A stretch of DNA of 42,513 nucleotides, taken from positions 1 to 42,513 of IMG/VR virus record IMGVR_UViG_3300003690_003733. The stretch is one strand, 5' to 3'. The translations under genes and the position numbers were made by a program. Source of the stretch: a virus. Below are positions 1 to 42,513 of the stretch, in pieces. Positions within the stretch are counted from its first letter, which is position 1; each line of letters begins with the position of its first letter. Below the pieces are notes generated by a model. That model was not told the origin of the DNA. It made no database searches and was given only the letters and a program-made list of their open reading frames with translations.

Positions 1-531
1 CTAGGAACGAGGCCGCGATATAGCGGCGTGCATCGCAGCGTCTTTGCTTTTACTGCCGGAGCTTGAACCGAAATAGTATGCAATCACCCCGGCAAAGGCA
101 GTGCCGAGTGACCCAAGCATCACCAGCAATGCATCACGCCCGGTTTCCGGCAAAGCATGGGTCACCATGAAAGACAGGATACCAAAGAACCCGACAGTGA
201 TGGCGATGGCAAGCAGCCGCGGCGTCCAGGTATCACCGGTTTTGACTTCACGGTTTCGCGCGCTGTCACGGTCCTGTTGGTGAATGCGCTCGATATCGAT
301 ATCAAGCTTTCTCATCTGGACCTTGAAGTCCTGTTCCGCCTTTTTCAGGGCAAGCAACTGATCAGGCGATGCCGACTGCACAGCAGCGGCGATCTGATCT
401 TCGGTGGCGTCTTCATCACCCAGCAGGGCACCGGCAATCGTGCGGGTGGCAAGACCGCCAAGCGGCCCACCGATGGCGGTGCCCAGCACCGGCGCAACCG
501 TCTTGACGATCGATTTCCAATCGAAGTCCAT
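1..531 (-). CDS. Holin of the 3TM/GTA family
   Basis: 176 aa membrane protein, probably the holin that lets the lysis enzyme reach the cell wall. Two clear hydrophobic helices lie near residues 106-125 and 134-154. A Gly/Ala-rich segment near residues 12-37 could be the third, and a charged coiled-coil-like stretch (about 60-95) lies between. This layout matches the holin family first described in gene transfer agents (GTA_holin_3TM). The ATG at 531 is preferred to the GTG at 534 because it overlaps the stop of the upstream lysis gene as ATGA, implying coupled translation. It is the last gene of the leftward late operon in the window. Confidence 0.85.
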   Translation of the reverse strand: MDFDWKSIVKTVAPVLGTAIGGPLGGLATRTIAGALLGDEDATEDQIAAAVQSASPDQLLALKKAEQDFKVQMRKLDIDIERIHQQDRDSARNREVKTGDTWTPRLLAIAITVGFFGILSFMVTHALPETGRDALLVMLGSLGTAFAGVIAYYFGSSSGSKSKDAAMHAAISRPRS

Positions 532-1004
532 CACGCACCCCCGATATAGCGTTCATAGTTCTCGACAAATTCCTGCCGCGTGCCTTTGCCATGAACGGTG
601 TTGTAGTACCGCTTCCAATAGGCCGCCATGCCATGCACGTCATCGGCCTTGGGCAGTGGTTCGGCGCGGCGCAGGTAATGCACCCGGCACATCAGCGCCG
701 CATAGGCGAGATTGACGGTCAGGTTTTCGGCCTTGTCGATTGCCCCGATCAACCAGGCATCAATCGAGCCGCGCAGGTCATCACGATATGACAGGTAATT
801 GTCATAGATATCGTCAAGCGTGTCCGGCTCCATCTGAAAGATGCCGCGCGCCGGGCCGCCCTTGAGCTGGACAACAAACTTGCCGCAGGCACTTTCCTGC
901 GCGGCAGTACCAAGCACAAGGTTTTCCGCCGCCTGCGACCAGAGGCCGGTGGCGGTCAGCACGGGCCGTATGACATCAAGGCGCAACTGTGATGCATCAA
1001 TCAT
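531..1004 (-). CDS. Transglycosylase-like lysis or tail protein
   Basis: 157 aa. Near residues 34-58 it has an AAQES segment followed by GPARGIFQME, the Glu-then-G-I-F-Q pattern of lysozyme/transglycosylase-like phage proteins. Glu37 is the likely catalytic acid. It probably cuts peptidoglycan and may be the endolysin, since it sits directly before the holin and no other lysin is visible. A longer frame is open upstream, but the ATG at 1004 overlaps the preceding small gene's stop as ATGA and begins the conserved-looking protein. There is no signal peptide, so export would need the holin. A structural role in the virion is the alternative. Confidence 0.65.
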   Translation of the reverse strand: MIDASQLRLDVIRPVLTATGLWSQAAENLVLGTAAQESACGKFVVQLKGGPARGIFQMEPDTLDDIYDNYLSYRDDLRGSIDAWLIGAIDKAENLTVNLAYAALMCRVHYLRRAEPLPKADDVHGMAAYWKRYYNTVHGKGTRQEFVENYERYIGGA

Positions 1005-1171
1005 CGGATCCACCCCATAACCAGCGCCACCCAAACCATGACATAGCCAACGATGGCCCCGATGATGGTCAGCGCGATGACAAGCCACATGGCCGGACCG
1101 GCCAGCATGGCGATGCCGCCAAACAGCGCCCCGCCGATCGCCATGGCGATGATGTGAAGGATGATCATCAT
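1001..1171 (-). CDS. Small two-helix membrane protein
   Basis: 56 aa, almost wholly hydrophobic, with two predicted membrane segments (about residues 3-25 and 28-53) and a short C-terminal WIR tail. It overlaps both neighbours by 4 nt (ATGA at 1168-1171 and at 1001-1004). Such double coupling is strong evidence that it is translated despite its size. In a lysis cassette it may be a second holin, antiholin or pinholin-like partner. No family is recognised. Confidence 0.7.
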   Translation of the reverse strand: MMIILHIIAMAIGGALFGGIAMLAGPAMWLVIALTIIGAIVGYVMVWVALVMGWIR

Positions 1172-1428
1172 TTCACCGTCTCCCTCACCACATCTGTGAT
1201 GCGCTTTTCCATTTGCGTCGCGTCATCTTTGGTGAACATTTTCTCAAGCATCCGGCGCTCAAGCCCATGGTGGTCCCGGCGCAATTCGTTATGCGCATCC
1301 CACTGCTTGGCCCGGCTTTGCGTTGAATCGGCCCGATCATCCGCCTGTCGCTTAAGCACCCAACCGACAATCAAAAGAAAGGTTCCGCCCATTCCGCCGA
1401 TCACCCAGTAAAACGTCGCTGCGTCCAT
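1168..1428 (-). CDS. Small membrane-anchored protein of the lysis cassette
   Basis: 86 aa with one N-terminal membrane helix (about residues 5-25) and a highly charged, probably helical C-terminal region. The ATG at 1428 is chosen because AGGGG lies about 10 nt upstream; the longer open frame has no comparable ribosome site. The topology suits an inner-membrane accessory lysis protein (antiholin-like, or the inner half of a spanin pair), but no family signature is visible. Its stop overlaps the next gene's start. Confidence 0.65.
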   Translation of the reverse strand: MDAATFYWVIGGMGGTFLLIVGWVLKRQADDRADSTQSRAKQWDAHNELRRDHHGLERRMLEKMFTKDDATQMEKRITDVVRETVK

Positions 1429-1468
1429 CTGATCACCCCTATCGGCTGGACATTTCGGAAATTTATGG

Positions 1469-1787
1469 TCAGGCCGCCGGCCCCTTGAGTTTATCTTCAA
1501 GGTCTTCCCAAGCCTCGCCAGAGGCAACAAGGCAACTTGGCCCGCCCGGATAGGTAAACAGGATGGTCCATGTTTGCCCGTCGGGCGCTTTAAGCACCTC
1601 GATCACGCCGCCATTGCGGGTCACCCCGACCGCAACCGGTTCCTCGGCATATTTGGCCGACAGGCTATCGATCACCTTGGACCGGTCGCCGCACACCGGG
1701 CTTGCGCGCGCGGAGATGAGGGGCGACAGCGATAAAAAAAAGGACCGCTGCCAGTGCGATCCCGTAACAAAGCTTGATTTTGCGCAT
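1469..1787 (-). pseudogene. Signal-peptide protein split by a T8 run (frameshift)
   Basis: The ATG at 1787 starts a good signal peptide (MRKIK, then a hydrophobic stretch). The frame changes at a run of eight A on the + strand (1734-1741; T8 in the message). In the start frame translation stops after about 40 codons. The other frame gives a signal-peptidase-like end (SARAS) and an intact domain of about 80 aa with CGDRSK, GGVIEV, TWTILFTYPGG and CLVASG segments, ending at 1469. Reading seven T joins the frames into one 105 aa exported protein. This may be a real mutation, a homopolymer sequencing error, or programmed +1/polymerase slippage. The start is 4 nt after the preceding gene. Function unknown. 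Confidence 0.7.
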
Positions 1788-1791
1788 GACC

Positions 1792-2328
1792 CTATTCCCC
1801 CTCCGGTTCCGGTGGCGGTGACCAGTATTGATCGTCCTGATAATCCGCCGGAATCGGGTCCATCGCGATCAGGGCAAAGTAATATTGCCAGATCGCCTGA
1901 CGACTGGCGGCACCCGTGTTGAAGATGTCCATCCATTCAGTGGGCGACACCGACACCGGCCCGGTGTTGGTGACGATGTTGATCGCCGTGGCATCGGAAA
2001 GCGCAAGCCGCGCCTGCGCGATCGGCATCACTTCCATCATCCAGGCCGCCATGTCCTTTTCATCGGTGCCGATGGTATGGACACCGCGACCATCCCCGAA
2101 ATCATAATCGAATGATGCGGCGGCAAGACGGCGGTCGCGCTCGGTTTCGACTTCCGAAACAGTGACCGTCGCACCGCCCGCAACAACCTCCCAACCTTCA
2201 CCGCGCCAGAAGCAACCTTGTGTATCGCGGTTATATCCCGGCGCAGCAACGCCCGCGCTCAACATCCAAGGCGCAGGATCGTCAGAGATAATGTGCTCTC
2301 CCGTATGCGGACTATAAAGATCATTCAT
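1792..2328 (-). CDS. DUF4376-type tail-associated protein
   Basis: 178 aa. The central and C-terminal part (RDRRLAA, FDYDFGDGRGVHTIGT, DMAAW, then AINIVTNTG and QAIWQYYFA) matches the DUF4376 pattern found in proteins next to phage tail fibres. Its role is unproven; a fibre-associated or fibre-assembly role fits the position immediately after the fibre gene. The ATG at 2328, one base after the fibre stop, is preferred to a start seven codons further upstream. Confidence 0.7.
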   Translation of the reverse strand: MNDLYSPHTGEHIISDDPAPWMLSAGVAAPGYNRDTQGCFWRGEGWEVVAGGATVTVSEVETERDRRLAAASFDYDFGDGRGVHTIGTDEKDMAAWMMEVMPIAQARLALSDATAINIVTNTGPVSVSPTEWMDIFNTGAASRQAIWQYYFALIAMDPIPADYQDDQYWSPPPEPEGE

Positions 2329-2329
2329 T

Positions 2330-3700
2330 TTAGCGCGCCTCTTGCCCAAGGTTCACGTGGTCACCCGCGGCCCGAACCGAAATAGACCAGATCGAGAGAG
2401 ACAACGCATTGCTAAAGTCCACACAGCGGGACCCGGAAAACGAGCCACTGCCACGGTTTCCGCCGAGAAGGATTTCACCAGAACCTGCGAAGATACTACC
2501 ACGCCCGACGCCGGACCAAGCTGAACCTCCGACGCTGTCGATCGGCCCGCCAATGACGTATTGATGCCCGGTTGCCTGCTCAAGCCCGATCCGACTTGTA
2601 TATCCCGCTTGCCGCGCTGTCGCGGTGATTGTAGATGATGCGCCTCCAAGGCTTTGGCCTTCTGTCACACCAAAAGCGAACGACATGAATTCCTCATATC
2701 TCGGCAAACGCAGTCCGAAGGACGACACAAGCTCGTTTGCCTCAAATGTTGCAAGCCGCGAATATTTTGTTGATCCGTTACCGCCCCACGCAGACGGGAT
2801 ATATGGCAGAACAGTGCCGCTGGCGACATTGGTGTTGTACCCAGACGGTCCGTTGGCATCAGGATCGTCTGACATAAAATAGATCGCCACCCACATCTTC
2901 ATGGTCGGGTCGAAGACCATGCCACGCTGTTCACCTGCGCACTTGAATGTGGCATCCCAGATCGAAAATGCGTTGATTCCCTTGACTTTATCGACATCTG
3001 CCTGTGTCCACCCGAACGACCCGCCCGCTGATGTCACAGCAGATGTGTTAAACCCACCACCCGCAACGGTTTCTGTTGGCCCGACAAGACCATAATGATA
3101 CCCACCGACCTTCACCGCACCAGCCTGCGGCGCAGCAAGATCCCCCGTCGCCGCAGGACTTGCGAAGGAATCGGCAACAGCTTCGAGCGATCCGTCAGTT
3201 TTCAGCCAAATAGAATAGTCGGCGCCAGAAGAATGCGTCGGCATTGTAACGGCAGTATCAGTCGACCATTCATGAACCGTTCCGCCCGCCGCGATGCGCG
3301 TCCCTGCCTTGATCGAAATCGTTTGCGCAGCAGTCTTTGTGAAAGCGGGGGTGGTAATGTCCGCTTTCTGGAAAATGCTGTAACGGGCCAACCCGCCAAT
3401 ACCAGTCAAACCGGAACCATCACCATCAGCCCGAAGCAATCCAGCCGAACCACCTGCGGCCACATCCTCAAGTCGCAAAAGGCGGCTTGCCACCGAACCA
3501 TGATCGACCCACCCGGTATTCGCCGCATTGCGCTGATAAAGGCGGCCGTCACTGGTATTGACATAGGCCATATACGCATAGGTGGTTGATGGGGCAGTTG
3601 CGCCAGAATTCATCGTTGCAACGGCAAGCAGCGCGTCATTGAAATCACCCCGGACAACCGCGCCTGATCCATTGCCCACGACATAATCATGCTGTGCCAT
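2330..3700 (-). CDS. Tail fibre / receptor-binding protein with C-type-lectin-like C-terminus
   Basis: 456 aa. The N-terminal part is Gly/Ala/Thr-rich like other tail fibres. The C-terminal 150 or so residues carry a pattern (LRLPRYEEFMSFA, then GGNRGSGSFSGSRCVDFSN, SIWSISVRAAGDHV) that resembles the variable proteins of diversity-generating retroelements and the Mtd-type C-type lectin fold. These proteins bind host-surface receptors. No reverse transcriptase or template repeat lies in the window, so variation would have to come from elsewhere or be fixed. It is followed closely by DUF4376 and preceded by a small tail-tip-associated gene, as expected for an adhesin. Confidence 0.75.
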   Translation of the reverse strand: MAQHDYVVGNGSGAVVRGDFNDALLAVATMNSGATAPSTTYAYMAYVNTSDGRLYQRNAANTGWVDHGSVASRLLRLEDVAAGGSAGLLRADGDGSGLTGIGGLARYSIFQKADITTPAFTKTAAQTISIKAGTRIAAGGTVHEWSTDTAVTMPTHSSGADYSIWLKTDGSLEAVADSFASPAATGDLAAPQAGAVKVGGYHYGLVGPTETVAGGGFNTSAVTSAGGSFGWTQADVDKVKGINAFSIWDATFKCAGEQRGMVFDPTMKMWVAIYFMSDDPDANGPSGYNTNVASGTVLPYIPSAWGGNGSTKYSRLATFEANELVSSFGLRLPRYEEFMSFAFGVTEGQSLGGASSTITATARQAGYTSRIGLEQATGHQYVIGGPIDSVGGSAWSGVGRGSIFAGSGEILLGGNRGSGSFSGSRCVDFSNALSLSIWSISVRAAGDHVNLGQEAR

Positions 3701-4057
3701 TTATGCCCCCACCCGCGCTTTGCGCTTGTCATATTCCGCGATCCAGCTTTCCGTCGCTGCTGGCAACGTCATGCCCTCAACATCACGCAGATGGCGGAAC
3801 CCTTCGATGATCGCTGTTTCGGCTTCCACCTTTTCGGACTTGACCGGCTCAAACCGGCCAGCCTGCGGGTTCCAGCGGTAACGACCCGGTTTAAGGTCGC
3901 AATCACCGCCATCGACCCATTCCGGAATGCCATCAGTGACGGTCGCAACGCTGCCATCGGCAATGTCTTCGTAGCCCATAAGCACACCGGATCGATCCAG
4001 CCGCGCAACACGGATGGTTGATGCGGCCTGCGCCGCACCTTTGGTTTTCTTTGCCAT
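3701..4057 (-). CDS. Hypothetical phage tail-region protein
   Basis: 118 aa, soluble, no signal or membrane segment. The N-terminus is basic (KKTKG), followed by a compact acidic domain with GYEDIADGS, WVDGGDCDLKPGRYRW and a C-terminal helix. It lies between the tip protein and the fibre with only a few bases on either side, so it probably helps join fibre to tail tip or assists fibre assembly. No family is recognised. Confidence 0.7.
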   Translation of the reverse strand: MAKKTKGAAQAASTIRVARLDRSGVLMGYEDIADGSVATVTDGIPEWVDGGDCDLKPGRYRWNPQAGRFEPVKSEKVEAETAIIEGFRHLRDVEGMTLPAATESWIAEYDKRKARVGA

Positions 4058-4071
4058 GTTGGAAATCCTGT

Positions 4072-6681
4072 TTAAGCCAGTTGTTCTGCGGTCACCCGCA
4101 TGTCACTGACCCGGATGTTGTAGGATTGGTTTGACACCGTCAAAACCGCCTTCAAATCAGCGCCGCGACAAAACACCTCGGCACTGTCAAGACGCTGCCA
4201 CTCCGACCAGGTCGGCGACACATTCGGGTCATCATCGGTGGTCCGCACCCAGATGGTGCAATCACCTTCGCCGGACGCTTCTCCATCGAAATCCGGCCTA
4301 TCATCGATCAACCCCGGCCAGTCGTCGATCAGATCGACAACATTGACGACCTCGACCGTGACAGACGCAGTTAGGCGCATGCGGCGCTTGGTGCCGAAAT
4401 CAAGCCCCGATCCCCAGTCATATTCACCACTGGTCAGAACGCCGCCATAGGCATCGATCGATGACACCGCATCAAAATCAATGATGTCATCGACCAGCCC
4501 GGCCCCTTGCAGGGTCAGGTGACCGTCATCATTGACAATCGTGCCATCATGGGTGCCGTCATAGGCCGCACTTTCAACAACCGTGTCATAGGTCGAATAT
4601 TCAAGAACCGTCGCACCATCGGTGGTAACAACCGCAGGATCGGACACGGTGTTGACCGCATCCACGAATTGCACCAGATACGAACCAGCCTTGAGCGGCA
4701 ACACAGCCATGGTATCGCCGCCAGGAACATCATCCCCGATCGATGTTGACGTTGCCAGTGTCGCACCCGAAAGCGCCTGGCAATGGCGGAACCGGACAAC
4801 CCCACCCTGCGTAACATCCAGATCAGGAGACCGGTTCCAGCGAAGGAACACAAATCCACCCGATACCGAAATCGTCACGCCGGTTGGCGTGGCAGGTTTA
4901 TCGCCAAGGCCCTGAATTTCCTTACGCACGGTGACGTAATCGGACCCAGGACCAACCACGCTGACCGCCTTGACGCGCCAGTCATAAATACCTGTGGCCA
5001 CATCAAACAGTTCAAGGAACGGGCGACCCTTCACACGCGGATAGACCGTCCATTCGAGTTCACCGAGCAAACGGCTTTCGAACTGGTAATCGGTGACAAA
5101 GCCGTCATCGGCCTCGCCCGATTGCAAAACCACCTTGACCTTGATCCCGCCACCATCGCGGGTCGAATATTTGGTTTCGGTAACATCAAGGCCGTCTGGC
5201 GGCTCGACATCACTCGGCGATGGCAGCGTGCTTGCCGCGGATACCGCGACAATCTTTTCATCCGCCGTGGTCCAGTCATAACCCTCTGCGCTGGTTTCGC
5301 GCAGGGTCATGTCGATGCCAAGCCGGATCACATCGCCATCATCACGCGGCGCGAAACGCCAGGCGACAATTTCAAACGGCTTGTCATCAAAGCCATAAGC
5401 CGCACGGGTGAAGCCGACAACGTCACCAACCCGCACCGCCATGGCCTTGAGGTTGCATTGCAGATCAAGTTCAATCTGCTGACGATTTCGGAACAAGGCC
5501 TGCTTTTGCAACCGCTGCCCGCAGGACGCCGTTGGCGTGAACAGGTATTCCCGATCATCAACGATTTCCTTGCCCTGATCCTCGGCAATAAAGACCTCGG
5601 ATTTCAGGACCGGCAGATCAGTCGGCTGAAACAGACTGCTTTCCGCCGCGTAAACACCGCGCAAGGTGTTGAACAGATCACGCTTTGACTGGCGCGTGCG
5701 CATGCGGATCGGCCCATCAAGCCAGCTTTCATCAACCGTATATTCCGGCGTGCGATAATATCCGGCATGGACAGCCCATTCCCCGCCCGTGCGCGTGGCA
5801 ATGCCTGCGCCGGGATTAAGCAACTCTCGCAGGTTGTCACCAACAGGATTGCCGGTATCGACCACACCCGCCACGACATAGCGTTTTTCAGTTCCGCCGG
5901 CGGCAAGGTCGACATCCTCGTCACAGACATTGGCCGAGGCAATCAGATCATCCTCATTGATCGCGGCAAAACTCGCTCCGATGCCGTCTTCCATCGCGAC
6001 ATAATCGGCAACCACCAGCGCCCAGTTGTCGGTGTAGCCCGTTGTTTCGGTGCGCGGGTCATAGATATCTTTCTTGCCCTTGACCAGCGCCTTGATCTGC
6101 GGAATGCCGGACGGGTAAATATCCTGATCCCATGTCAATTCGCAATAAAGCTTGGCACAGCCTTTCTGTTTGTGATCAACCGTCCACTGGCTGTTACGTG
6201 CCCGCATGGCCGCCAAAAGATCGGCGTCCCCATCATCGGTACCATCGCCTTTCCAAAAACGCGCATAACCGGCATATTTGCCGATGGCATCGCCTGTTCC
6301 CGGTCCTTCGAACACCTTGGTATCGCCAAACCAGATATCACCGATTTCCTCGACCGGGTGCCCGGTGATGGTGATCAACCATTGCAGCTTTTTCTTGCCA
6401 TCGGTGACATTCATAAACGTCACCGGGCCGGATGCCGCCGTTTGACCATAGATAATCGGGCGCGTTGCGATCGACTGGCGCACCATCTGCGTGCGATCAG
6501 AAAGCCGCGATCCGATACTGAGATCAGGTGTCTTGGGTTTGGTGCTGAAAAACGAAGCACCGGCAAAGCTGATAGCGCCTCCAACGACAGCCCCGGCAAT
6601 GGACCCAAGAATTCCGCCCAAAACCGAACTTGTCGCGCTGCTGGCCACAGCCGCAACAATCGCAACAGCAGCCTGTGGCAT
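4072..6681 (-). CDS. Tail tip / host specificity protein (J-like)
   Basis: 869 aa. It begins with a hydrophobic Gly/Ala-rich segment (about residues 3-45), as in many lambda gpJ-type proteins. A large phage-tail domain follows (RPIIYGQ, GHPVEEIGDIWFGD, later NTLRGVYA and RVGDVVGFTRA) and then fibronectin-like repeats in roughly residues 510-620 with DWRVKAVS. The C-terminal part is beta-rich and acidic. It would form the tail tip and contact the cell surface. The ATG at 6681 lies 3 bases after the NlpC-like gene and is preferred to an upstream start 25 codons away. The gene order NlpC-like peptidase, then J, is the usual siphophage order. Confidence 0.9.
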   Translation of the reverse strand: MPQAAVAIVAAVASSATSSVLGGILGSIAGAVVGGAISFAGASFFSTKPKTPDLSIGSRLSDRTQMVRQSIATRPIIYGQTAASGPVTFMNVTDGKKKLQWLITITGHPVEEIGDIWFGDTKVFEGPGTGDAIGKYAGYARFWKGDGTDDGDADLLAAMRARNSQWTVDHKQKGCAKLYCELTWDQDIYPSGIPQIKALVKGKKDIYDPRTETTGYTDNWALVVADYVAMEDGIGASFAAINEDDLIASANVCDEDVDLAAGGTEKRYVVAGVVDTGNPVGDNLRELLNPGAGIATRTGGEWAVHAGYYRTPEYTVDESWLDGPIRMRTRQSKRDLFNTLRGVYAAESSLFQPTDLPVLKSEVFIAEDQGKEIVDDREYLFTPTASCGQRLQKQALFRNRQQIELDLQCNLKAMAVRVGDVVGFTRAAYGFDDKPFEIVAWRFAPRDDGDVIRLGIDMTLRETSAEGYDWTTADEKIVAVSAASTLPSPSDVEPPDGLDVTETKYSTRDGGGIKVKVVLQSGEADDGFVTDYQFESRLLGELEWTVYPRVKGRPFLELFDVATGIYDWRVKAVSVVGPGSDYVTVRKEIQGLGDKPATPTGVTISVSGGFVFLRWNRSPDLDVTQGGVVRFRHCQALSGATLATSTSIGDDVPGGDTMAVLPLKAGSYLVQFVDAVNTVSDPAVVTTDGATVLEYSTYDTVVESAAYDGTHDGTIVNDDGHLTLQGAGLVDDIIDFDAVSSIDAYGGVLTSGEYDWGSGLDFGTKRRMRLTASVTVEVVNVVDLIDDWPGLIDDRPDFDGEASGEGDCTIWVRTTDDDPNVSPTWSEWQRLDSAEVFCRGADLKAVLTVSNQSYNIRVSDMRVTAEQLA

Positions 6682-6683
6682 AC

Positions 6684-7103
6684 TTAGACCCTCCAGGCAC
6701 GCAGGCCCGATTTTATCGACAGGAAGACAAGACCATGCTCGCCCTGCACCGCCCATTTCGGGCCGGTGCAGATGGCAAGCGCCTCGCCAAGTTCTGTATC
6801 CACCAGACCAACATCACCGCGCCGCGCTGTCAGGCGCGGCACTTCCAGCCACCCAAGATCACCCGTGATCTTTTCAACCGTCTCGACAAGGCCACCACCG
6901 GCAAACCGCTTAAGCGCGGCATAGGCACCGCGTTTGGCTTTGTAGTTGCCGCGAAACGATGCTGCCGGATCGATGCCGGTAATCGCCAAAAGCCCATCAC
7001 ATACGGTCAGGCAACAGTCAGATTCACCCCACGAAAAAGGCCGCCCGAAGGCGGCCTTTTGCCAGTCTGCAAATCTGCTCTCCCACTTCGGCAATCGCGT
7101 CAT
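6684..7103 (-). CDS. NlpC/P60-like tail peptidase (DUF6950-type)
   Basis: 139 aa. It carries the short WGESDCCLTVCD motif with the presumed catalytic Cys at residue 30 or 31, and RRGDVGLVDT further on, as in small tail-associated cysteine peptidases of siphophages (lambda gpK-like position). It probably trims cell-wall peptide cross-links during DNA entry. It sits between a minor tail protein and the tip protein. A strong terminator-shaped inverted repeat lies inside the coding sequence near its 5' end (7035-7060). Confidence 0.8.
   Translation of the reverse strand: MTRLPKWESRFADWQKAAFGRPFSWGESDCCLTVCDGLLAITGIDPAASFRGNYKAKRGAYAALKRFAGGGLVETVEKITGDLGWLEVPRLTARRGDVGLVDTELGEALAICTGPKWAVQGEHGLVFLSIKSGLRAWRV
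7035..7060 (-). terminator. Intragenic UUCG terminator-like hairpin
   Basis: Perfect 11-bp inverted repeat (AAAAGGCCGCC / GGCGGCCTTTT) around a 4-base loop. On the transcribed strand the loop reads TTCG and is followed by T5, the form of an intrinsic terminator. It lies within the 5' third of the NlpC-like gene and encodes KAAFGRPF. It may reduce transcription of the tip and fibre genes or be bypassed by antitermination. Confidence 0.5.
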
Positions 7104-7113
7104 GACATCACCA

Positions 7114-7677
7114 TCAACCGATCTGACCCCAGGTGATTTCGGCTTCCTGCAATCCGTTCACAAACTCGAACCCCTTATCATCAGGGTAGACCGACTTTTG
7201 ATCTTCGTCGGTCATGCGCCGCACCTTGGCGCGTTCCAGATCGACCATGTCACTTTCAACCGTGACCGATATCGTAACAGTTTCACCGCTATCATCCACC
7301 GTTGGAACGTCTGTTCTCCCGGTGAAAACCGGGTACGGATCCCCGATCAGCACACCGTTATCGGCAAGCGCGCCAAGAAACAATTCACCCGGCAAACCTT
7401 GGCGCATCTGTGAAATGCTGGTCGCCAACAATTCGGTCGGGATGCCCGACATGGTGAAGACAAGGCCGTTTGCCTGCACATCCTCGGTTTCTTCAACCTC
7501 GGAAATGCCGATAAATTCTCCGCCGCCCAGCCATTCGAACCCGCCCCATGTGATCTGACCATAGCCCGTCCACATTCGGACATCGCCCGCCGCAGTGCCG
7601 ATCCGCCCGAACAAAACCGGGCTGATCTGGCTCCCCATCATGTGATTAAGCAAATCAGGATCAATTGGGCGGCTCAT
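7114..7677 (-). CDS. Minor tail protein
   Basis: 187 aa, soluble, beta-rich. It occupies the position of lambda gpL/DUF2163-type minor tail proteins, between the tape-measure-linked distal protein and the NlpC-like peptidase. Segments such as WGGFEWLGGGEFIGISEVEE and the C-terminal DLERAKVRRMTDEDQ are typical of such phage proteins, but no catalytic motif is seen. The ATG at 7677 overlaps the upstream stop as ATGA, which supports this start over one six codons earlier. Confidence 0.75.
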   Translation of the reverse strand: MSRPIDPDLLNHMMGSQISPVLFGRIGTAAGDVRMWTGYGQITWGGFEWLGGGEFIGISEVEETEDVQANGLVFTMSGIPTELLATSISQMRQGLPGELFLGALADNGVLIGDPYPVFTGRTDVPTVDDSGETVTISVTVESDMVDLERAKVRRMTDEDQKSVYPDDKGFEFVNGLQEAEITWGQIG

Positions 7678-8300
7678 GTCAGGTGTTCCATGCAATTAAG
7701 CGTGACTGTCATATGACCAAGACGATCAATGTCATGCTGCGGAATGCCATCGGGCAGCCAGAAAAGCGATGTCGGATTGGCAAGCTCGACCGGCGATCCG
7801 TTTGCGGGCGAACTGACCACACGCGGCCAGATGTCCAGCGTGGCATTGCCAGAACCGTCGCTATCGACATCTTTCAGAACCTTGTGCAACCGCATCACCG
7901 AACCACTGGTCAGGCCGATGCGATCCCCCGCCTTGAGGATGCCGGTCGTTGATGCCGTCCAACCGCTTGTCACCAGCACCCCGCCGATCTGACTGGCACC
8001 GGAAACAACCGGAGAACCGGTCGCCACACCCTGCGGCCCGAAATTGTCCGGATCGCCCATCTTGAAAAACCCCTCCGCACCGTTAAGCGACAGAAGGAAC
8101 GCTATCCACTCCCCGACAACTGCACGCGACCGGATCGGCGGCAGGGTGATATCAGCCTGCCATACCTGACCCTGGTTGCGTTGCGTTTGCCGTTGCTGCG
8201 TGAACGGCGAGACAGCGACCGCAACACTCGACATCGGACGCCACCGGATCGCCTGCACGCCCGGACTGGCAGGCAATGTCAGCGGATAAGTAATCGTCAT
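7674..8300 (-). CDS. Minor tail protein (distal tail / gpM-like)
   Basis: 208 aa. The N-terminus (YPLTLPASPGVQAIRW, then Q/R-rich stretch and WQADITLPP) and the following segment on frame height (NGAEGFFKMGDPDN) are features of siphophage minor tail proteins placed directly after the tape measure. It probably belongs to the tail-tip baseplate hub. Its start overlaps the end of the tape-measure gene by 4 nt and its own stop overlaps the next gene as ATGA, so the three are translationally coupled. Confidence 0.75.
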   Translation of the reverse strand: MTITYPLTLPASPGVQAIRWRPMSSVAVAVSPFTQQRQTQRNQGQVWQADITLPPIRSRAVVGEWIAFLLSLNGAEGFFKMGDPDNFGPQGVATGSPVVSGASQIGGVLVTSGWTASTTGILKAGDRIGLTSGSVMRLHKVLKDVDSDGSGNATLDIWPRVVSSPANGSPVELANPTSLFWLPDGIPQHDIDRLGHMTVTLNCMEHLT

Positions 8301-10834
8301 ATCCGTGCATTCCCCTTGCGACGTTGCAGGCTGCGCACCTCGGCAACCGACCCATCAACCGCCGTCTTGACGATTGCCCGGAACTCCGCAGGCGACATTG
8401 TCGAATTGCGCGCATCAATGGTGATATTCGGCGCATAGGTGAACGATTCCCCGCCGCCAGCCGAAAGGCTTGAATTCGGCAGGATCGTTCCCGACACCGA
8501 CGGGATGAATGGCTCTGGGCCCTTTTCCCCGACGAGGTATGCTTTGCCCGCCGTAACCGGCCCGCCATTTGCACGCGCACCCGAAAGGTTCAGAATACCG
8601 GCCCCCGACGCGCTGCTCGCATATTGCCCATATCCGGCACTGGCAGAAACACCGCCACCGAACAGCGAACCGAAAATACCGCCGAAGTCGATACCACCGA
8701 AAAGACCACCAACCGCATTCTCAAGCGGCTTGGTCACAGCCATGCGCATGATGATCCGCGCGATATCCTTTTCGAGTGATTTCAGGACATCGCCCAGCTT
8801 TTCACCCGAAAGGATCGCATCCTCAAACCCGGTCGAAATCACATTGCCAAAGTCCCGTGCAAACTGACGGGCATCGCGCGCGGCCTCTGCTGCTTGATCC
8901 TCTGCCGTTTTCAGCCGTTCGTTGGCGTCGATCAGGTCTTCGATCTGCTGGCGCTGCTGCTCTGAAAGCTCGATCCCGCCTTCGCGGGCGGTTGCCTCGG
9001 CCTCCAGGATCGCCCGCAGTTTTTCACGCTCTACCCCTTGAACCTGCAGCAACCGGTTTTCAAGCTTAAGTGCCTCGATACTCTGATCAATATCGGCACG
9101 CGCCTCTATCTGCGCGTCAGCCGCCGAAGTCATATCCTTGATCGCTTTTTTCGTATCGTAGTACGATCCGGCCAACTCACGGATAACCGCAGCCTGACTG
9201 TGATTGCCGTCAATGCCCGCTTGCTGCAATGCGTTGTAGATTGCTTGTTCGCGGGCAGTTCTGCCAAGCTGATCTTCTTGGAACTTCAGATTTTCGATGA
9301 CTCGTTTGATCTGGTCCGCAGCCTTGTCGGAACCACCGCCGCCACCAGTCCCGCCAGAACCGGAACCACCGGAAACCGGAACATCACCGTTAAGCTGGGC
9401 AAGCACATCTCGCAGCTCTTCAAGGCGCTTTTTCTGCGCTTCGATTTTCCTGTCAAGGTCACTGGTCAGATCAAGTTTCGGGTCGAATGGCGACTGGATC
9501 GGCGCTTCTGCCGCCATCTGCTCAGCAACTTCATTAACCTTGCGCTGGGCCTCCAGTTGCTCAAGTGTTGCCTGTGCCGCCGAAATACGCGCCTGCGCTT
9601 CCTGCCTTGCAGCACCTGCCGCCTCTGATGACAGCTTTGTCCCATCACCAAGCGCGACGTTAAGACGCTCCATAGCAAGTTTGTGATCTTCGGCGGCTTG
9701 CTCTGCCTGACTCTGGCGTGTCGAAAGAAGGTAAACCGCACCCGACAGAACAGTGATCGCAGCACCTACCGGGCCGCCAAGGAACGCCATGGCGACACCA
9801 GCCCCGCGGGCTGCAACACCAAGTGAAAGCATACCCGCAGCCGCTACGCGTGACGCGTTTGCCACTTGCGGCAAAGCCGCCTGCATTCGCAGGAACGATA
9901 TTGTCGCCATCGCAGCAGATGCACCGGCAGCACCCATGCTGGTTACAAGCGGCGCCAAGAAACGGCCAGCAGCAGCGGCACCGACCAAAGCCAGCACATC
10001 CGCCACGCCCTCAAGGTTATCCGTCAAACCAACAACAGCGCCACTTGCAATCTCAAGCGCGCCTGCCATCACATCAATGCCGCCGCTTTCGCCGATGGTC
10101 ACATACAGATCATCAACCGCATCCTTGAGGTTCGAGAACCGGCCAGACAGGTTGTCCATCTTTTCGGACATCGCCCCGCCAAAGTTATTGCGGGCAAGGT
10201 CTTGCAGATAGCGTTCGATCTCTGCGGCATTCTTGCCGATGGTCGTGGTCAGGCCACGGAACGTGAACGCAACGTTTTCACCTTCGGAGCTGGCCTTGAT
10301 GCCAAATTCCTTAAGGCGTTCAAACTCGCCCGTGGTCGCATCGGCAACCGCCTGGATAAAGTCATCTAGCGACTTGCCATTGAACGAACTGGCGATATCG
10401 CCATAGGCCCGAAGCGCCTCCATCGACGGGTCAAGGCCAAGGTTTTTCAGGCTGATGAATGCCTGCGTGACCTCGGATAGCTGAAACGGCGTTTCCTTGG
10501 CAAACACACGCAACCCGGCAAAAGCCTGATCGGCTGCCGTAGCAGACCCCGTCGCCACCTTGAGCGATGTCTGCAAGTCCTGAAACTGCGCATTGACCTG
10601 GGCAATCCCGGTGGCGATTTCCGCCACACCAAGGCTGACACCAAGCCCCGCCAGAATGCCGATGGTTGCCTGTGCACTGCGCCCGATGCGCGAAAGCGCA
10701 CTGGAGGACGACAGCGCCGCACGGTTTACCCGTTTGTCAAAGTTGTTAACGATCCCTTCGCCCTTGCGCAGCTCATTGCGCATTTGCTGGGTGTTGGCTT
10801 CGATCCGTACCAGAAGATCCGCAACAGTCGCCAT
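8297..10834 (-). CDS. Tail tape measure protein
   Basis: 845 aa. The N-terminus (residues 1-60) is a helical region with MRNELRKGEG. It is followed by the conserved tape-measure domain (about 70-260, with AKETPFQLSEVTQAF and SFNGKSLDDFIQAVAD), hydrophobic helices (about 265-380), and long coiled coils around a Gly/Ser-rich linker near 490. The C-terminus has a GGIFGSLFGGG stretch and GGPVTAGKAYLVGEKGPE, typical of lambda-like tape measures. It sets tail length and is ejected with DNA. The length fits a tail of about 120-130 nm if the usual 0.15 nm per residue holds (inference). Confidence 0.93.
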   Translation of the reverse strand: MATVADLLVRIEANTQQMRNELRKGEGIVNNFDKRVNRAALSSSSALSRIGRSAQATIGILAGLGVSLGVAEIATGIAQVNAQFQDLQTSLKVATGSATAADQAFAGLRVFAKETPFQLSEVTQAFISLKNLGLDPSMEALRAYGDIASSFNGKSLDDFIQAVADATTGEFERLKEFGIKASSEGENVAFTFRGLTTTIGKNAAEIERYLQDLARNNFGGAMSEKMDNLSGRFSNLKDAVDDLYVTIGESGGIDVMAGALEIASGAVVGLTDNLEGVADVLALVGAAAAGRFLAPLVTSMGAAGASAAMATISFLRMQAALPQVANASRVAAAGMLSLGVAARGAGVAMAFLGGPVGAAITVLSGAVYLLSTRQSQAEQAAEDHKLAMERLNVALGDGTKLSSEAAGAARQEAQARISAAQATLEQLEAQRKVNEVAEQMAAEAPIQSPFDPKLDLTSDLDRKIEAQKKRLEELRDVLAQLNGDVPVSGGSGSGGTGGGGGSDKAADQIKRVIENLKFQEDQLGRTAREQAIYNALQQAGIDGNHSQAAVIRELAGSYYDTKKAIKDMTSAADAQIEARADIDQSIEALKLENRLLQVQGVEREKLRAILEAEATAREGGIELSEQQRQQIEDLIDANERLKTAEDQAAEAARDARQFARDFGNVISTGFEDAILSGEKLGDVLKSLEKDIARIIMRMAVTKPLENAVGGLFGGIDFGGIFGSLFGGGVSASAGYGQYASSASGAGILNLSGARANGGPVTAGKAYLVGEKGPEPFIPSVSGTILPNSSLSAGGGESFTYAPNITIDARNSTMSPAEFRAIVKTAVDGSVAEVRSLQRRKGNARI

Positions 10835-10848
10835 CGAAGCACCCCAAC

Positions 10849-10875
10849 AAAAAAGGGTGCCCGAACCGACACCCT
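10849..10875 (-). terminator. Terminator between chaperone and tape measure genes
   Basis: AGGGTG (10870-10875 on the opposite arm) and CACCCT arms enclose a short loop, followed on the transcribed strand by T6. The hairpin covers the stop codon of the chaperone gene (10874). It should limit read-through into the tape measure gene, whose product is needed in few copies. Confidence 0.6.
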
Positions 10876-11062
10876 ATTTACCCATTTTTCTGACCACGGC
10901 ATCCTGAAACGCCTTGAACCCGTTGCGCTGGCGTTTGGCTGCTGCGGCCTCTGGATGGGCGGACTCAAACCAGCCATCAAAGGCAATCATCATTTCATGC
11001 GGGGTTGATCGCCAGAACCGGTCTTCTGACCACCCCATGCGCCCGCAAGCCAACGCCGCCAT
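10874..11062 (-). CDS. Tail assembly chaperone (GTA-type, second frame)
   Basis: 62 aa from the ATG at 11062. The motif GWSEDRFWRSTPHEMMIAF is that of the Phage_TAC_6 family (rcc01693/DUF2376 of gene transfer agents), which helps the tape measure during tail assembly. The frame stays open upstream of the ATG (GYPFRR) to about 11110 and lies in the -1 frame of the first chaperone, which it overlaps by 73 nt. It may be made from its own ATG, as an extension by -1 frameshifting, or both. Confidence 0.75.
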   Translation of the reverse strand: MAALACGRMGWSEDRFWRSTPHEMMIAFDGWFESAHPEAAAAKRQRNGFKAFQDAVVRKMGK

Positions 11063-11457
11063 CCGCCGGAACGGGTAGCCCGTTCCGGCATCGGCTCCCC
11101 CGCGTCATCATCCTTGGCCCGGTCTTCCTCGTCGGAATCCCGCCCCCCGGTAAGGCCAAAGACAACGAACTTGCCAACCGCTTGATAATATTCAACCGCC
11201 CCGCCAGCATCGAGGATCCACTGCCCGACCTGATCACGGTCAACATCCTCACCCGCCGCCCGAAGGCCGCAGGTCAGAATGATCGCCATATCGGTCAGGC
11301 TGACAGTCAGCGACACCGCATTGGCCGTAAGCTGCTGCAACGCCTTGCCGGTTTCGGTTTCGATTTCCGAAAGCGCGGTAAAGCTGGGGCGCAACACACG
11401 CTGCGCCCCACCAATATCAATCGCGATTTCGCCGCGATATTCGTTGGCCGTCATCAT
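10990..11457 (-). CDS. Tail assembly chaperone (GTA family, PF11836-type)
   Basis: 155 aa. The N-terminus (YRGEIAIDIGGAQRVLRP, SFTALSEIE) and LRAAGEDV match GTA-type tail assembly chaperones. The C-terminal third after GGRDSDEEDRAKDDD is low-complexity and overlaps the second chaperone's frame. By analogy with lambda G/G-T the pair binds the tape measure. The ATG at 11457 (or 11454) overlaps the tail-tube stop as ATGA. Confidence 0.8.
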   Translation of the reverse strand: MMTANEYRGEIAIDIGGAQRVLRPSFTALSEIETETGKALQQLTANAVSLTVSLTDMAIILTCGLRAAGEDVDRDQVGQWILDAGGAVEYYQAVGKFVVFGLTGGRDSDEEDRAKDDDAGEPMPERATRSGGWRRWLAGAWGGQKTGSGDQPRMK

Positions 11458-12149
11458 GCATACCCGGTGACATATACCGGGCGGGCAGACGGCGACAGGG
11501 TGAAGTCATACGGGTTCGGATCGTCCTTGCCGCCACCACCGGACTGACCGGAAATCGAGAACGGCGCGTAGTAGCTGTCAAGGTACGAGTTGATCACCAG
11601 GCGGCAATTGACATCCGTGCCGTTGTCGATGGCATCCGAAAGCTTTTTCCAGTTGCCATGCTCACCATCGGTGGTGAATTCGATCTTGCCACCTGCCGTG
11701 ACCGACATGGTGACCGTACCGGCACCCTGCGGCGACCAGTTGCCACTGTTCTTGTCTCCAAAGTCAATCTGACTGGCGGACTTCTCATAGGTCGTGTTGT
11801 CCTGCCCAAGCAGCAGGGAGTAATTCTCGACCGTGATGGTGACACTTTCGCCCGCTGCCTCGGTGACAAGGGTCACGTCCTGGCGGGTATCGGGATCAAC
11901 CGGGGCCTTAAGCGTAAGCGAACCCGCCGCCGCCGTGGTGACGATTGCGGTGAAATCCGGGTTGTCGGCAAAGCCGGTCACGGTGATCTGCGACCCCTGC
12001 TTGATGCCGCCATCAATGAAACCGTCACCGGAATCCGACATGGTAATCGTGCTGCCGGAAACCGACAGGCCATAGGTGATCGCCGCCGACAGGGCCGCAC
12101 CGCCGCCACCAACATAAAGCAAACAATGCTTTGCTGTTTCTTTCGTCAT
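11454..12149 (-). CDS. Major tail tube protein
   Basis: 231 aa, beta-rich. The gene order (tail terminator, this gene, chaperones, tape measure) and features such as GNWKKLSDAID, NCRLVINSYLD and a Gly-rich C-terminal loop (SGQSGGGGKDD) fit a TP901-1/GTA-like tube subunit. The ATG at 12149 has AAGGAA 8-10 nt upstream and is preferred to an upstream TTG. An Ig-like segment (about residues 45-90, SQITVTGFADNPDF) is likely. A terminator lies between it and the preceding gene, so high tube expression must use another promoter or read-through. Confidence 0.8.
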   Translation of the reverse strand: MTKETAKHCLLYVGGGGAALSAAITYGLSVSGSTITMSDSGDGFIDGGIKQGSQITVTGFADNPDFTAIVTTAAAGSLTLKAPVDPDTRQDVTLVTEAAGESVTITVENYSLLLGQDNTTYEKSASQIDFGDKNSGNWSPQGAGTVTMSVTAGGKIEFTTDGEHGNWKKLSDAIDNGTDVNCRLVINSYLDSYYAPFSISGQSGGGGKDDPNPYDFTLSPSARPVYVTGYA

Positions 12150-12177
12150 CACTTGGTTCCTTGTTAATGCCGCCACC

Positions 12178-12201
12178 AAAAAAGGCCGCTTATGCGGCCT
12201 T
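12178..12201 (-). terminator. Terminator after the tail terminator gene
   Basis: Perfect 8-bp stem (AAGGCCGC / GCGGCCTT) with an ATAA loop on the transcribed strand, followed by T6. It overlaps the stop codon of the DUF3168-type gene (12190) and lies about 30 nt before the tube gene start. Confidence 0.7.
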
Positions 12202-12579
12202 GTCTGCGCCTATCCGATACCGCGCAACCCCATGGGTCAGGCGGTCATCGACATCCGGTAATGTTTCCGAAAATTCAAACCGGCATGAAATCGCATCCAT
12301 GCCATCAATGGTCAGATCGGCGTCATGCAAAACGCCATAAATCTCGCCAAGCAGTTGCTTGGCCTCGCGCCGCCCGTCCGATGCATCCGACCAGACATGC
12401 AAGTTAACCGTCACACCAAAGCCAAGACTGGTCTTGGTATCTTCTGGCACCTGCGTATCATCGCCGATCACCACATAGGGCATCTGTGCTTTGCTGGGCA
12501 CATTGTCATGCACCTCGCATTCCAATGCCGCATCCAGCACAGAAAACAGCGCCTTTTGCACCGGCCACGAAGCATCCAT
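12190..12579 (-). CDS. Tail terminator / completion protein (DUF3168)
   Basis: 129 aa. YVVIGDDTQ, VNLHVWSD, AKQLLGEIYGVLHD and the final RYRIGADK form the DUF3168 pattern, which corresponds to the tail completion/terminator protein of HK97-like phages and gene transfer agents. It caps the tail tube and joins it to the head. It lies between HK97 gp10-type and tube genes, its standard place. Confidence 0.88.
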   Translation of the reverse strand: MDASWPVQKALFSVLDAALECEVHDNVPSKAQMPYVVIGDDTQVPEDTKTSLGFGVTVNLHVWSDASDGRREAKQLLGEIYGVLHDADLTIDGMDAISCRFEFSETLPDVDDRLTHGVARYRIGADKAA

Positions 12580-12584
12580 AACGC

Positions 12585-12998
12585 CTACCTGCTTTTATAA
12601 AATGCCAACCGATCCAGCGTGTTGTTGATCGCCTTGGCGATCCGCTTGGTGATATCCGCCCGGTTCATTTCCCATGCCGGGAACAGGAACGGATGGGCGC
12701 GTTGCCGCGACGTGCCAAGTTCTTCGAACGCCGCACGCCAACCAGCTTGCCGCCAAAGCCGCTTCCATTTTGAACTGAAACCGATCTGGGCTGACATCTT
12801 GTCACGTCCCAACTTGTGACTGATCGATGCCGCCAAATCGCCGCTATCCTTATGCACCAACCGCTTGGCGTCATATTCGATCAACTCGGCAGCTTCGCGC
12901 ACTTCGTCGCGAACCTCTTGCGAAACTTCATCGGGCAACCGCCGCAACAGCCGGCGGAAATTGTTCACCCCGCGCAGCCCAGATCCCCGACGGCTCAT
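12585..12998 (-). CDS. HK97 gp10-type neck protein
   Basis: 137 aa from the ATG at 12998 (MSRRGSG). The sequence LRRLPDEVSQEVRDEV, LIEYDAKRLVHKDSGDLAASISHK and the late HPFLFPAWE motif are characteristic of the HK97 gp10 family of head-tail connector proteins. An earlier in-frame start exists only six codons upstream and would overlap the terminator stem. It is the first gene after the accessory island and its upstream terminator. Confidence 0.88.
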   Translation of the reverse strand: MSRRGSGLRGVNNFRRLLRRLPDEVSQEVRDEVREAAELIEYDAKRLVHKDSGDLAASISHKLGRDKMSAQIGFSSKWKRLWRQAGWRAAFEELGTSRQRAHPFLFPAWEMNRADITKRIAKAINNTLDRLAFYKSR

Positions 12999-13010
12999 AC
13001 CCAACCCCCA

Positions 13011-13041
13011 AAACAAAAGGGCCGCCAGAAGGCAGCCCTTT
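13011..13041 (-). terminator. Terminator of the antirepressor gene
   Basis: AAAGGGC-GCC and GGC-GCCCTTT arms (13016-13041) around a 4-base loop, followed on the transcribed strand by TTTTGTTTTG. It closes the leftward transcript of the island genes at 13072-14226 just before gp10. Confidence 0.65.
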
Positions 13042-13071
13042 AATCCATTTAAATATGCCTGTGTGGCCTAT

Positions 13072-13890
13072 TTATTTTTGCTTGCCACCTTGGACCAGAT
13101 CAAAAACCGACTGTCCCTCTACCTGCCGGTCAAGACGGTCTTTTAGCGGGCCCCACCCGCCCTTGGCCAGCCATGCGTTGATGGCTTCGCGCGGGAACAG
13201 TTTGCGTCCATAGACATCGCGATGGATGGTGAAATGCGGGCTGCTTTCACAGAACCGCGTCAACGCGTTGCTGACCGCCTGAATGAAGCCGCGCGGACGT
13301 TTTTTCACACCATTCTCGATCGCGACTTGCAAAGCCGGAACAGAAGTAACCGCCCCGACCTGTGGATTGCGCGACAGATGATGTTCGATCATCTGCGGCA
13401 TCATCTGCTTGGTGAATTCCGTCATGGCTTCTACGACCATTTCTTTCACCATATCGCGGATGGCATCCATCTGAACGCCATCCTTGCGAACCGCCGCCCC
13501 GTGCGTCCAGTAATCATGCAGCGCAATCGCTGATTCTTCCTGATACAGAACAATGCGCTGGCGCTTTTCCGAATCATTGATCTTGTTCGGATTGATAGAC
13601 GCCAACCACAAGGGCAACTTTCGAACCGGCATGGCAAGCATTTGATAACACTTACCATCTCGACCAGTTGTGGCGATATGACCACAACTGAATTTCGCGG
13701 ACTGATCCGCCAGCTTCTTACGCTGGCTCGACCAATCAAGGCCCATTCCCTCAACAACCGACCGCATAGCAACATACGGCTGGCCATTGTGTTCGAAGGT
13801 AACAAGACGACTTCCATGAAAATCCAGAACGACAAGATCATTGCCGCCCGGATTGTCATTGATCGGATTGAACTTACGTGCTGCTGACAT
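13072..13890 (-). CDS. P22-type antirepressor (P22_AR_N)
   Basis: 272 aa. The N-terminal half has the P22_AR_N signature (LDFHGSRLVTFEHNGQPYVAMRSV, EGMGLDW, LAMPVRKLPLWLASI). The C-terminal half (about residues 180-260) contains PRGFIQAVSNALTRF, HRDVYGRKLFPREAIN and WLAKGGWGPLKDRLDRQ, and is close to that of the gene at 29329-30168. Such proteins bind and inactivate phage repressors or act as DNA-binding regulators. It is the leftward part of the island, outside any usual immunity region, and ends at a terminator. ATG at 13890 is chosen; a start three codons earlier is possible. Confidence 0.85.
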   Translation of the reverse strand: MSAARKFNPINDNPGGNDLVVLDFHGSRLVTFEHNGQPYVAMRSVVEGMGLDWSSQRKKLADQSAKFSCGHIATTGRDGKCYQMLAMPVRKLPLWLASINPNKINDSEKRQRIVLYQEESAIALHDYWTHGAAVRKDGVQMDAIRDMVKEMVVEAMTEFTKQMMPQMIEHHLSRNPQVGAVTSVPALQVAIENGVKKRPRGFIQAVSNALTRFCESSPHFTIHRDVYGRKLFPREAINAWLAKGGWGPLKDRLDRQVEGQSVFDLVQGGKQK

Positions 13891-13929
13891 AGCAAACACT
13901 CCATTGATGTTGAAACAACCCCCGTTGTG

Positions 13930-14226
13930 TCACATCCCCAAATCCCGAAGCGCCAGCAGATCGGCCCTCAGGCTGTTGACCTGCGTGACAAGCAGGTCAG
14001 TCCCCTTCTCGCTCATGCCGCTGATACCGGGGTTAACCCAATCCAGCAGCACATCCATTTTCGCCTTGAACTCGCCCACATCACGCGGACGCACGGTCAA
14101 AAGCTGATCCTCCAGCCATTCGATCAAATGACTGTTGTGGTCGGCGTCACCCGCCTGACTTAATTTTTGGTAAGTCCCGATATAGTCCGTGACCGTCACC
14201 GGTACTGAAATCGTGCTGTCCGACAT
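13930..14226 (-). CDS. Small island protein, unknown
   Basis: 98 aa, mainly helical, with no membrane segment. A clear ATG at 14226 follows the operator region, and the gene ends 40 nt before the antirepressor, so the two form one leftward transcript. The acidic central part (IEWLEDQLLTVRPRDVGEF) and C-terminal helices do not match a family I know. It could be a partner or inhibitor of the antirepressor or of the divergent WYL-TerB protein (inference from position only). Confidence 0.6.
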   Translation of the reverse strand: MSDSTISVPVTVTDYIGTYQKLSQAGDADHNSHLIEWLEDQLLTVRPRDVGEFKAKMDVLLDWVNPGISGMSEKGTDLLVTQVNSLRADLLALRDLGM

Positions 14227-14245
14227 GATTAAATTGCCTCACTAC

Positions 14246-14308
14246 GCATCAGGTGGTATTTTAAGTATCACTTGATACGTAAATGGTCAATTAAAAATCA
14301 TATGGTAC
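14246..14308. promoter_or_regulatory. Operator array between divergent island genes
   Basis: Three related 14-bp sites share the pattern ATCA-NN-TG(A/G)TA: GCATCAGGTGGTAT (14246-14259), the perfect palindrome GTATCACTTGATAC (14265-14278) and AAATCATATGGTAC (14295-14308). A weaker fourth copy (CCATCATATGACAG) is at 14565-14578. They cover the start regions of the HTH gene and the leftward genes, so the HTH protein probably represses itself and both directions. A leftward -35 TTGACC at 14284-14289 with TACTTA 17 nt on is possible. Confidence 0.6.
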
Positions 14309-14312
14309 AAAA

Positions 14313-14552
14313 ATGATCACTGGATCGCAGATACGAGCAGCCCGCGCCATCATCAAAATCACCGCACAACAACTTGCCGAACTCGCAGAAGTAGGACTTA
14401 TGACTGTTCGACGGGCAGAATCCTTTGACGACACCGTGCCTAACATCAACAAACCCAATCTCTCTGCCATCCAAACAGCGCTGGAAAGCAAAGGCGTAAT
14501 ATTCATTTCCGAGAACGGCGAAGGCGCTGGCGTCCGTCTGCGAAAATCCTGA
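14313..14552 (+). CDS. HTH regulator of the island (Cro/CI family)
   Basis: 79 aa with an XRE-type helix-turn-helix over about residues 5-60 (RAARAIIKITAQQLAELAEV, MTVRRAE). It probably binds the operator array directly upstream. There is no evident Shine-Dalgarno (AT-rich leader only), so translation may be leaderless or weak. It is the rightward partner of the leftward small protein and antirepressor, and precedes the WYL-TerB gene by about 60 nt. Confidence 0.85.
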   Translation: MITGSQIRAARAIIKITAQQLAELAEVGLMTVRRAESFDDTVPNINKPNLSAIQTALESKGVIFISENGEGAGVRLRKS

Positions 14553-14557
14553 AATAT

Positions 14558-14587
14558 TTGACTCCCATCATATGACAGACGTAGCAT
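14558..14587 (+). promoter_or_regulatory. Putative promoter of the WYL-TerB gene
   Basis: TTGACT (14558-14563) and TAGCAT (14582-14587) are spaced by 18 nt, and the fourth operator-like site (14565-14578) lies between them. This suggests the WYL-TerB gene has its own promoter under the island HTH protein. Confidence 0.45.
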
Positions 14588-14615
14588 TCCACCCCTGATT
14601 GCAACGGGGTGAGAA

Positions 14616-15398
14616 ATGCCAGTAAACAAAATCTTCCACGCCAAGAACGCGCCGCCCATTCCGGGCACATGGCCGCCAATTCATGATGAACCGGAAGAAG
14701 CCATTACCTTCGCGCCCGCCAGCAACCCGGATGCCGAACTTGATATCGGCGACATCTCCTTTGCCATCGAATATTGCGACAGCCGAAACCGCATCACCAT
14801 GCGCCGTATTACGGTTCACCGATGCGATACAGAGCCAACGGCCTATCGCATTCATGCTCATTGTCACGAGCGCAAGAAGTACCGATCATTCCTTAGCACC
14901 GGCATTCTGTCGGTCATTGATGTTGACGGCGTGACCTATCACCCGGTCGCGTTCTTTCGCAACGAACTCTCGACCGATGTAGACCCGAACCGCTTTCCGC
15001 CCAGCGACTTCACACCGGGCGCTGAAAAACGCGCCCCGGCTGGCCAGTTCGCCAAGCAGAAATTCCGCCATCAAATGCGGCTGCTTTCAACGCTATCGCG
15101 CAGCGACGGATTCATGCATCCAGCCGAACTTGATTTCATGCTCGATCACGTCGCCAAAGGCTGTATTGACCTTGGACGCCCGATGATGGACGCGGACACC
15201 GCAGCGATTACCGCCTACCTGAAACGCCTCCACCCTACTGAAAGCCAGATCAACGACGCCTTTGACGCCATTTGGGACCTTGACCTGCAACAGCGGCGGC
15301 AATTCCTTGATGCCTGCCACGAACTGATCAAAGCTGATGGCGTCCTGAAACCCGAAGAACTCGAACTGTTCCAAAGCTTCGAAGACGAATTCGGTTAA
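14616..15398 (+). CDS. WYL-like / TerB-like two-domain protein
   Basis: 260 aa. Residues about 48-102 resemble a WYL ligand-sensing domain (FAIEYCDSRNRITMRRITV, RIHAHCHERKKYRSFL). Residues about 150-258 are helical and TerB-like (LLSTLSRSDGFMHPAELDFM, ACHELIKADGVLKPEELE). WYL domains are common in regulators of phage and defence systems, and TerB-like domains occur in stress and defence proteins. There is no DNA-binding domain, so it may sense a nucleotide or DNA signal for the HTH protein next to it. SD-like GGGGTGAG precedes the ATG. Its stop overlaps the stop of the convergent head-closure gene by 4 nt. Confidence 0.75.
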   Translation: MPVNKIFHAKNAPPIPGTWPPIHDEPEEAITFAPASNPDAELDIGDISFAIEYCDSRNRITMRRITVHRCDTEPTAYRIHAHCHERKKYRSFLSTGILSVIDVDGVTYHPVAFFRNELSTDVDPNRFPPSDFTPGAEKRAPAGQFAKQKFRHQMRLLSTLSRSDGFMHPAELDFMLDHVAKGCIDLGRPMMDADTAAITAYLKRLHPTESQINDAFDAIWDLDLQQRRQFLDACHELIKADGVLKPEELELFQSFEDEFG

Positions 15399-15718
15399 GG
15401 CGTCACCTTCTCGGCCATGATGGTCATGAAGGCGGCGTTTGTTTCACTCGGTGCGGATCGGATCCGCAACACATCCCCGTTGCTGCGCACGATCCGATCG
15501 GCTTCATTGACATCGGTCCGGCGATACAGCCCGATTTCATACATGGTGCTGCTGCCAACCTGTGCGGCGCGCACCTGTTCATTGCCCGACATCGGCTTGA
15601 CCTTGGCCCAGCTTTTCGCACCAAGCTGCGCCCAAGCCTCCACCGACCCGCCCCCGGCATTCTGGGTATAACTGCCCCGCTCAAACGTGATCAGCTCATT
15701 CATTTCACCGGGCTGCAT
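15395..15718 (-). CDS. Head-tail closure protein (SPP1 gp16-like)
   Basis: 107 aa. ELITFERGSYTQNAGGG, KVKPMSGNEQVRA and the final AFMTIMAEKV are features of the phage head-closure protein family (PF05521-type). It seals the connector after packaging. Its stop codon overlaps that of the convergent island gene, and upstream it overlaps the small gene at 15705. Confidence 0.85.
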   Translation of the reverse strand: MQPGEMNELITFERGSYTQNAGGGSVEAWAQLGAKSWAKVKPMSGNEQVRAAQVGSSTMYEIGLYRRTDVNEADRIVRSNGDVLRIRSAPSETNAAFMTIMAEKVTP

Positions 15719-15881
15719 CAGAACCGCCAGATTTCAACTCGATATTCGCACCGGACACCCACGCACCAAGGCGAAGGATAACCAGACCGACCTTGAACCG
15801 CCAAAGACCGGTAACGCGAATCTCAAGCGTAATGTTTTCGCGTGCGACCTTGCAGACATTGATATCTGAAATCGTAGCCAT
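15705..15881 (-). CDS. Small head-tail-region protein
   Basis: 58 aa from the ATG at 15881, which overlaps the stop of the connector gene as ATGA. It has a central hydrophobic stretch (FKVGLVILRLGAWVSG) that could be a membrane or packing helix. It overlaps the head-closure gene by 14 nt. Function unknown; coupling on both sides supports translation. Confidence 0.65.
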   Translation of the reverse strand: MATISDINVCKVARENITLEIRVTGLWRFKVGLVILRLGAWVSGANIELKSGGSDAAR

Positions 15882-16471
15882 CAAAACCTCCACACCCTCG
15901 AAGACCCGACCAAGGCGTCAAATGTCTTTGGGATATCATTGACGATGTTGCCGACATTAACCGGCGTGCGCGAGATATACCAATGTGACACAAGGAACAA
16001 TACCGCCTGCTTGATCCGTTCTGGCACTGCCTCTGGCGCGCCATAGCCTGCGACAAAGACGACCTCGACAGCTTGGCGTTGATTACGCACCGACGGCCAG
16101 CATTTGCCGAACGCCGGGACAATAAGGCCGGGTTCCTTGTTCGAAATCACCTGATATTCACTGCTGGCAAGCGTCTGCTGATCGCCAGCGGTATCAATGT
16201 ATTTAACCGAACTGACAGACTGCAAAGGCGGCAATGGGATTTCAATCTGATCTGGAAACCGCCAATCAATCGTTCCTGTCCATGTCTGCGTCACAACTGC
16301 GCGCCCAAGGATGCCCTCGCGCCCGTCCAGGTAGCTGGTCGCAGCGGAAACCAGCCCTTCGATATAATCGTCGTCATCGGTGAAGCCGTCGACAACCCGC
16401 AACTGTTTCTTGGCTTCGCCCAGCGTTACCACCGGCGATTCCGGTGCGGTCGTTAGAACGACATCCATCAT
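15881..16471 (-). CDS. Head-tail connector (phiE125 gp8 / HK97 gp6-like)
   Basis: 196 aa. VTLGEAKKQLRV near the N-terminus, a GRAVVTQTW segment, PPLQSVSSVKYID and the C-terminal IKQAVLFLVSHWY match the phiE125 gp8 family and its C-terminal gp6-like helix domain. It forms part of the ring below the portal. Confidence 0.88.
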   Translation of the reverse strand: MMDVVLTTAPESPVVTLGEAKKQLRVVDGFTDDDDYIEGLVSAATSYLDGREGILGRAVVTQTWTGTIDWRFPDQIEIPLPPLQSVSSVKYIDTAGDQQTLASSEYQVISNKEPGLIVPAFGKCWPSVRNQRQAVEVVFVAGYGAPEAVPERIKQAVLFLVSHWYISRTPVNVGNIVNDIPKTFDALVGSSRVWRF

Positions 16472-16480
16472 GACACCCGA

Positions 16481-16648
16481 TTATTTGTTGGTGGCGGCTT
16501 TCACAGGCTTTGCCTTGGCCGCCTTGGAACGGATGAACTCTTTCGCAAGGTCATCGCTTACGGTGTATTCCTTGCCTTTTTCGTAATCGCGTACCGTATG
16601 TCCGCGATCTGCACCCGTCGCATCTTTCAGCATGACGATGGTTTTCAT
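16481..16648 (-). CDS. Small structural-region protein
   Basis: 55 aa, soluble and basic. It starts MKTIVMLKDA, includes RDYEKGKEYTVSDDLAKEFI and ends in an Ala/Lys-rich tail. Small proteins with a KEYxV..DLA..FI pattern are frequent between capsid and connector genes of siphophages. Their role is not known. It sits just after a terminator and just before the connector gene. Confidence 0.7.
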   Translation of the reverse strand: MKTIVMLKDATGADRGHTVRDYEKGKEYTVSDDLAKEFIRSKAAKAKPVKAATNK

Positions 16649-16668
16649 CGGTCTCTCCAGACAAAGAA

Positions 16669-16691
16669 GCCAGGGCGCTAAGCACCCTGGC
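16669..16691 (-). terminator. Terminator after the decoration-type gene
   Basis: GCCAGGG / CCCTGGC arms (inner GC pairs continue the stem) followed on the transcribed strand by TTCTTTGTC. It separates the 16718-17149 gene from the connector genes. Confidence 0.5.
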
Positions 16692-16717
16692 CTATTAATC
16701 AGATCAATCCAGTTTTA

Positions 16718-17149
16718 TCAGGCGACCGGGCGCTGATGCGCGCGGGTCTTGACCACCGGAATTGACATCGGGGGCGCAGTACCGTGGGTGCCGCTAAAGT
16801 CCGGAAGCACTTTGACATAGCGCTTGCCGCCGATGTAACCGACCTTTGTGGAAGTTGCCGCCGCATGGGCAGCGGTCAGCGAGTGGACAATACCGCCACT
16901 GGCAACCGTGACACCGACAACATCGTCATCGGTTACCGCGGTATAAGTTGCGTCATCGTCCGAATGGGTCATGACGAATTCGATCTTGTTGGTGCCAGAG
17001 AAGGTGATGCCACCGACGCCAACATTGATCAGGAAGGAAGCAGAATCAAAACCGATCAGATCAACCGCAGGCGGGGTCGGGTCGGCATCAAGTGCAGCAG
17101 GCGCAATGGCAAAGTCGACGCCCATGTTGCTGATATCGTCGCGTTTCAT
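16718..17149 (-). CDS. Capsid-adjacent structural protein (possible decoration protein)
   Basis: 143 aa, beta-rich, acidic, without membrane segments. It lies between two terminators immediately after the major capsid gene, a common place for head decoration or capsid-stabilising proteins. Motifs VDLIGFDSASFLINVGVGG and YIGGKRYVKVLPDFSG recur in such phage proteins, but the function is inferred from place. Confidence 0.65.
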   Translation of the reverse strand: MKRDDISNMGVDFAIAPAALDADPTPPAVDLIGFDSASFLINVGVGGITFSGTNKIEFVMTHSDDDATYTAVTDDDVVGVTVASGGIVHSLTAAHAAATSTKVGYIGGKRYVKVLPDFSGTHGTAPPMSIPVVKTRAHQRPVA

Positions 17150-17180
17150 CGCATAGAATCCTTTTGCTTATGCGGATGGG

Positions 17181-17205
17181 AAAACGGGCTGGCGCACCAG
17201 CCCGT
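17181..17205 (-). terminator. Terminator after the capsid gene
   Basis: Perfect 9-bp stem (ACGGGCTGG / CCAGCCCGT) with a 4-base loop and T4 on the transcribed strand. It lies 9 nt after the capsid stop and before the possible decoration gene, so partial termination would set the capsid-to-rest ratio. Confidence 0.7.
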
Positions 17206-17213
17206 CAACTGGA

Positions 17214-18530
17214 TCAGGAACCGAAGCGAAGGAACTTGAGCGCCTCGAAATCAGAAGCCCCACCACCGACACGACGGGTCGAGTAGAACTTCACAAAACC
17301 TTTCTGCGTGAACGGATCGCGCAGTACGGTGATGCCTTTGCGATCAACGATCGTGTAGGCCTCGCGGAAATCACCAAAGGCCATCGACAGCGAATTCGCC
17401 GCAAGCACCGGCATGTCTTCGCCTTCAACAACCGGGTAGCCCAGCAGAAGACCACCCTGGCGCAGGGTAAAATCAGGCTGCCAAAGGTAATTGCCGTCGC
17501 CATCCTTGAGCTTGCGAACGTCGGCGACAGTTTTGCGGCACATCAGCCAGTTCGCGTTGTTCCGGTAGGATGCCTTGAGCGCAAACACCAGTTCGACAAG
17601 CTTGTCGCCTGGATCAGACGCCGCGAACGCACCGGACTGACCGGTATTGATATGCTCGAACTTTTCCCATGCGCGGGTAGCGTCTGCCGTGGCAACGGTA
17701 TCGTAGTCAAGAATGCCGCGCGGCTTTTCCGCACCATCACCGGTGATGAAGGCCGCGTTTTCGACGCGTGCGAACTTGTCAGCAACCTTCTCGGCAAGCC
17801 AAGCCTCGATGTCGAACATACTGTCATCAAGGATTTTCTGAGTTGCCTTCGGCTCGGCATACATTTCGTTGGTCGGGATCGACCACTTGCCAAAGCCCGG
17901 CGTATCAGTTTCGGTACGAGCGCCCTTTTCAGACACCCAGCCCGCGCTTGCTTCGTCGCGGTCGGTGAAGCCTTCAAGGCTATCGGTGCCGATCGTCACG
18001 ACATTGGCAAGCTGGCGCATCGGGGTCGTTTCATAGACCTTCTTGATGATGCGTCCAGACATATCAGGCGTCACGGTGTAACCGCCATCCGGATCAGACC
18101 CGACAGACAGTGCCGCCTTGACATCATTCGGCGTGCTCGAACCACGGCGCATATAGGTGTTCAAGCCGTCCTTGTAGGCGCGATAATCCTCAACCGGGAT
18201 ATCCTGCCCACGTTCGCGCGAGAACGCCTTGACCGCGGCGGCCTCTTCATCGGCTGCAGCAGAACCAGACATCTGCATTGCCGCCTGCGACGTTGCGATT
18301 TCATTGAGCTTCGCCTGCAGGTCGGTGATCGATGCGTTGATTTTGTCGACCTTTTCATTGGTCACGACATCGGCAGACCCTTTGGCCTCGATCTGCGCAA
18401 GGCGATCATCGTTGGCCTTTTTGAAGTCTTCGAACGCCGCTTTGATTTCGCCGACCAGTTTGGACGGGTCGGTTGCATCTGCGCGCACGGCTACAATCCC
18501 GCGCGACGGCTGGGCAATCATACGATTCAT
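17214..18530 (-). CDS. HK97-type major capsid protein
   Basis: 438 aa. Residues about 25-95 are a coiled coil like the scaffolding delta domain that the prohead protease removes. The rest is the HK97 fold (GGYTVTPDMSGRIIKKVYET, NAAFITGDGAEKPRGIL, LLLGYPVVEGEDMP, FGDFREAYTIVDR). It builds the head shell. It lies directly after the ClpP-like protease gene, as usual, and is followed by a terminator. Confidence 0.95.
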   Translation of the reverse strand: MNRMIAQPSRGIVAVRADATDPSKLVGEIKAAFEDFKKANDDRLAQIEAKGSADVVTNEKVDKINASITDLQAKLNEIATSQAAMQMSGSAAADEEAAAVKAFSRERGQDIPVEDYRAYKDGLNTYMRRGSSTPNDVKAALSVGSDPDGGYTVTPDMSGRIIKKVYETTPMRQLANVVTIGTDSLEGFTDRDEASAGWVSEKGARTETDTPGFGKWSIPTNEMYAEPKATQKILDDSMFDIEAWLAEKVADKFARVENAAFITGDGAEKPRGILDYDTVATADATRAWEKFEHINTGQSGAFAASDPGDKLVELVFALKASYRNNANWLMCRKTVADVRKLKDGDGNYLWQPDFTLRQGGLLLGYPVVEGEDMPVLAANSLSMAFGDFREAYTIVDRKGITVLRDPFTQKGFVKFYSTRRVGGGASDFEALKFLRFGS

Positions 18531-18545
18531 CGCTGTGATCCTTTT

Positions 18546-19385
18546 TCAGCGTGGTGAAATGGTATTTTTGAGATCCGCCAATGCGGCGGCCAGATCGCCA
18601 GCGCGCGGCGTGGCGGGTGGGGCAGCGTCCTGCGTACCCCGAATTTTGCTAAGAACAGAACGGCGCTTGGAGCGCGGCATGCCCTGTTTTGCCAAGGCAA
18701 TGTCGGCACTGCGAATGGCTGCGCGCGCGTTGCCTTCATCAGCATCCGGATCGTTGGTCACGTCATCTGCTGCAATGAAACCGTCGGCAAATCCATGCTC
18801 AATCGCGTTTTCGCCGGAAAGCCATGTTTCATCGTCCATGAACTTTGCGGCCTCTGCCGGATCGATTTCAGCGCGGGCGGCGTAAAGCTCTGCCATTTGC
18901 GCATCGAATTTTTCAAGCGTCTCTGACACCGACAAAAAGTCATGCCGGTTGCCAACGGCGATCGACCACGCATTGTGGATCATCATGAACCCGGCGCGGG
19001 CGATATTGACCTCGTCACCGGCCATCGCAATCACCGAAGCGGCGGATGCAGCAAGACCGACAACATTGACTGTGACCTTGTGCGGATGCGCGCGCAGCAG
19101 GTTATAGATCGCGATCCCTTCGAAGAAATCACCGCCAGGCGAGTTGATCGATACCGTCACATCACCAGCAGACCGCAAAGCCTCGGCGACAGAGGCCGCC
19201 GTGATGCCACCACCCGACCAGATATCTTCGCCGATGATGTCATACATTTCGATCTGACCATCACCAGCAGCGGCAGAGACGGAACGAACCGCAGCGTTCC
19301 AACGCTCCAGAGCATCGGACGGCGCGTCAAACTCGACGCCGTCAATCTTGAATGCGTTGATCTTCGGAAGCTTGCGAATTGTCAT
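18546..19385 (-). CDS. Prohead protease, ClpP-like
   Basis: 279 aa from the ATG at 19385. INSPGGDFFEG, GLAASAAS (catalytic Ser near residue 114) and MMIHNAW (His near 137) are the ClpP-type serine protease motifs. The C-terminal 90 residues are a variable phage extension. It matures the capsid and cuts the delta domain. The start is chosen for the preceding GAGGA; it overlaps the portal gene by 44 nt in another frame. Confidence 0.9.
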   Translation of the reverse strand: MTIRKLPKINAFKIDGVEFDAPSDALERWNAAVRSVSAAAGDGQIEMYDIIGEDIWSGGGITAASVAEALRSAGDVTVSINSPGGDFFEGIAIYNLLRAHPHKVTVNVVGLAASAASVIAMAGDEVNIARAGFMMIHNAWSIAVGNRHDFLSVSETLEKFDAQMAELYAARAEIDPAEAAKFMDDETWLSGENAIEHGFADGFIAADDVTNDPDADEGNARAAIRSADIALAKQGMPRSKRRSVLSKIRGTQDAAPPATPRAGDLAAALADLKNTISPR

Positions 19386-20628
19386 CGCCTGTGTCCTCGT
19401 TCTGATTTCCGGCTGTGTTCGGCGGGTCGTAGTAGATGTCACCGCCATCACGCGGGTTCATGTCCTCTTTCTCGCGAACCTCGTTCGGGCTCATCCAGCC
19501 CCACTGCAAGGCGGACTGGTAGAATTCCTTGCGCGCCTTGGTATCGCCGCGCAGAAGACCTTGCGGGAAGAACTTGAAATCAACCGTTTCCCATTCTTCG
19601 GGCGGCAACAGATCGCGCTTGATCGCTTGCTCCCAGATTGAGAACCAGTCCGACAGGGTATAAGTCACAAAGCCAATGCCTTGTGCCTCGATCCCGGATC
19701 CCCAAGATGTCTGCTTGTCCGTTGCCCCGATCATGTGAGGCGGAACACCAAAGAACATCGCGATGTCGTATCGCTGAAAGTCCCGTGTTTCGAGGAACTG
19801 TGCATCTTGTGCAGACAGAACCACCGACGCGATGTCCATTCCTTCCTCAAGGATCAGCCATTCGCCTGTTTTCTTTGCGCCTGACTTTTCATCAAGGCTT
19901 GATTTCAGACGGTCATACGCCTTGTCACTGAGCTGGCCAGGGTGCTTGTAAGCGCCACCTGCCAGAACACCGTTCTTGAACATCGAAGCCCCGGCGGTTT
20001 CTGTCTGGATAGACAGCCCCAATGCCTCGCGCATGTTGGACAGGACAGACATGCCGTGAACGCCATCAAGTGACATTCCGCGCAGATGAAACACGTCCTT
20101 CTGTTGCAACGTGATGAATGAGCCATCCGGTCGCGTGTACCGATAGCGCATCGTCATATCGTCGTTTTGCTCTGCCCGCGTGCGGTCAGGATGCATCGGC
20201 AGAAGCGCGATGACATCCTTGCCTGATCGGACAATGCGCGAATAGGCATTGCCGCGCATCAGGACATGCCCTTGCATCAAACGCTTGTATTCTGCCGGGG
20301 TCTGCCATTGGTTCGGCTTGACTGTCAGCACACGGCGCAACGGATGACCAACCGCCGGTCGGCGCACCGTTTCGCTTTCGCGTCTGATGATGTCGGTTGG
20401 CATGCTGGCAATCGTGCCCGCGATGATGTTGACACACCGCCACGCCGCAGCAACACGCATGGCACGCGCATCGGTGATAGCAACACCCGACGCGGTATCC
20501 ATCCCGCCACCAATGCGGATGAACTCCTTAAGGTCTTCACCAGACATATTTGACAGGTCAAAGGTCTGTGATCGCGCCCCGGACGCACCACCACGCCCCA
20601 GACCGCGCACAAATTTCATCAACCCCAT
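19342..20628 (-). CDS. Portal protein, HK97 family
   Basis: 428 aa from the ATG at 20628, preceded by a GAGGGTGG ribosome site. GHPLRRVLTVKPNQWQTPAEYKR, IALLPMHPDRT-like and VFHLRGMSLDG segments, the RDFQRYDIAMFFGVPPHMIG motif, and the acidic Asn-rich C-terminus are those of HK97-type portals. It forms the DNA entry ring. Its C-terminus overlaps the protease gene. Confidence 0.93.
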   Translation of the reverse strand: MGLMKFVRGLGRGGASGARSQTFDLSNMSGEDLKEFIRIGGGMDTASGVAITDARAMRVAAAWRCVNIIAGTIASMPTDIIRRESETVRRPAVGHPLRRVLTVKPNQWQTPAEYKRLMQGHVLMRGNAYSRIVRSGKDVIALLPMHPDRTRAEQNDDMTMRYRYTRPDGSFITLQQKDVFHLRGMSLDGVHGMSVLSNMREALGLSIQTETAGASMFKNGVLAGGAYKHPGQLSDKAYDRLKSSLDEKSGAKKTGEWLILEEGMDIASVVLSAQDAQFLETRDFQRYDIAMFFGVPPHMIGATDKQTSWGSGIEAQGIGFVTYTLSDWFSIWEQAIKRDLLPPEEWETVDFKFFPQGLLRGDTKARKEFYQSALQWGWMSPNEVREKEDMNPRDGGDIYYDPPNTAGNQNEDTGDDNSQASEDQRIQD

Positions 20629-20639
20629 GCCTGCCACCC

Positions 20640-22433
20640 TCAAAGTGTTCGCACACCGCGCTCTTCGTAGACGCTCGGCCCGTCTTCCTCAGCCAAAATC
20701 ATCCGGCCAATCGCCATCAACATTGCGACCACACCATCGATCTTGCGCATATCCTTGCGCGTGTCGGGTTTGATCGGCTTTTTGTTTTCGGCGTCATCCT
20801 GTTTGACCGACGTGTTGCTGATCATCCAGTCCATGACAGAATTGCCGTCATGGGCGATGCCCTGATCAAGCACCAGGCGCTCAAGCTCGCGGCACGGGGC
20901 CGCCATGCCATAGAACCCCTGACCGCAGGAAACGCAGGTCAACCCGGCATCCTCAAGATGCTGGATGATCTGGCCCGCGAACATGCGGTCATAGCAGACC
21001 TCGGCAATCTCGAATTCGTCACTGAGCCCCGAAAGACCAAGTTCCTCTTTGCCGATCAGGAAAGCCTCAATCGCGTCATAGTCCGTTGCCGAACCATCCG
21101 TTTCACGAATAAGGCCTTGGGCAAGCCACACATCGTATGGCACAGCCTTGTCATCGGCCCGCTTTTCAATCGTGCCCTTTGGCACCCAGAAGAACGGCAA
21201 AATCTTGACCGGCTCCCCGACCTCAACCGGTGGGAAGACCAGCACGGCGGCGGTGATGTCGCTAACCGATGAAAGGTCAAGCCCGACATAGCACTTGCGA
21301 GCGCGCATGCTTTCGCGATCGATCACAACCTCGCAGCCGCGCCATTTCTCGATATCAAGCCAGATTTCCGCCGTCTGGCTCCACACATTCAGGCGAAGGC
21401 GCTTGAACCCCGAAAGAGATGACGGGTTGTTCTTGGCCTCGATCGATACCTTGCGCATCGCCTCGGGCAGGACCGAAACCCCATAGTTCGGGTTGGCCTT
21501 TTCCCAGGACACCTCGGAAAACGGATCATCACCATCATCGATCGAACAGATGAAACCGAACCAGGTATCATCTTCAAACACGCCATTAAGCACGTTGACG
21601 GTGTAATCATGATGCTGCCGGCAGATCGAATAAGGGTTGGTCCCTGCCGTCGTGATTTCCACATGCAACGGCTGGCGACGTGCGCCCATGCCGGTTTTAA
21701 GCACCTCGATCAACTGCCCGTCCGGGTGGGCGTGAACTTCATCAACCAGATTGCAATGGCTGTTCAGGCCATCAAGTTTCTTGGCATCCGCCGAAATGTA
21801 TTTCAGTTCCGAAAAGCTTTTCGGATGTTCCATGTGCCGCGCCATCCGCTTGACGCGGCGGCGCAGCGCCGGGCTGGTCGCGACCATGCGATCAGCTTCC
21901 TGAAAGATGATCTTGGCCTGATCGGCCTTGGTCGCAGCGGTGTAAACCTCCGCACCCGGTTCATCATCGGCCATCAGCATGTAAAGCCCGATCGGGGCCA
22001 GCCATGTTGACTTGCCGTTCTTGCGCGGCACCTCGACATAGACGTATGTAAACCGGCGGGTCAGCGTTTCTGCTGTCAGCCAGCCAAAGATGACCGATGT
22101 GCAAAACGCCTGCCAATCGGCAAGCACAAAAGGTTGGCCGCCCCACTGCCCCTTTGAATGGCGCAGGTAGCCAAAGAACTGCATCGCGTGATCCGCACGC
22201 GGGATCGAAAACACCAAGCCGCGTTCCGCGCCATGCACCAGATCATCAAGCTGGCGCTGGCATGCGGCGATGCGTTTCTTGCAGGCTGGCTTTTTGCCTT
22301 CGACAATGTCCAGCGCATAGATCGTGCTGACATGCCCAAGGATCGCCTCGGGCACTTTCTTTGCCAGATCCTTTCGGGTGACCGGGCGATGCTTCTTAGG
22401 TGCCCCTGCCTTGTGCGAAGTCGTCGAAGTCAT
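20640..22433 (-). CDS. Terminase large subunit
   Basis: 597 aa. Walker A RKNGKS near residues 137-142 and a Walker B LVDE near 229-232 mark the packaging ATPase. The C-terminal nuclease half contains VGLDLSS and an acidic cluster. The protein is of the Terminase_1 type that pairs with P27-like small subunits. It cuts and pumps DNA into the prohead. The ATG at 22433 is preferred to one four codons upstream. It overlaps the small subunit by 38 nt. Confidence 0.95.
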   Translation of the reverse strand: MTSTTSHKAGAPKKHRPVTRKDLAKKVPEAILGHVSTIYALDIVEGKKPACKKRIAACQRQLDDLVHGAERGLVFSIPRADHAMQFFGYLRHSKGQWGGQPFVLADWQAFCTSVIFGWLTAETLTRRFTYVYVEVPRKNGKSTWLAPIGLYMLMADDEPGAEVYTAATKADQAKIIFQEADRMVATSPALRRRVKRMARHMEHPKSFSELKYISADAKKLDGLNSHCNLVDEVHAHPDGQLIEVLKTGMGARRQPLHVEITTAGTNPYSICRQHHDYTVNVLNGVFEDDTWFGFICSIDDGDDPFSEVSWEKANPNYGVSVLPEAMRKVSIEAKNNPSSLSGFKRLRLNVWSQTAEIWLDIEKWRGCEVVIDRESMRARKCYVGLDLSSVSDITAAVLVFPPVEVGEPVKILPFFWVPKGTIEKRADDKAVPYDVWLAQGLIRETDGSATDYDAIEAFLIGKEELGLSGLSDEFEIAEVCYDRMFAGQIIQHLEDAGLTCVSCGQGFYGMAAPCRELERLVLDQGIAHDGNSVMDWMISNTSVKQDDAENKKPIKPDTRKDMRKIDGVVAMLMAIGRMILAEEDGPSVYEERGVRTL

Positions 22434-22923
22434 CGAACAAATCACCCTGACCTGCCGCCGACGCCAGGGACCGCGAAGCAGATGGCGTCATGCCAAATTC
22501 AGCAGTCAGGCGCAGAAAGGTCCGGCGGGTTTCATTGAACTGTGCAACCTCCGGGCGGGTCTTCATCTGATTACCGTTACGGCCTTCAACCTCATAGGTT
22601 TCGCCGTAAACCTCTGTGCGCTGCCGTCCGTTGGCATCGGTGATTTTCACCTTGCTGCGAAACAGCGCACGGTATTCATTCATCTTCGCGACACAGTGGC
22701 AAAGCTCCACCACCGGCAGAACAAACAACGGATCAAGCCGATGCTTTTCAGCCAGTACCGGCGCGACCGCATCCCACACCGCTGCGACATCTTTTGGCAG
22801 GCCGCGCGGCTTAAGATCGCGCGCCATTTCCTTTGCGTCCTGCGTCTGCGTTCCGGGTTGCTTCCCGTCCTGCGTCAGCCGAACGACATTGCTTGGCAGA
22901 TCAGGTTTACGTCCCCGTGCCAT
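22396..22923 (-). CDS. Terminase small subunit, P27 family
   Basis: 175 aa. MARGRKPDLPSNVVRL at the start, then PRGLPKDVAAVWDAVAPVL and RRTFLRLTAEFGMTPSAS near the C-terminus are hallmarks of P27-like small terminases. It recognises the packaging site, which is probably in or near the adjacent non-coding segment. A 38 nt overlap couples it to the large subunit. Confidence 0.93.
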   Translation of the reverse strand: MARGRKPDLPSNVVRLTQDGKQPGTQTQDAKEMARDLKPRGLPKDVAAVWDAVAPVLAEKHRLDPLFVLPVVELCHCVAKMNEYRALFRSKVKITDANGRQRTEVYGETYEVEGRNGNQMKTRPEVAQFNETRRTFLRLTAEFGMTPSASRSLASAAGQGDLFDDFDDFAQGRGT

Positions 22924-22942
22924 GGCTTCACTCCATCAATTC

Positions 22943-22986
22943 GGGAAACGCCTTCTGCCCTTGTCCTTCTGGACCAAGGGTTTCCC
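22943..22986. repeat. Long imperfect inverted repeat before terminase (cos candidate region)
   Basis: In the 166-bp gap between HNH nuclease and small terminase, GGGAAA (22943-22948) pairs with TTTCCC (22981-22986). Inside, CCCTTG-TCC (22958-22966) pairs with GGA-CAAGGG around a TTCT loop. HNH-terminase gaps often hold cos sites. The remaining part (22987-23089) has no open gene. Role as cos or as a terminator of HNH is not resolved. Confidence 0.35.
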
Positions 22987-23089
22987 CAGATGGGTTTTTC
23001 CTTTTCAATTTCCCGTGCGTAAAAACGTGACCACCCAAGCGGTCTTGGGCGGTTGGGGTGCAGGGATTTGACCCTCCCCCACCCATGCA

Positions 23090-23452
23090 TCAGCGATGAC
23101 CAAAGCCTCCGTCTTCTTTGGCTGTCTTCTGGTCGTGATGCGTTTTGCATAGCGGCTGCCAGTTCGAGCGGGACCAGAACAACTTCTGATCGCCCTTGTG
23201 CGGCGTGATGTGGTCAACCACCGTGGCGGCAACCACATAGCCTTGCGCCTGGCATTGGCAACATAACGGATGTTCCCGAAGGAACACGGCGCGGGCCTTC
23301 TGCCACTTGGAACCATAGCCACGCTTGGCCGCGGTTCCGCGCCGTTCGTCCTGTCGCTTGCGGTGTTCGGCCTGATGCTTCTCGCAGTATCGCTCCCTGG
23401 TCAGCGTGCCGCACCGGGCGACAGCGCATGGCTTTGTCGGCAGGTTCGGCAT
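23090..23452 (-). CDS. HNH endonuclease
   Basis: 120 aa. Zinc-binding Cys pairs (ARC...CEKH, CCQC) and the HNH core (VVDHITPHKGD, WQPLCKTHHDQK) are complete, with DH near residues 80-81 and HH near 105-106. HNH proteins next to terminase genes nick or cut cos DNA and aid packaging in HK97-like phages. The ATG at 23452 is chosen; an in-frame start 10 codons earlier is possible. Confidence 0.9.
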   Translation of the reverse strand: MPNLPTKPCAVARCGTLTRERYCEKHQAEHRKRQDERRGTAAKRGYGSKWQKARAVFLREHPLCCQCQAQGYVVAATVVDHITPHKGDQKLFWSRSNWQPLCKTHHDQKTAKEDGGFGHR

Positions 23453-23668
23453 CACATCACCACCAAAAGACTGCGGCGGCACCCGTGAGGGTAACCGCCG
23501 CGAGTGCAGCTCGAAAGCTGAGGGAGGAAACGTCCAAGAAACTCAGCAAGCATCATCAACCGCTGGGAGACAAGAACAACCATGAAACGAAAAACGCCCG
23601 CCGCTGGTGAGCGGCAGGCGCAGTTCTGTTTATGAGCCTGTTTAGGTATCCAGAAACCGCAAAACAAG
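23453..23668. other. Intergenic gap with a terminator hairpin
   Basis: About 216 nt without a supported gene. A strong leftward terminator lies at 23590-23620: arms CGCC-GCCGCT and AGCGGC-GGCG (23595-23620), then T5 (23594-23590). It ends the transcript of the 23669-24253 gene. The remaining part must hold any promoter for the HNH/late operon, but no consensus pair was recognised. Confidence 0.55.
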
Positions 23669-24253
23669 TCAACAAGCTTTTTGAACTTTTTTGCGCGCAT
23701 TCCATGGAGAGCGCGGAATTCTGGGCATTTCGATGGTAATGCCCATGCTGTCGGATGCCTGCAACCTCTTGCACAAAGCAGCCAGAAGATCCCAGACCAG
23801 CAGATAAACCAGCCTCGACTCTTCCACCTGACGACGGGTAAGCGATGCGTCATTGGTCCAGCCACCGGGCATCCAGTCTGGCATGTCACCTGACCGTGCC
23901 GCCATGATCATCTCGACAACGGGATGACCAGGCAATCTGGCAAGGCAGCGCTGCATTTGCACCGGCACATTGGCGCCGACCTCTGCGGCCAGCTCACCCT
24001 TGCGCCACTGGGCAAACAACAGCTCGACCCCTTGCCAGATCAGTTCAGCATCCGGGTCAAGGTCTGCACCAGAACCGCGCGATACATCCACCGTGACACC
24101 AAGCTGGGCCATCTCGATGCCTTTGCCCGTAATGCTGCCCTTGAATGCACCAGCCTTGCAAAAATGGCTGGCGTTAAAAACTTGATCCGCCTTCTGGTCA
24201 CGCACAGCCCATTGCAACGCGGACCAGATATCCATCACATCCTGCTTAACCAT
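23669..24253 (-). CDS. Unknown phage protein upstream of the packaging module
   Basis: 194 aa, mostly helical, with several Trp (WSALQWAVRD, LIWQGVELLFAQWRKGEL) and a basic C-terminus (RIPRSPWNARKKVQKAC). No family is recognised. Its place, between the replication origin and the packaging genes and ended by a terminator, is where late regulators often sit, but no HTH or antiterminator motif is seen. Confidence 0.7.
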   Translation of the reverse strand: MVKQDVMDIWSALQWAVRDQKADQVFNASHFCKAGAFKGSITGKGIEMAQLGVTVDVSRGSGADLDPDAELIWQGVELLFAQWRKGELAAEVGANVPVQMQRCLARLPGHPVVEMIMAARSGDMPDWMPGGWTNDASLTRRQVEESRLVYLLVWDLLAALCKRLQASDSMGITIEMPRIPRSPWNARKKVQKAC

Positions 24254-24271
24254 CGCCTCACCCTTTCCTGA

Positions 24272-24631
24272 TCAGGACCACCAGCCCGCCACGCCGTTCC
24301 AGCAGTTATCCAGCCATGCCTCGGCATTCGGAGACAACTCACCAACCGCATCGCAAAGCACCTGCATTCGGTTGAAACTGCCAACCGCTTTCATCTGGTA
24401 AGCGATGGCGATCACCGAAACCTTCGCCGCCGTCTCAACCGGTGCCCTTCCCGCGTCCTCAGCAAGCCGGTCCGCAGCCCCAGCGTGACGGCCCGACAAC
24501 GTCAAACCGTCAGAAAGCGAGGCAGCATCACCAGAGCGCAGCTTGGCACGTTCCTCAGCAACCAGATCAAATAGCCGCGCAACGTCTTTGGCGATCTCTG
24601 CCGTACTCATTCCAGAAACATCAAGGTACAT
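24272..24631 (-). CDS. Unknown small phage protein
   Basis: 119 aa from the ATG at 24631. Its N-terminal half is helical (STAEIAKDVARLFDLVAEERAKLRSG), followed by a small C-terminal domain ending WNGVAGWWS. It could form a dimer through the helix. It ends 18 nt before the next gene, with which it is probably co-transcribed. No known family. Confidence 0.65.
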   Translation of the reverse strand: MYLDVSGMSTAEIAKDVARLFDLVAEERAKLRSGDAASLSDGLTLSGRHAGAADRLAEDAGRAPVETAAKVSVIAIAYQMKAVGSFNRMQVLCDAVGELSPNAEAWLDNCWNGVAGWWS

Positions 24632-24761
24632 CACGCACTTCCTTTCGCTGACTTGTGAACACACGGAACCAATGAAAATCGATCAACCATCAGACAACCA
24701 AACCTCTCACCCCGAATGCCCTCTTTTGATCACAGGGGGCGGCTCTCAATAGAGCCCCTTG

Positions 24762-24780
24762 TATAGATAGAATATCTATA
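24762..24780. repeat. AT-rich palindrome next to the iteron region
   Basis: TATAGATA-GAA-TATCTATA, a perfect 8-bp dyad with 3-bp spacer, located 50 nt before the first iteron-like repeat. A GGGGCTCT / AGAGCC-CCCC stem lies just before it (about 24736-24759). It may be a regulator site or part of the origin. Confidence 0.45.
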
Positions 24781-24814
24781 GGGACTTCCCGCCCGCAGAC
24801 TGCCCGCAATAAAA

Positions 24815-25148
24815 TCAATGACTTAGCAAGGTACTTACCGCACTTTTGGGGCCACTGAAAATAAACACGCCGAAAGCTCCAATTCCTCCTTTATTATCAG
24901 TGCGTTAAGTGCGGGATGTGTTATTTTTGCAACCGCACTTTGACAAAATGCAATTATTGAATGATTTCAACATGTTGCGACAACACTTCCCGCACAATCA
25001 AACCCCACTTTTCCCTGAAAACACGGGTGACAATCGTTTACTTTCAATATGTTACGATAGCACTTCCCGCACTTCCCGCACTTTTCACCAAATCGCCCAG
25101 AATGCACTATCGTTTAATATCAATGACTTACGATAGCACTTCCCGCAA
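24815..25148 (-). repeat. Four iteron-like 29-bp direct repeats (probable replication origin)
   Basis: Copies start at 24815, 24967, 25044 and 25120. On the + strand all begin TCAA; three have CACTTCCCGCA near the end, while the first reads TACTTACCGCAC. The third and fourth are extended to 40 bp (25033-25072 and 25109-25148) by a shared ATCGTTTA, which forms a dyad with the internal ACGAT. Spacings are 152, 77 and 76 bp, so starts fall on a 76-bp grid with one missing place. The region (24665-25150, about 490 bp) has no gene. The RepA-type helicase gene ends at 25151, so an origin is the best reading. Confidence 0.65.
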
Positions 25149-25150
25149 CC

Positions 25151-26365
25151 TTAATCGCCGGGTATCAGGGCATTTTCAGACCGCACAATCGCCTTCTGCG
25201 CGTGCCTGTCCTCGCCCTTTACCGTGCGCACAACGATGGTGCCTTCGGCAAAAAGATCCTCCATGGCGCGGGCCAATTTCTGGAACGATATGCCCTCACC
25301 CGCTGGCATTGCCTTGAACATTTTCGGGGCATATCTGGGGCTGTTTTTCCCGTCTGTCGGGTACCGGCCTTGTTCATTTGCCGCATCAAGACAGACCATA
25401 AAGATATCCTTGACCACCTGGCGCTGGCGCGCCTTGCCCGCTTCATCAAGGAAGCCGCCACCATGCTCGCCATCGGGCAGCAAAACACCATTGCCAAACC
25501 GCAGACGGTATTCGACATTGTTGGGCCCATAGTTGGACTTAACAATTTTGAGCAACCTGACATCAGGGTCAACTTCGCCCTCGGTTTCCTTGGGCATCTG
25601 CATATAAAGCATCTGACGCGCACGGTTGCGAAACGCGGTCGAACCAGATGTTCCGGTGCCGCTATCAAGTCCAGACGCCGACGGGTGCCACAGCACAACG
25701 ATCGCGCATTCCGCCTCAAGCGCCAACCTCTGCAAACAGTCCATAAACGCCGTTGAATCTGTACGGCTAAGCTCGTTACCACCAAAGAAGTTATACATGC
25801 TGTCGATCACAACCAACCGCACGCCAAGATCGATGACCGCCTGATTTAAAAGACAGTAAAACGGACTTTCCTGCCAACCTTCCTGATCCCGAAACAGAAA
25901 CGGCTGCGCGTTCATGGTCTTGTCCCACAGGATCAATTCAGATTCATAATCCGCCGGCTCAAGGCCGTAATGTGTGTTCACCCGTTCCAATCGGCGATGC
26001 ATTTCATCCCGATCATCCTCAGCACTCAGATAAAGCGCACGACACCGCTCAACATCCGCATCAAGCCACTTTTGCCCAGCAGCCGCAGCGGTGACAAGCT
26101 GCATTGACAGGATCGATTTGCCGATCGCACCATTGCCCGAAAACAGCGTCACAGCACTATCAGGGATAAGATCGGGGACAATCCATTTACGCGGTTTTGG
26201 CGTCTTCCCCTGCAACGAACTGGCATAGAACATGCCGTCTTGCCGGGCACGAGTTTCCACGTCCTGAGCAACGCGCCCCTTGGGGATCGCAGGCGTTCGG
26301 CCAGCTTCATCGTTGGCCGCACGCATCTTTCGCACCTGATTAAGCGGAACACTATTGTTGCTCAC
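25151..26365 (-). CDS. RepA-like replicative helicase (AAA_25)
   Basis: 404 aa. Walker A GNGAIGKS at residues 77-84 and Walker B LVVIDS at about 183-188 define an AAA_25/RepA-type ATPase. The middle carries VLWHPSASG and ending segments typical of phage and plasmid replication helicases. It probably unwinds DNA at the iterons directly downstream. A GTG start at 26365 overlaps the preceding gene as GTGA. The C-terminal 100 aa (from about EAGKARQRQVVKDIF) is a separate, winged-helix-like part. Confidence 0.85.
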   Translation of the reverse strand: MSNNSVPLNQVRKMRAANDEAGRTPAIPKGRVAQDVETRARQDGMFYASSLQGKTPKPRKWIVPDLIPDSAVTLFSGNGAIGKSILSMQLVTAAAAGQKWLDADVERCRALYLSAEDDRDEMHRRLERVNTHYGLEPADYESELILWDKTMNAQPFLFRDQEGWQESPFYCLLNQAVIDLGVRLVVIDSMYNFFGGNELSRTDSTAFMDCLQRLALEAECAIVVLWHPSASGLDSGTGTSGSTAFRNRARQMLYMQMPKETEGEVDPDVRLLKIVKSNYGPNNVEYRLRFGNGVLLPDGEHGGGFLDEAGKARQRQVVKDIFMVCLDAANEQGRYPTDGKNSPRYAPKMFKAMPAGEGISFQKLARAMEDLFAEGTIVVRTVKGEDRHAQKAIVRSENALIPGD

Positions 26366-26928
26366 GCTGCCCCCAGTTTTTCTTGTGTTATGTGAATTTC
26401 AGGAACGCGAGAAGACCGAAAAAGGCGGTCAACACGTTCCCCGATTTCAAGCGTATCGCAGATGATTTTGCGCGGGCCGATCAACGGAAACGATGTCATT
26501 TCCGACCAATCGACGATCACACACCCAACCTGCTTGCCAACAAGATAGGCAATCGGATCGGCATAGATGCGCAGATCAACCTCAAAATGCCGGGCATATT
26601 CCGGGGCCTCCGGGTTGATCATTCGGCACCCGTTTCGGGCCCACATCTCCGACGGATTGCGTGGGTTGCATGCAATCAAATCGCCGATATCAAACACCTG
26701 AACATCCCACGGATCCGGCAACGGCAGCTCTGGCAGAACGATCATGGCTTGCCCACCAGTTTCAGCAGCATCCCAGCCATCATTGTCATTAGCGGCCACC
26801 CGCAAAGCCCCATAGCGCGAAGCACCGCCATAGAGCCATTCAGGGTCCACACCCTGACCGATCAGCCAGCCATCCTGCGCTGCCGTCGTCCGGGCGACAG
26901 CCTCAGAAAACAGATCAAAGCTCGACAT
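26362..26928 (-). CDS. Unknown replication-region protein
   Basis: 188 aa, with QAMIVLPELPLPDPWDVQVFDIGDLIACNPRNPS in its middle, a YLVGKQVGCVIVDW stretch and a C-terminal RKIICDTLEIGERV. The fold is not recognised. It overlaps the helicase by 4 nt, which suggests a role with it, such as loader, primase part or regulator. Confidence 0.65.
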   Translation of the reverse strand: MSSFDLFSEAVARTTAAQDGWLIGQGVDPEWLYGGASRYGALRVAANDNDGWDAAETGGQAMIVLPELPLPDPWDVQVFDIGDLIACNPRNPSEMWARNGCRMINPEAPEYARHFEVDLRIYADPIAYLVGKQVGCVIVDWSEMTSFPLIGPRKIICDTLEIGERVDRLFRSSRVPEIHITQEKLGAA

Positions 26929-26940
26929 GATGCCACCCGC

Positions 26941-27195
26941 TTAGCTGGATTGTGAACCATCACCAAGGATCGCAGCCTTGATCGCCGCAGCATCGACAGC
27001 GGGCGGGCAGACGGGCCCATCATGGCCCTTGCAGCTTTCCGCATCTAACCAACTGTATTCATTGCCAGATGACAGCCTGATGATCAGGGTTCTGCCCCGC
27101 AAACGGCACGACAGAACACCAGTCGCCTTGCGCGTTTTCCGGGTCGTAACTCGACCAGCCTTCCTGCGACTTGTAGAAATTGGCGACATCTGCAT
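26941..27195 (-). CDS. Possible small gene, start unclear
   Basis: An open frame ends at 26941 with YSWLDAESCKGHDGPVCPP and an Ala-rich helix, which looks protein-like. The first half of the frame overlaps the 27059-27400 gene in another frame and looks like its shadow. A real gene would start within about 27100-27040, but no ATG with a ribosome site is seen there (a non-ATG start is needed). Confidence 0.2.
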   Translation of the reverse strand: MQMSPISTSRRKAGRVTTRKTRKATGVLSCRLRGRTLIIRLSSGNEYSWLDAESCKGHDGPVCPPAVDAAAIKAAILGDGSQSS

Positions 27196-27400
27196 TCCAG
27201 TATCCCTCGACCCACCCGAAATCGGATGTTTCTATCAGGATCCGGCTGCCATCACGGGGTGCATCTTTCATCGATCGGCCAACCGTCAGGCCATCGATCA
27301 CCGAACATGCCCGCAAAAAGACCTTTGTGTAGCGCACAGAGCCTTTGAGATAGCCGGTCTGATCGGCGATATAGGCCGCAAGCGCGTCGTTGCTTTGCAT
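27059..27400 (-). CDS. Unknown early protein (DAPRDG-type)
   Basis: 113 aa. The C-terminal half (MKDAPRDGSRILIE, GWVEGYWN, EGWSSYDPEN, NPDHQAVIW) has the pattern of a common short phage domain beginning near DAPRDG. The N-terminal half is different and has a small helix. The ATG at 27400 overlaps the upstream stop as TGATG. No function is known for this family. Confidence 0.7.
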   Translation of the reverse strand: MQSNDALAAYIADQTGYLKGSVRYTKVFLRACSVIDGLTVGRSMKDAPRDGSRILIETSDFGWVEGYWNADVANFYKSQEGWSSYDPENAQGDWCSVVPFAGQNPDHQAVIWQ

Positions 27401-27645
27401 CACTCCGACCCTCCGCTATCCGTTCCCGGCCCGTCCTTTAGAAAGCCGGACAGCTCGATATTGAAGTCACAGAATGGGTCGGGCGCTGGACTGTTGCGCA
27501 TCGCCAGGTGCTTGAGGATTACGCAGCACGCGTCGCTGACATCCGGGTCGGAGGCATCGACCATCAGATCCGCAATCTGGCGGTGCAACGGCGGCGTGTC
27601 CTGAATGGCTTTGGTTTGGCGTCTTGCCACGGGCCGTCTCGACAT
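27400..27645 (-). CDS. Small early protein
   Basis: 81 aa. A basic N-terminus (SRRPVARRQTKA) and a helical core (LHRQIADLMVDASDPD, ACCVILKHLA). No domain is recognised. It overlaps both neighbours (TGATG at each end), so it belongs to the dense leftward early operon. Confidence 0.6.
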   Translation of the reverse strand: MSRRPVARRQTKAIQDTPPLHRQIADLMVDASDPDVSDACCVILKHLAMRNSPAPDPFCDFNIELSGFLKDGPGTDSGGSE

Positions 27646-28022
27646 CACGCACCGCCTTTCACAGCATTATCAAGATCGATCCAGACGCTTGCGCCGACGG
27701 CAACGGTGCCATCCGGATCCGCGCGGTCGCGCAGATCCTTGTGGACGGCTTCGAGAACGGCGCGCAGGCTGTCGGTTTCCGCCCTTGCTTTGACGCACAT
27801 TTCGATCAGTTCTTCGTTCTCGTGATGAATCGATCTGACCCGCTGGTCCGACTGATGTAGCGCCTCCTGCATCGCCTCAAGCTCTGCGACAAGGGCCAGA
27901 ACATCCCGCCAGTAAAGATCAACGCGCGTAACACCATCTACTTCGCCAGTCGACCCAAGCCAGACGTTGTTGAGCAAGCCATCCAGATCACGGAACTGGG
28001 CTATTTTCTCGAAAGCTTTCAT
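27645..28022 (-). CDS. Coiled-coil early protein
   Basis: 125 aa. The central part (ALVAELEAMQEALHQSDQ, HHENEELIEMCVKARAE) is a coiled coil. The N-terminus has FRDLDGLLNNVWLGS. It is translationally coupled to both the BRO-N antirepressor before it and the next gene. Function unknown. Confidence 0.65.
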   Translation of the reverse strand: MKAFEKIAQFRDLDGLLNNVWLGSTGEVDGVTRVDLYWRDVLALVAELEAMQEALHQSDQRVRSIHHENEELIEMCVKARAETDSLRAVLEAVHKDLRDRADPDGTVAVGASVWIDLDNAVKGGA

Positions 28023-28804
28023 CGTACATCACCCTCCCAAACAACACGGCCAAGCACGGCCCCGACGGGGATGTGCCAATGCACCCCCGAGTCAAAAATC
28101 ATGCACCGGTCGAACCACGATTTGAGCGGCGGTTCATCCAGCACGGTGACAACTTTCGGAAATTCACCATCTTCGACCTGCAGCACCACGGCCCGGTCGC
28201 CACGGCTCAGGCGATAATCGCACGTATCGACAATCACCATCCGGTTGCCGATGCGAAACACCGCATGCCCGTCCATCAGGCGCGGCATCGGATCGTCGGG
28301 CTTGGTCAATGGCGGCATCCTGCGCGGGCTTTGCGCCGCGATCATCGGGCCGATCTTGTCCATGATCAGCGTGACCACATCGCCCACCACCTGCTGGCGC
28401 AAGGCGGTCAGATCCGGCAGCGCCTCACCATCCGGGGAAGACTGGGCCGCCGGGGCCGCTTGTGCCTCAAGCACATCAAGCACCCAGCGCCGGAACGCCT
28501 TGGCCCGGTCCGTCTTCGCCAGCATGGCGATCAACTGCGCCCCGCGTGGGCTAAAGACGCGAACCGCGGCTGGTTGGATTTGACCCCTCAAGCCCAATTT
28601 GGTCTTAAGGGCCATTCCATCGGTGAATTCGTCTTTATACCGGTTGAACAGCTTGGAAATCTTGCTGGCATCGGAATACCCCAAAGCCCGCGCAATGTCC
28701 GGCCCGGTCAGCCACGGCACCCCGTCGCGGTCGATGATCGATAGTTCGGTATCTTGGAAAGTGAGCTTTTCGGGCAGATTCCGCCCATGGTCATGATTAG
28801 GCAT
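28019..28804 (-). CDS. BRO-N-type antirepressor behind a C4-like leader
   Basis: 261 aa from the ATG at 28804. Residues about 15-105 form a BRO-N domain (VPWLTGPDIARALGYSDA, FSPRGAQLIAMLA, FRRWVLDVLEA). The C-terminal half (about 170-258: MDGHAVFRIGNRMVI, PPLKSWFDRC) is shared with the gene at 40095-40988. The open frame runs 170 codons further upstream through the leader, but the ATG with GGAGG spaced 6-8 nt upstream is the likely start. That GGAGG lies next to the b2 element, so translation is expected to be blocked by the antisense segment. Confidence 0.8.
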   Translation of the reverse strand: MPNHDHGRNLPEKLTFQDTELSIIDRDGVPWLTGPDIARALGYSDASKISKLFNRYKDEFTDGMALKTKLGLRGQIQPAAVRVFSPRGAQLIAMLAKTDRAKAFRRWVLDVLEAQAAPAAQSSPDGEALPDLTALRQQVVGDVVTLIMDKIGPMIAAQSPRRMPPLTKPDDPMPRLMDGHAVFRIGNRMVIVDTCDYRLSRGDRAVVLQVEDGEFPKVVTVLDEPPLKSWFDRCMIFDSGVHWHIPVGAVLGRVVWEGDVR

Positions 28805-28871
28805 GACAGCCTCCGTTTGAACTGGGTTAACCAACCACCGGAGACGCCAATCCCTGGTGGCCGGACGCGCA

Positions 28872-29042
28872 GGATTGGCGTTACCACCAAACGGAGTGGC
28901 GGGCCGCAAGGCCCTCCCACGCGCCCGACCATAGGAAAACCGCGCAAAAGGACTTTTGGCGCGGTTCGGACGCCGTTTGACAGACAGGACGCCAATCCCG
29001 GCCACGGATTTTGCCGTGACTGCCCGCACCTGTGGCGCGGAT
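28872..29042 (-). ncRNA. C4-type antisense RNA / leader of the BRO-N antirepressor
   Basis: Order on the transcribed strand: a1 GGATTGGCGT (28998-28989), b1 CAAACGG (28979-28973), a hairpin with AACCGCGC / GCGCGGTT arms ending in TTTTCC (28966-28938), a second hairpin GGGCC-TTGC-GGCCC, b' CTCCGTTTG (28896-28888), a' ACGCCAATCC (28881-28872). Then come a2 GGATTGGCGT (28853-28844) and b2 CAAACGGAG (28819-28811) just before the ATG. b' and a' are complementary to b1/a1 and to b2/a2 over 7-10 nt without gaps. This is the C4-icd-ant plan of phages P1/P7. The RNA ends are inferred. Confidence 0.7.
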
Positions 29043-29048
29043 GAAGGG

Positions 29049-29077
29049 ACTATACGCCCGCCTGTCGTTCGCGTCAA
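29049..29077 (-). promoter_or_regulatory. Sigma70-type promoter of the first C4-type leader
   Basis: TTGACG (29077-29072) and TATAGT (29054-29049), spaced by 17 nt, 5-6 of 6 matches in each box. The start point would be near 29042, just before the leader's first hairpin. It is strong by sequence and so suits constitutive antisense RNA synthesis. Confidence 0.75.
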
Positions 29078-29099
29078 TATTGCAGATACTGGACGCCCG

Positions 29100-29328
29100 G
29101 ATTGAGCGTACAGGGTCGCCACCACATCAGATTGACGATCCGGGCAACTACGAACGCAGTTATACGTGCTGCGCTCCACACCCGGACGGTCAATTTGACC
29201 GTCTCGAAACCCGCAGAAAACCGCACCCGCCGCCCACACCCCAATTTTGGGCGTACGGGCAACTACGCAGGCCGCGCCAGCACCCTCAAAATGGGGGTGC
29301 TGGCCGATATTGGAGGACGCAAAGGCCA
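29100..29328. other. Gap with palindrome, direct repeats and a stem
   Basis: No supported gene. It holds a perfect dyad GACGGTCAA-T-TTGACCGTC (29185-29203), a 12-nt direct repeat CGGGCAACTACG (29141-29152, 29256-29267), and a 9-bp stem CCAGCACCC / GGGTGCTGG (29277-29303) right after the 29329-30168 gene. The stem lacks a T-run. These may be regulator sites for the promoter at 29049-29077 and the end of the neighbouring gene. Confidence 0.4.
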
Positions 29329-30168
29329 TCATTTCGCACCCTTGTCGACAAGGCGTAGCACGTTCTGACCACCGGTCTGTCGGTCAAGGCGGTCCTTGAG
29401 CGGCCCCCAGCCGCCCTTGGCCAGCCATTCGTTGATCGCCTCTCGCGGGAACAGCTTGCGGCCATAGACATCACGATGGACGGTAAAGCGCGTGCTGCAC
29501 TCGCAATAACGGGTCAGGGCATTGCTGACAGCCTGCACAAAGCCGCGCGGACGTTTGGCAACCCCGCGCTCGACGGCGACCTGCAAGGCCGGAATGGCGG
29601 TGACAGCCCCCATGCGGGGATCACGCGCAAGGCGATCCTCGATCATGCCGTCAAGCCGGTCGTCAAGCGCCTTGATGATGACTTTCTTAAAGATGCCGCC
29701 AATCACCCGTTCGACATCCGGCGAAAGGCCGGTGACCAGCCCGTCAAGATCATCCCGCAGGATGGCTGGTTGTGCTGCGACACCATGCGACCAATAGGCC
29801 GACAAGGCTCGGTAGCATTCGCGCTGGAACATGATGACGCGTGTGCGCAAGCTCGACCGGACCCGTGACGCATCGATCTTGAACAGCCAGCCTTGCAGCA
29901 TATCAAGCGGCAGAGCGGACATTTCACGCAACCGGCCATCCTCGGCAACCGTTCGTGTCACACGAACGGTTGATGACAGAACGGGATCACGCTTGACCTT
30001 TTCGAACTGACCATTCCAGGCAATCCCGATCGCTTCGCACACACTGCGCAGGGCGACATAAGGCGTACCATCGACCTCAAAAGTCGCGATCTGAGAACCA
30101 TGGAAGTCCAGCGAAATCACTTCGTTGCTGGACAGATTGTCGTTCATTGCGGTATTCTGAGCACTCAT
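29329..30168 (-). CDS. P22-type antirepressor, second copy
   Basis: 279 aa. P22_AR_N features (LDFHGSQIATFEVDGTPYVA, LRSVCEAIGIAWNGQ) and a C-terminal half (GAVTAIPALQVAVERGV, PRGFVQAVSNALTRY, HRDVYGRKLFPREAIN, WLAKGGWGPLKDRLDRQ) nearly the same as the gene at 13072-13890. It may bind CI or another repressor. A 25-bp perfect palindrome lies inside its coding sequence at 29947-29971. The start 30168 is an ATG. Confidence 0.85.
   Translation of the reverse strand: MSAQNTAMNDNLSSNEVISLDFHGSQIATFEVDGTPYVALRSVCEAIGIAWNGQFEKVKRDPVLSSTVRVTRTVAEDGRLREMSALPLDMLQGWLFKIDASRVRSSLRTRVIMFQRECYRALSAYWSHGVAAQPAILRDDLDGLVTGLSPDVERVIGGIFKKVIIKALDDRLDGMIEDRLARDPRMGAVTAIPALQVAVERGVAKRPRGFVQAVSNALTRYCECSTRFTVHRDVYGRKLFPREAINEWLAKGGWGPLKDRLDRQTGGQNVLRLVDKGAK
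29947..29971. repeat. 25-bp perfect palindrome inside the second antirepressor gene
   Basis: Arms AACCGTTCGTGT and ACACGAACGGTT around a single central C; the region encodes TVRVTRTV. The paralogous gene at 13072 does not conserve it. It could be an operator of a large dimer or a cruciform target. No palindrome of this length and perfection was noticed elsewhere in the window. Confidence 0.5.
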
Positions 30169-30240
30169 TGCAAACGTCCTTTCATCTGTTGCAATACCGC
30201 CCCGGCCCGCATAGCCGGGGCATTCCTTTTCAAGGCAGCG

Positions 30241-30294
30241 TTATCGCCGCCAAATCATCATCCAGAAGATAAAAAGCGCCATCGGAACTGGCAT
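30241..30294 (-). CDS. Possible 17-aa membrane peptide
   Basis: A 17 aa frame (MPVPMALFIFWMMIWRR) begins at 30294, overlapping the stop of the preceding gene as TGATG, after GGGGCGG. It is hydrophobic with a basic tail. Such tiny coupled peptides exist, but length alone makes this uncertain. The rest of the gap (30169-30240) has a GCCCCGGC / GCCGGGGC stem. Confidence 0.25.
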   Translation of the reverse strand: MPVPMALFIFWMMIWRR

Positions 30295-30644
30295 CACCGC
30301 CCCACCACAAGACCGGTTTTGACACCATCAATGGTGTGCGACGTGGTTTTGATGCGGATCGGCTCGATCGGCACCGGGCCGGAGCCATAGGGGTCGATGA
30401 TGTTGTCATCGTCGCCAGGGATATCGACCGACACCGTCAAATTGAGAATCCCGAAGTCGGCAGCCTTGACCCGCACATCATCGACCGGGGCAAACAACTG
30501 GCGTGAGCCGCCGGTTTTCTTGCACCGAATGGTGGCGACATGCCGCACACCGCCCGTAACAACAAGATGATCGACGGCCTTCCAGAAGTTTTCCATGTCG
30601 GCCTTATCGTCATCAGATACCTGTTCGAAAACATCCCAATTCAT
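30294..30644 (-). CDS. Unknown early protein
   Basis: 116 aa from the ATG at 30644 (MNWDVFEQ). SDDDKADMENFWKAVDHL is a helical N-terminal part, followed by a beta-rich domain (RHVATIRCKK, LNLTVSVDIPGDDD, VKTGLVVGR). It overlaps the next gene upstream by 4 nt (ATGA). A longer frame upstream is not supported. No known family. Confidence 0.65.
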   Translation of the reverse strand: MNWDVFEQVSDDDKADMENFWKAVDHLVVTGGVRHVATIRCKKTGGSRQLFAPVDDVRVKAADFGILNLTVSVDIPGDDDNIIDPYGSGPVPIEPIRIKTTSHTIDGVKTGLVVGR

Positions 30645-30988
30645 GCCGCACCCCGCTGTGGTTCGGTATCGTTGGCGGCCAGGCGGGTGACGTGGTCGGT
30701 ATCGTCTGACATATCCATGACCGTAATACCGCGCTTGCGGGCATAGGCCAGTTCGGCCTGCGCGCCGTCTGATTGCTGCCAGCCCTTGAGCAGGCACAGC
30801 GCATTGGCATGGCGGACCATGGCAAGGCAGATATCCATATAGGCTTCCTCATTCATGCCCGCTGGCACGGCATGCGGATTGAGCACGATGTAGCCCTTGG
30901 CGGTCAGGTATTTCGCCATGGCATCAAAGGCCGGTTTGTTGCCCGCCGGCATGCCGGTGATCGGACCTGCGATATAGATGATGGTCAT
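30641..30988 (-). CDS. DUF4406 / deoxyribosyltransferase-like protein
   Basis: 115 aa. MTIIYIAGPITGMP at the N-terminus, NPHAVPAGM and CLLKGWQQSDGAQAELAYAR are the DUF4406 motifs, related to nucleoside 2-deoxyribosyltransferases. It may act on nucleotides or cap-like phage DNA modifications, but the activity is unproven in phages. It overlaps both neighbours by 4 nt. Confidence 0.85.
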   Translation of the reverse strand: MTIIYIAGPITGMPAGNKPAFDAMAKYLTAKGYIVLNPHAVPAGMNEEAYMDICLAMVRHANALCLLKGWQQSDGAQAELAYARKRGITVMDMSDDTDHVTRLAANDTEPQRGAA

Positions 30989-31359
30989 TGGGCTTCCTCC
31001 GCCTCTTTGGCCTTGGCAGCCTTACGGTCAAGGCGTTCGATCTCGGCAACGATCAGGGCACCGGCCTTGACCAGATCACGGCGGCGGTCGGTGGGCTTTA
31101 GCCAATCGACGTGCCACGGCCAATTTGCACGGTCCGTGTAAGGGACACCGCTGGACCCAAACGAGTCCATTACCGACCTTTCCGGCCCATCAGGCCAACC
31201 ACCAAGCAACGCATAAACACTGGCAGCACGAGCCATCTCACCATCGTCATGCGTGTCATCATGCTCTGGCGTCCAGCCCTCCACCAATTGCTGGCGGGCG
31301 CGTTCGAGTTCGATATCAAGCAGGGCCTGATTTGGGCAAAGCGGGGTTGATTTGGTCAT
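30985..31359 (-). CDS. Common phage early protein (HDDxHxxGE type)
   Basis: 124 aa from the ATG at 31359. DIELERARQQLVEGWTPEHD, GEMARAASVYALLGG, WPWHVDWLKPTDRRRDLVKA and ALIVAEIERLD form a widespread phage family of unknown function. A start 40 codons upstream would overlap the next gene; the chosen ATG overlaps the upstream stop. Confidence 0.75.
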   Translation of the reverse strand: MTKSTPLCPNQALLDIELERARQQLVEGWTPEHDDTHDDGEMARAASVYALLGGWPDGPERSVMDSFGSSGVPYTDRANWPWHVDWLKPTDRRRDLVKAGALIVAEIERLDRKAAKAKEAEEAQ

Positions 31360-31775
31360 CACGCAGCCTTTCCGATTGCAGCACGCGCGGCTTTGGCACC
31401 GGCGCACGGGGTTTTGGGGTTGATCACGCGGTAGTCGGGCAGCTTGCGCGCGGTGCCTTCGCCGTCGAACCAGGCGCATTTGGTGCGGCCATGTTCGACC
31501 CAGGACACCAGCCAGCCGGTTTCACCATTGAGGTCCGCCGCACTCGGCGATTTCATCACCGGGTTGCCGCCAAAGCTTTCGCCCGATCCGCGCACCGGCT
31601 GATGGAGCACCAGCACCGGCAAATCATAATTGACGACCTCGTAACTGCGGCGAATGGCAAAGCCGCCAAGATCAAGATCATTGATGATCTGGCGCGCGGT
31701 ATCGTCGCAGCCGAGATTGTCATTTGCCGCATCGCGCAGCGTGGTCAGGATGGTTTTGAAGGATGCCTCGCTCAT
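31359..31775 (-). CDS. Unknown early protein
   Basis: 138 aa. The N-terminus is helical (FKTILTTLRDAANDN), the middle has DLGGFAIRRSYEVVNYDLPVL, and the C-terminus WLVSWVEHGRTKCAWFDGEG. No family is recognised. It is coupled to the genes on both sides by 4-nt overlaps. Confidence 0.65.
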   Translation of the reverse strand: MSEASFKTILTTLRDAANDNLGCDDTARQIINDLDLGGFAIRRSYEVVNYDLPVLVLHQPVRGSGESFGGNPVMKSPSAADLNGETGWLVSWVEHGRTKCAWFDGEGTARKLPDYRVINPKTPCAGAKAARAAIGKAA

Positions 31776-32107
31776 GCCACACCGCCTTGCATGCTGCTGC
31801 GGCTGGCGTTGTCGTTGGCACCGGTGATATAGGCCGACTGGAACTTGGCACCCGGGTAATCGATGCGATGATCAAGCAGCCCGGCGCGTTCAAGCACCGC
31901 ATTGGCGATATCGACGGCCTGACAGACCATCACCGGGCGGTCATTGATCACGATGACGTGGCGGCCATTGCCGACATAATGGACACGCCGGTCGATCGCC
32001 ACCCGGATCACCGCAATCGCCCGCCCGCGCGGACCATCAATGGTGTTGGTATTGGCTGCCGCAATCAGCGCATCACGCAGTTCTGCAGAGATTTCAGGCT
32101 TGGTCAT
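31772..32107 (-). CDS. Unknown early protein
   Basis: 111 aa from the ATG at 32107, which has AAGGG 9-10 nt upstream. The central part RHVIVINDRPVMVCQAVDIAN with VHYVGNG looks like a small beta-alpha domain. A GTG three codons upstream is an alternative. Function unknown. Confidence 0.65.
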   Translation of the reverse strand: MTKPEISAELRDALIAAANTNTIDGPRGRAIAVIRVAIDRRVHYVGNGRHVIVINDRPVMVCQAVDIANAVLERAGLLDHRIDYPGAKFQSAYITGANDNASRSSMQGGVA

Positions 32108-32249
32108 GTCACTCACCCTTCATGGCATGATGGAATCGGATCAAGCAATTTGCAGATTTTGCAATTTGCCATAAGGCGGAAGAACCGGGCGCTGCAGAGT
32201 GCGGACAACACGGTTAAAGGAGCAAACCGCCCGGCCTTCCTGTTGCCTT

Positions 32250-32284
32250 AAGCCCGCCCCGGTCTTCAAACCGGGGTCGGGCTT
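32250..32284. terminator. Strong stem-loop in the 32.1-32.7 kb gap
   Basis: AAGCCCG-CCCCGGT (32250-32263) pairs with ACCGGGG-CGGGCTT (32270-32284) around a CTTCAA loop. There is no clear T-run on either strand, so it could be a terminator, processing signal or RNA structural element. Confidence 0.4.
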
Positions 32285-32294
32285 CTCTGGCATA

Positions 32295-32465
32295 TCAAGG
32301 CGTTTTGCCGTGCCACCAAACAGGCCCCTTAGGTCTGCGGTGAAGGCTTGAGGAACCCGCTGGCGGGTCAGATCCGGCGGCTTGTTCACCGTCCGGGGCG
32401 AAGGCGATCACCGACCGTTGCATCAGGCGGGCGATCACCATCAGAATCAGGGCAATTACAATCAC
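32295..32465 (-). CDS. Possible small one-helix membrane protein (GTG start)
   Basis: 56 aa starting at GTG 32465 with AAGGGCGGAACGAT upstream. The N-terminus (VIVIALILMVIARLMQ) is a membrane helix and the C-terminal part is Pro/Gly-rich and polar. It fits the leftward early operon and fills most of the gap between 32107 and 32688. Confidence 0.45.
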   Translation of the reverse strand: MIVIALILMVIARLMQRSVIAFAPDGEQAAGSDPPAGSSSLHRRPKGPVWWHGKTP

Positions 32466-32513
32466 ATCGTTCCGCCCTTTCGTTTGCTCGTATCGGCTTC
32501 AAACTCAGCCGGT

Positions 32514-32578
32514 GCCGCCCAGTGCGGCTTTTTCACCCGAAAACCCCGACCCTGCCTTCAAGCGGGGTAACGGGGTTT
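32514..32578. terminator. Two opposed terminator hairpins
   Basis: GCCGC-CCAGT-GCGGC followed by TTTTT (32514-32533) faces rightward. AAACCCCG (32541-32548) pairs with CGGGGTTT (32571-32578), leftward, with an inner GC stem and TTTTCGG after it, ending the methyltransferase transcript. No rightward gene precedes the first, so it may stop antisense reading. Confidence 0.5.
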
Positions 32579-32687
32579 AAAGGTCTGGTCGCGGCCCCCG
32601 AAGGCTTAGGGAGGAGAGGCCCACCGGATGACGGGGTTTTGCGAAACTCAGGGCACTCGCCGTCTGATCCCTGTCTGCCCTATCGGT

Positions 32688-33401
32688 TCACACCGCCCCG
32701 GCAGCCGGGGTATCGAACAAATCCGCATCAATCGGGTTGTCGTTCTGGTAATTGATGACCCGCGCACCGGGGGCCGGTTGAAACAAATCAAGGTTGTCCA
32801 TCTGCGGTTTGGGCAGCAGGTCGTGCAGGGTTTCATCCCGCGACCAGTCGCGATGCCAGCCAAACCAGGCGCATTCCATTGTCGGGCGATCAAGGCCAAG
32901 GAAATCAGGCCGCCAAAGCAGCTCGCACTTCCATTTCGGACGATGGCGGCGATACAGCCCTTGGCGCGATGCCGCATGCCAATAGGTCGATTTCAGCAAC
33001 AGCCAAAGCTCCTCGACCTGCATCCGCATCGCATGTTCGATAAAGCAGGCAGGCAGGTCTTTGTCATAGGGCGGGTTGGTGATCAGGACCGATGCCTTGG
33101 GCCGCATCACCGACAGGAAATCCACCCCGCCAGCGCCATAGCCGCGATCGATCAGATCAGTACCGATCACCTTGCAGCCATGGGCCTCCATCACACGGGC
33201 CGGAACGCCATCACCACACGACATATCCCAGATGCGCTTGCCTGCCAGATGCGGAAAGCGACGGAACAGGGCTTCGAACACTTCGGGCGGGGTCGGGTAG
33301 AAATCATCGGCCTGTCGGGTGCGGTCGCCCTCGGCAACCTCGCGCCGACCGCCCGACATCATGGCCCCAAGACCGGTCTGGACTTTGGCAAGGGCGGTCA
33401 T
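32688..33401 (-). CDS. DNA methyltransferase (NPPY)
   Basis: 237 aa. DMSCGDG (about residues 59-65) is the SAM-binding motif I and ITNPPYDKD (NPPY near 109-112) is motif IV of amino-methyltransferases, probably N6-adenine. TPPEVFEALFRRF and the later YWHAASRQGLYRR are typical of phage orphan methylases. It may protect phage DNA from host nucleases or mark replication. The ATG at 33401 overlaps the upstream stop as ATGA. Confidence 0.9.
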   Translation of the reverse strand: MTALAKVQTGLGAMMSGGRREVAEGDRTRQADDFYPTPPEVFEALFRRFPHLAGKRIWDMSCGDGVPARVMEAHGCKVIGTDLIDRGYGAGGVDFLSVMRPKASVLITNPPYDKDLPACFIEHAMRMQVEELWLLLKSTYWHAASRQGLYRRHRPKWKCELLWRPDFLGLDRPTMECAWFGWHRDWSRDETLHDLLPKPQMDNLDLFQPAPGARVINYQNDNPIDADLFDTPAAGAV

Positions 33402-34069
33402 TCCTCTACCCCCCGATAATCCGGCAGCCACAGAAACAGGCCGCAGGCCTTGAGCCGCGCGATGACCTTGGGCAGCATCTTGTGCGCCGAGGGTTCGATG
33501 GCGGCGAACTGATCGCCATGCAGGGCGCGGATATGGTCAAAGACCTCTGCCGCCGCGCGTTCGAAATCGGTGGTGAACATCGCCTGGGCGGCATATCGAT
33601 CCACCCAGAGCATCAAAAGGAAGATCACGGCAAACACCTTGAGGCTGTGCCAGCCGCCATCATCGCCAACCTGCCGGTCAAGCAGCACGGCCAGAACGCT
33701 ATCGGCCCCGTGGTCCATCTCGCGGCGGAAATCATGGAACTGCGACGGGGTCATCAACCCGGCATAACAATCCATATCGGCGCGAAAGGCGCGCGCCAGC
33801 CGATCGTTATCGCCATCCCCGGCAAAATCGGGCGAGACATAAACCGCCCAGAACAGGCGCGGGAAAATCGCGGCCTCGGCCACATCGATTTCATGGACCT
33901 TGCGCGGGCGGATGACCTCGACCGCGACAGGCCGCGACCGGCCATGCGATAAACGCTGGCGCACATCAGCCATGGTCAGCGTGCCACGCGGCAGGAAATC
34001 ATTGGCCGGGGTCGGAACTTCGCGCGGGGCCGGATCAGCCAAGGGGATGAAGTGCTTGGCGGTGCTCAT
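33398..34069 (-). CDS. Unknown early protein with a hydrophobic segment
   Basis: 223 aa. The N-terminus is Pro-rich; middle residues (about 150-165, LKVFAVIFLLMLWVDRY) form a possible membrane helix, with an acidic region and basic stretches around it. No family is recognised. It overlaps the methyltransferase and the next gene by 4 nt each. Confidence 0.6.
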   Translation of the reverse strand: MSTAKHFIPLADPAPREVPTPANDFLPRGTLTMADVRQRLSHGRSRPVAVEVIRPRKVHEIDVAEAAIFPRLFWAVYVSPDFAGDGDNDRLARAFRADMDCYAGLMTPSQFHDFRREMDHGADSVLAVLLDRQVGDDGGWHSLKVFAVIFLLMLWVDRYAAQAMFTTDFERAAAEVFDHIRALHGDQFAAIEPSAHKMLPKVIARLKACGLFLWLPDYRGVEE

Positions 34070-34299
34070 AGCGATTCCCCCGCCGCCCGCAGGGCCTTGG
34101 CAAAATCCATGGTTTCCTTGGCAGCCGGATTGATCTTCACAACGTCGTCCATCGCCTGGTCATCCATCACCATGATCGATTGATAGATTTCCTCGCCACT
34201 GACATTGACGTTCGGATCAAACCTTGCCGCCTCGATCAGCGACTTGCGCAGGAAATCATTGCCTGCCTTGATCAGGTCTTTAAGCGCCGGGTTGCTCAT
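34066..34299 (-). CDS. Small early protein
   Basis: 77 aa, helical (LKDLIKAGNDFLRKSLIEAA, EEIYQSIMVMDDQAMDDVV). No known family. 4-nt overlaps with both neighbours suggest one transcriptional and translational unit with the HTH gene upstream. Confidence 0.6.
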   Translation of the reverse strand: MSNPALKDLIKAGNDFLRKSLIEAARFDPNVNVSGEEIYQSIMVMDDQAMDDVVKINPAAKETMDFAKALRAAGESL

Positions 34300-34841
34300 T
34301 GCGCACCTGCCCGTTTGGGAAGTGCGGCCACATTGCCCTTGCCGGTGCTGCCCGATTTGCCGGGCGCATCATGGCCATGCAGAACCTTGTCGAGGCGGTC
34401 GCGCATCTGGCGGGCCCAGCGCATCTGCTCTGCCTTTTCCATATGGTCGACCCGGCCATCTTCCATGTGGCGGATGAACATCTCGGTACAGCTTGCCGCC
34501 GCGTGGGCGACTTCCTGAAAACTGATTTCCTCTGGCGACATTTCCTTGGCACCGCCGATCCCGATCAGCGAAAGCAACCGGTTGGAAAAGCTGACCGGCA
34601 GGACCGCCATGACCGCAAACAAATCAGCACCGCGCGGAACCGTTTCTCCATCGCGCCAGGCTTCGACCGTGCGAACTTTGTTTTCCTTGCCGATGGCGCG
34701 TGCCACCTCGGCCAAGGTCATTGCCTTGCCTTCGCTTTGATAGGTGCCGACATGGTCGTGAAAGGCCGATGTAAACACCGCCTGAAACAACTCGGCACCC
34801 GGCGCATCAAAACGATGGGCATTTCTGGTCGCATTCGACAT
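34296..34841 (-). CDS. HTH regulator of the early operon (CII-like place)
   Basis: 181 aa. Residues about 40-95 contain an HTH pattern (MTLAEVARAIGKENKVRTVEA, WRDGETVPR) followed by a helix (LFAVMAVLPVSFSNRLL). The remaining part is helical with a basic C-terminus. As the second gene of the leftward early operon after the Cro-like gene it takes the place of a CII-type or early regulator. Confidence 0.7.
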   Translation of the reverse strand: MSNATRNAHRFDAPGAELFQAVFTSAFHDHVGTYQSEGKAMTLAEVARAIGKENKVRTVEAWRDGETVPRGADLFAVMAVLPVSFSNRLLSLIGIGGAKEMSPEEISFQEVAHAAASCTEMFIRHMEDGRVDHMEKAEQMRWARQMRDRLDKVLHGHDAPGKSGSTGKGNVAALPKRAGAQ

Positions 34842-34930
34842 AAACTTTTACCTCGATCCATGAGATGGTGTGAAAGTCAGGGATGCGGAAACACCCGCCG
34901 CACCCGGCATTTGGTCAAAGCCCGAACCTG

Positions 34931-35203
34931 TCAGGCCGCCTCGGTCTGGTCTTCACCCCGATCAACCGGGGTGGCCTGCGGTTCCGATGACGTTTCAGTG
35001 TCATCATTGGCGTTGGCCATGAATTCCGGGGGGATGACCTGCTCGAACTTGCGGATGGTATTCGCGGTCGGGTTCCAGTCGGTCGTGTCAATATTGCGGA
35101 TTGCTGCTTCATTGACCCCGGCCAGACAGGCGAACCGGTAACGCGCCAGATTGTACTGGCGGCGATAAGCCCGAATGCGGTTCAGATTTGCATCAATGGA
35201 CAT
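34931..35203 (-). CDS. Cro-like repressor
   Basis: 90 aa from the ATG at 35203, preceded by AAAAAGG. NLARYRFACLAGVNEAAIRN and NPTANTIRKFEQVIPPEF form a helix-turn-helix like those of Cro/CI proteins. It lies divergent to CI and is first in the leftward early operon. The open frame further upstream includes promoter DNA and is not used. Confidence 0.8.
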   Translation of the reverse strand: MSIDANLNRIRAYRRQYNLARYRFACLAGVNEAAIRNIDTTDWNPTANTIRKFEQVIPPEFMANANDDTETSSEPQATPVDRGEDQTEAA

Positions 35204-35235
35204 TTGTAAGTGCCTTTTTCTCTGATGATGCTCGA

Positions 35236-35265
35236 AGCATATTCGGCATTTATTACTACTGTCAA
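35236..35265 (-). promoter_or_regulatory. Leftward early promoter and operator region
   Basis: TTGACA (35265-35260) and TATGCT (35241-35236) with an 18-nt spacer drive the Cro-like gene. The surroundings (35204-35354) include CGGCA...TGCCG arms (about 35245 and 35284), the ACGA-TAAT-TCGT dyad and an AGTACGAAT motif that also occurs before the KilA-N gene at 36149-36163. These are probable CI/Cro sites. A rightward promoter for CI (TTACTA-17-TACTAT, 35253-35281) is weak. Confidence 0.6.
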
Positions 35266-35354
35266 CGATAATTCGTACTATTTGCCGATAAACTTCTGAA
35301 CAACCAAAGAGCACAATGCCGAAAAACAACAACAGGACATTGGAGCAGGATGAA

Positions 35355-36023
35355 ATGACAGACCCGATAGAGGACCAACGCCAGAGCTTTAACCAGTGGC
35401 TTGATCAGACAGGGCAAAGCGTTCTTGCCGTTGCCAAAAAGGCCGGCATCAATGAATCTGCCCTGCGACATTACAAAAACGGCAAGACCCGTGATCTGCG
35501 GATGGAGAACAAACTCAAGATTGCGGAAACGCAACGCGTCCGCCTGACCGAAATCTTTGGCGAATCAGCAAAGCAGTTTACAAGCCCGCCCCCGGCAAGC
35601 CTTGCGGCATCAACAGGCGTACCATCGGCTGAACCACCCTTGTTTCGGGACACGGTCCCGGTCGTGGGACGAGCCCAGAATGGGCGCATCATTGCGACCA
35701 TGTACCCGATTGCCCATGTCGAGGCCCCGCAGAACCTTACGCTTTCAGGGAACGTTTATGCCGTCCGGGTCGCCAACACCCTGAACATGCCCCGGCTTCG
35801 GATGCGCGAAACTGTGATCTGTTCGCCTGATGACCCCGTGGCACCGGGCGAAGACGCCGCCATTCACGACATAGAAGGCGAGATCCATCTGATGCGATGC
35901 CTTGAGAACGATCAGAACCACGGGTTCACCGGCACGATGTATGGTGACGAGTCCAAAAAAATCACCATCCAGCCCGACCGGATCGTCAATGTCGCCCGCA
36001 TCGTCGCGATCTATCCGGCGTAA
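35355..36023 (+). CDS. CI-like repressor with inactive S24 peptidase domain
   Basis: 222 aa from the ATG at 35355 (GGAGCAGGA upstream; an ATG 13 codons earlier is possible). Residues 10-60 are an HTH (VAKKAGINESALRHYKNGK). Residues about 98-220 match an S24/LexA-type domain in order and spacing. The catalytic Ser place (G-D-S-M-x-P in active members) reads N-T-L-N-M-P, the Lys place (before RCLE) is Met180, and the Ala-Gly cleavage place reads Asn-Gly. It should bind operators but not cleave itself. This fits induction by antirepressors. Confidence 0.85.
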   Translation: MTDPIEDQRQSFNQWLDQTGQSVLAVAKKAGINESALRHYKNGKTRDLRMENKLKIAETQRVRLTEIFGESAKQFTSPPPASLAASTGVPSAEPPLFRDTVPVVGRAQNGRIIATMYPIAHVEAPQNLTLSGNVYAVRVANTLNMPRLRMRETVICSPDDPVAPGEDAAIHDIEGEIHLMRCLENDQNHGFTGTMYGDESKKITIQPDRIVNVARIVAIYPA

Positions 36024-36148
36024 AAGGTGGGAAACACCCACTATTTACAGCACCGAGTCTCAAAGAGCATTCCCCCACTGAAGGATAGGAAGACGCAATA
36101 AACTACGATTGCAACGTCACCGGTTCGGCATTTGATCCGAATTAATCG

Positions 36149-36208
36149 TTGACAAGTACGAACATTAACGACACCCTTGCGGCATCCTCAACCGCAAAAG
36201 GGTGTTTT
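36149..36208 (+). promoter_or_regulatory. Regulated leader of the KilA-N antirepressor
   Basis: CGTTGACA (36147-36154) with AGTACGAA just after resembles the left early promoter's -35 region; no good -10 follows. A hairpin lies at 36171-36205: ACACCCTT-GCGG pairs with CCGC-AA-AAGGGTGT, then TTTT (36205-36208). It covers the probable ribosome site AAAAGGG and ends 4 nt before the ATG. It could act as terminator, attenuator or translation lock. Confidence 0.55.
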
Positions 36209-36211
36209 GCG

Positions 36212-36994
36212 ATGAATGCACATCTGAATTCCGTGAACGACAATGCTGTGACCACGCTTGATTATAACGGCGCGGTCATCCGTATTGATGATGACAAGCT
36301 GAACCTGACCGATATGTGGCGGGCGGCTGGCAGCCCAGAGAACCGGGAGCCTTACAATTGGGCACGCAAGGAAGGCACCGCCTTTATTGACGCATTCGCC
36401 ATGAATCTAAACCTGCCTGACAGTCAGGTTTTAACTTCAACACGTGGCAAGAATGGCGGCACGACCGCCCACTGGCAGATCGGCTTGGCCTATGCCAAGT
36501 ACCTGTCGCCTGAATTTCATATCTGGTGCAACACGGTTGTCCGTGAACGCATGGAAGGCGGACCCGTGCCGACCGACATGCACCGTCACCTGAATGATCC
36601 GGGTGCGCTGCGCGGATTGCTTCTGACCTATACCGAAAAGGTGCTGGCACTCGAAAGCCAGCTTGAGGAAGCACAGCCCAAGCTTGATGGCTTTGACCGC
36701 ATCGCACAGGCCGATGGCACCATGTGCATCACCAATGCAGCCAAGGTCTTGCAGATGCGGCCCAAGGATTTGTTTGCATGGCTGGCGCAGAACGGCTGGA
36801 CATACAAGCGCACCGGCTCCGCCACGTGGCTCGGCTATCAGTCGAAAACCGCGCAGGGGCTGCTTGAACACAAGACAACCACCGTCTGGCGCGCCGATGG
36901 CTCCGAAAAGGTTACAGAGCAGGTGCGCGTTACCGCCAAGGGCCTGACCCGCCTTGCCACCCTGATCAAACCCGCATTGAAAGCAGTGTCATGA
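36212..36994 (+). CDS. KilA-N / KilAC antirepressor
   Basis: 260 aa. The KilA-N domain spans about residues 15-110 (LNLTDMWRAAGSPENREPY, WQIGLAYAKYLSPEFHIW). The KilAC domain is about 150-250 (FDRIAQADGTMCITNAAKVL, DLFAWLAQNGWTYKR, VRVTAKGLTRLATLI). Such two-domain proteins antagonise phage repressors or regulate DNA. It lies right after CI, in the rightward operon. The ATG at 36212 follows the hairpin described above. Confidence 0.9.
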   Translation: MNAHLNSVNDNAVTTLDYNGAVIRIDDDKLNLTDMWRAAGSPENREPYNWARKEGTAFIDAFAMNLNLPDSQVLTSTRGKNGGTTAHWQIGLAYAKYLSPEFHIWCNTVVRERMEGGPVPTDMHRHLNDPGALRGLLLTYTEKVLALESQLEEAQPKLDGFDRIAQADGTMCITNAAKVLQMRPKDLFAWLAQNGWTYKRTGSATWLGYQSKTAQGLLEHKTTTVWRADGSEKVTEQVRVTAKGLTRLATLIKPALKAVS

Positions 36995-37242
36995 CCACGG
37001 ACACCCGCAAGGAAATCATGGCCCGAATGCTCGACATTGCCGAGAAGGCCATAGAAGCCGGTGGCAGTTACGAAACCGCCATTCGCGAACACTTCCCTGA
37101 CGTTCCGGACGAAGTCCTGACAGAGGTCTGGATAGAGATCGAGGACAACAAGACGGAACGCTGGTGGCAGAAAATGGAACGACGGGTCGCCAGCAACCTG
37201 ATTGAGTTTCCACACCCCAAGGAAGATGGAACGAAACGATGA
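36991..37242 (+). CDS. Small protein, unknown
   Basis: 83 aa, helical and acidic/basic (MARMLDIAEKAIEAGGSYET, WQKMERRVASNLIE). It overlaps the KilA-N gene by 4 nt (ATGA) and the clamp-like gene by 4 nt. No domain is recognised; it is part of the rightward operon. Confidence 0.65.
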   Translation: MTTDTRKEIMARMLDIAEKAIEAGGSYETAIREHFPDVPDEVLTEVWIEIEDNKTERWWQKMERRVASNLIEFPHPKEDGTKR

Positions 37243-38054
37243 CCACTCCACAGAAACAAGCCGACTTCATTCCGGCCAACCGCCGCATCAGCGTATGCGC
37301 AAAGCGGTTCTATGCTGCACTGCAATTCATCAGCCACGAGGAAACCCGCTATTACCTCAATGGTGTATTCATCGAACCGCACAAGGATGGCGGGGTTATC
37401 ATGGCCGCGAGCGACGGGCACACGCTCGCCGCAGTACGCGACAACTCTGCACACATCGCAGGCGAAAGCGGTTGGATATGTTCCGTGCCGAAAGGCCCGT
37501 TCATCGCTGCATTAAAGCGCAAATCTGCAGGAACTTTGCATTTCGTCGGCAACAGCGTCTATCTGACCGACGCCGTTCTTGGGCAGGATGCAACCGATCC
37601 GGCATTCGATCCGACACTAATTACCGCGCAACACAACGCCATCGCTTACGCAAAACCGGTTGATGGCACGTTCCCTGATTGGCGGCGGCTTATTCCCAGC
37701 CCGCAAGCCGAGGCCAGCACCCGGATTGTGTTGGATGGCAAACACTTCAACAAGTTCAATAAAGCAATCTCTGCCTTGGCGGATGACGGAACGCCAGAAC
37801 TCAGCATCGCAATGCCCCGCGACATGCTATCACCCATCGTAATTCAGTCAGGTCGCGCCAAGGACTTTTTTGGCCTTGTGATGCCAATGCGGGAACATAC
37901 CAAAGCGGAGGCAGATCCGGCATGGCTCAAACTGCCCGCCAAGCAGGAACGCAAACCGGCACCGGCCAACGATGCCAAACCCGCCAAGGCAGGGAAGAAC
38001 CGCCCGGCACTCGGGCTGAAAACAAAGCCCGTCGAGAAACCGGACGCCGCCTGA
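37239..38054 (+). CDS. Sliding-clamp-like protein (DnaN-type domain)
   Basis: 271 aa. YYLNGVFIEPHKDGG followed by AASDGHTLAAVRD is the characteristic segment of DNA polymerase III beta-type clamp domains, and the later FPDWRRLIPS also fits. The C-terminus is a Lys/Ala/Pro-rich tail. It probably forms part of a clamp for phage replication or modulates the host clamp. It is shorter than DnaN (about 370 aa), so it may have two of the three domains. It starts 4 nt inside the upstream gene. Confidence 0.7.
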   Translation: MTTPQKQADFIPANRRISVCAKRFYAALQFISHEETRYYLNGVFIEPHKDGGVIMAASDGHTLAAVRDNSAHIAGESGWICSVPKGPFIAALKRKSAGTLHFVGNSVYLTDAVLGQDATDPAFDPTLITAQHNAIAYAKPVDGTFPDWRRLIPSPQAEASTRIVLDGKHFNKFNKAISALADDGTPELSIAMPRDMLSPIVIQSGRAKDFFGLVMPMREHTKAEADPAWLKLPAKQERKPAPANDAKPAKAGKNRPALGLKTKPVEKPDAA

Positions 38055-38311
38055 TGCCGCGCCCGTCATCCATTTTACTGTTTGGCTGCGCTGCCCTGAT
38101 GGCCCTTGTGCTCGGGCAGCAGGCCGCCATCAGCCTGCAAGGAAAAGACCCATGGAACCGACCAACATCAAGCATATCCGGATCGGCAGTCGTCCTGTCA
38201 TCGAGATCAAGGCAACCCGCCCCGCCAACGATATCCACGGCGGCCCGATCAAACTCCACATCCCCAAGGATGTACTGGATGATCACGCCAAGCGCCACGC
38301 CGCAGGACTAG
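38054..38311 (+). CDS. Possible small membrane protein overlapping the next gene
   Basis: 85 aa frame starting at the ATG that overlaps the clamp stop as TGATG. The first 33 residues (MPRPSSILLFGCAALMALVL) look like a signal/membrane segment. The rest is Ser/Pro-rich and overlaps the 38152 gene by 160 nt, where it looks like an out-of-frame shadow. A shorter real product is possible only with a different stop. Confidence 0.3.
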   Translation: MPRPSSILLFGCAALMALVLGQQAAISLQGKDPWNRPTSSISGSAVVLSSRSRQPAPPTISTAARSNSTSPRMYWMITPSATPQD

Positions 38312-38556
38312 CCACCGAATGCATTGCCCTGCCCGCCGCCAATGAGGCCATCAATGTCTTGATCGGCCCCAATTGCGGGCAGCGCGAAGACCTTCTGGGC
38401 ACCATCAAACCGGCCCGCTGCACCTTGGCCCTTGATGCCAAGCGCATCCTGGTCAAGTTCGCCTATGGCGAGGGTGAGCCAGGCACCAGCGCCGCATGGG
38501 TCACCCTCTCCCAACTCACCTTCCCCAACCGCAACGCCGATTGCGAGGTGATGTGA
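38152..38556 (+). CDS. Unknown protein
   Basis: 134 aa. Beta-rich with KHIRIGSRPVIEIKATRP, IKLHIPKDVLDDHAKR and the later LVKFAYGEGEPGTSAAW. A ribosome site AAGGAAAAGACCC precedes the ATG. Its stop overlaps the ASCH gene start as TGATG. No family is recognised. Confidence 0.65.
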   Translation: MEPTNIKHIRIGSRPVIEIKATRPANDIHGGPIKLHIPKDVLDDHAKRHAAGLATECIALPAANEAINVLIGPNCGQREDLLGTIKPARCTLALDAKRILVKFAYGEGEPGTSAAWVTLSQLTFPNRNADCEVM

Positions 38557-38942
38557 TGGACTTCCCAACCAAAGCAATCAGCATCCGCCAGCCGTGGTGC
38601 CATCACATCCTTTTTGATGGCAAGGATATCGAAAACCGCGACTGGCAAACAACCTATCGCGGCCCGGTCCTGATCCATGCATCAGCATCCTTCGACGGTT
38701 ATGCAGATGAACGCCGGGCATTTACCGCCAAGCATCCGGAAAGCCATCTCGGCGGCATCGTCGGGATGGTCGAAATCACCGACTGTGTCAGCAGCAGCGA
38801 CAGCGAATGGTTCTATGGCCGGTTCGGGTTCGTGCTGCGCAACCCCGTCCCGCTTGATTTCATCCCCTGCAAGGGCGCACTCGGCTTCTTTACGCCGGTC
38901 TTTAATCGTTCCCTTTTGAAAGCGCGGAAGGAAGCAGCATGA
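38556..38942 (+). CDS. ASCH-domain protein
   Basis: 128 aa. ISIRQPWCHHILFDGKDIENRDW, TYRGPVLIHASASFDG and GIVGMVEITDCV are the ASCH-domain pattern. These domains bind RNA or modified nucleosides and are common in phages. The start at 38556 is the ATG that overlaps the upstream stop. Role unknown. Confidence 0.85.
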   Translation: MDFPTKAISIRQPWCHHILFDGKDIENRDWQTTYRGPVLIHASASFDGYADERRAFTAKHPESHLGGIVGMVEITDCVSSSDSEWFYGRFGFVLRNPVPLDFIPCKGALGFFTPVFNRSLLKARKEAA

Positions 38943-39241
38943 CCCAGCCAACCTTTGACAGCCCGGTTGCCGCAAACCTCGACGTCGGTGCCTACGCGAA
39001 ACCGCCGGAATGGATCAAGGGCGGCAGCTATTGCCACAGCGAAGACTCAAAGATGGCGGGCCGCACGTCCATAACGATTGAGATTGGCGGGGCAGTTTAC
39101 CAATGCGCCGATCCGAACTGGTTTCGTCACCTGATTGATCAGGCCAACGCCGCCCTGACCAGCGCCGGATACCCGCCCCACGTCACCGCCGCCAACGACA
39201 CCGAAGGCGACGAAAGCAAACAGGAAGGATCAGCGGCATGA
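38939..39241 (+). CDS. Unknown protein
   Basis: 100 aa. WIKGGSYCHSEDSKMAG, TSITIEIGGAVYQCADPNW and HLIDQANAALTSAG are visible segments. No family is recognised. It overlaps both neighbours by 4 nt. Confidence 0.6.
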   Translation: MTQPTFDSPVAANLDVGAYAKPPEWIKGGSYCHSEDSKMAGRTSITIEIGGAVYQCADPNWFRHLIDQANAALTSAGYPPHVTAANDTEGDESKQEGSAA

Positions 39242-39834
39242 ACGAGAAAATTCTTTACAGCAGCCCCGAAGCTGCCGAACGCAAAGAGGTCACCGGCTGG
39301 GTTAGTGCTGATGGCCGTTTCTATGGCGATAACGAGCATTTGGCCCGCTGGGCTGGATGCACGCACATTCTTTGCCGGGAATGCGGCAAACACGAACACG
39401 AAAAAAGCTGGACGTGCTGCGAAACATGCCGCGACAAACACGTGATAGAGCGATACAACGCCAAGCCTTTTAAGGCATGGGATGGCGAACGGCTCTTTAG
39501 CTACAGCCACGAACGGTATTTCTTCGATGAACAGGAACTTATCGATTTCGCGCTTGAGCATAATGTGTTGCCCGGTGAAATGCGTCTGGCGATCTGCGAA
39601 CCCGACATCCTGAAGATGGTTGACTTTGACGATATCTTGGTCGATCGACTGCCCGAGGATCTATATCTGAGCGACATAGCCCCAGAACTGGCAGAAGCCG
39701 TCGCAAAGGTGAATGATATCATCCAACAAACCAAGCCCGTCTTGGCATGGAATCCCGGCAAATACCGGACCACCGTCACCGCCGCTGCCCTGATTGCAGC
39801 CAAGACCGCCAACCGAAAGGACACGGCGGCATGA
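39238..39834 (+). CDS. Zinc-ribbon-bearing unknown protein
   Basis: 198 aa. Residues about 40-75 contain CRECGKHEHEKSWTCCETCRDKH, a probable zinc site. The remaining part is acidic and mainly helical (FFDEQELIDFALEHNVLPG). It is the last gene before the second C4-type leader, whose promoter starts 6 nt after its stop. Confidence 0.65.
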   Translation: MNEKILYSSPEAAERKEVTGWVSADGRFYGDNEHLARWAGCTHILCRECGKHEHEKSWTCCETCRDKHVIERYNAKPFKAWDGERLFSYSHERYFFDEQELIDFALEHNVLPGEMRLAICEPDILKMVDFDDILVDRLPEDLYLSDIAPELAEAVAKVNDIIQQTKPVLAWNPGKYRTTVTAAALIAAKTANRKDTAA

Positions 39835-39839
39835 CACAC

Positions 39840-39868
39840 TTGACCGCGCAGAAAGATGGGCGTAGAAT
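39840..39868 (+). promoter_or_regulatory. Sigma70-type promoter of the second C4-type leader
   Basis: TTGACC (39840-39845) and TAGAAT (39863-39868), spacer 17 nt. The predicted start is near 39875. Its quality and spacing are like the promoter of the first leader, though the surroundings differ in sequence. Confidence 0.75.
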
Positions 39869-39874
39869 CCCGGC

Positions 39875-40030
39875 TGTCATGGACGCATCCATGACCGGGA
39901 TTGGCCTCCCGTCCTACACGAAGGCGCTCGAACCGCGCCCAACCTGTTGCTGCGCGGTTTTCTTATGGTCGGGCGTATGGGGGCACCTTCGGGTGCGCCG
40001 TTACCTTCGTGGCGGTAAGGCCAACCCTGT
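39875..40030 (+). ncRNA. C4-type antisense RNA / leader of the Rha-like antirepressor
   Basis: Order: a1 GGATTGGCCT (39898-39907), b1 CACGAAGG (39917-39924), AACCGCGC / GCGCGGTT hairpin with TTTTCTT, GGCACC / GGTGC hairpin, b' CCTTCGTG (40004-40011), a' AGGCCAA (40018-40024), then a2 AGATTGGCCT (40046-40055) and b2 CACGAAGG (40079-40086) immediately at the ribosome site. a2 sits in the loop and stem of a GATCAC / GTGATC hairpin. b' is a perfect complement of b1 and b2. The pairing letters differ from the first leader in b and partly in a, but stay complementary. A hairpin at 39866-39902 overlaps the start. The RNA ends are inferred. Confidence 0.7.
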
Positions 40031-40098
40031 ACGTCCGATCACCAGAGATTGGCCTCTCAGTGATCGGGTTAACCGATACACGAAGGGGACCGCAATGA
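39901..40098 (+). CDS. Possible Icd-like leader peptide gene
   Basis: 65 aa frame with a TTG start; its stop overlaps the antirepressor's ATG as ATGA, like icd-ant in P1. It includes ARFSYGRA, a segment also present (in frame with the antirepressor) in the first leader. Whether it is translated is unsure, since the RNA structure alone may explain the conserved sequence. Confidence 0.35.
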   Translation: MASRPTRRRSNRAQPVAARFSYGRAYGGTFGCAVTFVAVRPTLYVRSPEIGLSVIGLTDTRRGPQ

Positions 40099-40988
40099 GC
40101 GTACCAACCAACAGCCGGACTCTGTCCGCAGCCGACCTTGATTCCACCGATACCAAAGACCCCCGCATTCAGGACATTCGCATTGGCGAACGGCTTGGCA
40201 TGCGCCGACCGCGTGATATCAGACAACTGATTGATCGCAATCGGGCCGAACTGGAAAGCTATGGATCACTCGCGGTGCGGCACCGCAAACCGCAGAATGC
40301 AAGGGGTGGCGGTCGGCCTGCCGACGAATATTGGCTGAATGAAGCACAGGCATTATTGATCTGCACCTTTGCCCGCACCGATCGGGCGGCAGAGGTCCGG
40401 CGCGAATTGATCATGGTGTTTCTGGCATGGCGGCGCGGCAGCTTGCCAACCCGCCTGCCACGCTGGCACCCCAGCCGGGCGGACATGCGCGACATCAATT
40501 CGCGCGCCAGTCAAATCTTGCAAACCCGGTTTTCTGCGGTGCGCGATGCGCTGCTGGCCCAGATCAAGCAGGACCGCGCCGCCGGGCATGTGCGCCCGCT
40601 GTCGGATTACAGCGTCGAACCAACCGCACTGATCGCCGCCAATGATCCGGGGATGCCCGACCTTGACGATGGTCAGGCGCTTTTCATGATTGATGGCAGG
40701 CCCGTGCGGGTTGATTTCACCGCGCCCTATGCCGTGCCAAATGCCGATGTCATCGCGATCCCGGTGGCCGATGGCACCGGCCCGGAACGCTTCACCATCG
40801 AAGGCGACGTGCCCGCCCCAAGCTGGTTTGATCGCTGCCACCTTGCAAAGCCGCGCAATTCACGCGACCTTATACGACCGGTCGTTGTTGTGATCGGCAC
40901 TATTGTCAAGGAAGGTTGCGATGAAAAAACGCAGATGGATGACGGGGATGGCGTTGATCATCGGGGGTTTGACCATGACGGGATGTGA
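40095..40988 (+). CDS. Rha/KilA-like antirepressor behind a C4-like leader
   Basis: 297 aa from the ATG at 40095, preceded by GAAGGGGACCGCA. The N-terminal half (RPRDIRQLIDRNRAELESYG, GRPADEYWLNEAQALLIC, FARTDRAAEVRRELIMVFLA) is a phage regulatory/antirepressor module. The C-terminal half (GQALFMIDGRPVRVDF, APSWFDRC) is homologous to the C-terminus of the gene at 28019-28804. It is likely repressed by the antisense segment in its own leader. It overlaps the lipoprotein gene by 68 nt at its end. Confidence 0.75.
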   Translation: MSVPTNSRTLSAADLDSTDTKDPRIQDIRIGERLGMRRPRDIRQLIDRNRAELESYGSLAVRHRKPQNARGGGRPADEYWLNEAQALLICTFARTDRAAEVRRELIMVFLAWRRGSLPTRLPRWHPSRADMRDINSRASQILQTRFSAVRDALLAQIKQDRAAGHVRPLSDYSVEPTALIAANDPGMPDLDDGQALFMIDGRPVRVDFTAPYAVPNADVIAIPVADGTGPERFTIEGDVPAPSWFDRCHLAKPRNSRDLIRPVVVVIGTIVKEGCDEKTQMDDGDGVDHRGFDHDGM

Positions 40989-41235
40989 AAGCCAGGACCG
41001 CTATGCGCACACGCGCTTCACCCCGATCAGCGACACAGAATTCGTCTATGACGCGCTTGTGATCGCGGGGTATTCCGATGCCGACCGGGAACGGTGGCTG
41101 AATGAAGAAGTCGCAAAATACGGGATGTGCCCGAACGGCTTTGAAGTGATCGACAAACGCGAAGTCAAGGTATCCGGATTTCTGGACGCCAGCAAACGCG
41201 AGGTCACCCGAGGCCGATGTTTAACGGAGGGATAG
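40921..41235 (+). CDS. Small lipoprotein
   Basis: 104 aa. MKKRRW, a hydrophobic stretch and LTMTGC (Cys22) form a lipoprotein signal. The mature part (VYDALVIAGYSDADRERWLN, CPNGFEVIDKREV) is soluble. Surface or periplasmic lipoproteins of prophages often block superinfection, but nothing here proves it. It begins inside the preceding gene's 3' end. Confidence 0.7.
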   Translation: MKKRRWMTGMALIIGGLTMTGCESQDRYAHTRFTPISDTEFVYDALVIAGYSDADRERWLNEEVAKYGMCPNGFEVIDKREVKVSGFLDASKREVTRGRCLTEG

Positions 41236-41236
41236 A

Positions 41237-41416
41237 ATGCCGAAAAAGGCCACTGTCACCCAGGCAGAGGTCACCCGCATCATCAAGGCCGCCAATGCGT
41301 GCGGCCTTGATGTCTGCGAAATCGTTGTGACTGCTGATGGTGTGCGCCTGATTTACAACAAAGTTGACCGGCCTGTGGTCAACGATAACATTGTCGGCCC
41401 GAAACAATGGGACTGA
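41237..41416 (+). CDS. Small excisionase-like protein
   Basis: 59 aa (MPKKATVTQAEVTRIIKAAN, GLDVCEIVVTADG, VRLIYN), with GGAGG 6-10 nt upstream. Small basic proteins of this TQAEVTR...VxVxxxG pattern are commonly encoded directly before integrases in alphaproteobacterial prophages and may be excisionases. It overlaps the integrase reading frame's earlier possible start. Confidence 0.65.
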   Translation: MPKKATVTQAEVTRIIKAANACGLDVCEIVVTADGVRLIYNKVDRPVVNDNIVGPKQWD

Positions 41417-41427
41417 CAGGCGACAGC

Positions 41428-42513
41428 ATGAAGATCAATTATCCGGGGCTCTGGAAGGAAACCCTGCCCAGCGGTCAGGTGCGCTATCGCGTGCGCGTGC
41501 AAGGCAACAAGTCGCGCAAGATCCGCCTGCATGTCACCCCGGACAATCCCCGCTTTGACGAACATTACCGCGCGGCCCGCGCCGGCATTCAGCTTGAACC
41601 GGAATCAGATCCGATTGACGCCACCGTGCGCGGGTCACTCGATTGGCTGGTGATCAGTTTTCTGAATGCGCTTGAACAGGATGTTGCCAGCGGTCAGGCA
41701 TCGATCCTGACACTGAAACAAAAGCGCGGGCTTTTGATGCAACTGTGTGACTTGCGCGATGATGATGGCGACCGGTACGGCCAGTATGACATGGCAATCC
41801 CGCAAGGCCGCCTGATCCTGATCCGCGATCAGATGCGCACCACCCCGGCCAAGGCCAACAACATGATGAAAGCCGTGCGGGTGATGTACAAATGGGCCGC
41901 AGATCGCGGCATTTTGTCGATCAACCCCGGCACCGGGCTTGCCCCATTGCGCGAAAAGGCGATTGGCGCTGTGCCCTGGACAGTGGAAGACCTGCGCAAA
42001 TACCGCGCGGCCCACCCGCCAGGCACCGAGGCGCATCTATGCCTGACCCTGTTTATGTTTACCGCGTGCCGCATCAGTGATGCCGTGCGCCTTGGCCGTG
42101 GCAATGAATTTGAACGCGGCGGGATTACCGGCATCGGCTGGCAACCACAAAAGAAAAACGCGCGATATGTCGAAATACCGATGCTGCCGCCGTTGCTTAA
42201 GGCCACCCGCGCAAGCACGGTACAGGGCGCGACCTATCTTCTGACCGAACATGGCAAACCGTATCGATCGCCGGAAGGATTGCGCAACCGCCTGCGCAAA
42301 TGGTGCGAATCTGCCGGACTTGAAAACCGTTCAAGCCACGGCATCAGGAAGGCCGCCGGCTCATTGCTGGCAGAGGAAGGATGTACGGTATACGAGGTCA
42401 TGAGCATCCACGGCCACGCCAGCCCGAAGACCAGCGAAATCTATACACGCGGCGCAGAACGCTGGAAACTCGCCCAGACAGCAACTGCCCGCCTTGCGGC
42501 CATGGAATGGTAA
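41428..42513 (+). CDS. int: Tyrosine recombinase integrase
   Basis: 361 aa from the ATG at 41428 (an ATG 7 codons earlier is possible). The catalytic set is present: Arg215 in CRISDAVRLG, His304 and Arg307 in SSHGIRKAAG, His330 in the SIHGHAS segment and Tyr339 in EIYTRG. The N-terminal half holds an arm-binding/core-binding domain. It integrates and excises the phage. The gene ends exactly at the window end, so attP should lie just outside or near this edge. No att core was recognised within. Confidence 0.95.
   Translation: MKINYPGLWKETLPSGQVRYRVRVQGNKSRKIRLHVTPDNPRFDEHYRAARAGIQLEPESDPIDATVRGSLDWLVISFLNALEQDVASGQASILTLKQKRGLLMQLCDLRDDDGDRYGQYDMAIPQGRLILIRDQMRTTPAKANNMMKAVRVMYKWAADRGILSINPGTGLAPLREKAIGAVPWTVEDLRKYRAAHPPGTEAHLCLTLFMFTACRISDAVRLGRGNEFERGGITGIGWQPQKKNARYVEIPMLPPLLKATRASTVQGATYLLTEHGKPYRSPEGLRNRLRKWCESAGLENRSSHGIRKAAGSLLAEEGCTVYEVMSIHGHASPKTSEIYTRGAERWKLAQTATARLAAMEW

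Follow-up and report, generated by a model that had tools for sequence, protein, structure and literature searches.

Within the window, the whole 42,513-nt stretch of virus record IMGVR_UViG_3300003690_003733, two leaders carry antisense RNA elements of one design but with different pairing letters. Do the differing letters separate the two switches, and why do they differ? The C4 switch type itself is already known. The window is best explained as one temperate Thalassospira prophage with two C4-type switches, each located before its own antirepressor gene; layout, Rfam membership, matched letters and the duplex energies of cognate and swapped pairs come directly from the sequence.

Two leaders with C4 layout

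Both leaders share one order of elements: promoter, a1-b1, terminator, C4 RNA (containing b' and a'), a2, b2 with the Shine-Dalgarno sequence, and antirepressor gene. The covariance model of C4 (RF01695) scores leader 1 at 59.6 bits and leader 2 at 70.8 bits, against a curated Rfam cut-off of 45 bits. The two predicted C4 RNAs span 75–77 nt, close to the roughly 77 nt of RNase P-processed C4, and have a GG at the 5' end predicted for RNase P. In each leader the own flanks, a1-b1 upstream and a2-b2 downstream, are complementary to a' and b' in runs of 7–9 nt for b and 7–10 nt for a. The Shine-Dalgarno sequence lies inside b2, 5–6 nt before the ATG of a gene of the antirepressor family. By these features, we assign both leaders as C4 antisense RNA loci.

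Leader 1 is on the minus strand. Its promoter-like site, TTGACG-17-TATAGT (29049..29077), matches 10 of 12 consensus positions, where shuffles expect 0.1 such sites. An isrK-like 5' RNA (28933..29020) scores 53.3 bits with Rfam isrK (RF01394; cut-off 50 bits) and contains a first hairpin (29020-29003), a1 (GGATTGGCGT, 28998-28989), b1 (CAAACGG, 28979-28973) and a terminator hairpin (28966-28938). C4 antisense RNA 1 (C4-1) is predicted to extend from the expected RNase P GG to CCACC (28856..28930; Rfam match 28853-28936), with b' within CTCCGTTTG (28896-28888) and a' as ACGCCAATCC (28881-28872). The a2 target (GGATTGGCGT, 28844..28853) is a 10-bp complement of a', and the b2 target (CAAACGGAGG, 28810..28819), a 9-bp complement of b', lies over the Shine-Dalgarno sequence of antirepressor gene 1 (28019..28804, ATG at 28804; Pfam Bro-N 4.4e-9, PHROG anti-repressor Ant 1.4e-31).

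Leader 2 is on the plus strand, and its promoter-like site, TTGACC-17-TAGAAT (39840..39868; 10 of 12 matches, 0.4 expected from shuffles), is at the position matching that of leader 1. The isrK-like 5' RNA (39876..39964) reaches 39.3 bits, which is under the isrK cut-off; it comprises a first hairpin (39876-39895), a1 (GATTGGCCT, 39899-39907), b1 (CACGAAGG, 39917-39924) and a terminator hairpin (39931-39959). C4 antisense RNA 2 (C4-2), predicted from the GG to TCACC (39967..40043; Rfam match 39961-40046), includes b' (CCTTCGTG, 40004-40011) and a' (AGGCCAACCC, 40018-40027). Downstream are the a2 target (GATTGGCCT, 40047..40055), a 7-bp complement of a', and the b2 target (CACGAAGGGG, 40079..40088), which lies over the Shine-Dalgarno sequence and contains CACGAAGG at 40079-40086 as an 8-bp complement of b'. 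Antirepressor gene 2 (40095..40988, ATG at 40095; PHROG anti-repressor 4.1e-5) and gene 1 are distant paralogues (28% identity, E 2e-14). The region upstream of another antirepressor gene, at 13072-13899, gave no C4 match.

Pairing letters change in matched sets

According to the original prediction, letters had changed on both sides of the helices while complementarity stayed. All of the b/b' and a/a' letters quoted for the two leaders are present in the sequence, and the changes at b1, b' and b2 are indeed covarying ones that keep the pairing. The accompanying claim of an unchanged conserved part is accurate for the terminator stem (AACCGCGC...GCGCGGTT) and for GGTCGGGCG, which are identical, but not for the terminator loop, which differs. 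The prediction overlooked an additional U-to-C substitution in a' of leader 2 (AACCC, not AAUCC), which creates an A·C mismatch with its own a sites; the a2 helix of leader 2 therefore has 7 bp rather than 10.

We compared these pairings with a set of 152 C4 leaders, nearly all from genomes other than that of the window. The set follows the same design, with cognate pairing far above swapped pairing, and the cognate complementarity at b1, b2, a1 and a2 was never equalled in 5000 re-pairings. The paired letters of both leaders are far beyond chance.

The b contact discriminates between the two RNAs

Scoring the whole C4 RNAs against their targets was uninformative because self-structure dominates, and energies are given here for duplexes restricted to the a and b segments. 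The b contact discriminates between C4-1 and C4-2: overall, cognate b duplexes range from -11 to -15 kcal/mol and swapped ones from -3 to -10 kcal/mol. At b2 of leaders 1 and 2 the cognate values are -15.3 and -14.5 kcal/mol (swapped, -7.8 and -10.4), and at b1 they are -11.0 and -14.0 kcal/mol (swapped, -4.5 and -3.4). At leader 2, a2 fails to tell the two RNAs apart, as swapped C4-1 binds it at -11.2 and cognate C4-2 at -11.3 kcal/mol; a2 of leader 1 is bound by swapped C4-2 at -12.4 kcal/mol. The expectation that cognate pairs would far outscore swapped ones is thus borne out for b and fails for a2, where a swapped pair equals the cognate one.

With a rough correction for accessibility, the four contacts sum to -10.4 and -15.0 for the cognate and -2.3 and -5.3 for the swapped combinations, although single contacts are unstable in this scoring owing to self-folding of the a2-b2 mRNA. 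At leader 2, folding of b2 into the mRNA makes the b2 helix unfavourable (+1.3 kcal/mol), and the predicted margins are therefore model-dependent. The two C4 switches are likely to be functionally independent.

A proposed mechanism and its known counterparts

We infer RNA processing, silencing, a decoy role and in-cell independence of C4-1 and C4-2 from sequence, as follows. Each operon would be driven by its own promoter, with short transcripts ending at the terminator after a1-b1 and longer ones including the C4 RNA, which would be excised at the conserved GG, with RNase P as the probable enzyme. Its segment a' would bind a2 while the loop b' covers the Shine-Dalgarno sequence in b2, holding the antirepressor off in lysogeny. 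The upstream a1-b1 copy could also bind C4, either as a decoy or as the arm of an alternative structure, as in the isrK system. As the two RNAs differ in their b keys and in part in their a keys, each would chiefly silence the gene that it precedes, and the distinction would rest on b. The keys would differ because C4 specificity diversifies through matched substitutions in b1, b' and b2 and because phages exchange leaders. Taken as a whole, this account of two b-discriminated C4-type switches, their keys diversified by matched changes and leader exchange, is very probably correct; the isrK score of leader 2, the undiscriminating a2 contact at leader 2 and the b2 helix there, unfavourable once accessibility is considered, speak against it.

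The window resembles the C4 system of P1 and P7 in RNA fold, in the a' and b' segments with their a1-b1 and a2-b2 targets, in occlusion of the Shine-Dalgarno sequence, in having an antirepressor as target and in the few loop letters that carry specificity. Unlike P1 and P7, it has two differently keyed copies in one integrated alphaproteobacterial prophage, and b2 directly precedes the antirepressor; a separate upstream icd-like gene was not identified. A short terminated 5' RNA with a1-b1, followed by a read-through transcript, is also found in the IsrK/orf45-anrP system of Salmonella Gifsy-1 (PMC4825925), in which the 5' RNA can switch read-through translation and the prophage-inducing anrP lies downstream. 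Translation there passes through orf45, whereas b2 in the window belongs to the antirepressor itself, and leader 2 falls short of the isrK threshold. In Acinetobacter baumannii, a single genome holds many C4-like RNAs, the Group 1 sRNAs, whose pairing segments vary (PMC5320573); that work left the Group 1 targets open, whereas the targets of the window RNAs adjoin each RNA.

Origin of the different keys

The original prediction held that the b letters keep the two RNAs from cross-silencing. Its compensatory changes and specific b contact stand; a2 is undiscriminating at leader 2, and selection against cross-silencing finds no support. Within the set of 152 leaders, sharing a genome brings no gain in orthogonality: mean a+b cross-pairing is -16.0 kcal/mol for co-resident pairs and -16.2 kcal/mol for pairs from different genomes, and label-shuffle fractions are 0.52, 0.36 and 0.79. 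We therefore read the key difference as hypervariable C4 specificity combined with module swapping. That selection inside the prophage drove the two leaders apart seems unlikely, even though several b changes are matched, cognate b pairs are 4 to 11 kcal/mol more stable than swapped ones, the slots of two syntenic sister prophages likewise never have a common key and, in G739, three RNAs arranged in tandem are cleanly orthogonal. Besides the unremarkable shuffles, neighbouring pairs in G828 and G213 (L016/L019) cross-pair nearly as well as they self-pair, and most of the a key is common to both window RNAs. Switches that reside in one genome can differ in sequence without selection for insulation.

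Instead, we favour, as reasonably likely, keys that arose by immunity-type divergence between phages, as published for C4 specificity and heteroimmunity of P1 versus P7 (PMC12197685, PMC5320573), with the two modules gathered by recombination. G000 and G005 share leader 1 at 98% identity, while the antirepressors downstream are only 59% identical. In the sister prophage G021 the leader-1 slot is occupied by sRNA-Xcc1 (RF02221) and the antirepressor is still 84% identical. Genus and family searches led to the same 29 genomes, and BLASTN against phages returned weak partial matches only. Two other Thalassospira prophages preserve the two-slot order of genes, with the slots occupied differently. 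Where leaders are nearly identical, most of their differences fall in b1, b' and b2. Leader 2 and L005 share 90% identity, and each of the three sites changes from CACGAAGG to CACAAGG; within one genome, L016 and L019 (95% identical) show a single matched base change per site. The window and its relatives provide a clean natural example of key change in a phage immunity RNA, in which three short sites move together and the rest of the leader is fixed.

A coding origin of the complementarity is conceivable in that no stop interrupts the frame upstream of the antirepressor ATG, over the full leader, in 14 of 23 alphaproteobacterial leaders compared, both window leaders included. We reject it as a highly improbable main explanation: in other such leaders a stop codon precedes the start by 3 to 26 codons, the changes at the three separate sites track base pairing and a covariance model fits both RNAs.

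sRNA-Xcc1 as a putative second switch family

The occupant of the G021 slot is described in the literature as a trans-acting, virulence-associated sRNA linked to integrons and plant virulence; no established target was found in the literature examined. In 35 genomic loci and 93 viral ones, the b' and a' segments match their own flanking a and b sites up- and downstream, with 0 of 20,000 permutations as good. The b2 match lies at most 17 nt from the start codon in 59 of 65 viral loci, and the gene that follows is usually a phage antirepressor. Like C4, sRNA-Xcc1 has an outer stem around two hairpins, a loop b', a single-stranded a', flanking a1-b1 and a2-b2, and b2 before the antirepressor start. 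Unlike C4, it has a different conserved sequence (AATACAANACCCGNAAGGGGAAT); its loci are not members under the C4 covariance model, are reported only as RF02221 and have no Rfam clan link to C4. It looks like an RNA that works as C4 does from outside the C4 family. We consider it probable that sRNA-Xcc1 forms another family of antisense switches of the C4 type, in which b' would cover the Shine-Dalgarno sequence, a' would make a second contact and an a1-b1 copy would precede the terminator, and which may replace C4 in the same prophage slot. Detected here in numerous genomes of proteobacteria as well as in viral contigs, sRNA-Xcc1 gains a concrete, directly testable candidate mechanism and a putative cis target.

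Architecture of the C4 leaders

The window is one prophage, whose closest named relative is a Thalassospira genome. Its tail, head, terminase and replication genes lie on the minus strand, an integrase gene is located at 41407, and positions 35316-36023, with a divergent small gene beside them, likely encode a CI-type repressor; a family search with this candidate gave no match, and the assignment comes from reading its sequence. Rfam places two C4 antisense RNAs (RF01695; cut-off 45 bits) in the prophage: minus-strand C4-1 (28853-28936, 59.6 bits) and plus-strand C4-2 (39961-40046, 70.8 bits). For isrK (cut-off 50 bits), leader 1 has a match of 53.3 bits in its 5' part, and leader 2 stays below the cut-off with 39.3 bits. 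From 5' to 3', both leaders contain a promoter-like site, a hairpin, the upstream sites a1 and b1, a terminator stem (AACCGCGC...GCGCGGTT), the C4 RNA, in which pairing segment b' precedes a', the downstream sites a2 and b2, and an ATG, with b2 overlapping the Shine-Dalgarno sequence. Downstream lie antirepressor gene 1 (28019-28804, minus), encoding a Bro-N domain, and antirepressor gene 2 (40095-40988, plus), a distant paralogue (28% identity, E 2e-14) with weak antirepressor matches. The antirepressor frame is open across the entire leader at 28019-29332 (minus) and 39747-40988 (plus). Among 23 alphaproteobacterial leaders compared, 14 are open in this way, including both of these; other leaders have early stops.

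Three further antirepressor-like genes (13072-13899, minus; 29329-30168, minus; 36149-36994, plus) bring the family to five in this prophage. Two carry P22_AR_N, and one has transcriptional-regulator and anti-repressor Ant PHROG matches; the gene at 13072-13899 sits amid structural genes. Outside both C4 leaders, a Proteo-phage-1 RNA (RF03044; 32626-32710, minus; 60.7 bits) overlaps and continues past the end of a methyltransferase-like gene.

C4 is an established antisense repressor of antirepressors, with P1/P7 heteroimmunity set by a few C4 letters (PMC12197685, PMC5320573); likewise established are read-through as the mechanism of isrK (PMC4825925) and the presence of several C4-like RNAs in a single genome (PMC5320573). 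The pair described here is therefore of an already known type, and the likeliest novelty is the link between sRNA-Xcc1 (RF02221) and the C4-type switch.

Specificity of pairing

All a and b letters quoted in the original prediction are present and paired as claimed at every copy. An additional U-to-C change in a' of leader 2, previously overlooked, is mismatched to its own a sites and thereby shortens the a2 helix to 7 bp, compared with 10 bp in leader 1. Element duplex energies, which ignore proteins and kinetics, were calculated for C4-1 on leaders 1 and 2 and for C4-2 on leaders 1 and 2, in that order: -15.3, -7.8, -10.4 and -14.5 kcal/mol at b2; -11.0, -4.5, -3.4 and -14.0 at b1; -17.2, -13.5, -12.5 and -16.5 at a1; and -17.2, -11.2, -12.4 and -11.3 at a2. 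The expectation that cognate pairs far outscore swapped ones thus holds for b at both sites and moderately for a1, and fails for a2 on leader 2 (-11.2 swapped, -11.3 cognate). C4-2 retains a 7-pair helix with the Shine-Dalgarno region of leader 1, which makes absolute insulation between the two RNAs unlikely on these modelled duplexes.

Of 399 genomes sampled from the phylum, 62 carry C4, many of them in several copies. Across 152 C4 leaders from searches spanning 1160 genome look-ups, complementary runs to own sites far exceeded those to re-paired sites (7.24 versus 4.75 nt at b2; 6.43 versus 3.99 nt at a2), and 0 of 5000 permutations did as well; since our leader samples lack phylogenetic independence, permutation results describe specificity, not rates. 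As to the proposal that b letters differ to avoid cross-silencing within a genome, co-resident RNAs of this sample cross-pair no less than those from different genomes (-16.0 versus -16.2 kcal/mol), and shuffling its genome labels gave nothing unusual. We find no support for selection on co-resident C4 pairs; with cross-pairing rare throughout the sample (~8% of pairs), the power of this test is limited.

Key changes and probable module exchange

The window's two leaders are 66% identical over the aligned region, and cleaner cases of key change are found elsewhere. Leader 2 and its counterpart in another Thalassospira prophage (L005) are 90% identical, with differences concentrated at b1, b' and b2, all three shifting from CACGAAGG to CACAAGG. 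Leaders L016 and L019, 2.4 kb apart in genome G213, are 95% identical and carry one matched base change each at b1, b' and b2. Short-range C4 arrays comprise two or three leaders spaced 0.3 to 2.8 kb apart (L016, L019 and L020 in G213:C27; L012 and L017 in G212:C1; L125, L134 and L146 in G739:C237); the G739 array is cleanly orthogonal, and L016 and L019 are a single matched base apart.

The window and the sister Thalassospira prophages in genomes G005 and G021 share one gene order: integrase, antirepressor 2, repressor region, methyltransferase, antirepressor 1. Slots 1 and 2, the positions of the two leader-antirepressor modules, both hold C4 in the window and in G005, and hold sRNA-Xcc1 and C4, respectively, in G021. 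The slot-1 leader of G005 is 98% identical to that of the window, and the slot-2 keys differ. These near-identical slot-1 leaders (L002 and L007) precede antirepressors of 59% identity, which suggests that leader RNA and antirepressor gene move between phages to some extent separately. In Xylella fastidiosa De Donno, a published table shows two C4 matches on opposite strands, separated by ~11 kb; one of them is adjoined by isrK and sRNA-Xcc1, on which the paper offers no comment (PMC12189769).

sRNA-Xcc1 in leaders with the C4 layout

Published papers describe sRNA-Xcc1 as an sRNA of 88 nt, carried on integrons upstream of symE, controlled by HrpG/HrpX and predicted to have many targets; they name no cis target (PMC2996969, PMC12444791, PMC12189769). 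A connection to C4 was not found in the open-access literature searched. In G021 (L009, 2860-2945, also labelled L059), slot 1 contains RF02221 where the window's prophage has C4, ahead of an antirepressor 84% identical to that of gene 1. Like a C4 leader, this one contains a1, b1, a terminator-like hairpin, the RNA, a2, b2 and an ATG; its b elements are CACAGA (b1), CCTCTGTGA (b') and TCACAGAGG (b2), and its a elements TTTCGA (a') and TCGAAA (a2). The same layout is found in L055-L060, L168-L197 and L198-L317, with b' and a' complementary to the a and b sites on both sides and b2 ahead of antirepressor start codons.

Matches of b' and a' to their own flanks far exceeded those to swapped flanks at every site, both downstream (b2, 6.49 versus 4.45 nt; a2, 5.78 versus 4.25 nt) and upstream (b1, 6.60 versus 4.35 nt; a1, 6.89 versus 4.41 nt), over 36 genomic loci for a2 and 35 distinct genomic loci for the others, with 0 of 20,000 permutations as good in each case. 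In a second sample, 93 viral-contig loci among the matches listed, drawn by exact pattern, b runs of at least 7 nt occurred downstream in 65 and upstream in 69, compared with ~11% of swapped pairs. A start codon lies within 17 nt of the downstream b match in 59 of those 65 (median gap 9). KilA-N, AntA, Rha, ORF6N or P22_AR domains were found by Pfam in 8 of 10 downstream proteins checked, one under the curated cut-off, and PHROGs concur for 9 of 10 in a partly overlapping set.
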